The translations under genes were made by a program, and so were the position numbers. From the NCBI GenBank assembly GCA_017464805.1, contig JAFTYE010000008.1, positions 90,554 through 154,553 on the forward strand: a stretch of 64,000 bases of DNA, in the 5' to 3' direction. The DNA comes from Clostridia bacterium. GTDB taxonomy: Bacteria; Bacillota; Clostridia; Oscillospirales; CAG-272. The notes under the pieces were generated by a model. The model searched no databases. It had not been told where the DNA came from and was given only the letters and a program-made list of their open reading frames with translations. This document shows, in pieces, positions 1 to 64,000 of this stretch (its first letter is position 1; each line of letters opens with the position of its first letter).

Positions 1-293
1 CCGCGAGCAAGCAAGGCACCGCCGAGCAAAACGCCAAGGGCGAGCAAAAACGCGGGAAAGGAGGCAGTCACAAAGGAGAGGGCGGCATAAGCACCCGCCG
101 CCACACAGGCAAGCGCAGGCATGGCACGCAACAAAAGGAGGACGAGCAAGGGGACGGCAAAGGCCATGCCGATCGAGGCGGGCATGGCACCGAGCGAAAA
201 AAGCGCGCCCGATGCGGCCAGCAAAACGGCACACAGGATCTGTCCCACAGGGGACATGACCGTCCTTTCTACATCTTCAACCGATTTTTGCAT
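1..293 (-). CDS. Partial multi-pass membrane protein, 5' end of gene
   Basis: The reading frame starts at ATG 293 and stays open to the window edge, so only the first 97 residues are seen. A GAGGAGG ribosome site lies a few bases upstream. The visible protein has a short charged start (MQKSVEDVERTVMSP) followed by three or four hydrophobic stretches rich in Ala, Leu and Gly, so it is an integral membrane protein. I do not recognise the family. It is transcribed divergently from recG and has its own promoter at 338-366. It could be the membrane part of a larger protein; the missing part lies outside the window. Confidence 0.6.
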   Translation of the reverse strand, partial: MQKSVEDVERTVMSPVGQILCAVLLAASGALFSLGAMPASIGMAFAVPLLVLLLLRAMPALACVAAGAYAALSFVTASFPAFLLALGVLLGGALLAR

Positions 294-337
294 GGCAACC
301 TCCTCGATTTTATACGGTTTCGATACTTATTCATCTT

Positions 338-366
338 ATTATAGCAGAAAGATTGGAATTTGTAAA
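338..366 (-). promoter_or_regulatory. Promoter of the truncated membrane-protein gene
   Basis: On the minus strand a TTTACA -35 box (361-366) and a TATAAT -10 box (338-343) are 17 bp apart, about 45 bp upstream of the start codon at 293. Confidence 0.7.
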
Positions 367-407
367 CACCCAAGTGAAACTTTCTTGCCGCATTTTCCCT
401 CTCTCCC

Positions 408-436
408 TTGCAAAACATGCAAAAAAGGTGTAAAAT
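408..436 (+). promoter_or_regulatory. Promoter of recG
   Basis: A TTGCAA -35 box (408-413) and a TAAAAT -10 box (431-436) are 17 bp apart, about 35 bp before the recG start. It is divergent from the promoter at 338-366. Confidence 0.6.
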
Positions 437-469
437 AGAGAAAAGAAACCGAAGAAAGGAGCGCAGCCT

Positions 470-2614
470 GTGGAAAAGCTGACAAAAAACAGCCCTGTAA
501 GCAAGCTGCCCGGAATCGGTGCGAGCCGCGCCGCGGCCTTTGCGCGTATGGGCATTTCAACCCTTTACGACCTGATCATGCACTTTCCACGCGCCTACGA
601 AAACCGCGGCGCGCTTCGCCGTCTGTCGGACGGCGTACCGGGTGAACCCTCTGCCTTTCTTCTGACGGTGGGGACGGAGCCGAAGAACATCCTGATCCGC
701 CGCGGCATGACCCTGACCAAGTTCCGCGTCTTTGACGAGAGCGGCGTGGCGGAGGTGGTCTTTTTCAACCAAAGCTATGTGCGTGACGTGTTCCACGTCG
801 GCTCGGTCTTTCGCTTTTACGGGCGTCTTACTCTGTCGCGCAGCGGCCCCCAGCTTTCCTCACCATCCTACGAGGCTTACATACCGGGTGAACCGCTTCC
901 CTCCTACGTGGCACGGTATCCGCTGACGGAGGGGCTTTCCGACAAGGTGGTGGAAAAGGCGGTCACAGCAGCTTTGCGTGCCGTTTTGCCGTCGCTGTCC
1001 GACCACCTGCCCGAGGCAGTGCGGCAAAAGCACGACCTGCCTACCCTTTCCTATGCCCTCATGGGCATCCACGCACCGCAAAGCGAGGACATGCTTTCTC
1101 GCGCGATGCGGCGCATGATCTTTGACGAGCTTTACTGCTTCTCGGTGGGCATGGCCCTGTCGCGACAGAGCCGCACTGAGGAAACGGCCTATCCCTGCCC
1201 GCCCTGTGATCTCACCCCCCTGCTTTCCCGTCTGCCGTACGAGCTGACGGGGGCGCAACAGCGCGTGATATCCGAGATCCGCACAGACATGGCGGGCGGT
1301 GACCGACCGCCCATGAACCGCATTTTGGTCGGGGACGTGGGCAGCGGCAAGACGGTCTGCGCTGCGGCGACGATCTACACTGCTGTGCAGGCGGGTCTGC
1401 AAGCCGCCCTGATGGTGCCGACCGAAATTTTGGCAAGACAGCATTATGCCGACCTTGCTCCCCTGCTCTCGCCGCTTGGCGTACGGGTAGAGCTGCTACT
1501 CGGCGCGACGCCCGAGCGTGAGAAAAAGCGCATCCGCGAGGCCTGTGTTACCGAGGGCGAGGAACGCGTGGATCTTGTGATCGGCACGCATGCCCTGCTC
1601 AGTGACAAGCTGCAATTTTCCCGCCTTGGTTTGACCGTGGCGGACGAGCAACACCGCTTCGGCGTGCGCCAGCGTGCCGCTCTCAAACAAAAGGGGCGTG
1701 GCTCGCACCTGCTTGTCATGAGCGCGACCCCCATCCCCCGCACGCTGGCGCTGACGGTGTACGGGGACTTGGACGTTTCCCGCATCGACGAGATGCCGGC
1801 GGGCAGACAGCGCGTTTCCACCTTCCTGGTGGACGAGAGCTACCGAGAACGACTAAACGGCTTCATCCGCCGCCAGGTGGAAGAGGGCGGACAGGTGTAC
1901 ATCGTTTGCCCAGCCGTTGAGGAAGCCGCCGCGCCCGAAGAGGAGAACGAGATCTCGCTTGCCGATCTGCTTTCGGTGCGCGAGGAAGCGCCGCCCCTGA
2001 AGGCGGCGACCACCTATGCAAAAGAATTGCAGGAACGCGTATTCCCCGACCTGCGCGTCGATTTCTTGCACGGGAAAATGAAGAGTGCGGAGAAGGATGC
2101 CGCCATGACCCGATTTGTGTCGGGGGAAACGGATATTCTCGTATCCACCACGGTGATCGAGGTGGGTGTGAACGTACCGAACGCCACGCTGATGATCGTG
2201 GAAAACGCCGAACGTTTCGGGCTATCCCAGCTCCATCAGCTGCGCGGCCGCGTAGGGCGCGGCACGCGCAAGTCCTACTGCATTCTGGTATCAGACGCAA
2301 GGGGCGAGAATGCTCGTACACGCCTTGACGTGATGCACACGACCTACGACGGCTACACGATCGCGGAGCGCGATCTCGAACAGCGCGGTCCCGGTGATTT
2401 CTTCGCCTCTGCCTACGGCAGTTCCTACCGCCAAAGCGGCGGCATGGATCTGCACCTGGCCACCCTGTGCCGCGACACGGCCCTGTTGCAGGCCGCCGCG
2501 ACCGAGGCACGGACAACCGTCGGCTCCGACCCGTCTCTTACCCGTGCGGAGCACGTTGCCTTACGCGCCGAGGTGGAAAGGCTGTTTGCTATCCGCGATG
2601 CGGCCATTTCCTGA
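470..2614 (+). CDS. recG: ATP-dependent DNA helicase RecG
   Basis: RecG remodels branched DNA such as stalled forks and Holliday junctions. The 714 residues match the family length. The N-terminal wedge/OB region begins with a helix-hairpin-like LPGIGASRAAAFARMG stretch. The helicase core has Walker A GDVGSGKT near residue 290, a DEQHRFG box near residue 390, the MSATPIPRTL motif, and the C-terminal QLRGRVGRG and DLEQRGPGDF motifs typical of RecG. The start is a GTG at 470, about 10 bases after an AAAGGA site. rarA follows after 26 bases, so the two replication-repair genes are probably co-transcribed. Identification is secure. Confidence 0.97.
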   Translation: MEKLTKNSPVSKLPGIGASRAAAFARMGISTLYDLIMHFPRAYENRGALRRLSDGVPGEPSAFLLTVGTEPKNILIRRGMTLTKFRVFDESGVAEVVFFNQSYVRDVFHVGSVFRFYGRLTLSRSGPQLSSPSYEAYIPGEPLPSYVARYPLTEGLSDKVVEKAVTAALRAVLPSLSDHLPEAVRQKHDLPTLSYALMGIHAPQSEDMLSRAMRRMIFDELYCFSVGMALSRQSRTEETAYPCPPCDLTPLLSRLPYELTGAQQRVISEIRTDMAGGDRPPMNRILVGDVGSGKTVCAAATIYTAVQAGLQAALMVPTEILARQHYADLAPLLSPLGVRVELLLGATPEREKKRIREACVTEGEERVDLVIGTHALLSDKLQFSRLGLTVADEQHRFGVRQRAALKQKGRGSHLLVMSATPIPRTLALTVYGDLDVSRIDEMPAGRQRVSTFLVDESYRERLNGFIRRQVEEGGQVYIVCPAVEEAAAPEEENEISLADLLSVREEAPPLKAATTYAKELQERVFPDLRVDFLHGKMKSAEKDAAMTRFVSGETDILVSTTVIEVGVNVPNATLMIVENAERFGLSQLHQLRGRVGRGTRKSYCILVSDARGENARTRLDVMHTTYDGYTIAERDLEQRGPGDFFASAYGSSYRQSGGMDLHLATLCRDTALLQAAATEARTTVGSDPSLTRAEHVALRAEVERLFAIRDAAIS

Positions 2615-2640
2615 TCTTCTTTCAAAGAAAGGACAAAGCA

Positions 2641-3882
2641 ATGCAAAATCAACCGCTTGCCGACCGCCTCCGTCCGACCTCCTTGGACGAGATGGTGGGA
2701 CAGACGCATCTTGTAGGAGAGAGGGGCATTTTGCGCCGCCTTCTCGATGCGGGGCGATTTACCAACATGATTTTTTCCGGCCCGCCCGGCACGGGCAAAA
2801 CCACCGCCGCGAACATCATTGCCAAGCGATCGGGCATGGTACTGTACAAGCTCAACGCCACCTCCGCTTCCCTTTCGGATGTGAAGGAGATCGCCGCCTC
2901 GACCGGTAACGTGTTCGGCGCGGGCGGGGTGCTGCTGTATTTGGACGAAATCCAATACTTCAACCGCAAGCAGCAGCAATCTCTGCTCGAATACATGGAG
3001 GACGGACGCATCACGCTGATCGCCTCCACCACCGAAAATCCCTACGCGACCATCTATTCCGCCGTGATCTCCCGTTCCTCGGTCTTTGAGTTCAAGCCCG
3101 TGTCGGCCGCCGACTGTCTGCCCGCGATGAAGCGTGGTCTTGCTTTTCTGAACAAGGAGAACGGAACGGACAAGACGGCGGCCGACGAGGTACTTGTTGC
3201 GATCGCCGCACGCGCGGGCGGGGACGTGCGCTGCGCGCTCGGCATCCTGGAAAATGCCTATTTTGTAGCAAGTGACAAGCTGACCGAGTCCGCGATCGAT
3301 GAGCTGGCCCCCACGATTGCGGGGGCATACGACCTATCGGGCGACGTCCACTACGATCTGCTTTCAGGTCTGCAAAAGTCCATTCGCGGCTCGGATCCCG
3401 ACGCGGCGATCTTCTATCTTGCAAGGATCCTGGCAGGGGGTGATCTGCTTTCGGCCTGCCGCCGCTTGCAGGTCATCGCCAGCGAGGACGTGGGGCAGGC
3501 TTACCCCCTTGCGGCGGTCATCACGCGCGCCTGCTGCGAGAGTGCAAAGGACCTTGGTCTTCCCGAGGCGGCCGTTCCGCTGGCAAACGCCACGATCACG
3601 CTGGCCACCGCGCCCAAGTCCAACAGCTCCTATCTGGCCTACCACGCCGCCATAGCGGACGTAGAGGCGGGCCGCGGAGTCGTTCCGCCCACGCATCTGC
3701 GCGCACCGCTGTACAAGGGGTATCTGTACCCGCACGATTATGAAAATCATTACGTAAAACAGCAATATCTGCCAAACGATCTGAAGGATCGGCACTATTT
3801 CAGCTTCGGCAAGACCAAGACCGAGCAGGCCGCCGAGGCCTACTACGAGATGATCCGCGCACAGGCAAAGGGCAGGAAGTAA
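2641..3882 (+). CDS. rarA: Replication-associated recombination protein A (RarA/MgsA), AAA+ ATPase
   Basis: RarA is a clamp-loader-like AAA+ ATPase that acts at stalled replication forks. The 413 residues show Walker A GPPGTGKTT near residue 47, Walker B LLYLDEIQYF near residue 100, a sensor-1 region (IASTTENP) and a C-terminal tetramerisation region with SNSSYLAYHAAIADV. I chose ATG 2641 because an AAAGGA site precedes it and the protein then begins with the family-typical PLADRLRPTSLDEMVGQ; the longer open frame overlaps recG out of frame. It follows recG closely, which fits a shared DNA-repair transcript. Confidence 0.95.
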   Translation: MQNQPLADRLRPTSLDEMVGQTHLVGERGILRRLLDAGRFTNMIFSGPPGTGKTTAANIIAKRSGMVLYKLNATSASLSDVKEIAASTGNVFGAGGVLLYLDEIQYFNRKQQQSLLEYMEDGRITLIASTTENPYATIYSAVISRSSVFEFKPVSAADCLPAMKRGLAFLNKENGTDKTAADEVLVAIAARAGGDVRCALGILENAYFVASDKLTESAIDELAPTIAGAYDLSGDVHYDLLSGLQKSIRGSDPDAAIFYLARILAGGDLLSACRRLQVIASEDVGQAYPLAAVITRACCESAKDLGLPEAAVPLANATITLATAPKSNSSYLAYHAAIADVEAGRGVVPPTHLRAPLYKGYLYPHDYENHYVKQQYLPNDLKDRHYFSFGKTKTEQAAEAYYEMIRAQAKGRK

Positions 3883-3887
3883 ACCGA

Positions 3888-3917
3888 TTGACAAAAAACC
3901 CTTTTCTGTGGTATACT
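3888..3917 (+). promoter_or_regulatory. Promoter upstream of the lipid kinase gene
   Basis: TTGACA (3888-3893) and TATACT (3912-3917) are 18 bp apart, in the gap between rarA and the kinase gene, about 50 bp before its start. Confidence 0.65.
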
Positions 3918-3967
3918 AACGCAAAGACCCTGCTTCAAAAACCGTTTTCAAGACAAGGAAGAACCGT

Positions 3968-4942
3968 ATGATCCATCATTTTCTGATTAACCCTGCTGCC
4001 GGCAAGGGTACCTATACCGAAGCGCTGGTACGTAAGATCACGCGCGCGTGCGAGGGCCGCGGGGTAGGCTATCGTATCCACACCACCAAGCGTCCCTACG
4101 ACGCGACCGATTACGTGCGCGCACAGGTCGCCGACACAAGCGAGGTGCACCGCTTTTACGCCTGCGGCGGTGACGGCACGTTCAGCGAAACGGTGAACGG
4201 CGCACCGATGGCGAAAAACGCCGAGTTTGGCCTCATTCCCATCGGAACGGGCAACGATTTTGAGCGCAACTTCACGGGCTTTGACAACTTTTTTGACATC
4301 GAGCGTCAGCTGGACGGCAAGGCCGTGCGGCTGGACGTGATGCGTTGCAACGACCGCTTTGCCTTCAACGTCATCAACGTCGGCTTTGACAGCAACGTAG
4401 CGAAAAAGACGGGAGAGATCAAGAGAAGCCCTCTCGTCCCATCCGGCTTTGCCTACACGGCGGCTCTTGCCATCACGCTTTGCAAGCCGTTCGGCACGAG
4501 AATGGAAGTGGAGCTTGGCGACGGCTCGACCATCCAAGAGACCCTGTTGCTGGCCGCGGTCGCAAACGGCGGCTTCTACGGCGGCGGCTACCACGTCGCA
4601 CCCCGCTCCTCTCTGACCGACGGACTGCTTGACGTCTGCATCGTGAACAAGATCTCCCGTGCCAGATTTTTGGGGCTGGTAGGCTCCTACAAGGCGGGCA
4701 CGCATCTGGAGAATGAAAAGGCAAAGGACATCATCCGCTATTACCAGACCGCGGCCGTGACCCTGCGCTTCGATACCCCCGTAGGGATCTCGGTAGACGG
4801 TGAGGTCGAGATGAACGATATGGTAAGGATCGAGGTCATTCCGCGTGCGTTTGCCTTCTCGATTCCCGACGGCTCTTCCCTTGCAAGTGAGGAAAGTGAA
4901 AAAAACGAGGTCAAAGCCGAGGCAACGGCCACCCTTGAATAA
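3968..4942 (+). CDS. Diacylglycerol/lipid kinase family protein (YegS/DagK type)
   Basis: Members phosphorylate diacylglycerol or related lipids at the cytoplasmic face of the membrane. The 324-residue protein starts NPAAGKGT, a nucleotide-binding motif, carries the family GGDGTFSETVNG loop near residue 65 and the LIPIGTGNDFERNF motif near residue 90, and has the GGGYHVAPRSSLTDGLLDV segment of the C-terminal domain. Length is normal. An AAGGAAG site precedes ATG 3968. The last 20 residues are charged and look like a lineage-specific tail. The exact lipid substrate cannot be read from sequence. It has its own promoter at 3888-3917. Confidence 0.9.
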   Translation: MIHHFLINPAAGKGTYTEALVRKITRACEGRGVGYRIHTTKRPYDATDYVRAQVADTSEVHRFYACGGDGTFSETVNGAPMAKNAEFGLIPIGTGNDFERNFTGFDNFFDIERQLDGKAVRLDVMRCNDRFAFNVINVGFDSNVAKKTGEIKRSPLVPSGFAYTAALAITLCKPFGTRMEVELGDGSTIQETLLLAAVANGGFYGGGYHVAPRSSLTDGLLDVCIVNKISRARFLGLVGSYKAGTHLENEKAKDIIRYYQTAAVTLRFDTPVGISVDGEVEMNDMVRIEVIPRAFAFSIPDGSSLASEESEKNEVKAEATATLE

Positions 4943-5007
4943 ATACAATTTCACGGTGCAGTGCGTCGATGCTTTCCGCTGTGCCGTGTTTCTTTTGAAA
5001 GAATTTT

Positions 5008-7269
5008 ATGAGTATACTTTACAATCGGCCGCTGGCCACCGTCTGCTTTATCTTTCTTCTGTCGCTTGCTGTCTGCGTCCTGTTCGGCGCCTCCTTTGCT
5101 CTCTTTCTCGGCACGGTAACGCTTTTTTCGCTTGTGCTCTCTCTGGTTTTCGTACTACGCCGCCATCGCTTGCGACGCACGCTTCTCCTCCTTTTCTGCC
5201 TGGCGGCGATCCTGCTTGGATCACTTCTTTACCTGTTCGAGATCTATCTATATGAGGCGCAGGCGGAGAAGTACGGCGACCTTCGAGTTAGGGTGACGGG
5301 AACGGTGACGGAGCTGCTTCATTCCGAGTACACTGACGCCTTCTTCCTGGAGGTCGACGAAATCGACGGGGAAAGGGTACGTGGGTCTCTTTACGTACCG
5401 TACGAGAGCGACCTTGCGCCGAGTGAGGGAGACACCGTATGCTTTGAAGCCTCCCTCTCCCCGCCGTCCGAATGGGACGGAGAGAAACGGCTCTTTCGGC
5501 TCGCGGACGGCGTGTTTGCGCAGGCGGCACTGGTAAGCGAGCTGGAGATCACGGGGGAAACGGACTCCCTGCGTCTGCGCCTGCTTTGCCGTTTCTCCTC
5601 CTGGCGGAACACTCTGTCCGCACGCCTGATCGAAGCGGTCGAGGGAGAGAGTGGTGCCTTGATGAGCGCGATGCTCCTCGGCAAGCGCGAGCTCCTTTCT
5701 GATTCGGTGTCGCGGGATTTCCGCCGCACGGGGCTTTCGCACATTCTGGCGATCAGCGGCTCTCACCTTGTCCTGCTCGGCGGACTTGCACTGAAGCTGT
5801 TTCGTGTGCTCGGCCTTCGCCACCGCGCATCCTACGCGGCGATGGCGGTCACGGTCATCACCTACACCATGCTGACGGGTCTGCCCGCTTCGGTTATACG
5901 GGCAACGCTGATGACGGTGCTTCTTGCACTCTCGCAGATCCTGTTCCGCCGTGCGGACGGCCTAACCTCACTTGGGGTGGCAGTCGCACTGATCCTTCTG
6001 TTTACACCATACACCGTATATGATTACGGCTTTTGGCTCTCGGTGATCGCCACCTTTGGTATTCTGGTGTACACAGAATGGAGAGGGCGGCACAAACCGA
6101 AAGAAAAGCAGCCGTTTTGGCGGAACTTGCTTTCAGGCATCCCGCACAGCCTGTGTGTGACCCTGTGCGCCATCGGTGTGACGCTTCCCCTTTGTGCGAT
6201 CTTTTTTGGGGAGCTTTCACTCATTTCACCGCTTGCCAACCTATTACTGGCACCTCTGCTGGAGGGCTACCTGATCCTGTCCCTGCCGGTTCTGCTGTTT
6301 GGACATGTGCCGCTTCTTTCCCCGCTCGCGGTGTGGTTTGGGGAACTGATTCTGCGTCTGACTACCCTTTTTGCGGAGCCGCGCCTTGCGGTGATCTCGA
6401 TTAACTTTCTATCGGTGCAGATTCTTTTGTTCGTTTTGCTGTTTACGGCACTCGCACTCCTGCTTATGCGCCGTGTCCGACGCAGAAGCGTGCTTTGCGC
6501 GCTTCTGCCACAGGCGGCCACAATCACAATTTTGTTAATTTTTCTACAAGCGGTTTTGTTCTCGCAGAACGCGCTCCTATACACAATTTCAAGCAAAAAC
6601 GAGGTGCTAATTCTGTACAGCGAGCGGCGCGCTCTGCTATGCGACTATACGGACGGCGGCTACGAAACCGTGGCTCTTACGACCTCGGAGGCGGCACAAT
6701 TGCGTCTGACGGAATACGAGGGGTATCTTCTCACGCACTACCACGAAAATCATACAAGCAGCGTAGAGGAAATTTTAGAGTCGTACAAGGTACGCACCCT
6801 ATATCTGCCCACACCGAGGAATGAGGAGGAGAAGGCGATCTACCATACCCTGCGAGAGGCGGCGGAAAAGGAGGGGGTTTCCTTCGTCCGTTATGATGAA
6901 AACACCCGAATCTTGCTGGGAAATCTGACCTTCATCCCGCATGCGGGCCTAACGGTGGGAGGACATGTGGACGGTGCTGCCACGGTACTTTCGGATGAAG
7001 CGCGCCTAACCTATCTCGGCGGTGCCTTCCGGAGAGAAGAAAACTGCGCAGCGGCAGAAGAGGCAGTGGCAAAAAGCACACATCTCCTCTTCGGGCGGCA
7101 TGGCTCGCTGCCAAACGATCCTTTCCCGTTCGAGAAATTATCCTCGAAGCTGTCGCTTTTGCTGATTCCTGAAACAGCCCGGCTGCCGAGCGCCCTGCGC
7201 GAGGAGCTGGACGAACACGGCATCCCCTATCGCACGCAAGAGGTGCGAGAGTACATCCCTTTGGATTGA
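5008..7269 (+). CDS. ComEC/Rec2-related membrane protein with a divergent metallo-beta-lactamase-like tail
   Basis: ComEC forms the inner-membrane channel for DNA uptake. The 753-residue protein has N-terminal hydrophobic segments, a soluble OB-like section (about residues 80-200), then the Competence core with the marker GLSHILAISGSHLVLLGG and multiple membrane helices to about residue 520. The C-terminal part has HYHENH, an HxHxxH metal motif with Glu instead of the usual Asp, but the DVGQGDA segment that normally opens this domain is not visible. No comEA is next to it, so a competence role is not assured. The start at 5008 has only a weak ribosome site. It follows the lipid kinase gene by 65 bases. 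Confidence 0.85.
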   Translation: MSILYNRPLATVCFIFLLSLAVCVLFGASFALFLGTVTLFSLVLSLVFVLRRHRLRRTLLLLFCLAAILLGSLLYLFEIYLYEAQAEKYGDLRVRVTGTVTELLHSEYTDAFFLEVDEIDGERVRGSLYVPYESDLAPSEGDTVCFEASLSPPSEWDGEKRLFRLADGVFAQAALVSELEITGETDSLRLRLLCRFSSWRNTLSARLIEAVEGESGALMSAMLLGKRELLSDSVSRDFRRTGLSHILAISGSHLVLLGGLALKLFRVLGLRHRASYAAMAVTVITYTMLTGLPASVIRATLMTVLLALSQILFRRADGLTSLGVAVALILLFTPYTVYDYGFWLSVIATFGILVYTEWRGRHKPKEKQPFWRNLLSGIPHSLCVTLCAIGVTLPLCAIFFGELSLISPLANLLLAPLLEGYLILSLPVLLFGHVPLLSPLAVWFGELILRLTTLFAEPRLAVISINFLSVQILLFVLLFTALALLLMRRVRRRSVLCALLPQAATITILLIFLQAVLFSQNALLYTISSKNEVLILYSERRALLCDYTDGGYETVALTTSEAAQLRLTEYEGYLLTHYHENHTSSVEEILESYKVRTLYLPTPRNEEEKAIYHTLREAAEKEGVSFVRYDENTRILLGNLTFIPHAGLTVGGHVDGAATVLSDEARLTYLGGAFRREENCAAAEEAVAKSTHLLFGRHGSLPNDPFPFEKLSSKLSLLLIPETARLPSALREELDEHGIPYRTQEVREYIPLD

Positions 7270-7329
7270 ACGAAATTCCCACACTTAAAAAACACATTTT
7301 TTTACAAATACATTTGCGAAGAAATCCTG

Positions 7330-7335
7330 TATAAT
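7330..7335 (+). promoter_or_regulatory. Possible -10 box of the isomerase-nagA-araC operon
   Basis: A TATAAT lies 54 bp before the start of the isomerase gene, in an AT-rich 120-bp gap. The best -35 match upstream is poor (AATACA at 17 bp), so an activator may be needed. Confidence 0.45.
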
Positions 7336-7389
7336 AAAATTGTAAGATTAACCTGGCAACAAATTTATCTCAAAAGAGGAGGCCACTTC

Positions 7390-8250
7390 ATGCTTGACAA
7401 AAAATTCGTTTTGACCGGCTTTGCCGATGAAATTGACAGCGACACCACCGTTCAGTTCACCGAATTCCACAACCTCAACATTTCCTACTACGAGCCGCGC
7501 GGCATCGACGGCAAGAATATCTCCGCCCTGCCCCTTGCCGAGGCGTGTACCCTGAAGGCCAAGATGGATTCCTTCGGCATTCGCGCTTCCTCCATCGGGT
7601 CGCCGATCGGCAAAATCTCCGTGACCGACAATTTTGAGGAGCACATGGAAAAACTCCGTCACGTGATCGAGGTGGCGCATGCGCTGGAAACCAAATACAT
7701 TCGCATTTTCAGCTTTTATTATCCCGAAGAGGACGGCCCAGAGAAGTGGAGAGGTGCGATCCTTGACCGCATGAACGCCATGGCAGAGCTGGCCGAGAAG
7801 AACGACGTGATGCTGTTGCATGAGAATGAGCACAAGATCTACGGCGAGACCGCCGAGCGTTGCCTTGACATCTTCGAGCAGGTAAATTCCCCTGCCCTGC
7901 GCGCGGTATTTGACGCAGGCAACTTCGCCTTCTGCGGTCTGGAGGCTTATCCGCACGCCTTCAACCTGCTGCACAAGCACATCGAATATCTGCACATAAA
8001 GGATGCGGAGATGGCAGGCAAGATCGTGCCGCCCGGCTATGGTGCCGCCTGTATCAAGGAGGTGCTTGCGGCCCTGGCGAAGGATAATCGCTCCTACTTT
8101 GTGAGCCTTGAACCGCACCTCGGCTTCTTTGACGGTCTGGCCGATCTGACCTCCAACCCGAAGTTTGCCGACATTCCGAAGTCCGGCAAGGACACCTTTA
8201 AGCTGGCCTATGATTGCCTTATGGAAATCATGAACGGTATCAAAGCATGA
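7390..8250 (+). CDS. Sugar phosphate isomerase/epimerase family protein (xylose isomerase-like TIM barrel)
   Basis: This 286-residue protein has the AP-endonuclease-2/xylose-isomerase TIM-barrel pattern. Probable metal ligands are Glu in LLHENEHKIYG, Asp in VFDAGNFAFCG, His in YLHIKDAEM and Glu in VSLEPHLGFF. Such enzymes isomerise or epimerise sugars or sugar phosphates; the substrate is unknown. A strong AGAGGAGG site precedes ATG 7390. Its stop overlaps the nagA start (ATGA), so it is translationally coupled to nagA, which suggests a step in the same amino-sugar pathway. No signal peptide is seen. Confidence 0.85.
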   Translation: MLDKKFVLTGFADEIDSDTTVQFTEFHNLNISYYEPRGIDGKNISALPLAEACTLKAKMDSFGIRASSIGSPIGKISVTDNFEEHMEKLRHVIEVAHALETKYIRIFSFYYPEEDGPEKWRGAILDRMNAMAELAEKNDVMLLHENEHKIYGETAERCLDIFEQVNSPALRAVFDAGNFAFCGLEAYPHAFNLLHKHIEYLHIKDAEMAGKIVPPGYGAACIKEVLAALAKDNRSYFVSLEPHLGFFDGLADLTSNPKFADIPKSGKDTFKLAYDCLMEIMNGIKA

Positions 8251-9452
8251 AAACCAAGATCATAAACGGCAGGATTCTGCAGGACGGCGCATGGACGGAC
8301 GGTGTTGTTCTCTACTTCGAGGACGGTATCATTACCGAGATCTCTGCACAGAATAAGCCCTGTGACGAAGAGATCGACGCGCACGGCTGTTATGTTTCCC
8401 CCGGTTTTATCGACCTGCATACGCACGGCGCGGGGGGAGCGGACTTCATGGACGGCACAGTAGATGCCTACATGACGGCATCCCGCATGCACGCCTCGCA
8501 CGGAACGACCGCCCTTTACCCCACCGTGCTTTCGGGTAGCCGCGAGGACATTGACGCCTCCTGCGCCCTGTATGCCGAGGCATGCAAGGAAAAAACACAA
8601 TATGCCAAGATGCTTGGCCTGCACCTGGAGGGGCCGTACTTTGCATACGCCTTCCGCGGGGCACAGGATCCGAAGCACCTTCGCAATCCCGACCCGACGG
8701 AGTACAAGGAGTTAGTACGCAAATATCCCGGCATGATCAAGCGTTGGTCCTGCGCCCCAGAGCTGGAGGGCTCCGAGGAATTTGCCACTTTTTTGAAGGA
8801 ACACGGCATTTTGGCAGCCTTCGGACATACCGAGGCAGACTGCCGGGATGCCTACCGTCTGTACGACGCAGGCTTTACCCACATCACGCACCTGTATTCC
8901 TGCACCACCACAGTCTACCGTAAGGACGCAAAGCGTTATGCGGGGCTGGTGGAGGCAGCTTATCTGCATGACGGCATCACCTTTGAAATCATCGGGGACG
9001 GCATCCATCTGCCGCCCGAGTTGCTCCAATTCGTTTACAAGTTCAAGCCCACCACCCACGTCGCGCTGATCACTGATTCCATGCGCGCGGCGGGAATGGA
9101 GGAGGGCGAGAGCATCCTTGGAGGTCTTAAGACCGGCCAACGCGTGATCGTGGAGGAGGGCGTTGCCAAACTTCCCGACCGCACGGCCTTTGCGGGTAGC
9201 GTAGCCACCATGGATCGCGTGGTACGCAACATGGTCAAAATGGGTGGCGCGACACTGGCGGACGCCGTCAAGATGGCAAGCGAAACGCCGGCCGCCATCA
9301 TGAAGCTGACGGATACCGGCAAGCTTCAGGTCGGATATGCCGCTGATATCATCATTTTTGACGAAGAGATCGACGTAAAAAGAACGATTGCCGACGGACA
9401 AACCGTCTATCAAAAACAGGGAGTGATTAAAAATGTTTGGCAGGGAAAATGA
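8247..9452 (+). CDS. nagA: N-acetylglucosamine-6-phosphate deacetylase
   Basis: NagA removes acetate from GlcNAc-6-phosphate to give glucosamine-6-phosphate, the substrate of NagB. The 401-residue amidohydrolase shows the HTHG metal site near residue 58, the HLEGPYF motif near residue 130, AAFGHTEA, THLYS, and the catalytic Asp in VALITDSMRAAG, with AFAGS near the end. I start it at ATG 8247, which overlaps the previous stop codon; longer frames would overlap the isomerase gene. The usual HNFNAM segment reads HLYSCTTTVYRKD here, a divergent substrate loop. The araC gene begins inside its 3' end, giving a coupled three-gene operon. Confidence 0.9.
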   Translation: MKTKIINGRILQDGAWTDGVVLYFEDGIITEISAQNKPCDEEIDAHGCYVSPGFIDLHTHGAGGADFMDGTVDAYMTASRMHASHGTTALYPTVLSGSREDIDASCALYAEACKEKTQYAKMLGLHLEGPYFAYAFRGAQDPKHLRNPDPTEYKELVRKYPGMIKRWSCAPELEGSEEFATFLKEHGILAAFGHTEADCRDAYRLYDAGFTHITHLYSCTTTVYRKDAKRYAGLVEAAYLHDGITFEIIGDGIHLPPELLQFVYKFKPTTHVALITDSMRAAGMEEGESILGGLKTGQRVIVEEGVAKLPDRTAFAGSVATMDRVVRNMVKMGGATLADAVKMASETPAAIMKLTDTGKLQVGYAADIIIFDEEIDVKRTIADGQTVYQKQGVIKNVWQGK

Positions 9453-10254
9453 CATACACGTTCTGTGGTCAAGCTCTTGCAAATATTTACCCGGAAGCCG
9501 TGTAGACGAGCACACTCACGATTTCTTTCATTATCTGTATATTCTGAAGGGACAGGGGGAGATCCATATCGGAAACGAGACCCATATCATTCACCCGAAT
9601 GAGATCTATCTGATCCCACCGAACACGGTGCACGGCTTTTACAACAGCAGTGAGACCTCCAAGCTTCTTTGTGCGGAAATCAAGTTTGACGTGCACGCTC
9701 CCGAATATCGCAGAACGGTTCTGGAGCTACCGAATGTTCTGTCGGTCAAGAACACGCCCATTTCCCGCATCCTCATGGACATTTACAAGGAAACTCGTGT
9801 TAAGGATCACATGTCCGAAACCATTTCCGTGCTCCTGATGCAGGAGTTATTTGCTTACCTTCTCCGCGCGGCCACAGGTGGCATGGAGGACGCAAAGCCC
9901 GCTCCGAAGCAGGAAACGACCAAAAGCGGTGACGATCTTTCCCGTGTTCTGGACTACATTTTCGAGAATGTACAGAACAACATCACCCTACAGGATCTGG
10001 CCAACATCTGCTGTCTGGAAAAGACTTATTTCCTAAAGAAATTCAAGACGTTGACGGGCTATACCCCCATGGCGTACGTCCGCAAGGAAAAGATCAAGAA
10101 AGCCAAGGAGCTTCTCATCTACTCGGATATGAACATCACCCAAATCTCCGAGGCGGTAGGATTTGAAAGCATCCATCACTTCTCTAACGTCTTTTCCAAG
10201 GCAACGGGCATGTCCCCGAACAAGTTCAAAAAAGAGCACATGCTGGAAAACTGA
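9433..10254 (+). CDS. AraC-family transcriptional regulator with cupin sensor
   Basis: The 273-residue protein has an N-terminal cupin domain (HTHDFFHYLYILKG, PNEIYLIPPNTVHGF) that probably binds a sugar, then a C-terminal AraC double helix-turn-helix (ITLQDLANICCLEKTYFLKK and MNITQISEAVGFESIHHFS). It overlaps the 3' end of nagA by 20 bases in another frame. From its position it probably controls the isomerase-nagA operon and perhaps nagB across the terminator; that is inference. Identification as an AraC regulator is secure, the effector is not known. Confidence 0.93.
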   Translation: MFGRENDIHVLWSSSCKYLPGSRVDEHTHDFFHYLYILKGQGEIHIGNETHIIHPNEIYLIPPNTVHGFYNSSETSKLLCAEIKFDVHAPEYRRTVLELPNVLSVKNTPISRILMDIYKETRVKDHMSETISVLLMQELFAYLLRAATGGMEDAKPAPKQETTKSGDDLSRVLDYIFENVQNNITLQDLANICCLEKTYFLKKFKTLTGYTPMAYVRKEKIKKAKELLIYSDMNITQISEAVGFESIHHFSNVFSKATGMSPNKFKKEHMLEN

Positions 10255-10263
10255 ATCAAGCAA

Positions 10264-10295
10264 AAAAGCCCCTGCCGGGAACGGCAGGGGCTTTT
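10264..10295. terminator. Bidirectional terminator between araC and nagB
   Basis: A 13-bp perfect stem with core CCCCTGCC/GGCAGGGG and a 6-base loop is flanked by A and T runs on both sides, and lies between two convergent genes. Confidence 0.9.
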
Positions 10296-10306
10296 ACTTT
10301 TTCTTT

Positions 10307-11074
10307 TTATTTCAGGAGAGAGCCGCTGTCCCCATCAATGAAGGCGGTCGCATTGTTGTGACGGCGCAGGATCGTGCAGGGCACGGCGGGGGTGATGTCG
10401 GCGTTTACCATGTTGTAAACGGCCTCTGCCTTGGTAGCGGCAGGAACCGTGCAGACGATATAGTCCACGTTTACCAGCGTGGGAATGGTGAGAGTGAGGG
10501 CGTGGGTCGGCACGTCAGAGAGCTTCACAAAGCAACCGTCGTTAACCTGCTGATTACGGCACTTCTCATCCAGCTCAACCTTTTTCACGGCGACCTTATC
10601 CTCAAAGTCGGCTACGTGGGGGTCGTTGAAGGCGATGTGGCCGTTTTCCCCGATGCCCATACAAACAAGATCGACTTTAGCATCTGCGAGGAGCTTGCTG
10701 TAACGGGCGCATTCCGCATCAATATCGGCGGCGTTGCCATTGATGTAGTTGACACTCTTGAAGGGGCATTTGGAGAAGATCGCGTTCGAGAGGAAGTTGC
10801 CAAAACGCTGGGGTGCGGAGGCATCCAGGCCGACATACTCATCCATATGGAAGGCATTGACGCGGTTCCATTCAATCTCTCGGTCGGCTACCAGGCCCGA
10901 AAGGATCTCATTCTGCGAGGGAGCGGCGGCGAAGATGATGCTGATGCTTTCCTTCTTTTTGAGCAGGTCCTTGATGATGGTGGCTGCATGAGCCGCAGCG
11001 GCCGCGCCCATTTCGGCACGGGTGTCGTATTTCTTTACGGTCAGCTTATCCTGAACGATGATTTTTTCAGCCAT
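10307..11074 (-). CDS. nagB: Glucosamine-6-phosphate deaminase
   Basis: NagB converts glucosamine-6-phosphate to fructose-6-phosphate and ammonia, the step after NagA. The 255-residue protein has the hallmark GIGENGHIAFNDP motif near residue 140, the FHMDEYVGL active-site motif near residue 75 and IFAAAPSQNEIL, a variant of the phosphate-binding loop. Length is normal for the short Gram-positive form. It is convergent with the nagA operon and has its own promoter at 11127-11155, so deaminase and deacetylase can be separately controlled. Confidence 0.95.
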   Translation of the reverse strand: MAEKIIVQDKLTVKKYDTRAEMGAAAAAHAATIIKDLLKKKESISIIFAAAPSQNEILSGLVADREIEWNRVNAFHMDEYVGLDASAPQRFGNFLSNAIFSKCPFKSVNYINGNAADIDAECARYSKLLADAKVDLVCMGIGENGHIAFNDPHVADFEDKVAVKKVELDEKCRNQQVNDGCFVKLSDVPTHALTLTIPTLVNVDYIVCTVPAATKAEAVYNMVNADITPAVPCTILRRHNNATAFIDGDSGSLLK

Positions 11075-11109
11075 ATTGGTTTCCTTACTTTCTGTTGATT
11101 TTACTATTG

Positions 11110-11137
11110 TATTCTACAACAAAGATATTCTACAACA
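11110..11137 (-). repeat. Direct repeat in the nagB promoter, possible operator
   Basis: Two identical 12-bp copies of TATTCTACAACA (11110-11121 and 11126-11137, plus-strand reading) are 16 bp apart. The second overlaps the -10 box. This could be an operator or simply a duplicated -10 region. Confidence 0.5.
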
Positions 11138-11155
11138 TTTCTTTTGATTTGTCAA
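11127..11155 (-). promoter_or_regulatory. Promoter of nagB
   Basis: TTGACA (11150-11155) and TAGAAT (11127-11132) on the minus strand are 17 bp apart, about 55 bp upstream of the nagB start. Confidence 0.75.
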
Positions 11156-11158
11156 GGG

Positions 11159-11185
11159 AAAACGGCGCGCCGAGCGCGCCGTTTT
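11159..11185 (-). terminator. Terminator of the sugar-oxidoreductase operon
   Basis: An 11-bp perfect stem (AAAACGGCGCG paired with CGCGCCGTTTT) with a 5-base loop lies just after the stop of the last operon gene at 11196. It sits directly upstream of the nagB promoter. Confidence 0.85.
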
Positions 11186-11195
11186 CTTTCTATGA

Positions 11196-12209
11196 TCAGA
11201 TCTTACCTGCCAGCAGCATCTCAACCATGTCCATGGACTTGGCCGCATCCTCGGCGGTGCAGAGCGGCTTGGTGCCGTTTGCAATCGCGTTGATGAAGTC
11301 GATATCCTCGGACTTGTAGCCGTAGTACTGGTGGTACTCGCTACCGCCGGCGATCTCAATGCCGTCGAGGTATTCGATGTTGGAATCGCCCACGCCTGCG
11401 GAAGCGGCGGAATAGATCAGCTTACCGGTGTTGTACATGATCATGGCCTCACACTTGGGATCGGCAAAACCGACGTTGATGTAGGCGCTGGCACCGGGGC
11501 CGTGGATCTCGAAGTCGTGAATACGGGCAGAGGCCTGGTAGTTCGCACGCAGGGTGCCGATGATGCCGTTCTCGAACTCAATCACACTGGACCATGCGTT
11601 ATCTACGGGAGAATTGAAGCGACCGATGACGGTAGCGGCCTTCTTCGGCTCAGCTCCTGCGGCATAGCGAACGAAATCGATGGCGTGCACGATATCACAG
11701 TTGTAAGCACTGGCATAGTTCCAGCAATCCGCGATGTCGCTATACTTCATGAAGCGGCCGTCGATCTCAGTGATGGTGGTGACGGCGGAAAGCTTTTTCA
11801 GAACCTCCTGCAGCAGGGGAATGTGGCGACGGTTCATTGCCACAGCGGCTGTCTTGCCGGTCTGCTCGGCAGTTCTGGCGAGAGAGTGTGCCTGATAGGC
11901 ATTGATGCCGAGAGGCTTCTCAATCATCACGTGGAAGCCTGCCTTCATGCAGTCATCGGCTACACGGAAGGTACAGTCGGGGTTCACGAGGCAGAATACG
12001 GCGTCCATTTCCTCGTTTTTCAGCATGTCGTGATACACGGCGTAAGTTTTCTTGACACCGTACTTTTCGGCAAGGGCCTTTGCCTTTTCCTCATGCAGAT
12101 CGCAGATGGCGACCACTTCACAGTTCTCAATCTCGGCAAGGCTGGGCATATGGACGCTGGTTGCGATGCCGCCTGCACCGATGATACCTACTTTTACCTT
12201 TTTAGCCAT
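11196..12209 (-). CDS. Gfo/Idh/MocA family NAD(P)-dependent oxidoreductase
   Basis: Members oxidise or reduce sugars, inositols and related polyols with NAD(P). The 337-residue protein has the N-terminal Rossmann motif VGIIGAGGIATSVHM and the EKP catalytic motif (VMIEKPLG) near residue 95, then a mixed alpha/beta C-terminal domain. I start it at ATG 12209, which follows an AGGAT-containing ribosome site and gives the normal MAKKVKVGIIGAGG opening; a longer frame reaches into the next gene. It is the last gene of a four-gene minus-strand operon with two other oxidoreductases and an enolase-superfamily enzyme, so a sugar or sugar-acid substrate is likely. The substrate is not identifiable. Confidence 0.9.
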   Translation of the reverse strand: MAKKVKVGIIGAGGIATSVHMPSLAEIENCEVVAICDLHEEKAKALAEKYGVKKTYAVYHDMLKNEEMDAVFCLVNPDCTFRVADDCMKAGFHVMIEKPLGINAYQAHSLARTAEQTGKTAAVAMNRRHIPLLQEVLKKLSAVTTITEIDGRFMKYSDIADCWNYASAYNCDIVHAIDFVRYAAGAEPKKAATVIGRFNSPVDNAWSSVIEFENGIIGTLRANYQASARIHDFEIHGPGASAYINVGFADPKCEAMIMYNTGKLIYSAASAGVGDSNIEYLDGIEIAGGSEYHQYYGYKSEDIDFINAIANGTKPLCTAEDAAKSMDMVEMLLAGKI

Positions 12210-12228
12210 GGTTGTTATCCTCCAAATA

Positions 12229-13254
12229 TTAGTTGATATAGACTTTTTCACCGGTTTTTGCAGACCGATAAACTGCATCAATAATCGCGACGGCGCGTTT
12301 TCCTTCGCTTGCGTCAATGAAGGGCCGTCTGTTCTCGGCAATCGCCTCGGCAAAGTCCGCAATCTGCGTCTTGTGCAGAGAATGATCCATGCCGTCAGGG
12401 CGACTGCCTGTGGCTTTTTTAGAGACACCGCAATCGAGATTGTATGCGGGATTCTTGAAATCCGAAAAGGCAATCGTGTCCTCGGTCAGCACCACCGACC
12501 CCTCCGTTCCCGAGATCTCCAATCGGCGTTGAAATCCGGGATAGATACAGGTGGTTGCCTGGATCACACCGAACGCACCGCTTTTGAATTCCAGAAGTGC
12601 GCTGACAATATCCTCGGTTTCAATCTTGTGGTACTTGGTATCGGCAATGGCCTGCACGGACACGACGGGGCCTGCGACATATTGCAACAGGTCCACGCCG
12701 TGAATACCCTGATTCATCAAGGCTCCGCCACCGTCCATTTTCAGCGTTCCCTTCCAGTTACTGGAGGTGTAGTAGTCCTCGGAGCGATAGTATTTCATGT
12801 AGATATCCGCCGACACGACCCGACCGAAATGCCCTTCCTCGACTGCCTTTTTCAAGGCGGTCACGGCGGGGGTGTAGCGAAGCTGGGAAATGACGGTCAC
12901 CTTGACGCCCATTTTGTCGGCCTCGGCGATGATCTCATCCGCCTCGGCGGCGGTGAAGGCCATCGGCTTTTCCAGAATGACATGCTTACCCGCGCGGATG
13001 CAGGCAAGAGCCATGGGATAATGCAGACCGCTTGGCAGGCAGATGGACACAATATCGATGCCCGCATCTCTCATCAACTCCTCATCCGAGGAATAGAGGC
13101 GGATGCCGTAGCTCTCGCAGAATTTTTCGCCACCGGGCTTGTAGGCATCAAATGCGCCGACAAGCGAGAGCGAGGGGATCTCCGAAATAGCCTTGGCGTG
13201 GTAGTTCGCGACCATGCCACAGCCGAGGATCCCGACGGAAAGCGTTTTTGCCAT
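12229..13254 (-). CDS. Gfo/Idh/MocA family oxidoreductase
   Basis: This 341-residue protein has the Rossmann glycine motif VGILGCGMVANYHAKA, the VSICLPSGLHYPMA segment, the EKP motif (VILEKPMA) near residue 95 and the C-terminal MDGGGALMNQGIHGVDLL segment, in which the His is a likely catalytic residue. These are standard features of NAD(P)-dependent sugar dehydrogenases. Its start codon overlaps the stop of the upstream enolase-superfamily gene by one base (TAATG), showing translational coupling. It differs from the downstream paralogue (11196-12209), so the two probably act on different intermediates of one pathway. Confidence 0.92.
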   Translation of the reverse strand: MAKTLSVGILGCGMVANYHAKAISEIPSLSLVGAFDAYKPGGEKFCESYGIRLYSSDEELMRDAGIDIVSICLPSGLHYPMALACIRAGKHVILEKPMAFTAAEADEIIAEADKMGVKVTVISQLRYTPAVTALKKAVEEGHFGRVVSADIYMKYYRSEDYYTSSNWKGTLKMDGGGALMNQGIHGVDLLQYVAGPVVSVQAIADTKYHKIETEDIVSALLEFKSGAFGVIQATTCIYPGFQRRLEISGTEGSVVLTEDTIAFSDFKNPAYNLDCGVSKKATGSRPDGMDHSLHKTQIADFAEAIAENRRPFIDASEGKRAVAIIDAVYRSAKTGEKVYIN

Positions 13255-14537
13255 TATGTCTTCCCCTCCCCGCGCGAAAGCGCATCGTAGTAGCCGCCCG
13301 TCTGCTTGATGGCGGCGGAGGTGGTGTAGAAATCCTCGCCCAGATCAAACACGCCGTCACGGTCGGTGATGTAGGTGGCGGGATAGGCAGGATGGTAACC
13401 CTTCATGGCTTCCCAGTTGACATAGTTCTGTCCGCCGTTGGACTCGACCACACCGACCTTCATGCCCGCAAGGCGGGTGAGACGGGAGGCGACGCACTGG
13501 TTCCAGCTGACCATCACAGGGTTGACCGTGAGGTCGGCGCAGAAGGTGACCATGCCGTGCGCGGCGGCAAAGGTGTGCATACGAGAGGACATGGTCAAAC
13601 CCTTGGCGATGGGCTTCAAGGTAAGGGCCTTGTAGCCGAGCGCGAAGCGTTCCTCAAGAGCCTCCATGTCATGCACGCTCTCGTCTGCGGCAACGCAGAC
13701 GGGAAGGTCGCCGACGAATACGTGATTCTCCTCCGCAAAGGGTTCCTCGAGCAGGATGATGCGATCCAGGAAGCCGTTTTCGCGGCAAAAGTCGAGAAGA
13801 TCGAGCAGGCGCTCCTTGCTGTCGTAGCGACCGTTCGCATCAAGGTAGTACAGAATTTTGCCGTCCTCGGTGTGAGAGGTTTGGATATCCTTAAGAGCGG
13901 TGTGAATTTCAAGCAAGCGGTTCTTATCCCACGCAAGCATCTTGGCGTAATCGCCATCCTTGTCGGGGTCAGAGCCGATCTTGATCTTAAACAGGGGGGT
14001 GTTGTTCTCCGCCATATTCACCACATCGGACACAAGCGCGCCGTAGGTGATGAGCGGGATGTTGGCCAGCTTGGTCTGACGCTCACCGTCAAAGGTGCAG
14101 ATATCATCAAAGCCTGTCTTTCCCTCTTCTTTGAGGTAAAGCTGCCAGGCGGCAAAGTCCACGGGGACAAGGGCGTTGAGGACAAAGGTCTTGCTGACCC
14201 CCTCCAGTTTCGTGACCCTTTTGGCATAGGCGTATGCTTCGGGGAAAATGGCGTCAAGAAGCTCACCGGGGTTGGCGAATTCACGGCCCACGATGAGATC
14301 GAGGGCGTATTTCGTCACCGAGAACATCATCTCGTTGCTGTCGGCTTCCCCGTAGGTCTTGAACACATTGGCATCCGACCACAGAACGCTCTGCACGCCA
14401 AGGCCGACACCCACGTTATTTTTGGTTTCGATACGCGCGGCGATCTGCCACAGGCAGGTCAGAGCGTTCCCCTTGAAACCGAAGGCGGTCTTTAGAGGCT
14501 CCTTTTCCACGCCGCAGGATGTGCTGACAATGTACAT
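13254..14537 (-). CDS. Enolase-superfamily dehydratase/racemase (mandelate racemase/MLE-like)
   Basis: Enolase-superfamily enzymes abstract the proton alpha to a carboxylate; in this context dehydration of a sugar acid is the likely reaction. The 427-residue protein has a KIK motif (LFKIKIG) typical of MLE-subgroup catalytic lysines, and metal ligands Asp in YYLDANGRY, Glu in ILLEEPF and Asp-Glu in VAADESVHD, then Lys in ALTLKPIAKG as the opposite-face base. It lies between Gfo/Idh-type genes in one operon, which supports a sugar-acid route. The exact substrate is unknown and the sequence is not close to a member I can name. Confidence 0.8.
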   Translation of the reverse strand: MYIVSTSCGVEKEPLKTAFGFKGNALTCLWQIAARIETKNNVGVGLGVQSVLWSDANVFKTYGEADSNEMMFSVTKYALDLIVGREFANPGELLDAIFPEAYAYAKRVTKLEGVSKTFVLNALVPVDFAAWQLYLKEEGKTGFDDICTFDGERQTKLANIPLITYGALVSDVVNMAENNTPLFKIKIGSDPDKDGDYAKMLAWDKNRLLEIHTALKDIQTSHTEDGKILYYLDANGRYDSKERLLDLLDFCRENGFLDRIILLEEPFAEENHVFVGDLPVCVAADESVHDMEALEERFALGYKALTLKPIAKGLTMSSRMHTFAAAHGMVTFCADLTVNPVMVSWNQCVASRLTRLAGMKVGVVESNGGQNYVNWEAMKGYHPAYPATYITDRDGVFDLGEDFYTTSAAIKQTGGYYDALSRGEGKT

Positions 14538-14563
14538 AGGTTATCCTTTCGTGGCAGGTATGA

Positions 14564-15514
14564 TCAATCCTGCAAATAGATGGGAGCGGACATCGGACCA
14601 ACGCGATAACCGGCCTCGAAGGCATCGCCGTCAAAGCGAACGTTCGCCAGGTTTTCATCGTTGATGAGCACCTCACCGCATCCCTCGTCCTTGGACTTCT
14701 TGCCGGCAAGCAGGATCTTGACAGCATCGGTGATCTCCTTCATGGAGGCGATGATGCTGTCCTTACCCTCCATGACATTGGCGATTTGGTCGAGCAGGGC
14801 GCCGTATAGGTTATCGTTATTGATGGTGAAGGAGTAGTCCTTCGTGGTGGTCATGATGGCGGCGTGGAAGAGCATAAAACGGGGCTTTACGCAGTGATAG
14901 GAGGCGGTGGCGCCATTTGCAAAGCGGACAAAATAGTTTTCGTAGCTCTGGCCATCAATCTCGGTCGCACCGACGAAGGTGGTGCTGACAGGCTCGGACT
15001 GTGCAATACCGCAAATGCCCTCCACGGCGTGAATGGCGTAGTTGAACTCGTCAACACCGACGGTGATGGACACATGCAGGAGCTTGCCCTTCTCCTCCGC
15101 GGGCATGTTCACAAACTCGACAACCTCGGGGCAGTAGCGGACGGAAGAGGAACCGAGGATCTTCGCACCTTTTGCTTGCAGCTCCATCAGCTTCTTGCAG
15201 TCGGCAAGGCAACCGACGATGGGCTTGTCGATAAACACGGGCTTGCCCGCATTGATGAAGGCCATAGCATAGTCCAGGTGCTTATCCCAGTTGCAGCCCT
15301 GCACAAAGCCGATATCCGCGTACTCGACCAACTCGTCGAGGGTAGAGCAGATCTTGTCCAGCTTTGCATTCTTTGCAAACGCCTCTACTTCTTCTTTACC
15401 GCGGAAGCCCTCGTTATACACAGCGGCATAGCGCATACGGTTCCCTTTTGCGAGAACACGAGAAAACATTTTCGGATGCGAAACATCGATATTCACCAAA
15501 CCAATTTTAACCAT
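14564..15514 (-). CDS. Gfo/Idh/MocA-like oxidoreductase with an altered nucleotide-binding loop
   Basis: The 316-residue protein has the Gfo/Idh plan, including FIDKPIVG at the EKP position and an internal domain with FNYAIHAVEG. The usual GxGxxG is missing: the first strand reads VKIGLVNIDVSHPKMF, so NAD(P) binding may be changed or lost. I start at ATG 15514 because GGGAG lies 8 bases upstream; a GTG at 15523 would lie directly against that site. It is the first gene of the four-gene operon ending at 11196. It may be a dehydrogenase with unusual cofactor geometry or a non-redox lyase/isomerase built on that fold. Confidence 0.75.
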   Translation of the reverse strand: MVKIGLVNIDVSHPKMFSRVLAKGNRMRYAAVYNEGFRGKEEVEAFAKNAKLDKICSTLDELVEYADIGFVQGCNWDKHLDYAMAFINAGKPVFIDKPIVGCLADCKKLMELQAKGAKILGSSSVRYCPEVVEFVNMPAEEKGKLLHVSITVGVDEFNYAIHAVEGICGIAQSEPVSTTFVGATEIDGQSYENYFVRFANGATASYHCVKPRFMLFHAAIMTTTKDYSFTINNDNLYGALLDQIANVMEGKDSIIASMKEITDAVKILLAGKKSKDEGCGEVLINDENLANVRFDGDAFEAGYRVGPMSAPIYLQD

Positions 15515-15833
15515 AACATTCACTCCCTGAATTTATATTGATGGAATTTGGCAACCGAGCCGAAAAAAGGCTGTTCCGATTGCAGTTCCATTGTAGCATA
15601 GTTTGGCAAAAAATGCTTTACACGAAATTGTTTTTTTCAGATTGCCAAAAACAGGCCGTGTTTTTCCTTGTTTGCATCTCCTTTCGAAAACGAAAGCGTA
15701 GCAAAAAAGCAGAATCCTTCAGTTTTTTCAAAAAACGGTTGGCTTTCGGACTTCCTCGTCTTTTTACACTTAATTGTGATTGGGCCCTTTTTCCTCACGT
15801 GTATTTTTTCGTGATTGTTCCTTTTTCGTCATC
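15515..15833. other. Intergenic region with three TTTGGCAA half-sites
   Basis: No gene is visible. TTTGGCAA occurs at 15547-15554 and 15602-15609, and its inverse TTGCCAAA at 15642-15649. A TACAAT-like -10 box on the minus strand lies close to the middle copies. The arrangement suggests an operator region for the sugar operon starting at 15514. The rest is T-rich with nothing recognisable. Confidence 0.4.
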
Positions 15834-15872
15834 AAAAAAATCACCCCCGCAACGTGCGGGGGTGATTTTTTT
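15834..15872 (-). terminator. Terminator of the ABC importer operon
   Basis: A 17-bp stem (core TCACCCCCGC/GCGGGGGTGA) with a 5-base loop and a run of 7 T lies 1 base after the stop of the ATP-binding protein gene on the minus strand. Confidence 0.92.
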
Positions 15873-15873
15873 A

Positions 15874-16689
15874 TCAGGAAAGCAGGGCACGGTCGCTTGC
15901 GAATTCCTCGCCCGACACGCGGGAGAACATAGCAAGCAGAGTCTCGACGGTGAGGTTTTTCTTTTCCTCGCCTGCGATATCCAAAATGACCTTGCCATCC
16001 TTGAGCATGATCAGGCGATTGCCGTGCTCGATGGCATCACGCATGTTGTGCGTGACCATCAGGGTGGTAAGCCCAGCCTCGGCGACGATCTCTTCGGTGA
16101 TCTCCAGCACCTTGGCGGCGGTCTTGGGGTCAAGAGCCGCGGTATGCTCGTCGAGGAGTAGCATCTTGGGCTGCACAAGAGTCGCCATCAGCAGGGTCAG
16201 TGCCTGACGCTGACCCCCCGAGAGCAGGCCGACCTTGGAGCTCATGCGCTCCTCAAGGCCCAGCCCCAGGCGGGCAAGTTCCTTGGCGTAGAGCTCTCGT
16301 TCCTTGGCGGAAATTTCCCAGCGCAGGCCGTGCCGCTTATCGCGGCGGTAGGCAAGCGAGAGATTTTCGGCGATCTCCATATTCGGGGCGGTACCCATCA
16401 TCGGATCCTGAAACACGCGGCCGAAGTAACGCGCGCGGCGATGCTCGGGCAGGAACGTGATGTCCTTGCCGTCCAGAATGATCTCGCCCTCGTCTAGTGG
16501 GAAAACGCCGGTCAAGGCATTCATGAGCGTGCTTTTACCCGCGCCGTTACCACCGATGACGGTGATAAAATCACCGCGGTTGATGGTCAAGGATAGGTTG
16601 TCCAGCGCGCGCTTTTCATTGATCGTACCACCGTGAAAGATCTTGGTGATACCGCGGATCTCCAGCATGGGGGTGTTCTTTTCTTCCAT
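15874..16689 (-). CDS. ABC importer ATP-binding protein (TrpZ-like)
   Basis: This 271-residue ATPase would power uptake by the neighbouring permease and binding protein. It has Walker A GGNGAGKST near residue 37, signature LLSGGQRQAL, Walker B MLLLDEHTAALD (with His in place of the usual Pro after Glu, as is common in this subfamily) and the switch His in VTHNM. I start it at ATG 16689 after a GGGGGG-type ribosome site, one base after the permease stop. It is the last gene of the three-gene operon behind the T-box at 18710-18957. Confidence 0.93.
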   Translation of the reverse strand: MEEKNTPMLEIRGITKIFHGGTINEKRALDNLSLTINRGDFITVIGGNGAGKSTLMNALTGVFPLDEGEIILDGKDITFLPEHRRARYFGRVFQDPMMGTAPNMEIAENLSLAYRRDKRHGLRWEISAKERELYAKELARLGLGLEERMSSKVGLLSGGQRQALTLLMATLVQPKMLLLDEHTAALDPKTAAKVLEITEEIVAEAGLTTLMVTHNMRDAIEHGNRLIMLKDGKVILDIAGEEKKNLTVETLLAMFSRVSGEEFASDRALLS

Positions 16690-16690
16690 A

Positions 16691-17611
16691 TCACGCACCC
16701 CCCTTCTTGTGGCTACCACGGTGCTTGATGGCTTTTTTTGCGCTGTCCAAAATGGCGGAAAGGCCGAGTGCCACCGTGATCACAAGCGCGGTGAGCAGCT
16801 TGAGATTGTCGGGAGACATGATGTTGGCATCGATGATGACCGTCACGATCACGCGGTAGATCACCGCGCCGATCGCCACACCGAACAGACGCAGCACGAA
16901 TCCGCGGGCACGCTTGAAGATGGTTTCGCCGATAATGATGGAGGCAAGCGCGATGACGATCGCGCCGACACCCATGGTAGAGTTTGCGGAGGATTGATAC
17001 TGACAGAGCATGCTGCCGCCCACGGCCACCAGGCCATTGGAGAGCGCAAGCCCAAGGATCTTGGCATTGTCGGTATTGACCCCCTGTGCACGGCACATTT
17101 TTTCATTATCACCCGTCGCACGGACGGTACAGCCGAGCTCGGTCCCGAGGAACCAGTACAGAGCGTATACCACCAAAATGACCAGCAGAACGCCGATTAT
17201 CAGGGCGGAATAGCGGCGGCCGATCTCGAGCAGGCCGTTGACCTGATCGTACAGCGTGTTATGTTTGCCGATATTAATGTTCGGGCTCTGCATGATCATC
17301 AGATTCACGGAAAAGAGGGCAGTCATGGTCAGAATGCCCGCAAGGATCGGCGGGATCTTCAGCTTGGTGTGCAAAAGACCCGTCACGATACCGACAATAC
17401 AACCCGCGAAGAAAGCACAGATCACCGAGAGAGCAGGGGGAACACCTCCCGCGATGAGCACGCCGGAAACCGCCGCGCCGCAGGTGAAGCAGCCCTCACA
17501 GGACAGATCGGCAAAATCCAGAAGGCGGAAGGAAATGAATACCCCCAACGCCACAAAGGCCCAGATCAATCCCTGGCAAGCACCCGTAAGAAGCGTATCG
17601 AAAGACAACAT
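16691..17611 (-). CDS. ABC importer permease (TrpY-like, ABC_trans of branched-chain permease type)
   Basis: The 306-residue protein has about eight to nine hydrophobic helices and the motif ATGDNEKMCRAQGVN, the EAA-like cytoplasmic loop of this permease class, followed by GLALSNGLVAVGG. It resembles permeases paired with PF04392-type binding proteins (TrpXYZ-like systems). It sits between the binding protein and ATPase genes, with 21 bases to the former. Function as the membrane channel of an amino-acid importer is inferred from the operon and its T-box. Confidence 0.92.
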   Translation of the reverse strand: MLSFDTLLTGACQGLIWAFVALGVFISFRLLDFADLSCEGCFTCGAAVSGVLIAGGVPPALSVICAFFAGCIVGIVTGLLHTKLKIPPILAGILTMTALFSVNLMIMQSPNINIGKHNTLYDQVNGLLEIGRRYSALIIGVLLVILVVYALYWFLGTELGCTVRATGDNEKMCRAQGVNTDNAKILGLALSNGLVAVGGSMLCQYQSSANSTMGVGAIVIALASIIIGETIFKRARGFVLRLFGVAIGAVIYRVIVTVIIDANIMSPDNLKLLTALVITVALGLSAILDSAKKAIKHRGSHKKGGA

Positions 17612-17632
17612 AGTGGATGGTAACCTTTCTGA

Positions 17633-18667
17633 TTAGCCCTTGTTGACCGTGTGGATGTTGGCGGCACCGTTTGCCAGAGCATTGTCGGTGGGAACATAAA
17701 CGAGGTCAACGCCTGCATTCTTCAAGGCAACGAAGGCGGATTCGAGGTCGTTGATATCGCTGATGCCGCGAACCTCGTAGGTGTAGCCGAGATCCTCGCA
17801 GGCGGCCTTACCGAGGTCTACCTGGAAGATAGAGTTGGTCTCGCCGGAGGAATAGAGGAAGCCGATCTTCACATCGTCCTTGCCGAGCAGCTCACCTGCC
17901 AGCTCGATCTGCTTGGCAACGGGGTTGATGTCCGACACGCCGGAGACATTGGCACCGGGGGCATCCATGCTGGCAACCAGGCCCTCACCGACAGGGTTGG
18001 TAACGGCGCAGAAGAGGACGGGGATCTTGTTCTCGCGGGTTGCGTTGGCGGCAGCCACGGAGGAGGAGGTAGCGATGGTGTAAATAAGGTCAACGTTCTG
18101 GTTGACGAAGGTCTCGGCGATGGTGATGTTGTTGGAATCCTCACCGCTTGCGTTGCGGTCAAGAACCTGAACAGTCTTGCCTGCCGCCTTCATACGGACG
18201 GAAAGCTGATCCTGGAAGCCTTTGTTGGACTGGTCGAGAGCCACGTGCTGTACCAGCTGCAGGATGCCGACAGTGAAGTCTGCACCGCTCTCCACGATGG
18301 CGTCGGTACGGGTCACCTGGGGGGCGGCACCACCCTCTGCACGGTCAAGGATGGCTTGCGGGATAGTAAAGCCGATCTCCTCGGCCAGCTCGGGGTTTAC
18401 GTACAGGGAGGGATTGGGGTCGGTCTGTACGGGCATGGTGGAAACGTTTGCGCCGTCCAGCAGGATATCGGCGGCCATATCGCCTGCCTTGACACCCAGG
18501 CTGTAGTAGTCAACGCCGTAGGTAGCGACGCCGCACTGCTCGGTCATGCCGGTCTCGCCGCACACAACGGGAACAGGGCCGGTGCTGCCGCCGCAGGCAG
18601 TCATGGTGACGGGGACAGCGAGGCACACCAGTGCCAATACGATGGAGAGAATTTTCTTTGCGTTCAT
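17633..18667 (-). CDS. ABC importer substrate-binding lipoprotein, circularly permuted TrpX-like
   Basis: A signal sequence (residues 1-24) ends at Cys25 in VTMTACGG, so this is a lipoprotein. In ordinary TrpX-like (PF04392) proteins the mature chain begins with a TVGILQLVQH strand and ends with a section beginning IPVVCGE. Here the order is reversed: residues 31-112 (PVPVVCGETGMTEQCGVATY, MAADILLDG, STMPVQ) are the usual C-terminal part. A linker of about 18 residues (113-130) follows, then FTVGILQLVQH at 131 begins the usual N-terminal part, which runs to YVPTDNALANGAANIHTVNKG and stops. The cut and the missing end match exactly, so nothing seems lost. Total length, 344, is normal. It is the first gene behind the T-box. 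Family assignment is secure; the substrate is probably an aromatic amino acid. Confidence 0.9.
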   Translation of the reverse strand: MNAKKILSIVLALVCLAVPVTMTACGGSTGPVPVVCGETGMTEQCGVATYGVDYYSLGVKAGDMAADILLDGANVSTMPVQTDPNPSLYVNPELAEEIGFTIPQAILDRAEGGAAPQVTRTDAIVESGADFTVGILQLVQHVALDQSNKGFQDQLSVRMKAAGKTVQVLDRNASGEDSNNITIAETFVNQNVDLIYTIATSSSVAAANATRENKIPVLFCAVTNPVGEGLVASMDAPGANVSGVSDINPVAKQIELAGELLGKDDVKIGFLYSSGETNSIFQVDLGKAACEDLGYTYEVRGISDINDLESAFVALKNAGVDLVYVPTDNALANGAANIHTVNKG

Positions 18668-18709
18668 GATGTTGCTCCTTTATGTAAAAATTTATTGGGG
18701 AAACGAAAC

Positions 18710-18744
18710 AAAAAAATGCCCCCATACCCAACAGGTACAGAGAC
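18710..18744 (-). terminator. Intrinsic terminator of the T-box leader
   Basis: On the minus strand an 11-bp stem (GTCTCTGTACC / GGTATGGGGGC, with G-U pairs) and a 5-base loop is followed by A and 7 T. Its left arm overlaps bases that also pair with the T-box sequence to form the antiterminator. Confidence 0.8.
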
Positions 18745-18957
18745 GAGCAAGCCGTGATACCACTCTGCTTCACCGTTTTTTTGCAAAAACGGCCTCACGA
18801 ACGCCAATCAGCGTCCCCGCGATATAACGGTCGCACCCGGCAAGACCTACTTTGGTTCAGCCCGCAGCTCCCAAAACGAATTTCACCCGACGCCACCTCT
18901 GCCTTGCACCGACCGGCATTTCTCTGCACGCGCTTTTCGGGGTACTCCCTTTCTGAT
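18710..18957 (-). promoter_or_regulatory. T-box leader RNA controlling the ABC importer operon
   Basis: T-box leaders sense uncharged tRNA and prevent termination. On the minus strand the T-box AGAGTGGTATCACGG lies at 18752-18766. CAGAG can pair with the downstream CTCTG and ACG with CGT, around a TGGTATC bulge, forming an antiterminator that competes with the terminator at 18710-18744. Stem I has the loop-E AGTA (in GGGAGTACCCCGA) facing GAA, an AGAGA element and a CGGTGCAAGGC apical region. Stem III (CCGTTTTTGC/AAAAACGG) is at about 18772-18793. The triplet after GAAA, at 18878-18880, is UUC, suggesting tRNA-Phe; an in-register alternative is AUU. The codon assignment is the weakest part. 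Confidence 0.85.
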
Positions 18958-18973
18958 CATCGCCTATGCTAAA

Positions 18974-19002
18974 ATAATAGCACCGTTTCGCCGTTTTGTC
19001 AA
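18974..19002 (-). promoter_or_regulatory. Promoter of the T-box/ABC importer operon
   Basis: A consensus TTGACA (18997-19002) and TATTAT (18974-18979) on the minus strand are 17 bp apart, placing the transcript start just before stem I. The -35 region is duplicated as ACTTGACAAAAC twice in a row. Confidence 0.85.
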
Positions 19003-19096
19003 GTGTTTTGTCAAGTATTCATCAAGTATTTTTTTTGGCAACGGAGAAAGAACAAGGGTATTTGCGATCCAAACACCACAAATATTATTAAATATA

Positions 19097-19125
19097 TTGA
19101 CAAGATACCATTTTTTTGGTAAAAT
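19097..19125 (+). promoter_or_regulatory. Promoter of the CPBP protease gene
   Basis: TTGACA (19097-19102) and TAAAAT (19120-19125) are 17 bp apart, 54 bp before the gene. It is divergent from the T-box promoter. Confidence 0.8.
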
Positions 19126-19178
19126 AAAAGGGCATTATCATATTTTAGTGAACACCCCATTAAAAAGGAGGCGCGGCG

Positions 19179-20207
19179 ATGAACACAGAAAACGGCACGA
19201 TCGCCCTTCCCCCCTCGGCAGATGGTAATTCTCTTCGCCGCGCGGCTTGGTGGTCCTACTTCCGCGTGGGTCTGGGACTATTTCTCTTCTCCCTGATCCC
19301 GCAGGTACTGGCCATCGCGCTTTCCTTCGTTTTACCACTCGTGGCACCCGAGGTCATTGCTTTTCCGCTTTTTACGTGGATCTTACAGGTAGTGCTGATG
19401 TACGGTATCGCCTTTCCGGTGGCGTATGTTGTGATTGGCCGTCCCTCTCTTCCCTTTCCGAATGAGGGGAGCCATCCGCCCTTTTTGCTTTTCTTTACCG
19501 TGTTCTGCCTGCTCTCCACGACGGCGCGCCTCGGATCGCTGATCGGCGAGACGCTGATGATGGCTGTGGAGGCGATTAGTGGCATCCCGCAGAGCAATCC
19601 CGTGACCGACATGCTGAGCGACACGCCGTTGTGGGTCATTTTCGTTGTCGTGGTGGTACTCGGGCCTGTGGTGGAGGAGCTTCTTTTCCGCCATGCGGTG
19701 ATGCGGCGGTTACTTCCCTTCGGAGAGAAGAACGCCATTTTCTTCTCCGCTGTTGCCTTCGGTCTGATGCACGGCAATTTCTATCAGCTCTTTTACACGG
19801 TCGGCATGGGTGTGCTGATCGGTTACTTATACGCGCGCACGCGCATGGTGATTTATCCCATCCTGTTGCACATGCTATACAATTTCATGGGATCGATTCT
19901 GCCGCTTACCTTCACCTCCTCTCTCGAGGATCTGCTCACGCAGATAGAGAGCGGAACGCTGACCCCCATGCTCCTGTTGCAAAATGCCCTGCCCTTGTGC
20001 GGCATGCTGCTGTATGTGGTGCTGGTGCTTGGGCTTTCGGTGACGGGTGTGATTCTTTTGCCAGTTTATTACAAGCGCATTCATTTCGCGCCCTGCCCTC
20101 ACCCCCTTCGCACGTCCGAGCACGTGCGCGCCTGCTTTGCGAACGTGGGCGTTATTCTGTTCATTTTGATGGCCTGCTTTGAGCTGGTATTATCTCTTAT
20201 CCCTTAA
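19179..20207 (+). CDS. CPBP family intramembrane metalloprotease (CAAX protease-like)
   Basis: The 342-residue multi-pass membrane protein carries the family motifs [14 protein letters not shown] (EExxxR, near residue 165), [10 protein letters not shown] (FxxxH) near 190 and a third motif HMLYNFMG near 230. These form the Glu/His active site of intramembrane Abi/CAAX-type proteases. Roles in this family include peptide processing and self-immunity, but no bacteriocin genes are nearby, so the substrate is unknown. An AAGGAGG site precedes ATG 19179. cysE follows 22 bases after its stop. Confidence 0.9.
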
Positions 20208-20229
20208 TCCAAACGAAAGGAATCCCGCT

Positions 20230-21051
20230 ATGGAATACCCATCCACCAAGGAGGCTCTTTTGCGTGCGGCAAACGTGCTGGCACAGAAAAATGCAACCTC
20301 CGCAAGCCCGATACGCCCCGCCTTCGGCGCTCGTATCCTACGCTTCTTGAATCTGACACGCGCAGCCATGTACCCAACGGTCTTTGCAGGGGATGCCGGC
20401 GTGTGCGAGGCACAGGCCCTGGCCGCGGCAGCGGAGGAGCTTGCCTCCCTGCTTTCGGAAACGGTCGAGGACCACTCCCGGCACGAGGGCATCATGACGT
20501 GCTTTTTCGAGCGTCTGCCCATTGTGCGCGAGATACTGGACACCGATGTGCAGGCCGCCTACGAGGGCGACCCCGCCGCACGCTGCGCGGAGGAGATCAT
20601 GCTGGCCTATCCCGCCTTTGAGGCAATCAGCATATACCGCCTGGCCCACGAGCTGTACGTGTTGGGCGTTCCGCTTATTCCCCGCATGATGACCGAGCAC
20701 GCACACAAAAGCACGGGTGTGGATATCCACCCCGGGGCAACGATCGGACGCTATTTCTTCATTGACCACGCCACGGGGGTTGTTGTGGGGGAAACCTGCA
20801 CCATCGGCGATCACGTGAAGCTTTACCAAGGCGTGACTCTGGGTGCCAAGAGCTTTGAACTGGACGAAAACGGCAATCCCGTCAAGGGCATCAAACGGCA
20901 TCCCGACATCGGCAATCACGTTGTCATATACGCAAACGCCACCATCCTTGGAGGAAGCACCGTCATTGGCGATCATTCCACCATTGGCGGCAACGTCTGG
21001 CTTACCCATTCGGTCGAGCCGGGCAGCACCGTGTACTACCGCGGACAATAA
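20230..21051 (+). CDS. cysE: Serine O-acetyltransferase
   Basis: The enzyme acetylates L-serine with acetyl-CoA, the first step of cysteine synthesis. The 273-residue protein has an N-terminal helical domain and a C-terminal left-handed beta-helix of hexapeptide repeats, with [39 protein letters not shown] and [19 protein letters not shown]. The catalytic Asp/His motifs (DIHPG, FIDHATG) are present. I start it at ATG 20230 after a GAAAGG site; the longer frame overlaps the preceding gene. It may share the CPBP gene's transcript. No cysteine synthase gene is next to it. Confidence 0.95.
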
Positions 21052-21145
21052 ACCCGATCCCGGCCGTACAAAAGCACAGGGCATTGCTTTTGACGGCTTT
21101 GCGTTTTCAAAACGAAGATCCCAAGAAACAAAAAAGGAGCGCCCC

Positions 21146-24100
21146 ATGAAAAAGAGAATCTTATCCTTCATTCTTGCACTCTCTACGATCCTTCTGGCGA
21201 TCCCTGCCACGGTATTCCCCGTTATGGCGGCAGAATCGGCGGAATCTGACCCAATCGTTCTCTCCTCCACAATCTTTGCCCCCAATCAGGAGGGCACCTG
21301 GCCGATCTTTGACGAATACGACACGACGGCCATGAACACAAACGACTACGTAGGCGTGACCTACCGGGGCGGCTGGCAGATCGGCTACAAGCACGCGAGT
21401 GGAAACTCCTCGAACTTCACCCCATACGAAAAGCTGATCAAGGCGACAGGCAAGCTCGGTGAGGACGGAGAGATGATCCTGACCGCAGACACCGGCTACT
21501 GGACGCAGTGGGGCGGCCTGTACATAAAAAGTACCGCCAGTGCCAACCTGATGTTCTCCGGCGTGGATCTGGATGAGGCGACCGGCTACCTCGAGGCAAA
21601 CGTGGCTGCCAACGCGACCGTCCGCTACACCGCAAAGGAAACGGGTACGATCCGCGTGAAGGTAAACGAGCTGTACTTCTACTCGGACAGCGCGACCTAC
21701 TTTGCCGTGTACCACAACGGCGTGCGCGTACATGACCCGATCATGGCGGTCAATGCCAAAAGCCAGATCGTGAACGGCGCGTTCGTATCGAAGACCGCCT
21801 CCAACAACGCGTCCCTGTTCACGACCGTGACGCTGGATGTGCAGAAGGGCGACTCGATTGACTTTGTGTCCCACGCGAATCCCGATTTCAACGCCTCCAA
21901 TCTGGAGGAGCTCGGGCTGACCCAGTTTACAAAAACGGAGTACGTGAGATCCAAGCGCGGTCTTTCGGATTACGAGTTCCAGATCGATTACATTGCGGAA
22001 AAGACCTCCTACTCCACCCGTTTCTCTCCCGACGAAGAGAGCACCTTCCCCGTATTCGAGGGATACAGTGTCGCCGCGATGGAGAATGGTGATTCCGTAG
22101 GCGTCACCTATCCCGGCGCATGGCAGATCGGCTACCGCGATCCGAACGGCGAGACGGCGAACTTCACCGCCTACGACAAGCTCTACAAGGTGAACTCCTC
22201 GGGACAGATGATTCTGTCCGCGGGCTCGTCCTACTGGTCTGACTACGGCGGCGTATACATCACGGGCGTGCCTACCCTAATGTTCTCGGGCATGAGCTAC
22301 ACAGACGACTATACCTCCGTCACCTCGCACAATGCCGACCCCGTGATCCGCTACACGGCGGAATATACGGGTATGGCTCTTATTCGTCTTAACGAGCTGT
22401 ATTTTTATGCAAACAACGCGGCCTACTTGGAAATTCTGCACAACGGCGTACCGCTGACCGATCCATATCTGTCAACGGATGCGCAGTACCGCGTACAAGA
22501 CGGTGCCTACACCTCCGCGGGTGCGGCCAACAAGGGTGCGGATCTCGGCACGCTGGTACTTGAACTCACCGAGGGTGACACCATTGATTTCGTATCCCGT
22601 GCAAACGACGATTTCAATGCCTCGAACATCGAATCCCTCGGCTTGACCAAATTCGACGGAACCGAATACGATTACGCCAAGCGCGGCATGCTCGACTTTG
22701 ATTTCGAGATCGTTTATCGTTCCGAAAAGGATGGCGGCAAGGCGGAGAATTTTGCCGGCACGACAGACACCACGCTGCCCGAACCGCTGTTTGTATGGTA
22801 CGATGCAAGCGGTACCATGCTGGAGGACAGCGACATCCGTGAGGCAGCGGGAAATTTTCCCGACACCTCGGGAAGCACGGACATTGTTTTCTCCTCCCTC
22901 GTCTCTCTGTTTGACTGGCTTTATCGGACGGGCGGCAGCTATGCCGAGATCAATCCCACACTGATCGCAAACGGTACAATCTCCGAGACCGATAACTACG
23001 CAAACATTCTTGCAAAATACAAGACGTATCTCGCCTCCTTCACCTCACTCTCCTTCCCGAGTGGTTGGAAAGCAGGCGTAAGAGCCGGAAGCAGCTTCAC
23101 GGCATTTGACCGTCTGTGCTTCTTCTCGGACAGTAACCTCTTTGCCGTCGGGCAAGCGGGCGGCATCGCCTCTGCCTTGGTCGATTACAGCTATAACGGC
23201 AATCTCTTTGTGACGAGTGCACAGTTTACCGCTGCCCTCGATGCTTTCATTGCCAACGCCGCATCCATCACCCCGAGCGGCACGGCCGCCTCGGATCTGC
23301 GTCTCGAATATGACGGGATTCCCGAGGGGATGACGCTTCCGACGCAGGGCACCGACCCGCTGGCAGCGGTCGGCGCGGCCATGAAGCACCAAGGCGGCAA
23401 CCTCTTCCTATGTCCGAGCGCAAACGGCGGCATCGCCTCCTACGCTTATACGGTTCCGAGCGGCTATGATCGTCCGATCCTGTCGCTTACGGCCAATGCC
23501 GTCCGCTTTGACGGGGATGCAAGTGCCTTCCACTACGCCATCGCCGTGAACGGCGAGGTCGTGTGGCCCGTCGGTGCGACGATGTCCTCCGCGATGGCCG
23601 ATCACGATTCCATGACCGGTTGGCAGCTTTGCACCTCTGCAGAAGATCTCACAAGCACCCTCGCCTCTCTGCATTTCGAGGTAGAGAGCGGTGACGTTGT
23701 GGAGCTCTGCGTGGCGCGCGCCTATGAGGGCGGCGCGGAGATCGGAGACGTATGCGTAGGTATGGATCTGACCGCCACCACCGACAACTATCACGATGTA
23801 AATGTGCTGGATATCATCCGTTCGGGTAAGTACCTACACCGTGGTGTGTACGAATTCGGCAGCACCGTGACGCTTGCCGACCTCAATCTTCCCGACACCT
23901 TCGGTGCGAACGGTGTGTACATCAACAACACCTCCTTATCCGAGGAGCTACCCACCTCGCTCACCATGTATCGCAACTACCGCATCACCGACATGGTGCT
24001 GCAAAGCTCCGCTTCGGTTTCAATCACCTCTGCCTTTGCCGTAAATATTTACGTGCAGGCGCAGAGCAGTGCAACTGCCGCCGGTGTGGTGATCGATGGG

Positions 24101-27100
24101 GAGAAGGTTCCCGGCGTTTTGCAGGGCAATAACGTATACAAGTGCACCCTGCCCGTTGTTCCCAAGGATCTGCCTGCCATGGAGGTCTCCTACAAGGCAT
24201 ACCAGACTGTGGACGGCAAGGATACCGTCAACGCCGACCCGATCACCCTGTCCGCCTTTGACCTGCTTGCATTGTATGAGGCAAGCGAGGACGAAACGAC
24301 CGCCCTGCTCGCCAAGACCGTTCGTTATTACAGCCTGGCGGCACGCGACTACTTCATCAACCAGAAGGTAACACTTTCGGACGACGTGAAGAACGCCCTG
24401 CGCGGCAGAGCAGATGCTTCTGCGGTCGGTACGAATGACACCGCCATCCTGACAATGGTCGATGCGTATAAGGCAGGCACGGCTTATCAACCGTATCCCG
24501 ATGGCACAGACGTAAGTGCCTTTGATTTCAAATTCAACGGTATCACGCTGAAGCTGGATAACACCCTTGGCTTCCTCTTCCGTACCAAGCGCACGGACGA
24601 CACTCTGTTCGGCGAGCCCAGCCTGCGCCTGCGCGTCACGGATGCAAACGATAATGTTCGCTACTACGCGGATCCCGCTTCTCTCTTTGATGAGGAAGGC
24701 AAGGAAATGCTCTACTTCGTGGGCAACCTTCCCGCTGCGGAATACGCAAGCGAGTTCTATTTCACGCTGGTGGACGGCAACGGCACGGCACAAAGTGCTA
24801 CGCTGACCTATAGTGCCTACGCTTACATCGCCCGTACTTTCAACACCGCAAGCGGTGACGACAGTGCCCTGCATTATCTACTTCGCGGCATTTATGCACT
24901 CGGCGAGGCAACCTCCGCGTATCTGGAGGTACACTCCCTCAGTTATGACGCGAACTACACGTTTGACATCGGCGACGGCGGTGACGCCCTGGTTTCGAAC
25001 GACCCCGTTCTGAAGGAGGTCACCTACGATCCCTCCACCGCTACCGTTCTTTCCGCAAATGAATTCTTTAACACTGCACTGGAAAGTGGCAGCGTGTACA
25101 AGGTTAGCGACAACACCCTGACCCTGACCGACGCAGACGGCGGCAGCTACAACGCAAACGGTGCAATCCTCATCGCCTCGGGTGGTCTGATCATTGACGG
25201 CTGTCAGGACGTGACCGTATCCGACTTGGTCGTGGTCGGTCCCGTCATCATTCGCAATTCGAGCAACGTGATTCTGGAAAACTGCCAAATCCTGGCCCCC
25301 ACCCAAACGAGTGTATCGGTAGAGGCAACGGCAGAGAGCATCGTGCTCAACGCCTGCCGCATGATCGGTACGACCGCCGTGGCGAACGCCGCAGACGAGC
25401 TGACGGTCATGAACTCCTACCTCGGCTTCTCCGGGGACGGTGTGCGGGATACCGCATCGAACGGTACGACCGTACAGAACTGCCGCCTGGTCGGCACGGG
25501 CAGCGGCTCTGCCATCTACTCCACCGCTTCGGAATCCGCCTTCCGTTTTAATACCATCCTGCAGAAGCGCGTCACCTCCTCCGGCATCGTGCTGAAGGGA
25601 GACGGCAGTACGCTGAATGTGCTGGTTGCGCAGAACGTAATCTCCGGCACACGCAGCTCCATGAGCATCAGCGGCCTTCTCAACGCATCGGTCGTTCTGA
25701 ATAGTGCCGTAACGATCGAAGCGAGCGACAATAAGAATCTTTACCTCTGTGACAACGCCATCGGCGGCAGACTGGTGCTGACAAGCAACAACTACCTGCT
25801 GGCAGACGGCAACCGATTCCCCGACGACACGATGGATCACACCACCGTGTCCACGGATAACCAAAATACCAACGGCGACAGTCTTATGGACGTGAACGCC
25901 CGTGTGGATGTTGGTGCGAACGAGGATCTGCTCCCGCACGTGGATAAGGATCTGTTCCTCGGCATGGAGCGCAAGGAAGCAGTCAAGGATGTCACCTCCG
26001 CTACCAAGCTGGATGTCTACAAGTACATCACTACCAACTCGCTGGCAAGCAACAGCCACTACATCGTGGTAGCACCCGGTGCTTATCTGCTGAAGGACAG
26101 CGACTACAACAGCAAGAACGGTCTGGAGCTCACGACCTCCGGCAGCAACGGCGACCGCATTTACGCCTACGGTGTCTATGCGGAGCATGAATCCGGGCTC
26201 TATCGTCACATCACCCTCTCCGATGTAGAGGATGTGACCATCAAGGGACTTTCCATCGGCTACGCCGCACAGTCGGTCGGCCAGGTACAGATCCTGGAAA
26301 AGATCGACAACACGCACTTCCTGGCCGTAGCCCCTGCCGGCATGACGGCTGACCTTTTCGTGAATTCCACCAGCTCGACTTATCTGCACCGCACCGGCCG
26401 TGGCGAGGAATACATCTTCTGTGACCTCACAGGCTTCAGTGCTGTGGACAACGGTGACGGAACGGTCACCGTAACGGCATCGGCAACCTATGCAGAGCTA
26501 CTCTCCGTAGGTGACACCCTCACCTGCCGCGCTACCGGCAAACAGACCGTAACCACTTCCCGCTGCGCGGATATCCTGTACCAGGATATGACCGTGTTCG
26601 GCAACTCCGGCGGTCTTTGCTTCGTGGAAAGCGATAATACGGGCTACGTTACCTATCATCGCATTCTGGACACCAACCGCAACGGCAGAGTCATCGATCA
26701 GGCAACCTACGATGCCTACGAGGCTCTGGAAGCCGAGTATGGCGTGGACCTTGACATCCACGTGGATGAGGCAGGCCGCCTGCGCGGTGCCAAGCAGCTG
26801 GTTGGCTCGGTAGACGCTACCCACGTCATCTCCTGCGCTTACGGCTCGCAGATCATCTCCTGTATCTTCGAGAACATGTGCGACGATGGCACCAACCAGA
26901 AGTCCACCCACGGCCGTCTAGCTTCGGTGACCGACAACGGTGACGGCACGACCACCCTTGTATACAAGAGCTCCATTTCCATGCGCAACGTGGCCGCAAA
27001 CTACACCTCCACCGGCATCTGCCCCGACTTTGAGATCGGCGACCGCGTATTCATCTACACAGCGGCAGGGCAGCGTGTATGCGACACGCCGGCACTTTCC

Positions 27101-30100
27101 GCAACGGTAGAGATCGACTCCTACAAGTCTACGTATCGAGATGTGGAGCGCACCATCGTCAGAAAGTCCGTTACGGTCAAGACCGATGACGTGAACTTCG
27201 ACGCTCTTACGGGCTACGACCTCACCATCGACACGGCAGAGGATGAGCACAAGGTACTAATCGACAACCGCACAAGAACCTCGAACAGCTTCCGCATTGA
27301 GAACACCGTGATTGACGGAACCCGCTCGCGCGGACTTCTCATCAAGTCCTCGAACGGCGTGATCCGCAACTGTACGCTCCGCAACATTGCCAAGGTCGGT
27401 ATCGCGGTGCTGTACGAGATCTACTGGGGCGAATCGGGCGTTTCCGAGAACATTCTCATTGAGAACAACCTCTTCGATAACGTCAGCTATAATCCTCATT
27501 CCAAGGAAACGGATAACTACCAGCACTACCCGATCTACATCGCGGGTCTGGGCGGCGGCACGCTGCAGGAAGACTACCTGTTGTACACGGACATCACCGT
27601 GCGCGGCAACGTGATCCGAAACCGTCATTCCGACCACGCGGTATACGTTCGTGCAGCCAAGAACCTTGCGTTCTACAACAACGATTTCGGCAATGCTCTG
27701 ACCGAGACTGCCGACGACCCAAAGGCCACCTTCAAGTTCAACGGTGCCCTGAATGTCGAGCTTTCGGGCAACACCTACTCATCCTATCTGACCGACATTC
27801 AGCAGGCATATTACGGTCCTGCGTATGACAACATCTACGGTCTTGACGTTTCCAAATACCCCTATCACGATGAGAACAATAATCTGTTCATTCGTTATCA
27901 GGATACCTACACCTTCCCCGTGGCGATCGAGGCGATCGAGAACGCGGCAATCACCAGTAAGGTGACCGGAACCGATACGATGGATGCCAATCTTCTGGTT
28001 CTCCAAGAGGATGGCAAGTCCGTCTATGCGGATGGCTGCGGTACCGCAACCATCCGTCTGGTGGACGGCCGCACGGTGAACATCACGATCGATCCTTCCG
28101 ACATTTCCCTGTTCTTCGTAACGGGCCAGTCGAACGCATCGGCCGACCACAGCTTCACCAAAGAGAACAATCCCGAGGAATACGAAAAATATCACGACAC
28201 CTACGCGGACTACTTCATCCGTACCGCGCCTACCATGGCCTACTTCACCTGGACGGGTCAGTCCCTGTCCCTGACAGGCACCTACAATCCCGAAAACTCC
28301 GTCACCGACACCCTTGACTGGGACAACATGGGTAGCCAGGCCTTCGTTGACCCGAAGGTGTTCAGCATTCCCGTGGGCTCGACCACGTTCGGTAATGCCG
28401 GTTGGAGTGCCGCGCTGGCCCATGAATGGGTCGAGCAAACGGGTGAGCGCGTCTGGATCGTCAATGCCTCGCACGGCGGTCACGGCATTGCGGAATTCGC
28501 ACCCAGCGAGGATGGAACACCCGTGGATAACGACTACTATCAGGCGGTGGCGGTCTTCAACGAGGCTCTTGAAACGCTGTACGCTGAGGTCGATGCCGGC
28601 CACTTTACGCTCAACCACATGGCCTACTATTGGTTCCACGGCTGTGCAGACTATCAGCAGACCGAGGAATACTACACCGAGGGCTTTGCCAAGATGCACA
28701 CTGCCATGCAGGCGGATGTGGTGTACAACCACGCCGGCGTTGAGAAGAAGCTGGAATACTGCGGCATCATGGACATCCGCTCCAAGCATGATAGCTCGGG
28801 CAACTCCTACGCTGAGAAATATCTGACGGGACCGCGTCTGTCCCACTATCAGGCGGCAGGTGCCACGGACGGCGTGTTCGAAAACGTCTTTATCGCCTCC
28901 AACGTCACCCAGAGATGGCTTGGCGATGACCAGAATGTCGTGGACTACTTCCTGGAGACCTACGGCTCCGTGGAGAACTTCAAGGCGATCTTCGGCTACG
29001 ACATGCCTACCACCCGTTGGGAGCTACACCCGAACGTACACTACCTGATGATGGGTCACAACGAAATGGGTATGGACTGCGCCCGCAACACCCTGCGCAT
29101 CATCAACGCACTTGGCACGGGCAAGACCTACGTTCACGACTACGTGGATAACTCGTCCATCAGCATCACGCTGGTCGGCCGCGACGGTCACACCCCCATC
29201 ACCGATACCATCAAGCTGCAGGAGAACAACGGCAACACCTTACTCCTGCCTCTGATAACGCCCACCTGGCGCACCATGGACGGCGTTTCGCTGGTATCCG
29301 AAACCGCAGGCTTTACCTTCGTGGGCTATGAGCTGTACGCCACCGACACGACCAAGTCCCAGATCACCTTCTCGGTCTACGTAGGCGAAACGAATGTTCA
29401 AACCTACACCATGGCAATCGAGTGGGTATCTTCCTTCACGCAAAACGCACCGCTTTACACCTATGAGAACGGAAGCTACACACTGACCGGCATGCAGAGT
29501 CCCTGGTCGGTTGGTTATGTGAATCTTTCGGATAAGAGCTTTACGCCGTACAGTGCCATTTCCACGAGCGGTTGGATCGGCATCAACACGAACTCGCACA
29601 GTCAATACGGCTCCTTCACCGTTGGCTCCTGGAATGCCTCGATGCAGCCGAGCATGCTGGGCGCAGCCACGTTCTGTTACACGGCCACCAAGGATGGTAG
29701 CATTGCCATCTCTGCCGAGAAGTTCGATGCAGCGACCTATTCGGGCGGTGTGGGCACCTTCCTGGCTGTGATGGTCAACGGCAACATTGTCTGGCCGACG
29801 AGTGCCTCCTCCTATTCCCTACCCACCTCCACCGCCGACACGACCTGGCAGTATATGCCTGACTCCACCGACGGAACGGCAGAACTGAATGCCCTGTGGG
29901 CCGATGTTCGCCTAACGGTTAACAAAGATGATCTGGTACAATTCTGTCTGATCAGTGATACCGACCGTTCGATCACGGGCGGTGAGACCAAGACCAACTC
30001 CCAACCGATTCTGCACCCTGTCGTTACCTACGTGGAATCCTCTTCCTTCACGCACTTTACGCCCGTGGTCAACGAGGATAACACGGCCACGATGCGGGCA

Positions 30101-30652
30101 CCCTGGTCAATGGGGTATCTATCCATCAGTAGCGGCAATTTCACCCCGTACACCAAGGTAGTGAACGGATGGCTGACCGCCAACGATTCCGCACACAGTA
30201 CTTACGGCTCCTTCTGGACGAATGGGTGGAGGGCATCTATGCAGAGCAACATGGTCGCCGCCAACACCATCTGCTACACTGCCGAGAAAGCAGGCACGTT
30301 GAGCATCTCTGCTGAAAAATTTGACGCAGCGATCACTAGCGGTGCAGCGGGAACCTTCCTCGCTGTGATGGTCAACGGCGTGCGCGTTTGGCCGACAAGC
30401 GGAAGCGTACCCTACTCCCTGCCTACCACGACCACGAGCACGGATTGGCAGTTCATCACCGGTACCACCACCGATTCTACTGATGAGACAGCGACGCTGA
30501 ATGCCCTGTGGGCAGATGTTCGTCTGACGGTCAATAAAAACGACCTGGTACAGTTCTGTCTGATCAGTGACACCGATCGTTCGATCACGGGTGGCTCGAC
30601 CAAGACCAACAGCCAGCCGATCCTGCTTCCTGGCGTGACCTACGTGGATTAA
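21146..30652 (+). CDS. Giant secreted protein: beta-helix, sialate O-acetylesterase-like domain and duplicated flanking modules
   Basis: The 3168-residue protein starts at ATG 21146 after an AAAGGAG site and has a signal peptide with likely cleavage near residue 28 (PVMA). Residues about 40-290 and 291-525 are two related modules (GVTYRGGWQIGYK / GVTYPGAWQIGYR, VNELYFY / LNELYFY, DSIDFVSHAN / DTIDFVSRAN). About 530-1290 is less defined and includes a Clostridia-type surface stretch (YIARTFNTASGDDSALHYLL). About 1290-2230 is a right-handed beta-helix with many NxV/ILIENN-type rungs. About 2315-2765 is a sialate O-acetylesterase-like SGNH domain with VTGQSNAS, Ser 2329 as likely nucleophile. 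Two related C-terminal modules follow, with PWSVGY/PWSMGY and FCLISDTDRSITGG. No sortase or SLH anchor is visible. A role in binding or deacetylating host or plant glycans is inferred. Confidence 0.85.
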   Translation: MKKRILSFILALSTILLAIPATVFPVMAAESAESDPIVLSSTIFAPNQEGTWPIFDEYDTTAMNTNDYVGVTYRGGWQIGYKHASGNSSNFTPYEKLIKATGKLGEDGEMILTADTGYWTQWGGLYIKSTASANLMFSGVDLDEATGYLEANVAANATVRYTAKETGTIRVKVNELYFYSDSATYFAVYHNGVRVHDPIMAVNAKSQIVNGAFVSKTASNNASLFTTVTLDVQKGDSIDFVSHANPDFNASNLEELGLTQFTKTEYVRSKRGLSDYEFQIDYIAEKTSYSTRFSPDEESTFPVFEGYSVAAMENGDSVGVTYPGAWQIGYRDPNGETANFTAYDKLYKVNSSGQMILSAGSSYWSDYGGVYITGVPTLMFSGMSYTDDYTSVTSHNADPVIRYTAEYTGMALIRLNELYFYANNAAYLEILHNGVPLTDPYLSTDAQYRVQDGAYTSAGAANKGADLGTLVLELTEGDTIDFVSRANDDFNASNIESLGLTKFDGTEYDYAKRGMLDFDFEIVYRSEKDGGKAENFAGTTDTTLPEPLFVWYDASGTMLEDSDIREAAGNFPDTSGSTDIVFSSLVSLFDWLYRTGGSYAEINPTLIANGTISETDNYANILAKYKTYLASFTSLSFPSGWKAGVRAGSSFTAFDRLCFFSDSNLFAVGQAGGIASALVDYSYNGNLFVTSAQFTAALDAFIANAASITPSGTAASDLRLEYDGIPEGMTLPTQGTDPLAAVGAAMKHQGGNLFLCPSANGGIASYAYTVPSGYDRPILSLTANAVRFDGDASAFHYAIAVNGEVVWPVGATMSSAMADHDSMTGWQLCTSAEDLTSTLASLHFEVESGDVVELCVARAYEGGAEIGDVCVGMDLTATTDNYHDVNVLDIIRSGKYLHRGVYEFGSTVTLADLNLPDTFGANGVYINNTSLSEELPTSLTMYRNYRITDMVLQSSASVSITSAFAVNIYVQAQSSATAAGVVIDGEKVPGVLQGNNVYKCTLPVVPKDLPAMEVSYKAYQTVDGKDTVNADPITLSAFDLLALYEASEDETTALLAKTVRYYSLAARDYFINQKVTLSDDVKNALRGRADASAVGTNDTAILTMVDAYKAGTAYQPYPDGTDVSAFDFKFNGITLKLDNTLGFLFRTKRTDDTLFGEPSLRLRVTDANDNVRYYADPASLFDEEGKEMLYFVGNLPAAEYASEFYFTLVDGNGTAQSATLTYSAYAYIARTFNTASGDDSALHYLLRGIYALGEATSAYLEVHSLSYDANYTFDIGDGGDALVSNDPVLKEVTYDPSTATVLSANEFFNTALESGSVYKVSDNTLTLTDADGGSYNANGAILIASGGLIIDGCQDVTVSDLVVVGPVIIRNSSNVILENCQILAPTQTSVSVEATAESIVLNACRMIGTTAVANAADELTVMNSYLGFSGDGVRDTASNGTTVQNCRLVGTGSGSAIYSTASESAFRFNTILQKRVTSSGIVLKGDGSTLNVLVAQNVISGTRSSMSISGLLNASVVLNSAVTIEASDNKNLYLCDNAIGGRLVLTSNNYLLADGNRFPDDTMDHTTVSTDNQNTNGDSLMDVNARVDVGANEDLLPHVDKDLFLGMERKEAVKDVTSATKLDVYKYITTNSLASNSHYIVVAPGAYLLKDSDYNSKNGLELTTSGSNGDRIYAYGVYAEHESGLYRHITLSDVEDVTIKGLSIGYAAQSVGQVQILEKIDNTHFLAVAPAGMTADLFVNSTSSTYLHRTGRGEEYIFCDLTGFSAVDNGDGTVTVTASATYAELLSVGDTLTCRATGKQTVTTSRCADILYQDMTVFGNSGGLCFVESDNTGYVTYHRILDTNRNGRVIDQATYDAYEALEAEYGVDLDIHVDEAGRLRGAKQLVGSVDATHVISCAYGSQIISCIFENMCDDGTNQKSTHGRLASVTDNGDGTTTLVYKSSISMRNVAANYTSTGICPDFEIGDRVFIYTAAGQRVCDTPALSATVEIDSYKSTYRDVERTIVRKSVTVKTDDVNFDALTGYDLTIDTAEDEHKVLIDNRTRTSNSFRIENTVIDGTRSRGLLIKSSNGVIRNCTLRNIAKVGIAVLYEIYWGESGVSENILIENNLFDNVSYNPHSKETDNYQHYPIYIAGLGGGTLQEDYLLYTDITVRGNVIRNRHSDHAVYVRAAKNLAFYNNDFGNALTETADDPKATFKFNGALNVELSGNTYSSYLTDIQQAYYGPAYDNIYGLDVSKYPYHDENNNLFIRYQDTYTFPVAIEAIENAAITSKVTGTDTMDANLLVLQEDGKSVYADGCGTATIRLVDGRTVNITIDPSDISLFFVTGQSNASADHSFTKENNPEEYEKYHDTYADYFIRTAPTMAYFTWTGQSLSLTGTYNPENSVTDTLDWDNMGSQAFVDPKVFSIPVGSTTFGNAGWSAALAHEWVEQTGERVWIVNASHGGHGIAEFAPSEDGTPVDNDYYQAVAVFNEALETLYAEVDAGHFTLNHMAYYWFHGCADYQQTEEYYTEGFAKMHTAMQADVVYNHAGVEKKLEYCGIMDIRSKHDSSGNSYAEKYLTGPRLSHYQAAGATDGVFENVFIASNVTQRWLGDDQNVVDYFLETYGSVENFKAIFGYDMPTTRWELHPNVHYLMMGHNEMGMDCARNTLRIINALGTGKTYVHDYVDNSSISITLVGRDGHTPITDTIKLQENNGNTLLLPLITPTWRTMDGVSLVSETAGFTFVGYELYATDTTKSQITFSVYVGETNVQTYTMAIEWVSSFTQNAPLYTYENGSYTLTGMQSPWSVGYVNLSDKSFTPYSAISTSGWIGINTNSHSQYGSFTVGSWNASMQPSMLGAATFCYTATKDGSIAISAEKFDAATYSGGVGTFLAVMVNGNIVWPTSASSYSLPTSTADTTWQYMPDSTDGTAELNALWADVRLTVNKDDLVQFCLISDTDRSITGGETKTNSQPILHPVVTYVESSSFTHFTPVVNEDNTATMRAPWSMGYLSISSGNFTPYTKVVNGWLTANDSAHSTYGSFWTNGWRASMQSNMVAANTICYTAEKAGTLSISAEKFDAAITSGAAGTFLAVMVNGVRVWPTSGSVPYSLPTTTTSTDWQFITGTTTDSTDETATLNALWADVRLTVNKNDLVQFCLISDTDRSITGGSTKTNSQPILLPGVTYVD
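29440..30652 (+). repeat. Duplicated C-terminal module within the giant protein gene
   Basis: Two tandem copies of an about 200-codon module (roughly 29440-30034 and 30040-30652) are highly similar at DNA level, most clearly around 29890-30000 and 30495-30605 (CTGTCTGATCAGTGA, CGTTCGATCACGGG in both). It is an internal tandem duplication. Confidence 0.8.
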
Positions 30653-30666
30653 AGCAACCAAAAAAA

Positions 30667-30732
30667 GATCCGCAGGGGAATATCCCCTGCGGATCACAAA
30701 CAAAAAAGAACCGCCTGCGGCGGTTCTTTTTT
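30667..30732. terminator. Double hairpin terminator between the giant gene and the pyridoxal kinase gene
   Basis: Two strong hairpins follow the stop at 30652: GATCCGCAGGGGA paired with its complement (30667-30695), and AGAACCGCC paired with GGCGGTTCT (30702-30732) flanked by A6 and T6. The second overlaps the last codons of the opposing gene and can stop both strands. Confidence 0.9.
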
Positions 30733-31573
30733 ACTTTACAAGCGCGGTGATCTTGGAGAGTTGCCTCTCAAAGCGCAGGCCATACCAATGCGTATCCATC
30801 ACAGGTACGGTGTCGGCGATGCAATCGGACACGAAATCGACTGCCCCACGGACACTATCTTCAAAGGGGACGCCGTTTGCGAGATGGGCGATGAGTGTCG
30901 CCATGAGAGTATCCCCTGTTCCGTGGAAGCGGCGGTCGACGTAGGGGGCGCGGGTAACGAGGGTTTTTCCGTCTACCTCTCTCGCAACCGTGCCGATGGT
31001 ACGGTCATCAAACATCAAACCCGTCAACACCACGCGATGCGCACCAAGCGCATGCAAACGGTCAAGCAGCTTTTCGGTCTTGACCTTATCGTAGAGCGCG
31101 CCCTCATAGGGGACATCGGCAAGCAGGCAGGCCTCCGTTAGATTGGGGGTGATGAGGTCTGCGTCGCGGCACAGGCGACGCATTTCCTCGACAAATTCCA
31201 TCGTATAGGTGGGGTAGAGGCTACCGTTATCACCCATCACGGGGTCAATCATGCGAGGAGCGTTCGGCAGCATCAAGTCGGGCAGGGACTCTTCCAGTAT
31301 GGCGATCTGCGAGGCAGAGCCGAAATAGCCGGTGCAGAGGTAGGAGAATCGGAGAGAAAGCGAACGGAAGTGCGAGAGTATCCTTTCCATCTCCTCGGTC
31401 ATATCCAGGAAGGTAAAGTCCCGAAAGCCGCCCGTGTGGGTGGAGAGCAGGGCGGTAGGCAGGGCTACCGTTTCCAGCCCTGCGGCCGAGAGCACAGGAA
31501 GCATGACGGTATTGGAGCATTGTCCGAAGCAGGAAATATCCTGCACAGACAGAATTTTTTTTGTATCTTGCAT
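30731..31573 (-). CDS. Pyridoxal/pyridoxamine kinase
   Basis: The enzyme phosphorylates vitamin B6 vitamers in salvage. The 280-residue ribokinase-like protein begins KILSVQDISCFGQCSNTVML, typical of the PdxY/PdxK class, has MIDPVMGDNGSLY near residue 120, the NLTEACLL segment near 160 and the catalytic FHGTGDTLMATL motif near residue 225 with Asp as base. I start it at ATG 31573 after an AGGAGG site; the longer frame lacks a ribosome site. It is the last gene of a run of four minus-strand genes starting at 34046. Assignment to the B6 kinases is secure, the preferred vitamer is not. Confidence 0.9.
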   Translation of the reverse strand: MQDTKKILSVQDISCFGQCSNTVMLPVLSAAGLETVALPTALLSTHTGGFRDFTFLDMTEEMERILSHFRSLSLRFSYLCTGYFGSASQIAILEESLPDLMLPNAPRMIDPVMGDNGSLYPTYTMEFVEEMRRLCRDADLITPNLTEACLLADVPYEGALYDKVKTEKLLDRLHALGAHRVVLTGLMFDDRTIGTVAREVDGKTLVTRAPYVDRRFHGTGDTLMATLIAHLANGVPFEDSVRGAVDFVSDCIADTVPVMDTHWYGLRFERQLSKITALVK

Positions 31574-31607
31574 GATAGGCCTCCTGCCGCCGCGTGGCGG
31601 CAACTTG

Positions 31608-32309
31608 TCAGATAGATTCCAGCGAGAAGGCCACACCCTCTCTTGCGTTCAACTCATCGATCACGTCCGTCACACTCGGACCGGTGTCCTTTGTATGAAT
31701 TGAGGCCTCCACGCCCACGTGTGCTACCAATGCGGAGCGGGGCGGCGTGATTTGCACATCATTGGTGAGGTAACATTCCTTCAAGTGCGCGGTCATTTCC
31801 TGCACAAAGGTAACACTTGTCAGCTCGACATAGATACCGAAGCGGCGGTGACGGCGATTGAGGCGGAATTCCAGATAAGACAGGCAGATGATGGTGAGCA
31901 TGGTAAAAACCGTGCCGATGAGCGCGCCCGACAGAAAGCCGATGCCGAAGGCAAGGCCAATGGCGGCGGTGGCCCATAGGCCTGCGGCGGTGGTCAGGCC
32001 CGTAATTTGGAAGCGGCCCTTTACGAGAATGGTGCCGACGCCGAGAAAACCTATGCCCGAGATGACCTGTGCGGCAACGCGCAGGGGGTCGGTGTTTGGC
32101 TGGATGCTTTGGGCGAACAGACCCAACTCGGCGGCGAGAGCCGCACCAAGGCAAACGAGGGCGTGGGTACGCAGGCCCGCAGCGCGGCCGTGACGACCAC
32201 GCTCCGCGCCAATGATCGCCCCCGCGAGGGTTGCCAGCAACAGGCGCACAAGCATCGCAATCTCCGAGCTACCCTGCAAATAATTCAAAGCGTTCTTGAG
32301 AAATTCCAT
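31608..32309 (-). CDS. MgtC/SapB family membrane protein
   Basis: The 233-residue protein has four to five N-terminal membrane helices with the MgtC marker segment IIGAERGRHGRAAGLRTHA and the ISGIGFLGVGTILVKG loop, then a soluble C-terminal domain of about 90 residues. MgtC proteins are linked to magnesium adaptation and to control of membrane ATPases in pathogens; in commensal Clostridia the role is unclear. It lies 34 bases upstream of the kinase gene and 9 bases after the HD gene. No magnesium riboswitch is visible. Confidence 0.9.
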   Translation of the reverse strand: MEFLKNALNYLQGSSEIAMLVRLLLATLAGAIIGAERGRHGRAAGLRTHALVCLGAALAAELGLFAQSIQPNTDPLRVAAQVISGIGFLGVGTILVKGRFQITGLTTAAGLWATAAIGLAFGIGFLSGALIGTVFTMLTIICLSYLEFRLNRRHRRFGIYVELTSVTFVQEMTAHLKECYLTNDVQITPPRSALVAHVGVEASIHTKDTGPSVTDVIDELNAREGVAFSLESI

Positions 32310-32318
32310 AAGTACTCC

Positions 32319-32978
32319 TTAAAACAGGCGCTGGTCGTTGACGAGGAGGCAGAAGCGGAGCCCCAGCTTCTCCGCCGCCTTGCGGCACATGATCATTCGT
32401 CCGAGGAAAATCTCGAAATAGTCCATGACAGGGCTGATGGCGGTGTCGATGGTGAGGGTCAAGGTGACCTCGGTATGTGCTTCATTAAGGGATAGGGCGG
32501 ACGAGGTGACCGAGTAGTTCACGCGGTCGTGGATGTCGAAGGTGGAAAAATCGGTGTTCCGCACACGGCTACGGCGAACATCGCACTTATCGGCTAAAAT
32601 CAGAGCAGCCGAAATGGCATTGACGGGAACGCCCGTACCCTCATCGTGGTTGCCGATGGCGGTCACAACGGCGGCGATCTCCTCTGCCCTCATATCACGG
32701 TGCGAGAGAAGCCGGAAGGCGATAAGAGCACCGCTTTGCGAGTGATCGACACGGTTGACCAGGTTGCCGATATCGTGCAGATATCCGGCGATCCTAGCCA
32801 GCTCGACCGTACGTGGGCCGTGACCAAGGGCAGAAAGCAGGTCGGCGGACGACTCGGCCACGCGGGTCACGTGGGCGAAGCTGTGCTCAGTATAGCCAAG
32901 GGCAAGGAGTGATCGGTCTGCTTGCTCGATATAGGTGCGGATGTCTTCATCCTTTCGAAGCTCGTCGTATGTCAGCAT
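32319..32978 (-). CDS. HD-domain phosphohydrolase
   Basis: The 219-residue protein has an HD superfamily core: His in HSFAHVTRV, the HDIGN motif near residue 68, further His/Asp in GNHDEGT and an Asp in ILADKCDVRRSR. It resembles HD proteins acting on nucleotides or nucleotide-derived phosphate esters. The substrate cannot be read from sequence. No RelA/SpoT or diguanylate domain is fused to it. It is in the middle of the operon-like run 34046-30731, with 9 bases to the MgtC gene. Confidence 0.8.
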   Translation of the reverse strand: MLTYDELRKDEDIRTYIEQADRSLLALGYTEHSFAHVTRVAESSADLLSALGHGPRTVELARIAGYLHDIGNLVNRVDHSQSGALIAFRLLSHRDMRAEEIAAVVTAIGNHDEGTGVPVNAISAALILADKCDVRRSRVRNTDFSTFDIHDRVNYSVTSSALSLNEAHTEVTLTLTIDTAISPVMDYFEIFLGRMIMCRKAAEKLGLRFCLLVNDQRLF

Positions 32979-32999
32979 GGTTTTATCCTTTCTATTATG

Positions 33000-34046
33000 C
33001 TATGCAAGGGCGGGTGCCATGGCACGCAGAGCGGGGTCACCGAGCAGCGTGCGCACGGCCGTCATATCCGAGAGGTGAATGCCGTCTGCCCTGCCGCCCT
33101 CTCGATAGGCCTTCTCCAGCTCACAAAAAAGTTCCGCATGCAGGTGGGAAAGAAGCATGTCCTCGACCCAGTAATCGAAGGATGCCTTTTGCGTGTCCTC
33201 GATACGGCGCAGGCGTGCATACAGGGGCAGACCGTCCGAGGCATCGTGCCACAGGTCGGCGAATACGTAATCGTAGGGGTGCTTTGGTAGCTCATATTCG
33301 AAGTAGTCGATGGCATCTGCCCGAACGATACGGATCTTGTTATGGCACTCGAACTGCGGCAATAGCTCCGATTCAAAGAGCGAAATGACCGAAGGGTCAC
33401 GCTCCACGACCGTGACGCTTTTGACGTTTTCCTTGCGTGCAGCCATGTAGGCGAAGTACCCAAGGCCAAGCCCTGCGGCCAGCACGTGGCCGTTTGCACG
33501 GGTGACGGGGGCGCGCATGGTTTCGATCTCGTTCGGCTTGATGGCCATCCATTCCACGCCGTTCTGCATCACGGCGGGAAAGGAAAACTCCTCGGTGAAG
33601 TAGGCAACGGGCGGCACGATCATGTCGGCCGCTTTTACAAGGTGGCCGCAAACAAAGCCTTCGTAGGGGACGTAGGTCTCCTCTGTCAGGAGCCATTCCC
33701 CGATGCGGCGGTGGGGCACGCGGATATTTTTGAAATAGGGGTCGGCGCGGTAGACGGCGGGGTCTGCCGCTCGCAGGCAGGAAGGAAGGTACCGTCGCAC
33801 AAGGCGTGCTTCCCGTTCGCTTCGATCTTCGTCCAAGTCAAGGGCGGCGGCAAGCACGGCACAAAAGGCCTCGTTTTCCGTGACACCGCAATCGCGTGTC
33901 AGCTCGGCGATCATATCGGAGCTGACCAAGCGTGGAAAATTCGAAAGATAGTGGGCAAGCACGGCAAAGAACTGTCGATTGCAGATCTCGGTTTCACAAA
34001 GTGCCGCAAAGGCGGCTCGCTCATGGGGTGGCAGGGAAAGCGTCAT
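33000..34046 (-). CDS. Class I SAM-dependent methyltransferase-like protein (spermidine-synthase-type fold)
   Basis: The 348-residue protein has an unrelated-looking N-terminal 150 residues and a C-terminal Rossmann-like domain with VLAAGLGLGYFAYMAA (motif I), VTVVERDPSVISLFE (motif II) and RIVRADAIDYFEYELP and VFADLWHD (motifs IV/V). This resembles the aminopropyltransferase/methyltransferase group. The actual reaction is unknown; it may methylate or only bind SAM. An AAAGGAG site precedes ATG 34046. It is the first gene of the run that includes the HD, MgtC-like and kinase genes, preceded by a terminator at 34072-34097. Confidence 0.7.
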   Translation of the reverse strand: MTLSLPPHERAAFAALCETEICNRQFFAVLAHYLSNFPRLVSSDMIAELTRDCGVTENEAFCAVLAAALDLDEDRSEREARLVRRYLPSCLRAADPAVYRADPYFKNIRVPHRRIGEWLLTEETYVPYEGFVCGHLVKAADMIVPPVAYFTEEFSFPAVMQNGVEWMAIKPNEIETMRAPVTRANGHVLAAGLGLGYFAYMAARKENVKSVTVVERDPSVISLFESELLPQFECHNKIRIVRADAIDYFEYELPKHPYDYVFADLWHDASDGLPLYARLRRIEDTQKASFDYWVEDMLLSHLHAELFCELEKAYREGGRADGIHLSDMTAVRTLLGDPALRAMAPALA

Positions 34047-34071
34047 GCCGTGCGCTCCTTTCGATAAATCT

Positions 34072-34097
34072 CAAAAGGCGCCCTTGGGCGCCTTTTG
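34072..34097 (-). terminator. Terminator after the cpsD-like gene
   Basis: A CAAAAGGCGCCC / GGGCGCCTTTTG stem lies 6 bases after the stop of the tyrosine kinase gene on the minus strand. Confidence 0.8.
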
Positions 34098-34102
34098 CAC
34101 GT

Positions 34103-34858
34103 TTACTTTTTGAAGATGTCAAAGAAGCGTTTCGGCTTCCCCTCTTTTCCGTAGCCATAGCCGTAGCCATAACCGTATCCGTAACGGGAGTAGCGGAAAT
34201 ACTTATCCTGATGACGGTCGGTCATGTTCAGAACGGCACCAATCACGGTGCATCCCGCACGCTCCAGCTGCTGCTTGCAGGTACGAGCCATACGCATGGT
34301 ATCCTTGCCGTTTGCCAAGATCATCAGGATGCCGTCGCAACGCTTGGAAATGACGACCGCATCGATGATGCTACCGGCAGGGGGACAGTCGATCAGGACG
34401 TAATCATACTCCGCACGGGCAGAGGCAATCAGAGAAGCAAAACGCTCACCCTCAAGAAGTTCAACGGGATTAGGCGGATAGTAGCCGCTGAACATCACGT
34501 GCAGACCGGGGTACTGTGTAGAAACCACGGCATCCGCAACGTCAACCTGACCGGAGAGCAGCTGGGAAAGCCCTGCACGCTTGCCGGGCTCACCGTAGCG
34601 GGAATACATAGTGGAGCGACGCATATCCGCATCAATCACGAGAACGCGACGACCGACCTCAACCAGGCTGCGTGCCAGACCGATCACGGCCGTGGTCTTA
34701 CCCTCGCCTGGTTGGCAGCTGGTGATGGCGATCACCTTTTTTTCGCTGCCGCAGAACATCAAGTTGGTGCGAAGGGTCTTGTAGGATTCACGGGTTGCGT
34801 AATCCAAAACGAACGGTTCCTTCATGGTCATGGTTTGAAAGCTCTTATTCGTTGCCAT
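34103..34858 (-). CDS. CpsD/CapB-family tyrosine-protein kinase (BY-kinase)
   Basis: BY-kinases autophosphorylate on a C-terminal tyrosine cluster and control polysaccharide export. The 251-residue protein has Walker A QPGEGKTT near residue 50, Walker A' VLVIDADMRRS near 70, Walker B YVLIDCPPA near 130 and a C-terminal tail of alternating Tyr and Gly (RYGYGYGYGYGYGK) with at least seven tyrosines. Its start overlaps the stop of the Wzz gene (TAATG), so the pair is coupled, as usual in Gram-positive two-part kinases. A terminator follows at 34072-34097. No sugar-transferase gene follows. Confidence 0.93.
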   Translation of the reverse strand: MATNKSFQTMTMKEPFVLDYATRESYKTLRTNLMFCGSEKKVIAITSCQPGEGKTTAVIGLARSLVEVGRRVLVIDADMRRSTMYSRYGEPGKRAGLSQLLSGQVDVADAVVSTQYPGLHVMFSGYYPPNPVELLEGERFASLIASARAEYDYVLIDCPPAGSIIDAVVISKRCDGILMILANGKDTMRMARTCKQQLERAGCTVIGAVLNMTDRHQDKYFRYSRYGYGYGYGYGYGKEGKPKRFFDIFKK

Positions 34859-35586
34859 TACCCCTCACCTCCCAAAACTTCTTCTTCCTTTGCGCGCTGA
34901 TACGGAATGGTACCAAGAGTGCTGACACCGAGAGCGCGCTGAACGGTGTCGGGAGATTTGATCTTATCGTCAAACAGATGGATGGCAACGATCACGCCGA
35001 CCGAGCCGACAAGACCGATAAGAAATGCCATCAAAACGTTTCTCGTCAGGGCGGAGCCGACTGGCTCGGCCTCAACGGCTGAACCGAACACGGAAATCGA
35101 AGCGGCAGCCCCCGAGCGATCCACGGACAACTCCTTGGTCACGCGGCAGATCTCATCCAGAATGGTTTGTGCCCGATTGGGGTACTTATCCTTCACGGAA
35201 AGGTTGATGATACGACTCTCCTCACCGTACTCCACAGTAATCTTGGAAGCAAGTGTCTTATAGCTCATTTCCAGGCTCAAGTTGTTGATAACGGTGTTCA
35301 AAACATCCTGCGTGGTTGCCATTTCGGCATAATCCTCTGCCTGATAGGTGGCCACGGCAATGGCCGTAGCGGGGTTGGCGTGATCACACACGAAGAAAAG
35401 TGTAGCATTCGAGCGATACTGCGGCTTTTCGGTCACCTTGGTAAAGATGAAGGTGCCCGCCACACAAACGGCAACGACAAGCACGATCCACAGGATTCGC
35501 GACCAAAGAACGTGCATGATCTCACGCAGATTGATCGTGACACCCGTATCCTCCGATTGCTGATTTTGATAAATTTCGTCGTTCAT
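34858..35586 (-). CDS. Wzz/CapA-type chain-length determinant and kinase activator
   Basis: These membrane proteins activate the CpsD-type kinase and set polysaccharide chain length. The 242-residue protein has two membrane helices, SRILWIVLVVAVCVAGTFIF near residue 30 and VLMAFLIGLVGSVGVIVAIH near 185, around an extracytoplasmic coil. I chose ATG 35586 after a GGAG site; the longer frame has no ribosome site and overlaps the phosphatase gene. It lies between the phosphatase and kinase genes, the standard order for the regulatory part of a capsule or exopolysaccharide locus. Confidence 0.9.
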   Translation of the reverse strand: MNDEIYQNQQSEDTGVTINLREIMHVLWSRILWIVLVVAVCVAGTFIFTKVTEKPQYRSNATLFFVCDHANPATAIAVATYQAEDYAEMATTQDVLNTVINNLSLEMSYKTLASKITVEYGEESRIINLSVKDKYPNRAQTILDEICRVTKELSVDRSGAAASISVFGSAVEAEPVGSALTRNVLMAFLIGLVGSVGVIVAIHLFDDKIKSPDTVQRALGVSTLGTIPYQRAKEEEVLGGEG

Positions 35587-35590
35587 TTTG

Positions 35591-36319
35591 TTATTCCTCT
35601 CCTTGTTTTCGTAACAGGATCCGTTTCGGATTGATGTAAAACAGTTGCTTGGCATAGGCCTCGCCGTAACGCCTGCTGATCCTGCCGTAAGCACGCGGAA
35701 GCGAAGCCACCCCCTGCACATCGTGCATATCGGAGGCCACCACGTGTACCAGGCGCGCAGAAAGCAGGCCGTGAACGAAGCGGTAGGTACGCAGGTGCGA
35801 AAAGCGAAGAACGGGCTCGGCATTGACCTGAATAATCACTCGCATGTCCACCAGCTCCTTGACACGGGACATGTCCTGATACAGGCAGGTGTACCGTTCC
35901 GCATGGGCAAGAACCGGATGATAACCCGCCGTGAAGTAGGCCAAAAAACGGTTACGCATATCCCGATATCCGATGCAAGGGGAAAACTCCACCAGCACCA
36001 TACGACCGTTACCGAGCGGTCGGCACCTGCCATCCTCGAGAGCAGCAACGCTGTCGGGATACGCATAGACCTCGTTACCGAGCAAAAGTGCGAGATCTGG
36101 GAACCTGCGTGAAGCAATGGCACACACTTTTTCATAGGTTGCGTAAACATCCTCTGCGGTTGTCCGGTAGGAGGACGGATTATAGTGCGGCGTAAAGCAA
36201 ATGGCGCGGACTCCCCCGGAATACGAGGCCTGCAGCATCTGCATACACGCCTCTATGGTTTGCGCGCCGTCATCCACCCCGAACAGTGCATGATTATGCA
36301 AATCGATCAGCGTTGCCAT
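35591..36319 (-). CDS. CpsB/CapC-family tyrosine-protein phosphatase (PHP domain)
   Basis: The 242-residue protein is a PHP-domain manganese-dependent phosphatase that removes phosphate from the CpsD-type kinase. It has LIDLHNHALFGVDDG at the start (His pair), the CFTPHYNP motif near residue 45, a LLLGNEVYA Glu near 80, LAHAERY near 137 and VASDMHDV near 195, which are the PHP metal ligands. It is the first gene of the phosphatase/Wzz/kinase operon, 4 bases from the next gene, and has a consensus promoter at 36362-36390. Confidence 0.93.
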   Translation of the reverse strand: MATLIDLHNHALFGVDDGAQTIEACMQMLQASYSGGVRAICFTPHYNPSSYRTTAEDVYATYEKVCAIASRRFPDLALLLGNEVYAYPDSVAALEDGRCRPLGNGRMVLVEFSPCIGYRDMRNRFLAYFTAGYHPVLAHAERYTCLYQDMSRVKELVDMRVIIQVNAEPVLRFSHLRTYRFVHGLLSARLVHVVASDMHDVQGVASLPRAYGRISRRYGEAYAKQLFYINPKRILLRKQGEE

Positions 36320-36361
36320 GCTTGCCTCCGTTCCTTATAGTTTGAGCAAGTATACACTGAT

Positions 36362-36390
36362 ATTATACCGTCATCCGACAGATATGTCAA
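36362..36390 (-). promoter_or_regulatory. Consensus promoter of the tyrosine phosphorylation operon
   Basis: TTGACA (36385-36390) and TATAAT (36362-36367) on the minus strand are both perfect and 17 bp apart, about 40 bp before the phosphatase gene. Confidence 0.9.
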
Positions 36391-36424
36391 GAGAAATGCT
36401 GAATTTTATGAAAAAAAGCGAAGT

Positions 36425-37399
36425 TCAAGTAAGAGAGCGCAGAAGCAACAGAATTTGCCGCATTTCCTCTGCGGTTTCGGCGGTGTGAATGTGTGCGCGA
36501 CAGGCGGCCGCATCGGGAAAGCCGCGAAAATAAGCGGAGATCAGCTTGCGCGACTCAAGGACGGCGTTTTCTTCGCCCTTTTCGTCCACGCGGAGCGAAA
36601 GCTCGCGCATGGCGGCCTCATATCGCATCTGCGGCGTAACAGAAGGCTCTTCCTTGCCCTCAAGAGCCGCTTCGATCTTTCGGAACACGAAGGGATTGCC
36701 GACCGCAGCGCGTCCTATCATCAGACCGTCACAACCGGTTTCCAGCATCGCAAGCGCGGAGGCGGCATCGGTGATATCTCCGTTGCCCACAACGGGCACG
36801 GAAACTGCCGTTTTGACCGCTTTCACAACACACGGGTCGGCTTTGCCGCTATACATAGCGGTCTTTGTGCGTGCGTGAACCGTGATCAGCGAGGCCCCGC
36901 CCGCCTCGGCGGCACGGGCAACCTCGGGGGCGTTTTTGTGCTCCTCATCCCAGCCTGCGCGGATCTTGACGGTCACAGGCAGATCGGTCGCTCTGCGCAC
37001 GGCGGCAACGATTCGCTCGACAAGGGGGGGATCGCGCATTAGGGCACTTCCCTCCCCATTTCCTGCGACCTTCGCGACGGGGCAACCCATATTGATATCA
37101 ATGGCGGCGGGGCGCACACCGCCCGCCACGCCGTCGGAAAGCCTGCGTGCCGCCTCCGCCATGTAATCGGGATCGGAGCCGAAGAGCTGGACGGCACAAG
37201 GGAATTCGTCCGCAAAGATTCGGGCAAGGGCCGGGGTCTTTTTATCACCAAAGCACACGGCCTTGGCCGAGACCATCTCCCCCACACAATACTCCGCGCC
37301 GTTTTCACGACAGAGAACGCGCATGGCATGGTCGGTATAGCCCGCCATGGGGGCCAACATCAGCCCGTACGGCAGGATGATCTCTCCTATTCGGATCAT
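36425..37399 (-). CDS. tRNA-dihydrouridine synthase
   Basis: Dus enzymes reduce uridine to dihydrouridine in tRNA with FMN. The 324-residue protein has LAPMAGYTDHAMR near the start, DINMGCPVAKVAGNGEGSAL near residue 100 with the catalytic Cys, VTVKIRAGWD, LITVHARTKTAMYSG with conserved His and Arg, and VVGNGDITDAASA, typical of DusB-like enzymes. An AAGGAGG site precedes ATG 37399. The two genes upstream on the same strand, pnp and rpsO, make this a translation/RNA gene neighbourhood, but pnp ends with a hairpin at 37432-37463. Confidence 0.95.
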   Translation of the reverse strand: MIRIGEIILPYGLMLAPMAGYTDHAMRVLCRENGAEYCVGEMVSAKAVCFGDKKTPALARIFADEFPCAVQLFGSDPDYMAEAARRLSDGVAGGVRPAAIDINMGCPVAKVAGNGEGSALMRDPPLVERIVAAVRRATDLPVTVKIRAGWDEEHKNAPEVARAAEAGGASLITVHARTKTAMYSGKADPCVVKAVKTAVSVPVVGNGDITDAASALAMLETGCDGLMIGRAAVGNPFVFRKIEAALEGKEEPSVTPQMRYEAAMRELSLRVDEKGEENAVLESRKLISAYFRGFPDAAACRAHIHTAETAEEMRQILLLLRSLT

Positions 37400-37431
37400 G
37401 TGACCCCTCCTTTTTATCTGCTCGATAAGAA

Positions 37432-37463
37432 ATCATCGGACAGCGTGACCGCTATCCGATGAT
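37432..37463 (-). terminator. Hairpin after pnp
   Basis: An imperfect 14-bp stem (ATCATCGGA and TCCGATGAT at its ends) lies just after the pnp stop, without a strong T run. It may be a weak terminator or a stabilising structure. Confidence 0.55.
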
Positions 37464-37470
37464 GGGTTGA

Positions 37471-39576
37471 TTATTCTGCGTCGGCAGGGGCGGCGTCCCT
37501 CATGGACAGGTTAGAGCGGCCCTTCTCGTCGATACCGAGGAATTTTACACGCACACGGTCGCCGACGGCCACCACGTCCTCCACCTTCTCGGTGCGCTGC
37601 TGCTGCAACTTGGAGATGTGAACAAGGCCTTCCTTACCGGGAGCATATTCCACGAAAGCACCGATCGGAATAATGCGAGTAACGGTTGCCTCATAGGTTG
37701 CGCCAACCTCGGGCTCGAAGACGATGCCCTCGATGATCTTCTGTGCAGCGTAAGCACTGTCGCGGTTGACGGCGGAGATGAAGATGGAGCCGTCCTCCTC
37801 GATGTCGATCTTGGCACCGGTGTCGGCAGTGATCTTCTGGATCACCTTACCACCCGTGCCGATGACCTCGCGGATCTTATCCACGTGGATCTTCATGGTG
37901 AGCATCTTGGGCGCGTAGGGAGATACCTCTGCACGAGGCTCTGCGATGGCTTTGAGAATGTACTCGTCGATGATATAATCACGGCCCTTATGGGTAGTTT
38001 CAAGTGCATTCTTGATGATCTCAGGGGTCAGACCGTCGATCTTCAGGTCCATCTGAATGGCGGTAATACCCTTGTGGGTACCGGCAACCTTGAAGTCCAT
38101 GTCGCCGTAGAAATCCTCCAGCCCCTGGATGTCGATCATGGTGCTGAAGGAGCCGTCCTCGGCAGTGATCAGACCGCAGGAAATACCGGCAACAGGAGCC
38201 TTGATCGGCACGCCCGCATCCATGAGGGCAAGGGTAGAGCCGCAGACGGAGGCCTGCGAGGTAGAGCCGTTGGAGGACAGAACCTCGGATACCAGACGCA
38301 TCGCGTAGGGAAACTCCTCCACGGAGGGAAGAACGGGAAGCAGAGAACGCTCTGCCAGAGCACCGTGGCCGATCTCACGGCGACCGGGGCTACGCAGGGA
38401 CTTTGCTTCACCCGTCGAGTAACCGGGCATGTTGTAGTGGTGCATATAACGCTTGGAATCCTCGGTATCCAAGCCTTCCAAACGCTGGGAGTCGCTGATC
38501 GGGCCGAGGGTAGCAATGGTCAAAACCTGGGTCTGGCCGCGGGTGAACATACCAGAGCCGTGGGTACGGGGCAGAAGGCTGACCTGGGCATCCAGGGGAC
38601 GGATCTGGTCCATACGACGGCCGTCTACGCGCTTCTTGTCCACAAGGAGCCAGCGGCGAACGATCTTCTTCTGAATCTTGTAGATCAGCTCGGGAAGCAC
38701 GACGGTGATGTCGGGATACTTCTCGGCAAACTTCTCTACGATGTCATCCTGGATGGGCTGGAGCTTGGCATCACGAACGGTCTTGTCGTCGGTGTCAAGC
38801 GCTTCCATGACGGCCTCTTCGCAGTATGCAAAGATCTCGTCGAACATATCGTGATCCAGCTCGCCGGATTCATAGGTGAACTTAGGCTTGCCGATCTCGG
38901 CAACGATCTGGTTAATAAAGGCAACCAGCTTTTTGATCTCCTCATGTGCCAGCATGATGGCGTCGAACATATCCTCGTCGGATACCTCCTTCGCGCCTGC
39001 CTCGATCATGACGACCTTCTTCTCGCTTGCGGCGACGGTCAGCTCGAGAACGCTCTTCTCACGCTCGGCGAGTGTGGGGTTGACGATGAACTTGCCGTCC
39101 ACCATACCGATGAAGGCACCGCCGATCGGGCCGTTCCACGGAATATCGGAGATGGACAGGGCAACCGATGCACCGATCATCGCGGTGATCTCGGGCGAGC
39201 AGTCGTGGTCCACAGACATGACCGTCAGGGTTAGGGCAACGTCGTTACGCAGATCCTTAGGGAACAGGGGACGAACGGGGCGGTCGATAACGCGGGAGGT
39301 GAGCACGGCCTTTTCAGTGGGCTTTCCCTCGCGCTTGGTGAAGCCGCCGGGGATCTTACCCACAGCATACATCTTTTCGTCGTAGTCTACCGACAGGGGC
39401 AGAAAATCAATGCCGTCACGCGGCTTTGCGGAGGCGGTAGCACAACAAAGGATAACGGTGTCGCCGTAGCGAACAAGGCAGGAGCCGTTGGCAAGGCCTG
39501 CCATCTTACCGGTCTCGATGGTGAGCTCTCGGCCGGCGTAGGTGTAGTGATACACTTTGTGATTTTCGAACAACAT
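37471..39576 (-). CDS. pnp: Polyribonucleotide nucleotidyltransferase (PNPase)
   Basis: PNPase degrades RNA 3' to 5' using phosphate and can also add tails. The 701-residue protein has two RNase PH-like domains (residues about 1-220 and 310-545, with AGISCGLITAEDGSF and MDFKVAGTHKGITAIQMD in the second), a KH domain (IREVIGTGGKVIQKI near 560) and an S1 domain (GAFVEYAPGKEGLVHISKL near 630). A GAAGGAGG site precedes ATG 39576. rpsO lies upstream on the same strand, the standard arrangement in many bacteria. Confidence 0.98.
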   Translation of the reverse strand: MLFENHKVYHYTYAGRELTIETGKMAGLANGSCLVRYGDTVILCCATASAKPRDGIDFLPLSVDYDEKMYAVGKIPGGFTKREGKPTEKAVLTSRVIDRPVRPLFPKDLRNDVALTLTVMSVDHDCSPEITAMIGASVALSISDIPWNGPIGGAFIGMVDGKFIVNPTLAEREKSVLELTVAASEKKVVMIEAGAKEVSDEDMFDAIMLAHEEIKKLVAFINQIVAEIGKPKFTYESGELDHDMFDEIFAYCEEAVMEALDTDDKTVRDAKLQPIQDDIVEKFAEKYPDITVVLPELIYKIQKKIVRRWLLVDKKRVDGRRMDQIRPLDAQVSLLPRTHGSGMFTRGQTQVLTIATLGPISDSQRLEGLDTEDSKRYMHHYNMPGYSTGEAKSLRSPGRREIGHGALAERSLLPVLPSVEEFPYAMRLVSEVLSSNGSTSQASVCGSTLALMDAGVPIKAPVAGISCGLITAEDGSFSTMIDIQGLEDFYGDMDFKVAGTHKGITAIQMDLKIDGLTPEIIKNALETTHKGRDYIIDEYILKAIAEPRAEVSPYAPKMLTMKIHVDKIREVIGTGGKVIQKITADTGAKIDIEEDGSIFISAVNRDSAYAAQKIIEGIVFEPEVGATYEATVTRIIPIGAFVEYAPGKEGLVHISKLQQQRTEKVEDVVAVGDRVRVKFLGIDEKGRSNLSMRDAAPADAE

Positions 39577-39707
39577 GTTTGTTCCTCCTTCTTCTTTTTC
39601 GGGGAGGGGAGTACCAGCATTTAACGGTACGCGACAGGGCCCTGACGCGCACGGTTAATTGCTAGTTCCTCTTGCCTTCCCTATTTTGTTTTTTCTCGAA
39701 ATGCACC

Positions 39708-39742
39708 AAAGTGGGAACGACCCATATGTCCGTCCCCACTTC
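39708..39742 (-). terminator. Hairpin between rpsO and pnp
   Basis: An 11-bp stem (AAGTGGGGACG paired with CGTTCCCACTT, one G-U) lies after the rpsO stop. It lacks a T run, so it may be a processing or stabilising element rather than a strong terminator. Confidence 0.6.
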
Positions 39743-39751
39743 GGTTATGCC

Positions 39752-40015
39752 TTACTTTCTCAGACCCAGCTTCTCGATGATCGCGCGGTAACGCTCGATA
39801 TCCTTGGATGCAAGGTACTTGAGCAGACTTCTTCTGTGACCAACCATACGGAGCAGACCTCTGTGGCTGTGGAAGTCCTTCTTGTTGAGCTTCAGATGCT
39901 CGGTCAGGGTGTTGATGCGGTAGGTGAGGACGGCAATCTGAACCTCAGGGGAGCCGGTATCGCCCTCGTGCATCTTGTACTGCTCGATGATCTGCTGCTT
40001 GATTTCCTTCTGCAT
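39752..40015 (-). CDS. rpsO: 30S ribosomal protein S15
   Basis: S15 binds the 16S rRNA central domain. The 87-residue protein matches family length and has [36 protein letters not shown] and [11 protein letters not shown], the canonical S15 segments. A GAAAGGTG site precedes ATG 40015. It has its own promoter at 40137-40165 with a leader of about 115 nt, a length that would allow the translational autoregulation known for S15 in other bacteria. pnp follows. Confidence 0.98.
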
Positions 40016-40136
40016 GACTTTTTCACCTTTCTTTTGAATTTGAACGCCACTCTCTCAGCAGGCGGCAGGTGAATCGGCGTATGGCCACATGGGGCGCGCC
40101 AAATATCCGCAAGCCGGGACAGGGCTGAACGAGGGT

Positions 40137-40165
40137 ATTATACCACATTCTTTTCCATTTGTAAA
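40137..40165 (-). promoter_or_regulatory. Promoter of rpsO-pnp
   Basis: TTTACA (40160-40165) and TATAAT (40137-40142) on the minus strand are 17 bp apart. The leader to the rpsO start (40016 to about 40130) is GC-rich and may fold. Confidence 0.8.
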
Positions 40166-40203
40166 GAGGAAAACAACATTTTTTTGCTTTTTTGTATTTT
40201 TGT

Positions 40204-41046
40204 TTATTTTGCGACCGCCGTCATACCGTCGTCGGCACGGCCGATATGACCCATGGGTTCTTCACCGAGAATAGTCTTGCAAAGCAGGCGCGCAAAGAGG
40301 TCGTGCATCTCGGGCAGGGGGTGGTTGATGAGATTCGTGAGCAGGAGCGTGATGTCGATGCCCTCGGCCTGCATCTCCTTCCACAGGGCATAGGCATCGC
40401 ACACGGGCACGGCGTGGGCGACAGCAACCTCTTTTGCCGCGTCCATGAATTCGTCCATGCGTCCCTCGTTCTGCATGTCGGCCGTTTTATGCGCATACTC
40501 CCAATACATGCCGACCGTGCCCTCAGCGCGGTGGGTGTTGAGCATGTTGGGAGTGAGGAACACGCAGTCAAAGCCGTGCGTTTGGCACTTGTTGAAGATG
40601 CTTTCCAGAGAGGTGACGTAAGAGGCGAGAGAGCTGTTGACGTCGTTGAGCCCGAAGCACACGATTACCAAATCGGGGCGGTAAGGAGCGACACGCTCCT
40701 CGAAGATGCTGTCACCGAAGGAGGCGTTTTCGCCGCCGACTGCCATGTTCAAAATGTTGACAGGCGTGGTCTGATGAGCGCGCTGGATGTAGAGGCGCAG
40801 GCGATTGTGATAGACGGCGTGATAGTCGTTGCCGATGCCGTATCCACCAAAGCAACCGTGCGATACGCTATCCCCAAGGATCACGATGTTGACGGGACCG
40901 AGCTCCTTCAGCTTGGCGGTATTGCCCGTGACGCGACGGCGGATGGCAAGCTGCTCCGCTTCGGGGGGCGCGGGCATTTCCGCGATCCGCTTTTCAAAGA
41001 AGGCGATCGCCTTGTCGAGATTTTCTTGTACTGCAGTCGGATACAT
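40204..41046 (-). CDS. SGNH/GDSL-family hydrolase
   Basis: The 280-residue protein has the SGNH blocks: IVILGDSVSHG near residue 55 with Ser as nucleophile, NMAVGGENASFGDS with Gly, VCFGLNDVNSS with Asn, and a late LINHPLPEMHDLFA with His, probably the catalytic base. Such enzymes are esterases acting on acylated sugars or lipids. No signal peptide is visible, so it is probably cytoplasmic. It lies 8 bases after the pgsA stop, so it is likely in the rimO-pgsA transcript. The substrate is unknown. Confidence 0.85.
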   Translation of the reverse strand: MYPTAVQENLDKAIAFFEKRIAEMPAPPEAEQLAIRRRVTGNTAKLKELGPVNIVILGDSVSHGCFGGYGIGNDYHAVYHNRLRLYIQRAHQTTPVNILNMAVGGENASFGDSIFEERVAPYRPDLVIVCFGLNDVNSSLASYVTSLESIFNKCQTHGFDCVFLTPNMLNTHRAEGTVGMYWEYAHKTADMQNEGRMDEFMDAAKEVAVAHAVPVCDAYALWKEMQAEGIDITLLLTNLINHPLPEMHDLFARLLCKTILGEEPMGHIGRADDGMTAVAK

Positions 41047-41054
41047 GGCTCACC

Positions 41055-41657
41055 TCACGCATTCAGATCCAAGACGGGTAGATAGGCTTTAAGGTAATCC
41101 CAGCCCGACACCATGGTGGTGAGCACCATCATGGCCATCATGACGTAGGAGAGGGGGTTGATCTCGCTACCGTACACAGGCCAGAGCAGGGGCTCCAAAA
41201 TGATCACAAGAATGCCGAGGATCTGGGACACAGTCTTGAGCTTGCCGAGGAAGCTGGCGGCGATCACGTGGCCTGCCTGTCCTGCCGCCACAAGGCGCAG
41301 AGAGGTAACAGCCAGCTCGCGGAACATAATGAGAACGGTCGCCCAGACGAGCCAGGGCGAGAGGTATGTATAACGATAGACCATCACCACCAACGCGGCA
41401 AAGACCATAAACTTATCCGCAAGGGGATCAAGGAATTTGCCGAAGTTGGTGATAAGGTTGCAGCGGCGGGCGATCTGTCCATCAAGGCAATCGGTAAAGG
41501 CCGTGACGGCAAAGATGACGGCGGGGACGATACGACCCCACAGGGTGGTCATGTCCATGGCCAAAACTGCCCACACGAAAAAGGGCACCAATATCATACG
41601 CAAAATAGACAGGGCATTCGGGACGTTCAGGGCTTTTGCTTTTTTGGTTTCGCTCAT
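41055..41657 (-). CDS. pgsA: CDP-diacylglycerol-glycerol-3-phosphate 3-phosphatidyltransferase
   Basis: PgsA makes phosphatidylglycerol phosphate, the first committed step to phosphatidylglycerol. The 200-residue membrane protein carries the CDP-alcohol phosphotransferase motif DxxDGxxAR...GxxxDxxxD, seen as DCLDGQIARR and GKFLDPLADK near residues 60-85. I start it at ATG 41657 because AGAGG lies upstream at proper distance; the longer frame starts inside rimO. It overlaps no other gene and follows rimO by 11 bases. Confidence 0.93.
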   Translation of the reverse strand: MSETKKAKALNVPNALSILRMILVPFFVWAVLAMDMTTLWGRIVPAVIFAVTAFTDCLDGQIARRCNLITNFGKFLDPLADKFMVFAALVVMVYRYTYLSPWLVWATVLIMFRELAVTSLRLVAAGQAGHVIAASFLGKLKTVSQILGILVIILEPLLWPVYGSEINPLSYVMMAMMVLTTMVSGWDYLKAYLPVLDLNA

Positions 41658-41668
41658 ACGATTTCCTC

Positions 41669-42997
41669 TCATTCTTCGGCTTCGCCGATCAGATCATAGT
41701 CCATGGCCTCGGTAATCCTCACCGTTACGAAATCGCCCTCCGCCACGCGGCGCGGGGCACTGAAATATACCTTTCCGTCAATATCGGGGGCATCGGCCTC
41801 ACTGCGGCCGAAGTGAGTGGCGGCAACGGGGTCGTAGCCCTCGCAGAGCACCGTAACGGTCTTTCCGATCTTTTGTTCGTTGAGTGCCTCGCTGATGGGA
41901 AGCTGGGTCGCCATCAAAATGTCGTAGCGGTCCTGCTTGATCTGCTCTTCGATCTGGCCGTCCAGCTCGGCGGCGGGGGTTCCCTCCTCTGCGGAATAGG
42001 CGAACGCGCCGAAGCGATCGAATTTCACTTCTTTGATGAACCCGCACAGCTCTGCAAACTGCTCCTCGGTCTCGCCGGGGAAGCCGACGATGGCGGTGGA
42101 GCGCAGGGTGACTCCCGGCACGCGCTCACGCAGGCGGCGTACCGTATCGCGGATGGTGGCACCATCGCCGTGGCGATTCATGGCGGAAAGGACGGGGTCG
42201 GCAATATGCTGGATCGGAACGTCCATATATTTCAGCAGACGAGGGTTGGTTGCCAGCTCGTTCACCAGATCGTCCGTGATCTTGTCGGGATAGCAGTAAA
42301 GCAGACGGATCCATGGGATATCCGTTTCCGCGCAGATGGCGCGCACGAGGTCGACGAGACGGTATTCACCGTACAAATCGAGGCCGTAGCGCGAGGTGTC
42401 CTGCGCGATTAGGTTCAGCTCCTTGACGCCGAGGGCGCAGAGATCCTTTGCCTCTTCCACGATATCCTCGATCGGGCGGGAGCGGAATTTGCCGCGGATC
42501 AGCGGAATGGCACAGTAGGTGCAACGGTTGTCGCATCCCTCTGCAATCTTCAAGTAGGCGGTATAAAGGGGCGTGGTCAGAATACGCTCGCCGCCGAGGG
42601 GGGAACTTTCCTTGTCGTCAAAGACGCAAAAACCGCGCTCGCCACGCAACACGGCATCCGCCGCCTCCGCAATGCGAGAGAGCGAGCCGACACCCACCAG
42701 GGCATCCACCTCGGGCATTTCGGCAAGCACCTGCTCGCGGTAACGCTCAACCAGGCACCCTGTGGCGATGATGCCCTTCAGCTTGCGGTTTTCCTTGAGC
42801 CACGCGAGGTCCAGGATATTGTCAATGGATTCCTGCTTGGCACTTTCGATAAAGCCGCAGGTGTTGACAACGATCACGTCCGCTTCGGTTTCATCGGGGG
42901 TGATCTCGTAGCCTGCCTCGTGCAGGTGGCGAAGCATAACCTCGGTGTCCACAAGATTTTTGGAGCAACCGAGTGATACAAAGCCGATCTTATTCAT
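41669..42997 (-). CDS. rimO: Ribosomal protein S12 methylthiotransferase
   Basis: RimO is a radical-SAM enzyme that methylthiolates an Asp of ribosomal protein S12. The 442-residue protein has the N-terminal UPF0004 domain with three cysteines (VSLGCSKN, VVNTCGF, ATGCL), the radical-SAM motif CDNRCTYC near residue 150 in KIAEGCDNRCTYCAIPLIRG, the GFPGETEEQF segment and a C-terminal TRAM domain. The upstream leader contains a GGGTAAC/GTTACCC hairpin at 43012-43029. pgsA and the SGNH gene follow. Confidence 0.96.
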   Translation of the reverse strand: MNKIGFVSLGCSKNLVDTEVMLRHLHEAGYEITPDETEADVIVVNTCGFIESAKQESIDNILDLAWLKENRKLKGIIATGCLVERYREQVLAEMPEVDALVGVGSLSRIAEAADAVLRGERGFCVFDDKESSPLGGERILTTPLYTAYLKIAEGCDNRCTYCAIPLIRGKFRSRPIEDIVEEAKDLCALGVKELNLIAQDTSRYGLDLYGEYRLVDLVRAICAETDIPWIRLLYCYPDKITDDLVNELATNPRLLKYMDVPIQHIADPVLSAMNRHGDGATIRDTVRRLRERVPGVTLRSTAIVGFPGETEEQFAELCGFIKEVKFDRFGAFAYSAEEGTPAAELDGQIEEQIKQDRYDILMATQLPISEALNEQKIGKTVTVLCEGYDPVAATHFGRSEADAPDIDGKVYFSAPRRVAEGDFVTVRITEAMDYDLIGEAEE

Positions 42998-43011
42998 GGT
43001 TTTCTCCTTTA

Positions 43012-43029
43012 GGGTAACAGAGGTTACCC
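43012..43029 (-). other. Small hairpin in the rimO leader
   Basis: GGGTAAC and GTTACCC form a 7-bp stem with a 4-base loop about 15 bases upstream of the rimO start. No T run, so not a terminator; meaning unknown. Confidence 0.4.
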
Positions 43030-43087
43030 GAACTTGATTTTGGTCGGCAAATTTTTGCCGTTTCTGTGTCAGAGCACTTGATAATAT

Positions 43088-43621
43088 TCACAGATACCGC
43101 GCAATACGGGGGCGCAGGCGCACCTCGTACCAGACGAGCAGACGATCAAGTAGAATGTCATAAAGCAGAAAGGTGGGGTTAGCCAACACGTACAGAGTAA
43201 GCAACAGCCAGATCCCCTCAAACGGTATGGAAAGCAGGAAAAAGGAGATCACCTCCATCGCCGTTACGATCAGGTTGATATACAGCAGCTTGAGGATCAG
43301 CGGCAAGGGGCGGCGGTGCCGTTCCAAGGTGTTTTTAAGAAGCGGGTACAAGCCGCCGAACAGAACGTAGGCCACCGCCGCCTCGGGATTTGGCAACAGA
43401 AGGAGCGAGAGAAACGAGGTCGCCACATAGAGGGAGATCGCGTATGGAAGCGGCATTTCCCTTTTCGCAAGCCACACAAGCAGCGAAGCCACCCCTGCGG
43501 CAGTCAAAACCAACACGTCGAGGAGTGTGCCGAGATAGAGGATCGTGACCGAAAGGGCCGCCAGCATAGCGGAGAGTGTTAGTCGCTTTGTTTTTAGGGA
43601 AAGAGTGCTTTTTCTTTTCAT
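43088..43621 (-). CDS. Predicted multi-pass membrane protein of unknown function
   Basis: The 177-residue protein has a basic start (MKRKSTLSLKTKRLTL) and about five or six hydrophobic segments, including YAISLYVATSFLSLLLLPNP and LLLTLYVLANPTFLLYDILL. It resembles uncharacterised Clostridia membrane proteins, but I cannot name the family. I start it at ATG 43621, four bases after the J-protein stop; no strong ribosome site is visible, so translational coupling is likely. It is the last of a three-gene set with a J-domain protein and a DUF5685 protein. Confidence 0.6.
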   Translation of the reverse strand: MKRKSTLSLKTKRLTLSAMLAALSVTILYLGTLLDVLVLTAAGVASLLVWLAKREMPLPYAISLYVATSFLSLLLLPNPEAAVAYVLFGGLYPLLKNTLERHRRPLPLILKLLYINLIVTAMEVISFFLLSIPFEGIWLLLTLYVLANPTFLLYDILLDRLLVWYEVRLRPRIARYL

Positions 43622-43625
43622 GGCA

Positions 43626-44240
43626 TCAGATACAGCGGATGAAATCACCGCCGCAACCCTCACAGCAGCAGTCCATGCACATCAACGTGGTGCAGATGTC
43701 GCAGGTGGAGCACTCGCCGCCGCGGTTGCCTTCAAATCGCGGATCACCCGCACGGCTACCGCGGTATTGTGAGCCGAAGCCGCCGAAGCGGCTGTGATAC
43801 AGCTCACGTGCACGCGCGTACTCGGAGTTGGCAGGGTCCATGGCGCAGGCGATCTCGATCTCCCTCATGGCATCGTGGTGCCAGCCGCGACGGGCAAGCA
43901 AAGCGGATTTCAAATAATGCCACTCGGCCGTACGCGCACCCTCGGCCATACTGTCCAGCTCGCGCTCCGCGTCTGCAAAGTAGCCGCGATTGATCTTCTC
44001 GCGCACCGAGACAAAGGAGGAGCCCCCACCCGTGTGTCCCGATGAGCCCGAGCGCATGCGGTTGACAGCGTCGTAGGCCTCATTGATTTCTTTCATTTTC
44101 TCTTCCGCCGCGCGTGCGCCCTCGGGGTCGTTTGCGTAGCGGTCGGGATGGTAGCGTCGTGCGAGCTTGCGGTAGGCGGCCTTGATCTCCTCCTCCGACG
44201 CGTCACGCGACACCCCCAGAACGATATAGGGGTCGGTCAT
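43626..44240 (-). CDS. J-domain protein with a cysteine-rich C-terminus
   Basis: The 204-residue protein starts with a J-domain ([20 protein letters not shown], with YHPDRY as the HPD motif near residue 32) that would stimulate a DnaK partner. It lacks the G/F and zinc domains of DnaJ. A middle tetratricopeptide-like helical section ([20 protein letters not shown]) follows. The last 30 residues hold about ten cysteines ([17 protein letters not shown]), perhaps a metal-binding knob. It overlaps the DUF5685 stop by 4 bases (ATGA), so the two are coupled. Confidence 0.9.
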
Positions 44241-45106
44241 GCCTTAACTCCTTTTTCCTGCCCCTCGCGCTCATCCAGAAAGCGCACATGCGCGGGCAGT
44301 CCGTAATACAGTATATTTTTCACGATATTCCCCATGTAGGGGTACGCCTTGTGCGGCAGGCGCAATACTTCCTTTTCGAGCTCGTACAGCTCCGCACGCA
44401 GAGAAAGCCGTGCGGCGGCGCGCTCCGGCTCGTCGAAATCGCCCGTTCCACCAAACAGGTAGGGATTATAGTTATGATTTTTGCGGTCCTTTTCAAAATC
44501 CTCTGCCGCGTCTGCCGCCGCGATAAAGCGACCGAGGCGGTAGCCGATGCCGTAGGCGATCTCTCTCTCATCCCCCACAAGCTCTGCGGCGAAGAATTCG
44601 CCCAGCATGCGACCGGAGCAGTCCACCACCTCGTCGATCGAGGGGCAATGCGCGCGCTCCAGTTCCGCAAGGGCAGCAAGCTCCCTTTGCATCACGGCAA
44701 GCAGATCGGGCAGATCGGCGCGTTTAGCCGCGCGGCGAAGCACGCCCCGCGCCACAAGCAGAGGCAGGCGATGAAGGCCGCGCGTGTCGTCACAGGCATC
44801 GCAGGCCTTGCCGTAGGCGAGGATCGAAAAGGCGCGCGCGGTGAAGATCAGCGCATCATTTTCCCTCACGCAGTCGCGGCACCTCACGGGATGCGCCAAG
44901 CACCGACAGCGCGACGCGGTGCATTTCTCGCCCGTCAGCATCATGCGAACAATGGCAAAAAAGACCGAATCATAGGTAAGGGATAGGGCACAGAGGCGAC
45001 CCGTGTGTTTTTGCATGGCACGGCAGATACCGCAATAGGTCGCGCGGTAGAAGTTGTGTTCCTTGACGAGCAGTTCGTCCGGAACAGGCTTGACGTAGCC
45101 GAACAT
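44237..45106 (-). CDS. DUF5685 family protein
   Basis: The 289-residue protein opens with the family signature [20 protein letters not shown] and [10 protein letters not shown] (CxxC), and carries many further cysteines in the next 80 residues ([18 protein letters not shown]), suggesting metal binding, then helical regions with repeated acidic/basic stretches. Its function is unknown; it is usually found next to J-domain proteins, as here. A promoter is present at 45142-45170. Overlap with the J-protein gene suggests the products work together. Confidence 0.8.
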
Positions 45107-45141
45107 GCCGCGCCCTCCCTTACAGATATTCTATCTTTATC

Positions 45142-45170
45142 ATTTTACACCAAAAGGGTAGCAAAATCAA
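45142..45170 (-). promoter_or_regulatory. Promoter of the DUF5685/J-protein operon
   Basis: TTGATT (45165-45170) and TAAAAT (45142-45147) on the minus strand are 17 bp apart, about 36 bp before the DUF5685 gene. Confidence 0.7.
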
Positions 45171-45233
45171 GCATTTTGGGGTCGGAACTATAAAAATTCG
45201 GTGAAGATACGGTAAATTTTGCCTGTCCCAACG

Positions 45234-45263
45234 AAAAAACGTCTGCCGTTTCCGACAGGCGTT
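45234..45263 (-). terminator. Terminator after the small membrane protein gene
   Basis: A 10-bp stem with one mismatch (AACG...CTGTC and GGCAG...CGTT on the minus strand) is followed by a run of 6 T, just after the stop at 45268. Confidence 0.8.
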
Positions 45264-45267
45264 TAGA

Positions 45268-45498
45268 TCAATTTTGATGACGGCGGTGCAAAACCGCGTA
45301 CAACACAAAGGCGCAAATGGAGAGAAGCAGGGCGACCGAGATCGCCGACAGCAAAATGTCGGTGCGGGCGGCGGTCGTCAGAAAGCTCTCGCCGCGCGAG
45401 AGATAGACCGTTGCCAAAACGGCCAAGATCACCAGTGCCGCACAAAACAAAAGCGCGGCGGCTTGCCACCAAAACAGACGCGAAAAACGACCTCGCAC
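45268..45498 (-). CDS. Small two-helix membrane protein, unknown function
   Basis: The 76-residue protein has two hydrophobic segments (WWQAAALLFCAALVILAVLA and LLSAISVALLLSICAFVLYA) separated by a short polar loop, and a basic tail (HRRHQN). I chose GTG 45498 because GGGGAGGG lies 6-7 bases before it; ATG 45504 touches that site and is less likely. It has a terminator at 45234-45263 and stands alone. I see no named family. Confidence 0.55.
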   Translation of the reverse strand: MRGRFSRLFWWQAAALLFCAALVILAVLATVYLSRGESFLTTAARTDILLSAISVALLLSICAFVLYAVLHRRHQN

Positions 45499-45730
45499 AA
45501 GCATCCCTCCCCTTCATGAACAAAAATCAACCGAGCCATGGTTTTTTACATATTCATTATACCCCATATTTTTGAACAAAGTATGAACATTTCGAATGTT
45601 TTATTGCAAAAATATGGATTTATTCGGATATTTTTTCACGATTTGTTCACAAATCGACAAGCTTTGACAAAGGAAGGCTTCTTTGATAGGAATGTTCAGC
45701 GGTCGTCCCCCCTCTCCGAAAGGGGAGAAA

Positions 45731-45755
45731 ATCCCCCGCGCCATACGCGGGGGAT
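45731..45755 (-). terminator. Terminator of the DGGETP-repeat lipoprotein gene
   Basis: ATCCCCCGCG and CGCGGGGGAT form a 10-bp stem with a 5-base loop, followed on the minus strand by TTTTCTCC, 8 bases after the stop at 45763. Confidence 0.8.
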
Positions 45756-45762
45756 TGCCGTA

Positions 45763-47613
45763 TCACGAACAGTAATAATAGAAGTTGAAATCTTCCTTGA
45801 AGAGGTCTGCGTTTTTCGCAGGATCCGTCACCTCCGCATACACGGGAAGGCCGGTATCCCAATCCTCATAATACCATCCGTCGGTCTTGTCAAAGTGCAG
45901 GGCGGTCAGCTCCTCGCAACCGTAAAAGGCACTCGCGCCGATGACGGTGACGTTTTTCGGAATCGTGATGCTCTCTATGGAACAGGAGCGGAATGCACCC
46001 TCGCCGATCTTACGCAATCCCTGCGGCAACACGATGCTTCTCAGGCTCTCACACACACCAAAGGCATCGTTGCCTATCTCGATCACACTATGTGGAATTT
46101 GAACATCTGCAAGCTTGATACATCCGGAAAACGTTCCTTCACGGATACAGGTCAGCGCGGCGTGGATCTTAACCTCCCGCAATCCCTCGCACATGGAAAA
46201 GGCAAATTCACCTACACTTTGAACGGAGGCGGGGAGCTCCACGCGATCAAGCGCCTTGCACAACTCAAAGGCGGAGTAACCGATGCTCGTAACACCATCA
46301 TGGAAGGTCACGCTTTTCAGATCCGCAAGGCCGTAGAAGGAAAGCGGCTTGATCTCGGTGACGGAGGAGGGGATCACAAGATCCGTTACCAAACTCCCGT
46401 TCACGTACAGCTTTTCCGAATACCAAAGCGGATTGCTATCCCTGTTGAATTCCGCAAAGGAGATGCCGCACCACCAGGCAAGATCCTCAACGTACACGCC
46501 CGTAAGGGAAAAGCACCCCTCAAAGGCGTTCTTTCCGATCTCGCGTATCTGACAGGTGGCAGGGAACACGAGTGTGGTCATGCTCTTGCGATAATAAAAG
46601 GCGTTCTCCGCGATGCTCACGACGGGCAGGTTCTGATAGGTTGACGGAATAATCACCACGGCCTCACTACCCAGATACCGTTTGATCGTGTAGCCCTCAC
46701 CCTCACGCTCAAAATAGAATTTCGACGCATCCGCCTCGGGGAGTGCCCCTTGATGACCGCAAACGGCGCAACGGTTGAGCGCATCCGTTACGTGGTTGCC
46801 CTCATCCTTCCGCGCGGTACAGTTATCGCGGATGCAAAGGCGGTAATGCTGCCGCTCGTCACGCGTCCATTCCGTATCAAATTGGTGTCCCCTTGCGGGA
46901 AGAGGGGGGTATGCCTGACACCGCCGGCAGTAGGAGGTCGTATCGTAGCCGCCCAGCTCACAGGTAGGGCCGAGCGCAGGATTGGGAGCGGCATTCTCTA
47001 CCCAATCGTGCCCGAGGGCCGTTTTTTTCACGTACGTGGTATAACGGCATCCGTCTCTTTTACAGGAAACGTAAGCATCCCAGCCGTCTGTAAGACAGGT
47101 GGGTTCCTTCGCTTCATGCTGCTCCTCATCGTGTCCGAGGGGATCCGTGTCACGCTCTTCCCGCTCCGAGCAGGAGCAGACACGCTCCTCCGTTCCGCCT
47201 GCATCGCAGGTGGCGGCGCGAACGGTGGTCCACTCGCCAAACACGTGAACATGCGGTGGTTCCTCCACAGGGGGCTGAGGAGGTTCGCTTTCGTCGGGAG
47301 TTTCTCCGCCGTCGGGGGTCTCGCCGCCATCGGGAGTTTCTCCGCCGTCGGGGGTCTCACCGCCATCGGGAGTTTCTCCGCCGTCGGGGGTCTCGCCGCC
47401 GTCGGGGGTCTCGCCGCCGTCGGGGGTTTCACCGCCGTCGGGGGTTTCACCGCCGTCGGGGGTCTCGCCGCCATCGGGAGTTTCTCCACCGTCGGGGGTT
47501 TCGCCGCCGCCGGGAGTTTCGCCACCGTCGGGAGGCGTTTGCGGCGGCGTGCATGCCGCAAGAAGCGACAGACACAAAAGGAGTGCCAATACCGTTATCA
47601 GAATTCTTTTCAT
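45763..47613 (-). CDS. Leucine-rich-repeat (BspA-type) surface lipoprotein with a DGGETP repeat stalk
   Basis: The 616-residue protein has a lipoprotein signal (LLLCLSLLAAC, Cys at about residue 21), so it is anchored to the membrane outer face. A proline-rich stalk of 14 hexapeptides (DGGETP, one GGGETP) follows, then about 170 residues of Cys- and His-rich sections with repeated ATC...R.C motifs, then LRR_5 repeats to the end (for example FYGLADLKSVTFHDGVTSIG). BspA-like repeats are adhesive in other species. I chose ATG 47613 after AAAGGTGG; the longer frame lacks a signal near its start. It lies 34 bases after the DUF3267 gene. Confidence 0.9.
   Translation of the reverse strand: MKRILITVLALLLCLSLLAACTPPQTPPDGGETPGGGETPDGGETPDGGETPDGGETPDGGETPDGGETPDGGETPDGGETPDGGETPDGGETPDGGETPDGGETPDESEPPQPPVEEPPHVHVFGEWTTVRAATCDAGGTEERVCSCSEREERDTDPLGHDEEQHEAKEPTCLTDGWDAYVSCKRDGCRYTTYVKKTALGHDWVENAAPNPALGPTCELGGYDTTSYCRRCQAYPPLPARGHQFDTEWTRDERQHYRLCIRDNCTARKDEGNHVTDALNRCAVCGHQGALPEADASKFYFEREGEGYTIKRYLGSEAVVIIPSTYQNLPVVSIAENAFYYRKSMTTLVFPATCQIREIGKNAFEGCFSLTGVYVEDLAWWCGISFAEFNRDSNPLWYSEKLYVNGSLVTDLVIPSSVTEIKPLSFYGLADLKSVTFHDGVTSIGYSAFELCKALDRVELPASVQSVGEFAFSMCEGLREVKIHAALTCIREGTFSGCIKLADVQIPHSVIEIGNDAFGVCESLRSIVLPQGLRKIGEGAFRSCSIESITIPKNVTVIGASAFYGCEELTALHFDKTDGWYYEDWDTGLPVYAEVTDPAKNADLFKEDFNFYYYCS
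47293..47526 (-). repeat. 18-bp tandem repeat encoding DGGETP hexapeptides
   Basis: Thirteen contiguous 18-bp units such as GTCGGGGGTCTCGCCGCC run without interruption (plus-strand reading). Units vary at a few silent sites (GTC/ATC, CTC/TTC). The repeat number can change in frame by slippage or recombination. Confidence 0.95.
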
Positions 47614-47647
47614 ATTATCCACCTTTCTGTCGGGCTCGTTCGCTTCG

Positions 47648-48229
47648 TTATTCTTCCCTTGCATAGACCGTCATGGATACACCAACGTCGCGGACAAGGA
47701 TGCTTTTCGGCAGACGCAGGAATTTTGCCGTGACGTAAAGATCCCCTGCCGCGCCCGATAGGTTAGTGATCTGCACAAGGCACACGACCCAGAACCAGGA
47801 TGCGGGCAGAGTGGCACAGAGCACGCCGAGCACAATACCCCACAAAACAACGGGGGCAAGGGCAATGGCAATATAAGGCCATTTGCCGAAGTAGCAGTCG
47901 CTTCCCGCGAAGGCGTACAGGCCCGTGAAGCCGTATTTGACCCTTGGGCAGCCAAAAAGCTTCATCGTCACGCCGTGCACCAGCTCGTGCAAAACGATGT
48001 AAGCGACCGAAGCAACGGCGAGAACGCCAAAGCGCGCAAGATAGGGCAAAAATCCGTGTGACAGATCAAACAGAGAAAGAATGGAAATATGGAAATGCCC
48101 CAGTACCGCAAGCAAAACGGCGATCACGGCGGCAGAGACGTTCACAAGGACGGCAAGCTTTTTGTTTTTCTGTAAATCTACCGACAGGATCTCGCGGTAG
48201 CCTGTCGGCAGCTCGGTGCTGATCTTCAC
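47648..48229 (-). CDS. DUF3267 family membrane protein, putative zinc metalloprotease
   Basis: The 193-residue protein has four or five membrane helices and a central HELVHG zinc-protease motif near residue 81, with LFGCPRVKYGFTG after it, as in DUF3267 proteins. Function is unproven. It uses GTG 48229 as start: GGGAGG lies 7 bases upstream and overlaps the last codons of galT, so translation is coupled to galT. The LRR lipoprotein gene follows. Confidence 0.85.
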   Translation of the reverse strand: MKISTELPTGYREILSVDLQKNKKLAVLVNVSAAVIAVLLAVLGHFHISILSLFDLSHGFLPYLARFGVLAVASVAYIVLHELVHGVTMKLFGCPRVKYGFTGLYAFAGSDCYFGKWPYIAIALAPVVLWGIVLGVLCATLPASWFWVVCLVQITNLSGAAGDLYVTAKFLRLPKSILVRDVGVSMTVYAREE

Positions 48230-48232
48230 GGT

Positions 48233-49735
48233 TTACCTCCCATTATTGACAAAGGCAACAAAGCGGAGAAAGGCTTCCCTACCTTCATCGGTACATTTGT
48301 AGACGCCCGCGTCCTCTAAGACGTGGGTAAAGGTCACGCCGATCTCCTTTTTGAGGATATCGCGGACGTTCTCGGCGGTAAAGGTATAGTTGTCGCGGAA
48401 GGATTCAAACCACGCCTTGTGCTTCTCAATCGACGGCAGAGTGGCAAAATCCGTACCGGCAAGGATGGCCTCGGCCATGTCCTCGATCTCGCCTTTGAGT
48501 CGGGCGGGCAGGACGGCAAGACCCATGACCTCGATCAGGCCGATGTTCTCTTTTTTAATGTTGTGGTATTCGGCGTGGGGATGATACAGACCAAGGGGGT
48601 GCTCTGCGGTGGTGATATTGTTGCGAAGCACGAGGTCAAGCTCGAATTTGCCGTCACGGGTACGGGCGATGGGAGTGACGGTGTTGTGTGGCTCGCCGTC
48701 CGTTTCGGCGTAGATAAAGGCCGCTTCGTCGGTGTAGGCACGCCATGCAACAAGGATCTTGTCGGCCAATTCGACCAGTCGCTCCTTGTCCGTACCCGAG
48801 AGGCGGATGACTGACATCGGCCAACGGACGATGCCCGCTTCGATATCCTCGTATCCGCGGAAGGTGAGCATTTTTTCGTAGGGGGCACGGGCCATGGCGA
48901 AGGTGTAACGGCCGCCCTGCATGTGGTCGTGCGATAGAATGGAGCCGCCGACGATGGGCAAATCGGCATTGGAGCCGATGAAGTAGTGCGGGAACTGCTC
49001 AACAAAGCCAAGGAGCTTGGCGAAGGAGGAACGGTCGATCTTCATGGGCGTGTGCTCGCCCGACAGGGCGATGCAGTGCTCGTTATAGTAGACGTAGGGG
49101 GAGTATTGCAGATACCAGTCCGCGCCCGCCATTTTGAAGGGAATCTGACGCAGATTGCCGCGCGCGGGGTGGCGCAGATTACCGACGAAGCCCTCGTTTT
49201 CGTGGCAGAGCAGGCACTTCGGGTAGTCGCTTTGGGGCAGAAGCTTGGCGGCGGCGATGGCCTTGGGATCCTTTTCGGGCTTGGAGAGGTTGACGGTGAT
49301 GTCGATCACACCGTACTCGCTCGGTGCTGTCCATTTCATATCCTTTTTGACGCGGTAGGTACGGATGTAATCCGAGGCGCGGCACAGGTGATAGAAATAA
49401 TCGGTGGCCGCCTCGGGGCTTTCCTGATACAAGGCGTAAAAGCGCGAGATCACCTCGCTCGGACGGGGGGTAAAGATACTCATGACCGCGGTGTCGAACA
49501 GGTCGCGGTAGCCGACGCTGTTTTCCGCAATCAAGTCGTTCTCGGCGGCAAAGTCCAGGATGGCGGCGAGAATGTCCTCAAGGGGTGCATCCTCGCATTC
49601 GGTTGGCTCGTAGACGGCAAGGCCGAGTTTGTCAAGAAGGCAGTTGACCGCCCACGCGCGATCCTCTTCCCCGACAAGGCCTTCTCTCAAGGCATAATTT
49701 ACCAGTTGGGTGATGCTCTGATTGATCTTTTCCAT
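48233..49735 (-). CDS. galT: UDP-glucose-hexose-1-phosphate uridylyltransferase, class II
   Basis: GalT exchanges UMP between UDP-glucose and galactose-1-phosphate in the Leloir pathway. The 500-residue length is that of the Gram-positive class II enzyme. Motifs include CLLCHENEGFVGN near residue 173, QYSPYVYYNEHCIALSGEH near 210, the HDHMQGG active-site segment near 268 and PHAEYHNIKKENIGLIEVMG near 390. It has a consensus promoter at 49769-49797. galK and galE are not next to it. Confidence 0.95.
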   Translation of the reverse strand: MEKINQSITQLVNYALREGLVGEEDRAWAVNCLLDKLGLAVYEPTECEDAPLEDILAAILDFAAENDLIAENSVGYRDLFDTAVMSIFTPRPSEVISRFYALYQESPEAATDYFYHLCRASDYIRTYRVKKDMKWTAPSEYGVIDITVNLSKPEKDPKAIAAAKLLPQSDYPKCLLCHENEGFVGNLRHPARGNLRQIPFKMAGADWYLQYSPYVYYNEHCIALSGEHTPMKIDRSSFAKLLGFVEQFPHYFIGSNADLPIVGGSILSHDHMQGGRYTFAMARAPYEKMLTFRGYEDIEAGIVRWPMSVIRLSGTDKERLVELADKILVAWRAYTDEAAFIYAETDGEPHNTVTPIARTRDGKFELDLVLRNNITTAEHPLGLYHPHAEYHNIKKENIGLIEVMGLAVLPARLKGEIEDMAEAILAGTDFATLPSIEKHKAWFESFRDNYTFTAENVRDILKKEIGVTFTHVLEDAGVYKCTDEGREAFLRFVAFVNNGR

Positions 49736-49768
49736 GCGTCAAATTCCTCTTTTGTTGTTTATACGACT

Positions 49769-49797
49769 ATTATAACACTCCATGTGCACAAAGTCAA
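49769..49797 (-). promoter_or_regulatory. Promoter of galT
   Basis: TTGACT (49792-49797) and TATAAT (49769-49774) on the minus strand are 17 bp apart, about 35 bp before the galT start. Confidence 0.85.
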
Positions 49798-49809
49798 AGG
49801 GGAAATACA

Positions 49810-49839
49810 AAAAACAGAGCGTTTTCACGCTCTGTTTTT
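49810..49839 (-). terminator. Terminator of the FAD oxidoreductase gene
   Basis: A 12-bp perfect stem (ACAGAGCG and CGCTCTGT core) with A/T flanks and a 6-base loop lies 6 bases after the stop at 49845. Confidence 0.9.
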
Positions 49840-49844
49840 GAAGA

Positions 49845-51116
49845 TCAGCCAACGAATGCGCCTACTGCGACCAAACGGGCACGGAGCTTGTCGGTGTCGA
49901 CGTCGGCAATACACACACCGTCCTCACGGGCGATGGCGGCCGCCATGCCCGCTGCCTCCCCCATGCAGGAACAGATAGGCATGATACGAATAGCGGCCTG
50001 CGCCTCATGTGTGGAGCCGACGGAGCGACCGGCTACCGCCATGTTATCGAGGTCACGCGGAAGCAGACTGCGATACGGGATGGTGTACCAAAAGCCCTCG
50101 GGGAACCAGTGGTGGCTTGTGCCCGTGCCGTCGGGCGAGTGGATATCCATATCGTAATTCCCTGCCGCGATGGCGTCGGGGAATTTGGTGCCGGCAATCA
50201 GATCCTCGGCCGTCAGGATATGGCGGGCATCGATCATACGGCTCTCGCGCACGCCAATCTCGGCGGCGGTAAAGAGCAGATCGGCATTCCGGAACGCCTC
50301 GAAATTGTCACGCAGAAAATGGAACATCTCCACTACCTGCTCTCTTGCCATCATCTCGGCGCGGGAGCGGTCAAAGGGATTGGTGGGATCAAGCTTCACG
50401 ATACGGGTGGTGTTGAAATGCAGCACACCGGGGATGCGCGTGTGGAAGATCAGCACGTCCTCACGCGGATTTTTGAGCTTTCCCTCCGCTTGGAGTTTCC
50501 GGTATACAGGATCGATCCGACCGCGCGTTTTGTCATACAGCTCAACATCCACGTTCCCAAGGCGGAAGCACAAGGTCATCGGCTGGCAGAGGTTATCCCC
50601 CTCACGGCCGACGTGATAGAGGCTACCCGCCAGATCGATGGCGATCGCGTCGCCCGTGGCGTCGATATAACTGTCGGCGGTGAAGGTCAGGTTGCCGCCC
50701 ACGGTGGCAAAGGTAACGCTTTTGATGAGCCGCCCCTCTCTCTCCACCCCGCACAGCTTGGCATGGAAGAGGACGGTCACGCCCGCTTCTTGCATCTTGC
50801 GGTCGAAGATGACCTTCATCGTTTCCTCGTGGAAACTCGTTCCTTTTCCCGTGTAGCCATAGACTTCGTCGTTTTCAAGAGCCTCGTGGATCTCGCGGAA
50901 AATGCCTGCACAAAGCTCCACGCGCTTTTGCTCGCCGTTCGCCTCCACATAGGTGGCGTATTTCATGTACGGATTGACAAGGGCGACATTTGCCGCACCA
51001 CCGAGCGCGCCGCTTGCCTCGCAAAGCAGAACGGAAACACCCTGCCGTGCCGCCGATAGTGCCGCGGAGCAGCCTGCCTGTCCGCCGCCGATCACAATCA
51101 GATCAAAATGTTGCAT
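49845..51116 (-). CDS. FAD-dependent oxidoreductase (FAD_oxidored family)
   Basis: The 423-residue protein has the N-terminal FAD-binding GGGQAGCSAALSAARQG motif near residue 11, then ALGGAANVALVNPYMK, the central SYIDATGDAIAIDLAG segment and a C-terminal RSLLPRDLDNMAVAGRSVG and RIMPICSCMGEAAGMAAA stretch, as in PF12831 proteins. Substrate is unknown; members occur in anaerobe carbohydrate loci. I start it at ATG 51116 after GGGGAAAG; the longer frame lacks a ribosome site. Confidence 0.9.
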   Translation of the reverse strand: MQHFDLIVIGGGQAGCSAALSAARQGVSVLLCEASGALGGAANVALVNPYMKYATYVEANGEQKRVELCAGIFREIHEALENDEVYGYTGKGTSFHEETMKVIFDRKMQEAGVTVLFHAKLCGVEREGRLIKSVTFATVGGNLTFTADSYIDATGDAIAIDLAGSLYHVGREGDNLCQPMTLCFRLGNVDVELYDKTRGRIDPVYRKLQAEGKLKNPREDVLIFHTRIPGVLHFNTTRIVKLDPTNPFDRSRAEMMAREQVVEMFHFLRDNFEAFRNADLLFTAAEIGVRESRMIDARHILTAEDLIAGTKFPDAIAAGNYDMDIHSPDGTGTSHHWFPEGFWYTIPYRSLLPRDLDNMAVAGRSVGSTHEAQAAIRIMPICSCMGEAAGMAAAIAREDGVCIADVDTDKLRARLVAVGAFVG

Positions 51117-51254
51117 GATGTTCTTTCCCCTTTTTGCCCGAGGGCATATCCTTCCATTTTTATTATAAGAAAATTCCTGTACGAATTGCGACACATATTT
51201 TGCTCAAAACTTGTAGGATTTTGACCTTTCCGACGGGTGTAAATTTAATTTTTC

Positions 51255-51283
51255 CTAACACTGCCGTCCCATTGTGCTATAAT
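51255..51283 (+). promoter_or_regulatory. Promoter of the structured RNA
   Basis: CTAACA (51255-51260) and a perfect TATAAT (51278-51283) are 17 bp apart. The expected start of transcription is around 51290, at the foot of the closing stem. Confidence 0.65.
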
Positions 51284-51287
51284 GGCG

Positions 51288-51442
51288 TTGCGACACAAGT
51301 GAATAGCTTTACTCCCAGAGGGTGTTTTTGAATAAAAAAATACACGCCCTGTTTTTCGAACCCCCTTGGGAGGCTTGAAACTTGTGTCGCAGTAATACGG
51401 GTTGTGTGTTTTTGGTGCGCGGCCACGGCTGCGCACTTTTTT
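51288..51442 (+). ncRNA. Unassigned structured RNA or leader with long closing stem and terminator
   Basis: A 12-bp perfect inverted repeat, TGCGACACAAGT (51289-51300) and ACTTGTGTCGCA (51380-51391), encloses an inner stem CTCCCA/TGGGAG and a hairpin GTGTTTTT...AAAAATACAC. A terminator follows at 51415-51442. With a promoter just upstream the transcript would be about 155 nt. A ribosome site for the next gene lies right after the T run, so it could be a cis-acting leader of that gene or a free RNA. I could not match it to 6S, T-box, SRP or a known riboswitch. A mobile inverted-repeat element is an alternative. Confidence 0.6.
51415..51442 (+). terminator. Terminator of the structured RNA
   Basis: GTGCGC and GCGCAC (extended by G-C pairs) form a stem followed by TTTTTT, 12 bases before the next ribosome site. 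Confidence 0.85.
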
Positions 51443-51464
51443 ATTTTATTTTTAGGAGGCTTTT

Positions 51465-51764
51465 ATGTTCAACCACATCGCATTGAAAATCAAAACGGTG
51501 GCAGAGGTCACAGCTTGGATCGGCATCATTCTCTCTTGTTTTTTTGGCTTTACCCAAATGTATAACGATGACGATCTGATCCTGACCGGCCTGATAACCA
51601 TCGCCCTCGGCTCTCTTCTCTCTTGGCTCGCCAGCTTTGTTTTGTACGGCTTTGGGCAGTTAATCGAGAATACGGATATATTGAGAAAGCACCTTTGTGA
51701 GTCGCAGGAAAAGGCGGAAAGCAAGAACGGCGTCGCTTCCAATTTTTCAAGTGCCAACGAATAA
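51465..51764 (+). CDS. Small two-helix membrane protein, unknown function
   Basis: The 99-residue protein has two hydrophobic segments (VTAWIGIILSCFFGF and LITIALGSLLSWLASFVLYG) and a charged C-terminal tail (RKHLCESQEKAESKN). An AGGAGG site 6 bases before ATG 51465 makes translation likely. It resembles small unassigned Clostridia membrane proteins. It lies directly after the terminator of the structured RNA at 51288-51442 and may be controlled by read-through. Convergent with the ABC exporter genes. Confidence 0.75.
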   Translation: MFNHIALKIKTVAEVTAWIGIILSCFFGFTQMYNDDDLILTGLITIALGSLLSWLASFVLYGFGQLIENTDILRKHLCESQEKAESKNGVASNFSSANE

Positions 51765-51801
51765 AATCACTCTGCGGCGTGGCAGAGTCGACAAAATGCA
51801 A

Positions 51802-51829
51802 AAAAGGGAGAACCGCGGTTCTCCCTTTT
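51802..51829. terminator. Bidirectional terminator
   Basis: A 13-bp palindromic stem (AAAAGGGAGAACC and its complement) is followed on either strand by A/T runs, between a plus gene ending at 51764 and a minus gene ending at 51835. Confidence 0.9.
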
Positions 51830-51834
51830 GTTTT

Positions 51835-53793
51835 TTATTCAAGCTCAAAGGCGCCTGTGTAAAGCTGATAATATTTGCCCTTTTCGGCGATCAGCTTCTC
51901 ATGGCTGCCGCGCTCGATGATGCGGCCGTTTTCCAGCACCATGATCACGTCCGAATTGCGGACGGTGGAGAGGCGGTGCGCGATGACGAACACCGTGCGT
52001 CCCTTCATCAGGCTGTCCATGCCGCGCTGTACGATCTCCTCGGTCCTGGTGTCGATGGAGGAGGTGGCCTCGTCTAAGATCATCACGGGCGGGTCTGCCA
52101 CGGCGGCGCGCGCAATGGAGATCAGCTGACGTTGCCCCTGCGAGAGGTTGGAGCCGCCTGCGGTGAGAGGGGTATCGTAGCCCTGCGGCAAGCGCGTGAT
52201 GAAGTCATGCGCGTTTGCCAGCTTGGCGGCAGCGATGCACTCCTCGTCGGTCGCGTCCAGCTTGCCGTAGCGGATGTTATCCATGACCGTACCCGTGAAC
52301 AGGTTGGTGTCCTGGAGCACCACGCCGAGCGAGCGGCGCAGATCTGCCTTTTTGATCTTGTTGATGTTGATACCGTCGTAGCGAATCTTGCCGTCGGCGA
52401 TATCGTAGAATCGATTGATGAGGTTGGTGATGGTGGTCTTACCCGCGCCGGTCGCGCCGACGAAGGCAACCTTTTGCCCCGGCTCGGCATACAGGGTGAC
52501 ATCGTGCAAGACGATCTTTTCGGGCACGTAGCCGAAGTCTACCTCGGTCAGGCGCACGTCGCCTGCCAGTTTGGTGTAGGTGACGGTGCCGTCGGCGTTG
52601 TGGGGGTGCTTCCACGCCCATTTGCCGGTACGCTCCTCGCACTCGGTCAGGCTACCGTCCGCCTCCTCGCGCACATTGACGAGCGTCACGTAGCCGTCGT
52701 CGGTCTCGGGTTCCTCATCCATGACCTCAAAAATGCGCTCCGCGCCTGCAAGGGCCATGACCACGAAGTTGACCTGCTGGGAAACCTGGCTGACATTCTG
52801 CACGAACTGCCGCGTCATACCGAGGAAGGTGACCACGATGGTAATCATCGGCATGGAGATGCCGAAGGCGGCGGCAAGGGATACGTTGGGAACATTGTAG
52901 AGGATCAAAAGCGAGCCAACAAAGGCCACCAGCACGTAGAAGATATTGCCGATGTTGCCCATGATGGGCATGAGAGTGTTGGCGAAGATATTGGCGCGGG
53001 TCGCATCCTCGCAGAGTTGATCGTTGAGACGATCAAAGTCGCGGCGAGAGGCTTCCTCATGACAGAAGACCTTCACGACCTTCTGGCCATTCATCATCTC
53101 CTCGATGAAGCCCTCTTCACGGCCAAGCGACTTCTGCTGACGCACGAAGTACTTGGCGGAATTGCCGCCGACGAACTTGGTGACAAAGAACATCAGGGCC
53201 ACCGCACAAAGCACGACAAGGAACATCCACACGCTGAAATACAGCATGATAAAGACGAGTGCCACCAGCGTGATGCCCGCCATCAGACAGGCAGGGATGG
53301 ACTGGGACACCAGCTGACGGATGGTGTCAATGTCGTTGGTGTAGTGGGACATGATATCACCGCGGCTGTGCGTATCGAAGTATCGGATGGGCAGGCTCTG
53401 CATGCTGTCAAACAGACGGCGGCGGAGCTTATTGAGGAAGCCCTGCGTAACGATCGCACCGAGACGGTGGTACAGGAAGGTGGCCACAAGGCCGACGAGG
53501 TAGATCACCGCCATGACGACAAGCGAATGCAGCACGGAGGGGGCAAGCGAGGCGTAAGCCTCGGCGGCAGGGGTGCCGCTCTTGACCATCTCAATGCCCT
53601 CGGTGATGAAGGATGCGATGGTCTGCACGTAGACGGCGGGGGCTACCCCGACCACCGACGCGATGATGATGCAGGCAAAAATGATGAGAACCTGCGGCTT
53701 GTAATACGTGAGGAGCAGACGGATAAGGCGCGCGATCGTGCCCTTGGCATTCTTGGCCTTTGCGCCGTTTCCTCTTAAGCGCGGTGCTGCCAT
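51835..53793 (-). CDS. ABC exporter half-transporter, consensus ATP site (heterodimer partner)
   Basis: The 652-residue protein has a six-helix exporter domain (residues about 25-330) and an ATPase with Walker A GATGAGKTT near 442, signature LSQGQRQLIS, Walker B VMILDEATSSID with the catalytic Glu, and switch His in VIAHRLSTV. It pairs with the next gene upstream, whose Walker B has Asp instead of Glu, as in heterodimeric multidrug exporters of the BmrCD/TM287-288 type. The two genes overlap by one base. Confidence 0.93.
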   Translation of the reverse strand: MAAPRLRGNGAKAKNAKGTIARLIRLLLTYYKPQVLIIFACIIIASVVGVAPAVYVQTIASFITEGIEMVKSGTPAAEAYASLAPSVLHSLVVMAVIYLVGLVATFLYHRLGAIVTQGFLNKLRRRLFDSMQSLPIRYFDTHSRGDIMSHYTNDIDTIRQLVSQSIPACLMAGITLVALVFIMLYFSVWMFLVVLCAVALMFFVTKFVGGNSAKYFVRQQKSLGREEGFIEEMMNGQKVVKVFCHEEASRRDFDRLNDQLCEDATRANIFANTLMPIMGNIGNIFYVLVAFVGSLLILYNVPNVSLAAAFGISMPMITIVVTFLGMTRQFVQNVSQVSQQVNFVVMALAGAERIFEVMDEEPETDDGYVTLVNVREEADGSLTECEERTGKWAWKHPHNADGTVTYTKLAGDVRLTEVDFGYVPEKIVLHDVTLYAEPGQKVAFVGATGAGKTTITNLINRFYDIADGKIRYDGININKIKKADLRRSLGVVLQDTNLFTGTVMDNIRYGKLDATDEECIAAAKLANAHDFITRLPQGYDTPLTAGGSNLSQGQRQLISIARAAVADPPVMILDEATSSIDTRTEEIVQRGMDSLMKGRTVFVIAHRLSTVRNSDVIMVLENGRIIERGSHEKLIAEKGKYYQLYTGAFELE

Positions 53794-55544
53794 CAGTCAT
53801 CACCTCCTGCTCTCGTCTGGGATTCAAAGACCTCGCGGTAGATGGGGCTGGATACGAGTAGCTCCTCGTGCGTGCCGCAGGATTCAATACGGCCGCCGTC
53901 CAGCACCACGATGCGGTCGGCATCCTGCACGGATGCGACGCGCTGGGCAATGATGATCTTGGTGGTGTTCGGGATCTCCTCACGCATCGCGCGGCGGATC
54001 ATGGCGTCGGTATGGGTATCCACGGCAGAGGTGGAGTCATCCAGGATCAGAATTTTCGGCTTTTTCAGCAGGGCACGCGCGATGCAAAGACGCTGCTTTT
54101 GACCGCCCGACACCTTGGTTCCCCCCTGCTCGATGTAAGTATCGTAGCCGTCCGGGAACGCGGACACGAAGTCGTGCGCACAGGCCAGGCGGCAGGCGTG
54201 CTCCAGCTCCTCATCGGTCGCGTTCGGGTCTCCCCAACGCAGGTTTTCCTTGATCGTGCCCGAGAAAAGCAGATTCTTTTGCAACACCACGGAAACGCCG
54301 TTGCGAAGCGTATCGAGGTCGTAGGCGCGCACATCCTCTCCGCCCACCCGGACCATTCCCTCGCTTGCATCGTAGAGGCGCGAGATCAGGCTGATGAGCG
54401 TGGATTTGGAGGAGCCTGTGCCGCCGATGATGCCCACCGTTTCGCCCGAGGCGATGGAAAGGTTGACGTTTTGCAGAGCGGGGTTAGCGGCGGTGGCGGC
54501 GTAGCGGAAGGACACACCCTCAAACTCGATACGGCCGTCGGCGAGCGTGTACAGCGGATTTTCGGGATTTTTGAGGTCGCTTTCGGTGGATAGCACCTCG
54601 GTGATACGGTGTGCGGATTCGATGGCCATGGTGACCATGACGAAGACCATCGACACCATCATCATGCTCATGAGCACCTGCATGGAATAGGTGATCATGC
54701 CCGTGAAGTTGCCCACACCCATGGAGGTGGGATCATCCGGCACAAAATTGCCGATGATAATACGCGCGGACAGGTAGGAAAGCAGGAGCATGGAAATGTT
54801 CATGCACAAGCGCATGATGGGATCGTTGAGGGCAAGGATCTTTTCCGCGTGGGTGAAGTTGCGACAGAGCTCGTCGGAGGCCGCTCCGAACTTCTCGCGC
54901 TCGTGGTCCTCACGCACAAAGGACTTGACCACGCGCATGCCCGCGACGTTCTCTTGCACCGATTCATTGAGCTTGTCGTACTTTTTGAACAGACGGCGGA
55001 ACAGGGGCATAACATGATGGATAATGGCGAACAGACCGAACGCCAGAAGCGGCAACACCCCCGCGAAGACAAGGGCGATCGGACCGCCGAGGCGAATCGA
55101 CATCACGAAAGCAAAGACCAGCATAAAGGGGCAACGGATGGCCGTGCGCACCAGCATCATGTAGGCCTGTTGGACATTGGACACATCGGTGGTCAGGCGG
55201 GTGACCAGACTGGACGTGGAAAAACTGTCGATATTCGAGAAGGAGAAGGTGCCGATCTTGTAGAACAGATCGTGGCGCAGGTTCTTGGCAAAGCCGCAGG
55301 ACGCGACCGAGCAGAAGTAGCCCGCCAGAATACCGAACGTAAGGGACAAAAGAGCCATACCAAGCAGGCCGAAGCCATACTTCAGCACGGTGGGCATGCC
55401 GCTGCCCGTTTCAATGGCGTTGATGAGCTGTGCCGTGATAAAGGGGATGAGGCATTCCGCCACAACCTCGACGGCAACGGTTAGAGGCGCAAGGATCGAC
55501 GGGAGCTTGTATTCCCGTATCGCGCCCGCTAATTTTTTAAGCAT
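53793..55544 (-). CDS. ABC exporter half-transporter with degenerate ATP site
   Basis: The 583-residue protein has six membrane helices and an ATPase with Walker A GGTGSSKST (Ser in place of the second Gly), signature VSGGQKQRL and Walker B ILILDDSTSAVD, where Asp replaces the catalytic Glu, and Gln in IIAQRV replaces the switch His. This is the asymmetric partner of the gene at 51835-53793. I start at ATG 55544 after GGAGG and then MLKKLAGAIREYK; the longer frame lacks a ribosome site and is not supported. A consensus promoter lies at 55584-55612. Substrate is unknown. Confidence 0.93.
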   Translation of the reverse strand: MLKKLAGAIREYKLPSILAPLTVAVEVVAECLIPFITAQLINAIETGSGMPTVLKYGFGLLGMALLSLTFGILAGYFCSVASCGFAKNLRHDLFYKIGTFSFSNIDSFSTSSLVTRLTTDVSNVQQAYMMLVRTAIRCPFMLVFAFVMSIRLGGPIALVFAGVLPLLAFGLFAIIHHVMPLFRRLFKKYDKLNESVQENVAGMRVVKSFVREDHEREKFGAASDELCRNFTHAEKILALNDPIMRLCMNISMLLLSYLSARIIIGNFVPDDPTSMGVGNFTGMITYSMQVLMSMMMVSMVFVMVTMAIESAHRITEVLSTESDLKNPENPLYTLADGRIEFEGVSFRYAATAANPALQNVNLSIASGETVGIIGGTGSSKSTLISLISRLYDASEGMVRVGGEDVRAYDLDTLRNGVSVVLQKNLLFSGTIKENLRWGDPNATDEELEHACRLACAHDFVSAFPDGYDTYIEQGGTKVSGGQKQRLCIARALLKKPKILILDDSTSAVDTHTDAMIRRAMREEIPNTTKIIIAQRVASVQDADRIVVLDGGRIESCGTHEELLVSSPIYREVFESQTRAGGDD

Positions 55545-55583
55545 AGCTTCCTCCGGGTAAACATTAAAAATTGAACAACCTTT

Positions 55584-55612
55584 ATTATACCAATTTCCGT
55601 TTTTTAAGTCAA
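55584..55612 (-). promoter_or_regulatory. Promoter of the ABC exporter operon
   Basis: TTGACT (55607-55612) and TATAAT (55584-55589) on the minus strand are 17 bp apart. Confidence 0.85.
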
Positions 55613-55669
55613 GCGATTTCGGGGTGCAGGGCGGTGTTTTTTCATGAATTTTCTGTAAAATCTTCGGCA

Positions 55670-55697
55670 TTGACAAACAGCAAAAGTATGGTATAAT
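55670..55697 (+). promoter_or_regulatory. Promoter of the ABC-F gene
   Basis: TTGACA (55670-55675) and TATAAT (55692-55697) are 16 bp apart, about 34 bp before the gene, and divergent from the exporter promoter. Confidence 0.85.
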
Positions 55698-55730
55698 AGT
55701 AAGGATTGACAAGACTCAAGGGGGAGCGTT

Positions 55731-57344
55731 ATGATTACCATCAACAACCTTGCCTTCCAGTTCGGGGGGCAGTTACTGTTCAAGGACGTGGATCTGAAAT
55801 TTACCGACGGCAACTGCTACGGCGTGATCGGTGCCAACGGAGCGGGCAAGTCCACCTTCCTACGCCTTTTGTGCGGGGAGCTTGAGCCAACGCGCGGCGA
55901 AATCTCGATCCCGAAGGAAGCACGCATGTCGGTCTTACGACAGGACCACTTCGCCTTTGACGCCTATACCGTGCTGGACACGGTCATCATGGGCAACCGC
56001 CTCCTGTACGACGTGATGAAGGAAAAGGATGCCCTGTACGAAAAGCCGGACTTCTCGGACGAGGACGGCATCCGCGCCTCGGAGCTGGAGGCGGAGTTTG
56101 CCGAGATGAATGGTTGGGAAGCCGAGTCCGAGGTGTCCCGTCTGATCCAGGGACTTGGTCTTTCGGAGGAATGCCTGTACACGGTGATGGCCGAGCTGAA
56201 GGAGAGCGAGAAGGTGAAGGTGCTGCTGGCACAGGCACTCTTCGGCAACCCCGAGATCATTTTGCTCGACGAACCGACCAATGGCCTTGATCTGGAGGCG
56301 ACCGAGTGGCTGGAGGACTTTCTTTCCGACTACTTCGGCACGGTACTGGTCGTGTCGCACGACCGCCACTTCCTGAACAACGTCTGCACAAGCATCGTGG
56401 ACATCGACTTCACGGGTATCAAGATGTACGTGGGCAACTACGAATTCTGGTACGAGTCCAGCCAGCTGATCCAGCGCATGATTAAGCAGCAAAACAAGCG
56501 CGCAGAGGAAAAGATCGCGGAACTGCAAGCGTTTATCGCGCGTTTCTCGGCGAACAAGTCCAAGTCGCGCCAGGCGACCTCACGCCGCAAGCTGCTGGAC
56601 AAGCTGACGGTGGAAGAAATGCCTGCGTCCTCGCGCCGCTATCCGTTCATCGGCTTTGATATGGAGCGTGAGGCGGGCAAGGACATCCTGGCCGTCAAGG
56701 AGCTGTCGCGCAAAATAGGCGACAAGGTTCTGTTGGATAAGCTCTCCTTTACCCTTGCCAAGGGGGACAAGGTAGCGTTTGTGGGCAACGAGCTGGCGAT
56801 CACCGCCCTGTTCCGCATCCTTATGGAGGAGGAAGAGGCAGACAGCGGTAGCTTCAAGTGGGGTGTCAGCACCACGCAATCCTATTTCCCGCACGACAAC
56901 ACGCCTTATTTTGACGGCGTGACCCTCTCCATTCTGGACTGGATGCGGCAGTATTCGAAGGACACGACCGAAACCTATCTGCGCGGATTCTTGGGGCGCA
57001 TGCTCTTCTCGGGCGACAGCATCTTCAAGCCCGTGAACGTGCTCTCGGGCGGTGAGAAGGTTCGGTGTATGTTCTCGCGCATGATGCTCTTCGGCTCCAA
57101 TGTCCTGCTCCTTGACCGCCCGACAGACCATCTGGATCTGGAGTCGATCACCGCGGTCAACCACGGCCTGTGCGACTTCCGCGGCAACGTGCTCTTTGCC
57201 TCACACGACTACGAGATCGTCAACACCGTGGCAAACCGCATCATTGAGATCCTGCCCGACGGCAACTATACCGACTACCATGGCACCTACGAGGAATACG
57301 TCGCGCACAAAAAGGAGCGCGGCATCACGGGCATTTCGCTGTGA
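55731..57344 (+). CDS. ABC-F family ATPase with one destroyed ATP site
   Basis: ABC-F proteins are soluble tandem ATPases that bind ribosomes. This 537-residue protein has the double-ATPase plan with a linker of about residues 240-305. The first domain has intact Walker A GANGAGKST (34-42), Walker B IILLDEPT (Glu 181) and switch His 210, but its signature reads LKESEK (156-161) instead of LSGGQ. The second domain has a broken Walker A, VGNELAITALF (lysine absent, about 351-361), Walker B LLLDRPTDHLD (Arg 463 instead of Glu) and an intact signature LSGGEK (438-443). Thus site 1 (domain-1 Walker plus domain-2 signature) is complete and site 2 has lost all its parts. It has its own promoter. Confidence 0.9.
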   Translation: MITINNLAFQFGGQLLFKDVDLKFTDGNCYGVIGANGAGKSTFLRLLCGELEPTRGEISIPKEARMSVLRQDHFAFDAYTVLDTVIMGNRLLYDVMKEKDALYEKPDFSDEDGIRASELEAEFAEMNGWEAESEVSRLIQGLGLSEECLYTVMAELKESEKVKVLLAQALFGNPEIILLDEPTNGLDLEATEWLEDFLSDYFGTVLVVSHDRHFLNNVCTSIVDIDFTGIKMYVGNYEFWYESSQLIQRMIKQQNKRAEEKIAELQAFIARFSANKSKSRQATSRRKLLDKLTVEEMPASSRRYPFIGFDMEREAGKDILAVKELSRKIGDKVLLDKLSFTLAKGDKVAFVGNELAITALFRILMEEEEADSGSFKWGVSTTQSYFPHDNTPYFDGVTLSILDWMRQYSKDTTETYLRGFLGRMLFSGDSIFKPVNVLSGGEKVRCMFSRMMLFGSNVLLLDRPTDHLDLESITAVNHGLCDFRGNVLFASHDYEIVNTVANRIIEILPDGNYTDYHGTYEEYVAHKKERGITGISL

Positions 57345-57370
57345 TACCCTGCCCTCTCCCAATAAAATCC

Positions 57371-57396
57371 AAAAGGCTCCCTTGTGGGAGCCTTTT
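57371..57396 (+). terminator. Terminator of the ABC-F gene
   Basis: AAAAGGCTCCC and GGGAGCCTTTT form an 11-bp stem with a TTGT loop and a T run, 26 bases after the stop. Confidence 0.9.
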
Positions 57397-57503
57397 TCAT
57401 TCCCGTAGGGTAGGGACGAGCATTGCCCGTCCACTCTTCCCTGCCGTCAGGAGGTATTGTGAAAATCAAAAAGCAAAAACGACATATTTTTATCGATTTT
57501 ACA

Positions 57504-57533
57504 TTGACAGTTTTTCGCTTTATATGGTATCAT
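57504..57533 (+). promoter_or_regulatory. Promoter of the aminotransferase/oxidoreductase pair
   Basis: TTGACA (57504-57509) and TATCAT (57528-57533) are 18 bp apart, 54 bp before the DegT gene. Confidence 0.65.
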
Positions 57534-57587
57534 TATTTTAAGCAATCCCCCTCAAACTTACAAATAATCATAATGGAGGACACAATC

Positions 57588-58898
57588 ATGGCAAAACAGC
57601 AAGCATTCCGCTACAATACCGGTGCTACCCGCGTTCCGTGGGCGGCCGTTGGTGAAAACTACAATGCAGAGGACCTTTATGAAGTCGTAAAGTTCTTAAT
57701 GCAGGGCGAGGGCGAGGAATACGAGGCCGCTCTTGCCGCCGTGAAGAAGGAAATTGACAAGCTGGACGAGGTTTCCTATCCGCCCTCTAACCTTTCTCTC
57801 GGCCCGAAGGTCAGAGAGGCAGAGGCTATGGTCAACGAATATCTCGGCACCGACAGTGCCGTATTCCTGGCCAACTGCACCGCGGGCTTTGTAAACGCCT
57901 ACAAATATGCCAATCTCGGCCCCGGCGACGAGGTCATCGTTCCCGCCATCACCTTTATTGCTACCATGGCCTACCCGCTTGAGGTTGGTGCAAAGCTGGT
58001 CTTTGCGGATCTTGACCCCAAGACCCTGAACATGGACCCGAAGGACGTTGAGAGAAAGATCACCGACAAAACCAAGGTGATTGTTCCCGTTCACCTGGGC
58101 GGTTACCCCGTTGACATGGATCCCATCATGGAGCTGGCCAAGAAGCACAACATTCTGGTACTGGAAGATGCCGCACACGCGTTCGGCGCATCCTACAAGG
58201 GCAGAAAAATCGGCACGATCGGTCACTTCACCGGCTTCTCTCTGCATGAGGTGAAGAACTGCACCTCCTTCGGCGAGGGCGGTATTCTGACCACCACCAT
58301 TCCCGAGTTTAAGGATTACATGATTCCCTCTCGTTTCTTCGGCGTGGACTTCTCCCGCAAGATCCCGAACTGGCTGTATGACGTGGGTGCGATCCCCGGC
58401 AAGTACGGTCCGTTCGTGGCAGGCAACTCCTCCACCACCGAGATCCAGGCTGTGGGTCTTATTCAGCAGATGAAGCGCTACGACAAGATTCTGGAGGAGC
58501 GCACGAACACCGCCAAGTACATCTCCGAGAAGCTGAGCGTTTGCGACGCGATCATCCCGCAGAGAATCGGTGAGGATGACGACGTGGTTCCCTCCTTCCA
58601 CCTGTATCTGCTCCAGATCGACCCCGCGAAGGCAGGCGGCAGCATCCAGACCCTGAAGCGCAAGCTGGAGGAGAAGAGTGTAACCAACATCCCGCACTTC
58701 GGGCCTCTGTACCACTTCGACATCCTGAAAACCTTCGGTTACGATGCCGAGGCGATCGCCAAGACCTGCCCCGTATGCGAGGATGTGTTCAACAACCGTT
58801 TCACGCATCTGCCGGTTTACGGCCTGTCCATGGAGCAGATCGACTACATGATCGGGGCGATTCTGGATTCCATCGCAGAAATGCAACGCGGCGAATAA
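57588..58898 (+). CDS. DegT/DnrJ/EryC1/StrS family aminotransferase
   Basis: These PLP enzymes transaminate keto-sugars, often in nucleotide-sugar pathways. The 436-residue protein has NLSLGPKVREAEAMVNEYLG at its N-terminal core, then AVFLANCTAGFVNA near residue 90, PVHLGGYPVDMD near 170, VLEDAAHAFGA near 193 with the PLP Asp, and GFSLHEVKNCTSFGEGG near 224 with the PLP Lys. I start it at ATG 57588 after a TGGAGGA site. A Gfo/Idh-type oxidoreductase gene follows 15 bases later, a common combination in amino-sugar synthesis. The actual sugar is unknown. Confidence 0.9.
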   Translation: MAKQQAFRYNTGATRVPWAAVGENYNAEDLYEVVKFLMQGEGEEYEAALAAVKKEIDKLDEVSYPPSNLSLGPKVREAEAMVNEYLGTDSAVFLANCTAGFVNAYKYANLGPGDEVIVPAITFIATMAYPLEVGAKLVFADLDPKTLNMDPKDVERKITDKTKVIVPVHLGGYPVDMDPIMELAKKHNILVLEDAAHAFGASYKGRKIGTIGHFTGFSLHEVKNCTSFGEGGILTTTIPEFKDYMIPSRFFGVDFSRKIPNWLYDVGAIPGKYGPFVAGNSSTTEIQAVGLIQQMKRYDKILEERTNTAKYISEKLSVCDAIIPQRIGEDDDVVPSFHLYLLQIDPAKAGGSIQTLKRKLEEKSVTNIPHFGPLYHFDILKTFGYDAEAIAKTCPVCEDVFNNRFTHLPVYGLSMEQIDYMIGAILDSIAEMQRGE

Positions 58899-58913
58899 GG
58901 ACGGATTGCAACG

Positions 58914-59954
58914 ATGAAAAAAGTCAGATGGGGCATTTTGGGCGCGGGCGGCATTGCGGACCGCCGCACCTTGCCCGGCATGCTTCTCTCCGAGAACACG
59001 GAAATTTACGCCGTGATGGAGATCAAAATGGACATGGCCGAGGCACTTCGTGAGAAGTACAATGCCACGAAGGCCTATGACAACGAGGACGATCTGCTCG
59101 CCGATCCCAACGTGGATGCGGTCTACATCGCCTCTCCCGTCAACTGCCACGAGCGTCAGGCACGCAAAGCGGCTGACGCAGGCAAGCACATCCTAATCGA
59201 GAAGCCCATCTCCCTCAACGCAAAAACGAGCGAGGAAATTTGCCATTATGCCGAAGGAAAGGGCGTAAAGATCGCCGTTGGCTTTATGATGCGCTACGCC
59301 ACCTATCATCAGGAGATGAAGAAGCTGATCGCCGAGGGCAAAATCGGCAAGATCGTATCCTGCCGCGCTTCCTTTACCTGCTGGTATCCCGAGATCCCGG
59401 GTGCCTGGCGCCAGACCAAGGCCTACGCAGGCGGCGGCTCGATGACCGATCTGGGCATCCATTGCCTGGACCTGCTTGAATACATCACCGGCTCGCGCAT
59501 TGAAAAGGTGGGCGCGCTGGCAGAAAATCAGGTCTTCTCTTACGAGGTTGAGGACGGCTGTACCGCCCTGTTCCGCCTGGACAACGGCGCGTTCGGCACG
59601 GTAGATGCCTACTTCAACATCCCCGACGATGCCGCCCGCTGCCGCATTGAGATCTACGGCACCAAGGGCAGCATTCGTGCAGAGGGCAGCATCGGTCAGG
59701 TAGACGGCGGCGACGTGACCGTCACCCTCTCCGATCCCGGTGACTATGATCCCATGCAGGAGCATGTCCGCGTGGACAGCTACCAGATGGAAGGCGCAGG
59801 CCTCAACATGTACGAGCGTGAGGTTTCTTCCTTCAACGAGTCCATTCTCACGGGCAAGCCGATCGAGGCACCCGCGATGGATGCCGTTCACATTCAGCGT
59901 GTGATCGAGAGCGTCTATCAGTCGGCCGAGGACGGCAAGTTCCTGTCCCTGTAA
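58914..59954 (+). CDS. Gfo/Idh/MocA family oxidoreductase
   Basis: The 346-residue protein has the Rossmann motif WGILGAGGIADRRTL, the VYIASPVNCHERQA segment, the EKP motif (ILIEKPIS) near residue 95, and AGGGSMTDLGIHCLDLL with the conserved His. These are the markers of sugar dehydrogenases. It follows the aminotransferase gene in the same operon and probably oxidises a sugar that this enzyme then transaminates. A bidirectional terminator lies after it. Confidence 0.93.
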   Translation: MKKVRWGILGAGGIADRRTLPGMLLSENTEIYAVMEIKMDMAEALREKYNATKAYDNEDDLLADPNVDAVYIASPVNCHERQARKAADAGKHILIEKPISLNAKTSEEICHYAEGKGVKIAVGFMMRYATYHQEMKKLIAEGKIGKIVSCRASFTCWYPEIPGAWRQTKAYAGGGSMTDLGIHCLDLLEYITGSRIEKVGALAENQVFSYEVEDGCTALFRLDNGAFGTVDAYFNIPDDAARCRIEIYGTKGSIRAEGSIGQVDGGDVTVTLSDPGDYDPMQEHVRVDSYQMEGAGLNMYEREVSSFNESILTGKPIEAPAMDAVHIQRVIESVYQSAEDGKFLSL

Positions 59955-59961
59955 AACAAAC

Positions 59962-59992
59962 AAAAAACACGGGAAAATTTCCCGTGTTTTTT
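59962..59992. terminator. Bidirectional terminator between oxidoreductase and GH20 genes
   Basis: AAAAAACACGGG and CCCGTGTTTTTT form a 12-bp stem with a 7-base loop, between two convergent genes. Confidence 0.9.
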
Positions 59993-59995
59993 ATT

Positions 59996-61891
59996 TTATC
60001 GGTACTGACTTGCGGAGAAGAAGAACGGGCGGTTATACCACAGCACGTCTCCGTGGAAGGGGGTGGAATCGGTCGCGCCGTCATAACGCAAGCGTTCCGC
60101 TTCCAGCTCCTCGATAGCCCCGAGAGTGCCGTCCAGATAGGCAAGCACGCGCTCCTTCGCTGTTTCAAAACGCGCGATCAGCGTGCCGTAGCGCATGTCG
60201 TGGATCTCCCAACCGAATGGCTTGTTGTAGGTCATCCAAGCCTTTTTGTGGGCGCAGGACAGGGCGCGAAGCTTTTCGATGATGACGTCACACTCTGCAA
60301 CGAGGGCGGACAGGGTCTTTCGGTCCCCACCGTCGTATGCAGCTTTCAGACGCACGCCGAAATCCGCCTTATTCTCCATCAGCTCGGATACGCGTCGGAT
60401 CAGATCGTAGGCTGGCGCGAACTCGGCAAGATCGGCGGCGGGCTTTGCCAGTTTGGCACTGACGTCCTTGTAATACTCCGCAACGTCGGGAAGTAGCTTT
60501 ACATGCGCATCCACCAGGCCGATCAGCGGGTCGTTGTACAGCAGGGCGCGGGATGCGCTTACATCGCTTCCGTCGGGATGCTCGATGGCCTCACAGGCGG
60601 CGAGATCGTCGTAGCAGGCTCCGCAGGCCATGGCAAAGCATCCCTTGGCACGTTCCACGTCAAAGGATCCGTTGTAATCATAGTCGGCGTACCAGGCAAG
60701 ACCCGCAAGGGCAAGAAACAGGCTACCTTCTGCACCGTTGTGCCAGATAGTGGCGAAGACCTCTTCAACTCCTGCCTTACGGCAGGCGTCAAGTGCGGCC
60801 TTGGAATACACAACGGAGCGAGAGAAGAGCGGGCCGTAGCCGCTCCAGGTCCATATACCGCCCGCGAACAGGCTGTCACGTCCGAAGATGCGCTGATGCT
60901 TGTCGATGTTGACGGCGTAGAACTCCTCTTTCGACTGGTAGTAATCCCAGAACACCTGCTGGATGCCCTTCGGGATCTTTTTGATGACCTCGTCGGTAAA
61001 TTCCACGCGCATGTCGTAGTCGCTGTATCCTTCCAGGTCCTTGCCTGCCAGACGGAAGAACATATCGCTCCACATCATCGGCTCAAGCCCCTCTGTACGC
61101 ATCATATCAATGACCTTGGCAAGATGCTCGAAGTAGATGTCCTGCTGCTCACGGAAGCCGTTCTTTTTGAGATATTTTCCAAGGCCGATATTGGTCGTTT
61201 CATCCATACCGACGTGAATGCGGCGAGAGGTAAAGCATTCCTTGACGGTCTTTATCATCTTGGCGATCAGATCGTAGGTTGCCTGCTCTCCTACCAGCAT
61301 GACCTCTGCCGTATCGCAATAGGGGGCGGCTGCTGGCCACCACAGATGGGTGGAGAGGTGACCGAGCACCTGGATGCAGGGGATCAGCTCGATGCCCAGC
61401 TTGATGGCGTAAGCGTCGATCTCACGGATCTCATCCTTTGTGTAGCGGCCGCGCATGTAGCCGAAAAAAGGATATTCCTCGATCTCGTAGGTATCCTCGG
61501 TGTACAGCATGTACATATTCATACCCATTAGGGCCATTTTGCGGAGCATGGATTTGACAGTCGGCACGTTCATGACACCGTTACGCGACATATCCACCAT
61601 CGCACCGTTGGTCTTGAACAGAGGTGTCTCGGCGATACTTTTCTTCGTCTCGCCCTTTTTGACCCAATTCACCAGCATGGCAAGGCCGCGAAAGAAGCGC
61701 GCACGCCCGTCACCGTAGGCGATCGATGCCTTTTTGCCGTCAAGAGTTACGGCAAGCGTGCGCTCAGAAGCTTCCTCTACCTCAACCATCACGTCCGCTG
61801 AACACGGGCAAGCGACCTCAATCCCCAGCTCCTTTGCAAGGATGGCAATACCATCGGCAAGAGAGTCTGCATTCTGAAAACAAATCCTCAT
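59996..61891 (-). CDS. Glycoside hydrolase family 20 beta-N-acetylhexosaminidase, without signal peptide
   Basis: GH20 enzymes remove terminal GlcNAc or GalNAc. The 631-residue protein has an N-terminal alpha/beta domain (about residues 1-90), then the TIM barrel with TNGAMVDMSRNGVMN near 95, the catalytic pair Asp-Glu in RIHVGMDETTN near 225 (Glu is the acid/base) and FAGGIWTWSGYGP near 347. The start MRICFQNADSLADG shows no signal peptide, so it is probably cytoplasmic and works on imported oligosaccharides. This links it to NagA and NagB elsewhere in the window. A promoter is present at 61943-61971. Confidence 0.88.
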   Translation of the reverse strand: MRICFQNADSLADGIAILAKELGIEVACPCSADVMVEVEEASERTLAVTLDGKKASIAYGDGRARFFRGLAMLVNWVKKGETKKSIAETPLFKTNGAMVDMSRNGVMNVPTVKSMLRKMALMGMNMYMLYTEDTYEIEEYPFFGYMRGRYTKDEIREIDAYAIKLGIELIPCIQVLGHLSTHLWWPAAAPYCDTAEVMLVGEQATYDLIAKMIKTVKECFTSRRIHVGMDETTNIGLGKYLKKNGFREQQDIYFEHLAKVIDMMRTEGLEPMMWSDMFFRLAGKDLEGYSDYDMRVEFTDEVIKKIPKGIQQVFWDYYQSKEEFYAVNIDKHQRIFGRDSLFAGGIWTWSGYGPLFSRSVVYSKAALDACRKAGVEEVFATIWHNGAEGSLFLALAGLAWYADYDYNGSFDVERAKGCFAMACGACYDDLAACEAIEHPDGSDVSASRALLYNDPLIGLVDAHVKLLPDVAEYYKDVSAKLAKPAADLAEFAPAYDLIRRVSELMENKADFGVRLKAAYDGGDRKTLSALVAECDVIIEKLRALSCAHKKAWMTYNKPFGWEIHDMRYGTLIARFETAKERVLAYLDGTLGAIEELEAERLRYDGATDSTPFHGDVLWYNRPFFFSASQYR

Positions 61892-61942
61892 AGGGCGATC
61901 TCCGTTTCATCATGGATGTTTTCGCATTTCTGCACTTATCTC

Positions 61943-61971
61943 ATCATAACACAGAACCGCCTCTTTTGCAA
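61943..61971 (-). promoter_or_regulatory. Promoter of the GH20 gene
   Basis: TTGCAA (61966-61971) and TATGAT (61943-61948) on the minus strand are 17 bp apart. Just upstream the inverted repeat AAAAGT/ACTTTT (61975-61988) could be an operator. Confidence 0.55.
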
Positions 61972-62027
61972 TACAAAAGTCAACTTTTTGCATTTTCCTA
62001 CCCGAAGGGCAAACGAGAAAATGAAAA

Positions 62028-62052
62028 TCCCCCGCGCGGAGCGCAGGGGATG
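62028..62052 (-). terminator. Terminator of the leucine-rich surface protein gene
   Basis: ATCCCC and GGGGAT with an inner GCGC/GCGC form a strong hairpin followed on the minus strand by TTTTC, 19 bases after the stop at 62072. Confidence 0.8.
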
Positions 62053-62071
62053 GGGCATAAAGCAGATGGGA

Positions 62072-64000
62072 TTACCAAACAGTCGGCACACCGTCAACGT
62101 AATGCCAATAGTTGCCCTCTTCGGTCGGTTTCGTTTCAGAATAATAATACCGCGTTGCGTTGTCAAGATCACCCTTACCTTCATCGCCAAGGGTACTATT
62201 CCAATCAGCCATACTGCCACCATAATAGACACTCAAAAGATTCCAGCACTCAACGAATGCATCAGGGGAGATATTCGTCACACTATTGGGAATCTCAATG
62301 CTTGCAAGGCTCTCGCAACCGAGGAACGCATAGTAGTCGATGCTCGTCACGCTGTCGGGAATCTTGATGCTTGTCAGGCTCGTGCAGCCAGAGAACGTAG
62401 AAGCACCGATGCTCGTCACGTTGCCGGGAATGATGACACTTATCAGACTTGTGCAATCGGAGAACGCACTATCACCGAGGCTTGTCAGTTGACTATCCTC
62501 ACCAAAGGTCACGCTCGTCAAGCTTGTACAACCAGTGAACGCATAAGTGCCAATGCTCGCCACACCGTCAGGGATCTCGATGTTCGTCAGGCTCGTGCAA
62601 TGTTCGAAAGCATTGTTGCCGATGCTCGTCACACTATCGGGGATATTGATGTTTGTGAGACCGGTACAATCAGCAAATGCGAGAGAACCAATGCTCGTCA
62701 CACTACCGTCAAGGAGGGGAATGACAGAATTTTTGCATCCGAAAATCAAGGTTTTTGTGTCAGTTTCGATGATGCAATTTCCCGTGCTGTGATATACTGT
62801 ATTGTCAGTGTCGACCACAACACTCTCAACACCTCTACAACCGGAAAAAACCCCTGTTCCTATGCTTGTCACACTCTTCGGAATTTTAATGCTCGTCAAG
62901 CTCGTGCAGTTGTAGAACGCATTATCGCCGATGCTCGCCACGTCATCACCTATCGTTATGTTTGCAAGGCTCGTGCACTGCTGGAACGCATACGAGCCGA
63001 TGCTCGTTACGCTATCGGGGATGTCAATGCTCGTCAAGCCCGTACAACCACCGAATGCAGAAACGCCAATACTCGTCACACTGCCATCAGTCGGTATGCT
63101 GGAATTTTTACATCCAAGAATCAGCGTTTTGGTTTCTGTTTCAATTAGACAATTTTCGCTGCTTTTATAAACTACATTTTCGAATGCAACGACAATGCTT
63201 TCAAGACTGTCAGAAACAGAAAAAGCATTCTTTCCGATGCTTTTTACACTGGCAGGGATCTCGATGCTTGTCAAGCTCGTACCGGCAAACGCCCCTTCAC
63301 CAATATTCACCAATTGACTGTTATTCCCAAAAGAAACACTCTTCAAAGCAGAAGAATCTTGAAATGCAAAGGTGGCAATATCTTTCACACTATCGGGGAT
63401 AGCAACGCTGGTCAGTTTAGACAAACAAAACGCTCTAAAGCTGATACCGCTAACAGGCAAACCCTCATAGGTCGCGGGGATGATGATATCGGTATCGGTG
63501 CAGGTGCCGATGTCGGTGACGGAGTAGGACTGTTCGTCGGCGTTGAGGGTAAATTTCAAGCCTTGGCTATACACAACTTCATCCTCATCCCCATACACAG
63601 CCGTATAGGTTTCTCTTTTGCCATCAACGAACACCGTAAGGGTGGTTTCAGTACCGACACCGGTGCCTGCACTGTTCTTCCAATGAGAGAACGCCTTTCC
63701 GCCGAGGGTAGAATCGGCGGTGAGGGTGACCTCATCGTCCTGCATGCACAGGCCGTAGGGAAAGCCATCGGCATGCGTGCCGTTCACGACCTGGATATCA
63801 TACCATTCGCCATTGGCGGGACGGTCGGCTTTATAGTCGAAATGCTTCTGTGCGGATGCGCCGTAGTCCAGCATATCGGTCAGCATGGTGAGCAGGGTCG
63901 GCTCCGCATCGGGGTCGTTCTGCACGGTATAGGCATAGCGCAGGATGCTATACTTGCTGACATTACTATAATGGGTAGTTTCTCCTACCGTGACGGCGGC
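62072..64000 (-). CDS. Leucine-rich-repeat (BspA-type) surface protein, 3' part only
   Basis: The frame is open from the window edge (64000) to the stop at 62072, giving 642 visible residues; the start and any signal peptide lie outside. The upstream end holds a ...YSILRYAYTVQNDPDAEP region and LTMLTDMLDYGASAQKHF, which resembles part of the giant protein's middle section. Then come VTLTADSTLGGKAFSHWKN, a Listeria-Bacteroides-type module, and about 18 LRR_5 repeats of about 23 residues (for example LTSIDIPDSVTSIGSYAFQQ). It ends ...VDGVPTVW. It is probably a surface or secreted adhesion-type protein like 45763-47613. Confidence 0.88.
   Translation of the reverse strand, partial: AAVTVGETTHYSNVSKYSILRYAYTVQNDPDAEPTLLTMLTDMLDYGASAQKHFDYKADRPANGEWYDIQVVNGTHADGFPYGLCMQDDEVTLTADSTLGGKAFSHWKNSAGTGVGTETTLTVFVDGKRETYTAVYGDEDEVVYSQGLKFTLNADEQSYSVTDIGTCTDTDIIIPATYEGLPVSGISFRAFCLSKLTSVAIPDSVKDIATFAFQDSSALKSVSFGNNSQLVNIGEGAFAGTSLTSIEIPASVKSIGKNAFSVSDSLESIVVAFENVVYKSSENCLIETETKTLILGCKNSSIPTDGSVTSIGVSAFGGCTGLTSIDIPDSVTSIGSYAFQQCTSLANITIGDDVASIGDNAFYNCTSLTSIKIPKSVTSIGTGVFSGCRGVESVVVDTDNTVYHSTGNCIIETDTKTLIFGCKNSVIPLLDGSVTSIGSLAFADCTGLTNINIPDSVTSIGNNAFEHCTSLTNIEIPDGVASIGTYAFTGCTSLTSVTFGEDSQLTSLGDSAFSDCTSLISVIIPGNVTSIGASTFSGCTSLTSIKIPDSVTSIDYYAFLGCESLASIEIPNSVTNISPDAFVECWNLLSVYYGGSMADWNSTLGDEGKGDLDNATRYYYSETKPTEEGNYWHYVDGVPTVW

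Follow-up and report, generated by a model that had tools for sequence, protein, structure and literature searches.

The gene at positions 17633..18667 on the reverse strand of the window (the whole 64,000-nucleotide stretch of DNA analysed here, from a gut bacterium of the Clostridia) encodes a lipoprotein of the PF04392/TrpX-like family of substrate-binding proteins (SBPs) in which the two parts of the ordinary chain have changed places, and comparison with family profiles and solved relatives supports the conclusion that the product is a true circular permutation. Very probably, it is the functional lipoprotein of an ABC importer for phenylalanine or tyrosine, whose chain presents the TrpX/PF04392 fold in a naturally permuted form.

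The exchanged order of parts

17633..18667 (-): circularly permuted PF04392/TrpX-like substrate-binding lipoprotein gene, 344 aa, coordinates including the stop
18578..18667 (-): signal peptide, lipobox (MTAC, Cys25) and short tether, residues 1-30, read by eye
18338..18577 (-): former C-terminal part, now first, residues ~31-110, from profile and structure-sequence matches
18278..18337 (-): linker between the old termini, residues ~111-130, from the alignment of 17 permuted proteins
17636..18277 (-): former N-terminal part, now last, residues ~131-344, from PF04392 and structure-sequence matches

After MTAC, the mature front of the lipoprotein begins with PVPVVCGETG... and runs up to about residue 110, and its back part extends from FTVGILQLVQH... 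through the C-terminal ...ANIHTVNKG. The former C-terminal piece comprises about 80 residues and the former N-terminal piece about 210, with a linker between them for which a preliminary description of this DNA gave 18 residues; the linker is indeed present, with a length closer to 20. As encoded, the protein matches PF04392 (ABC_sub_bind) at 178.9 bits, against a gathering score of 25.9, and the match is split into two stretches, the better of which aligns residues 133-339 with profile positions 2-204 of 293. In a copy with the order swapped (131-344, then 31-130), a single stretch covers profile positions 2-290 of 293 at 193.7 bits, so that a colinear, single-stretch match to the family, which the exchanged order denies to the encoded chain, is obtained only after reordering. 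Against the tryptophan TrpX equivalog model, NF041285, the encoded chain reaches 230.8 bits in two stretches and the reordered one 244.7 bits in one stretch, 32-322 of 322, both values lying under the model's cut-off of 390. All three solved relatives found (6hni, 3lft and 3lkv) match the encoded protein in two stretches, query residues 132-335 and 132-341 corresponding to the front of the 6hni and 3lft chains, respectively, and residues 29-103 and 29-110 to the back, and each of the three matches the order-swapped copy in one stretch. The single stretch recovered after reordering with PF04392, the three solved relatives and the TrpX model implies that every part is present once and that the order is exchanged.

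In two alignments to solved relatives, the reordered copy calls for one inserted residue near the join, and in canonical proteins, the matches of part-specific profiles for the N and C parts adjoin at the breakpoint with little or no gap; hence, little if anything appears to have been lost there. The preliminary description had posited this very arrangement, namely, the C-half ahead of the N-half, all parts present, and the same breakpoint on both sides, with the protein ending where its mature chain begins; the alignment with exchanged order to TrpX-like (PF04392) proteins that it proposed bears out all of these points. Among the 17 permuted proteins aligned, the lipobox Cys25 is invariant, as are V118, A123, G128 and D130 of the linker. 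By analogy with the known type I fold, the cut would fall in the C-lobe and would require an extra crossing between the lobes. The protein would form a two-lobed clamp as usual, its new ends exposed on the cut lobe and its old ends bridged by the linker.

Conservation and spread of the permuted order

The most mundane account of such a gene is scrambling during metagenome assembly or binning, to which the nature of the data lends some color: the genome of the window is in 17 contigs, and the titles of the 17 related records name 16 MAGs and one binned isolate. However, the same order with the same breakpoint recurs in 17 other loci of the genome-contig scan (62-69% identity in the best segment) and in 15 of the 295 sampled genomes of the family, own included, the gene bears the marks of purifying selection, and the operon carries on behind it, all of which renders an artefact scarcely conceivable. 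The preliminary description had itself named an assembly artefact as the outcome that could overturn the claim, and had advised a search for other permuted homologues; the protein is matched at 100% identity over residues 1-344 in its own genome (with no further match there at E<=0.001), and the search yielded both the 17 loci and the 15 family genomes, two sets that overlap, with several genomes common to both.

A profile was made from an alignment of 17 proteins, those of the window and of 16 of the 17 loci, with L047, where the reading frame is broken, omitted. The 15 family genomes, which span 10 genera, match this profile at 471-649 bits, and the other matches in the family sample reach at most 166.3 bits among the matches listed. 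Nearly the whole permuted profile is spanned in 14 of the 15; the exception, G309 (the genome of L047), matches over 6-297 with an internal stop. In samples of the order, class and phylum (394, 391 and 398 genomes, respectively; E<=1e-45), whole-profile matches were obtained in four genomes of the order sample, all from the family of the window, own included, and in the class and phylum samples, in the window's own genome only. Two more phylum-level matches begin near profile position 28. One of these, in G1242 (246 bits, 29-344), was considered as a distant permuted protein and rejected, given that it contains two internal stops and consists of two tandem canonical genes; the other, in G1289, is a fused tandem that is taken up further on. 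In the first search among relatives, the permuted form was found in none of the 35 other genomes of the window's genus and the canonical form in 11. These surveys are samples and a loose first look, from which permuted proteins too distant for the profile would escape.

Part-specific profiles give the order C to N in the permuted loci, N to C in all others, and N-C-N-C in the single fused tandem, L146. Homologues that begin with the C-part, which the preliminary description thought might expose the order as the ordinary one, do exist, but only as one clade among canonical proteins. In the eight pairs farthest from saturation, the dN/dS ratio is 0.09-0.24, with the two window pairs among these at 0.24 and most of the remaining window pairs near synonymous saturation; by this measure, the permuted gene is under purifying selection.

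The permuted gene of L047 (JAGHTD010000322.1) is divided between two reading frames. The record is titled Candidatus Colimorpha enterica (NCBI: Bacteroidales), whereas the genome is grouped in the family of the window, a clash that possibly reflects a mislabel or a binning error.

A probable single, old origin

Quick maximum-likelihood trees with SH-aLRT support were built first from 71 distinct proteins (20 permuted, 51 canonical) without the closer canonical relatives, and then from 126 proteins (20 permuted, 106 canonical) with these relatives added, after removal of 47 duplicates and of 4 frames that were incomplete or fused. In both trees, the 20 permuted proteins form one clade with a single change of state (SH-aLRT 100), and the clade is also single with each part taken alone (SH-aLRT 100 for the N part and 99 for the C part). 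Its stem measures 0.94 changes per column in the 71-protein tree, and no intermediate was seen within it. The identity of the window protein to other permuted proteins is 64-73% over the N part and 61-78% over the C part, and to any canonical protein compared, it is no more than 44.2% (N part) and 43.9% (C part). Given the single clade, the long stem and the low identity to canonical proteins, the simplest reading of these sequences is that the permuted order arose once, and that its origin is old.

A variant of this scenario would make the protein a hybrid, with the front and back parts derived from two different tandem paralogues of the family. Tandem copies need not be identical, and neighboring copies do occur in at least 7 of the 49 rank-selected loci; moreover, the two parts have different canonical rows as closest neighbors, namely L122, L128 and L113 in the N tree, and L121, L008 and L102 in the C tree. 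However, the C part provides only 82 columns and little resolution, so that differing neighbors on its tree prove nothing, and against a hybrid stand the about equal distances of both parts from canonical proteins and the recovery of one permuted clade with either part alone. We consider a hybrid origin improbable and tentatively favor descent of both parts from copies of one gene.

Tandem copies as a plausible route to the permutation

L146:2688-4712 (+): fused tandem of two TrpX-like binding domains, N-C-N-C, with a single signal-like N-terminus

The permuted gene would have been born once, when two tandem copies fused in frame and then lost the N-part of the first and the C-part of the second. 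Side-by-side canonical copies occur in at least 7 of the 49 loci L097-L145, which were fetched by rank and have short flanks, and in L146 (genome G1289), the two copies are joined in one genuine N-C-N-C reading frame, in which no second signal peptide between the copies is apparent by eye, and which is followed by permease and ATPase genes. The middle of the fused protein, from C1 to N2, matches the permuted profile as one piece at 185 bits, and loss of the outer halves from a protein of the L146 type would produce the permuted layout. Like the window protein, L146 has a C-part, a short linker and an N-part in succession; unlike it, L146 keeps both outer halves, which makes it a tandem rather than a permutation, and it belongs to a distant lineage, its genome being related to that of the window at the phylum level only. 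L146 illustrates the sort of intermediate that such a route would pass through and is not itself the ancestor. In the trees of N+C and of N, the canonical rows closest to the permuted clade include both copies of the tandem pairs L122 and L113; in the C-part tree, other rows are closest. The preliminary description had suggested tandem duplication with loss of the outer halves, and the tandem pairs along with the fused frame make this plausible, the route itself being a reconstruction.

Among the loci examined, L146 is the only fusion. Open frames of 681-708 aa next to canonical matches were examined as fused tandems and set aside: in L080 (the same place as L074) and in L077, the initial 390-400 residues come from read-through of upstream sequence and contain no second domain, and in L078 and L079, the copies sit in two separate reading frames.

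Operon, ligand positions and T-box leader

16691..17611 (-): permease, BPD_transp_2 (PF02653), Pfam match
15874..16719 (-): ATP-binding protein, ABC_tran (PF00005), Pfam match, exact start uncertain
18736..18969 (-): T-box leader (RF00230), specifier UUC (Phe) by eye, 81.0 bits, E 1e-16

The permuted gene is followed by genes for a permease and an ATPase in 16 of the 17 genome-contig loci, L047 ending too early, and also in two further permuted loci, L088 and L089; six longer loci were left out of the count as they represent the same places as loci already counted. On quick trees, the permuted SBPs and their permeases each form a single clade, and the ATPases of the permuted operons do not, with three changes (19 and 19 rows). 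The permease of the window (16691-17611, reverse strand) has a long end branch (1.1) yet falls inside the permuted-operon clade, with 51-59% identity to permuted-operon permeases and no more than 49.8% to canonical ones, among those listed.

According to the available portion of PMC9382623, the ligand residues of Streptococcus suis TrpX are T108, A127, T129, D152 and N233, with Q273 suggested to contribute to specificity. Under one offset, the first five correspond to identical residues in the window protein, T200, A221, T223, D246 and N329, and the position of Q273 is taken by Y54; the offset between the numbering of that report and that of 3lft was set by fit, this being the one of three offsets tried that fits. 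All six positions are invariant in the 17 permuted proteins. Since five of them fall in the back part and the sixth in the front part, the ligand site could work only if both parts fold together.

The T-box leader of the window matches all 219 positions of the model, yet its score is under the gathering score of 93, which is reached in seven relatives (L031, L033, L035, L037, L039, L043 and, with 93.7 bits, L046). At E<=0.001, a T-box is found just upstream of the permuted gene in 12 of the 17 permuted loci scanned (the window and L031-L046) and not found upstream of the gene in L034, L038, L040, L042 and L045; in L034, a T-box is located elsewhere in the locus, and in L038, a T-box-like motif is present. 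The specifier codon of a T-box comes after the GAA of the specifier loop, and with this rule, specifiers were read by eye as UUC (Phe) in five leaders (the window, L031, L033, L035 and L037) and as UAC (Tyr) in six (L032, L036, L039, L041, L043 and L044), L046 being unclear. An alternative register in the window would give AUU (Ile); UUC is preferred because L039 and L044 show the same spacing with UAC. In the canonical relatives L091 and L093 from the same genus, the specifier is also UAC. The antiterminator sequence UGGU is compatible with tRNAs whose discriminator base is A, in agreement with Phe and Tyr but not with Trp.

Together, the ligand positions and the T-box specifier point to import of aromatic amino acids, with phenylalanine as the probable ligand in the window genome and tyrosine in some relatives. 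The permuted SBP would bind Phe or Tyr and hand it to the neighboring permease/ATPase, and uncharged cognate tRNA would increase transcription of the operon. It could be argued instead that the permutation is real and that the import role was lost, with the protein now serving as a sensor or an adhesin; the case for transport is built from sequence, and a relative, CD0873 of Clostridioides difficile, is described as adhesive as well. Nevertheless, permease and ATPase genes follow in every permuted locus that is long enough, the ligand positions are invariant, and a leader specific for Phe or Tyr precedes most of the copies scanned, which makes such a change of function very unlikely compared to retention of a role in import.

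It is also possible, if doubtful, that this protein belongs to a founding permuted TrpX-like subfamily in which the transfer of the lipid anchor from the beginning of the N-lobe to the other lobe alters both the tethering of the clamp and its docking on the permease, the SBP and the permease having diverged together ever since. A shift of the tether caused by the permutation was considered and rejected: the first strand lies 6-15 residues (median 8, n=20) behind the lipobox Cys in permuted proteins versus 3-47 (median 9, n=98) in canonical ones, so that this rough motif count reveals no clear shift, the permuted range being the narrower one.

Relation to known binding proteins

Once reordered, the window protein matches the TrpX/PF04392 SBPs (3lft, 3lkv, 6hni; NF041285) as a member of the same family over the whole profile, and it shares with them the lipid anchor, the operon with a BPD_transp_2 permease and an ATPase, and the ligand positions. 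It differs in the exchange of the two parts and in the specifier, which is Phe or Tyr here rather than Trp. A T-box leader is common to this operon and to S. suis trpXYZ, for which such a leader is described in the available portion of PMC9382623.

The closest precedent comes from another family. TpMglB-2 (Tp0684) of Treponema pallidum is a natural circularly permuted type I SBP for which the authors propose the designation 'Type Ic'; as presented in the available portion of PMC4990184, it is lipid-anchored, assigned to an ABC importer and ligand-binding, with relatives in Gram-positive and gut bacteria. The window protein would likewise be a natural permutation of a lipid-anchored type I SBP that serves an ABC importer. 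However, TpMglB-2 belongs to a glucose/galactose family, and in it, the three strands that open the N-lobe have their counterparts near the C-terminus (PMC4990184, in the same portion), whereas here, the last ~80 residues have moved to the front. With both the family and the cut being different, the permutation reported here would be independent of the one in TpMglB-2.

The statement in the preliminary description that no permuted member of the family had been described stands for PF04392/TrpX, for which none was found in the open-access literature and for which the three solved relatives, each matching in two stretches, behave as chains of canonical order would; it needs to be amended for SBPs at large, given the example of TpMglB-2. 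OpuAC was considered as a second precedent of a rearranged SBP and dropped, the available portion of PMC2861598 containing no mention of permutation; nor is there mention of periplasmic or ABC proteins in the available portion of PMC12667903, a 2025 preprint on permutation-aware search. What is new is, then, a further SBP permutation, independent and conserved, for which a likely ligand can be named and to which another lineage of the family adds a fused tandem, the kind itself being known from TpMglB-2.

Circular permutation is in wide use for the construction of biosensors, and natural conserved permutations in ABC importers seem, to our knowledge, to be few. The clade described here offers 20 distinct sequences, canonical relatives in the same bacterial family and an inferred ligand class, and serves as a natural test of the extent to which a component of a transporter tolerates rewiring while being retained. 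In particular, the permuted clade allows direct study of what a relocated lipid anchor does, and the fused tandem, being of the expected intermediate kind in another lineage, opens the path from duplication to permutation to direct study. For genome annotation, the pertinent point is that colinear profile searches return permuted proteins as two partial matches.

Genomic neighborhood

Downstream of the transporter genes, positions 13254-15523 of the reverse strand encode an enolase-superfamily-like protein (PF13378, under the cut-off) and a GFO/IDH/MocA-like oxidoreductase; in the loci of the relatives, of some kilobases each, neither has a match at E<=1e-10. Farther upstream of the permuted gene, on the forward strand, an open frame of 3269 aa (20843-30652) has an export-like start inside it, near MKKRILSFILALSTILLAIPATVFPVMA, and its portion at 21146-30652 matches no Pfam family at E<=0.001. 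Closer to the permuted gene, upstream of it and likewise on the forward strand, are genes for a CAAX-protease-like (Rce1-like) membrane protein (19179-20207) and a hexapeptide-repeat transferase (20179-21051).
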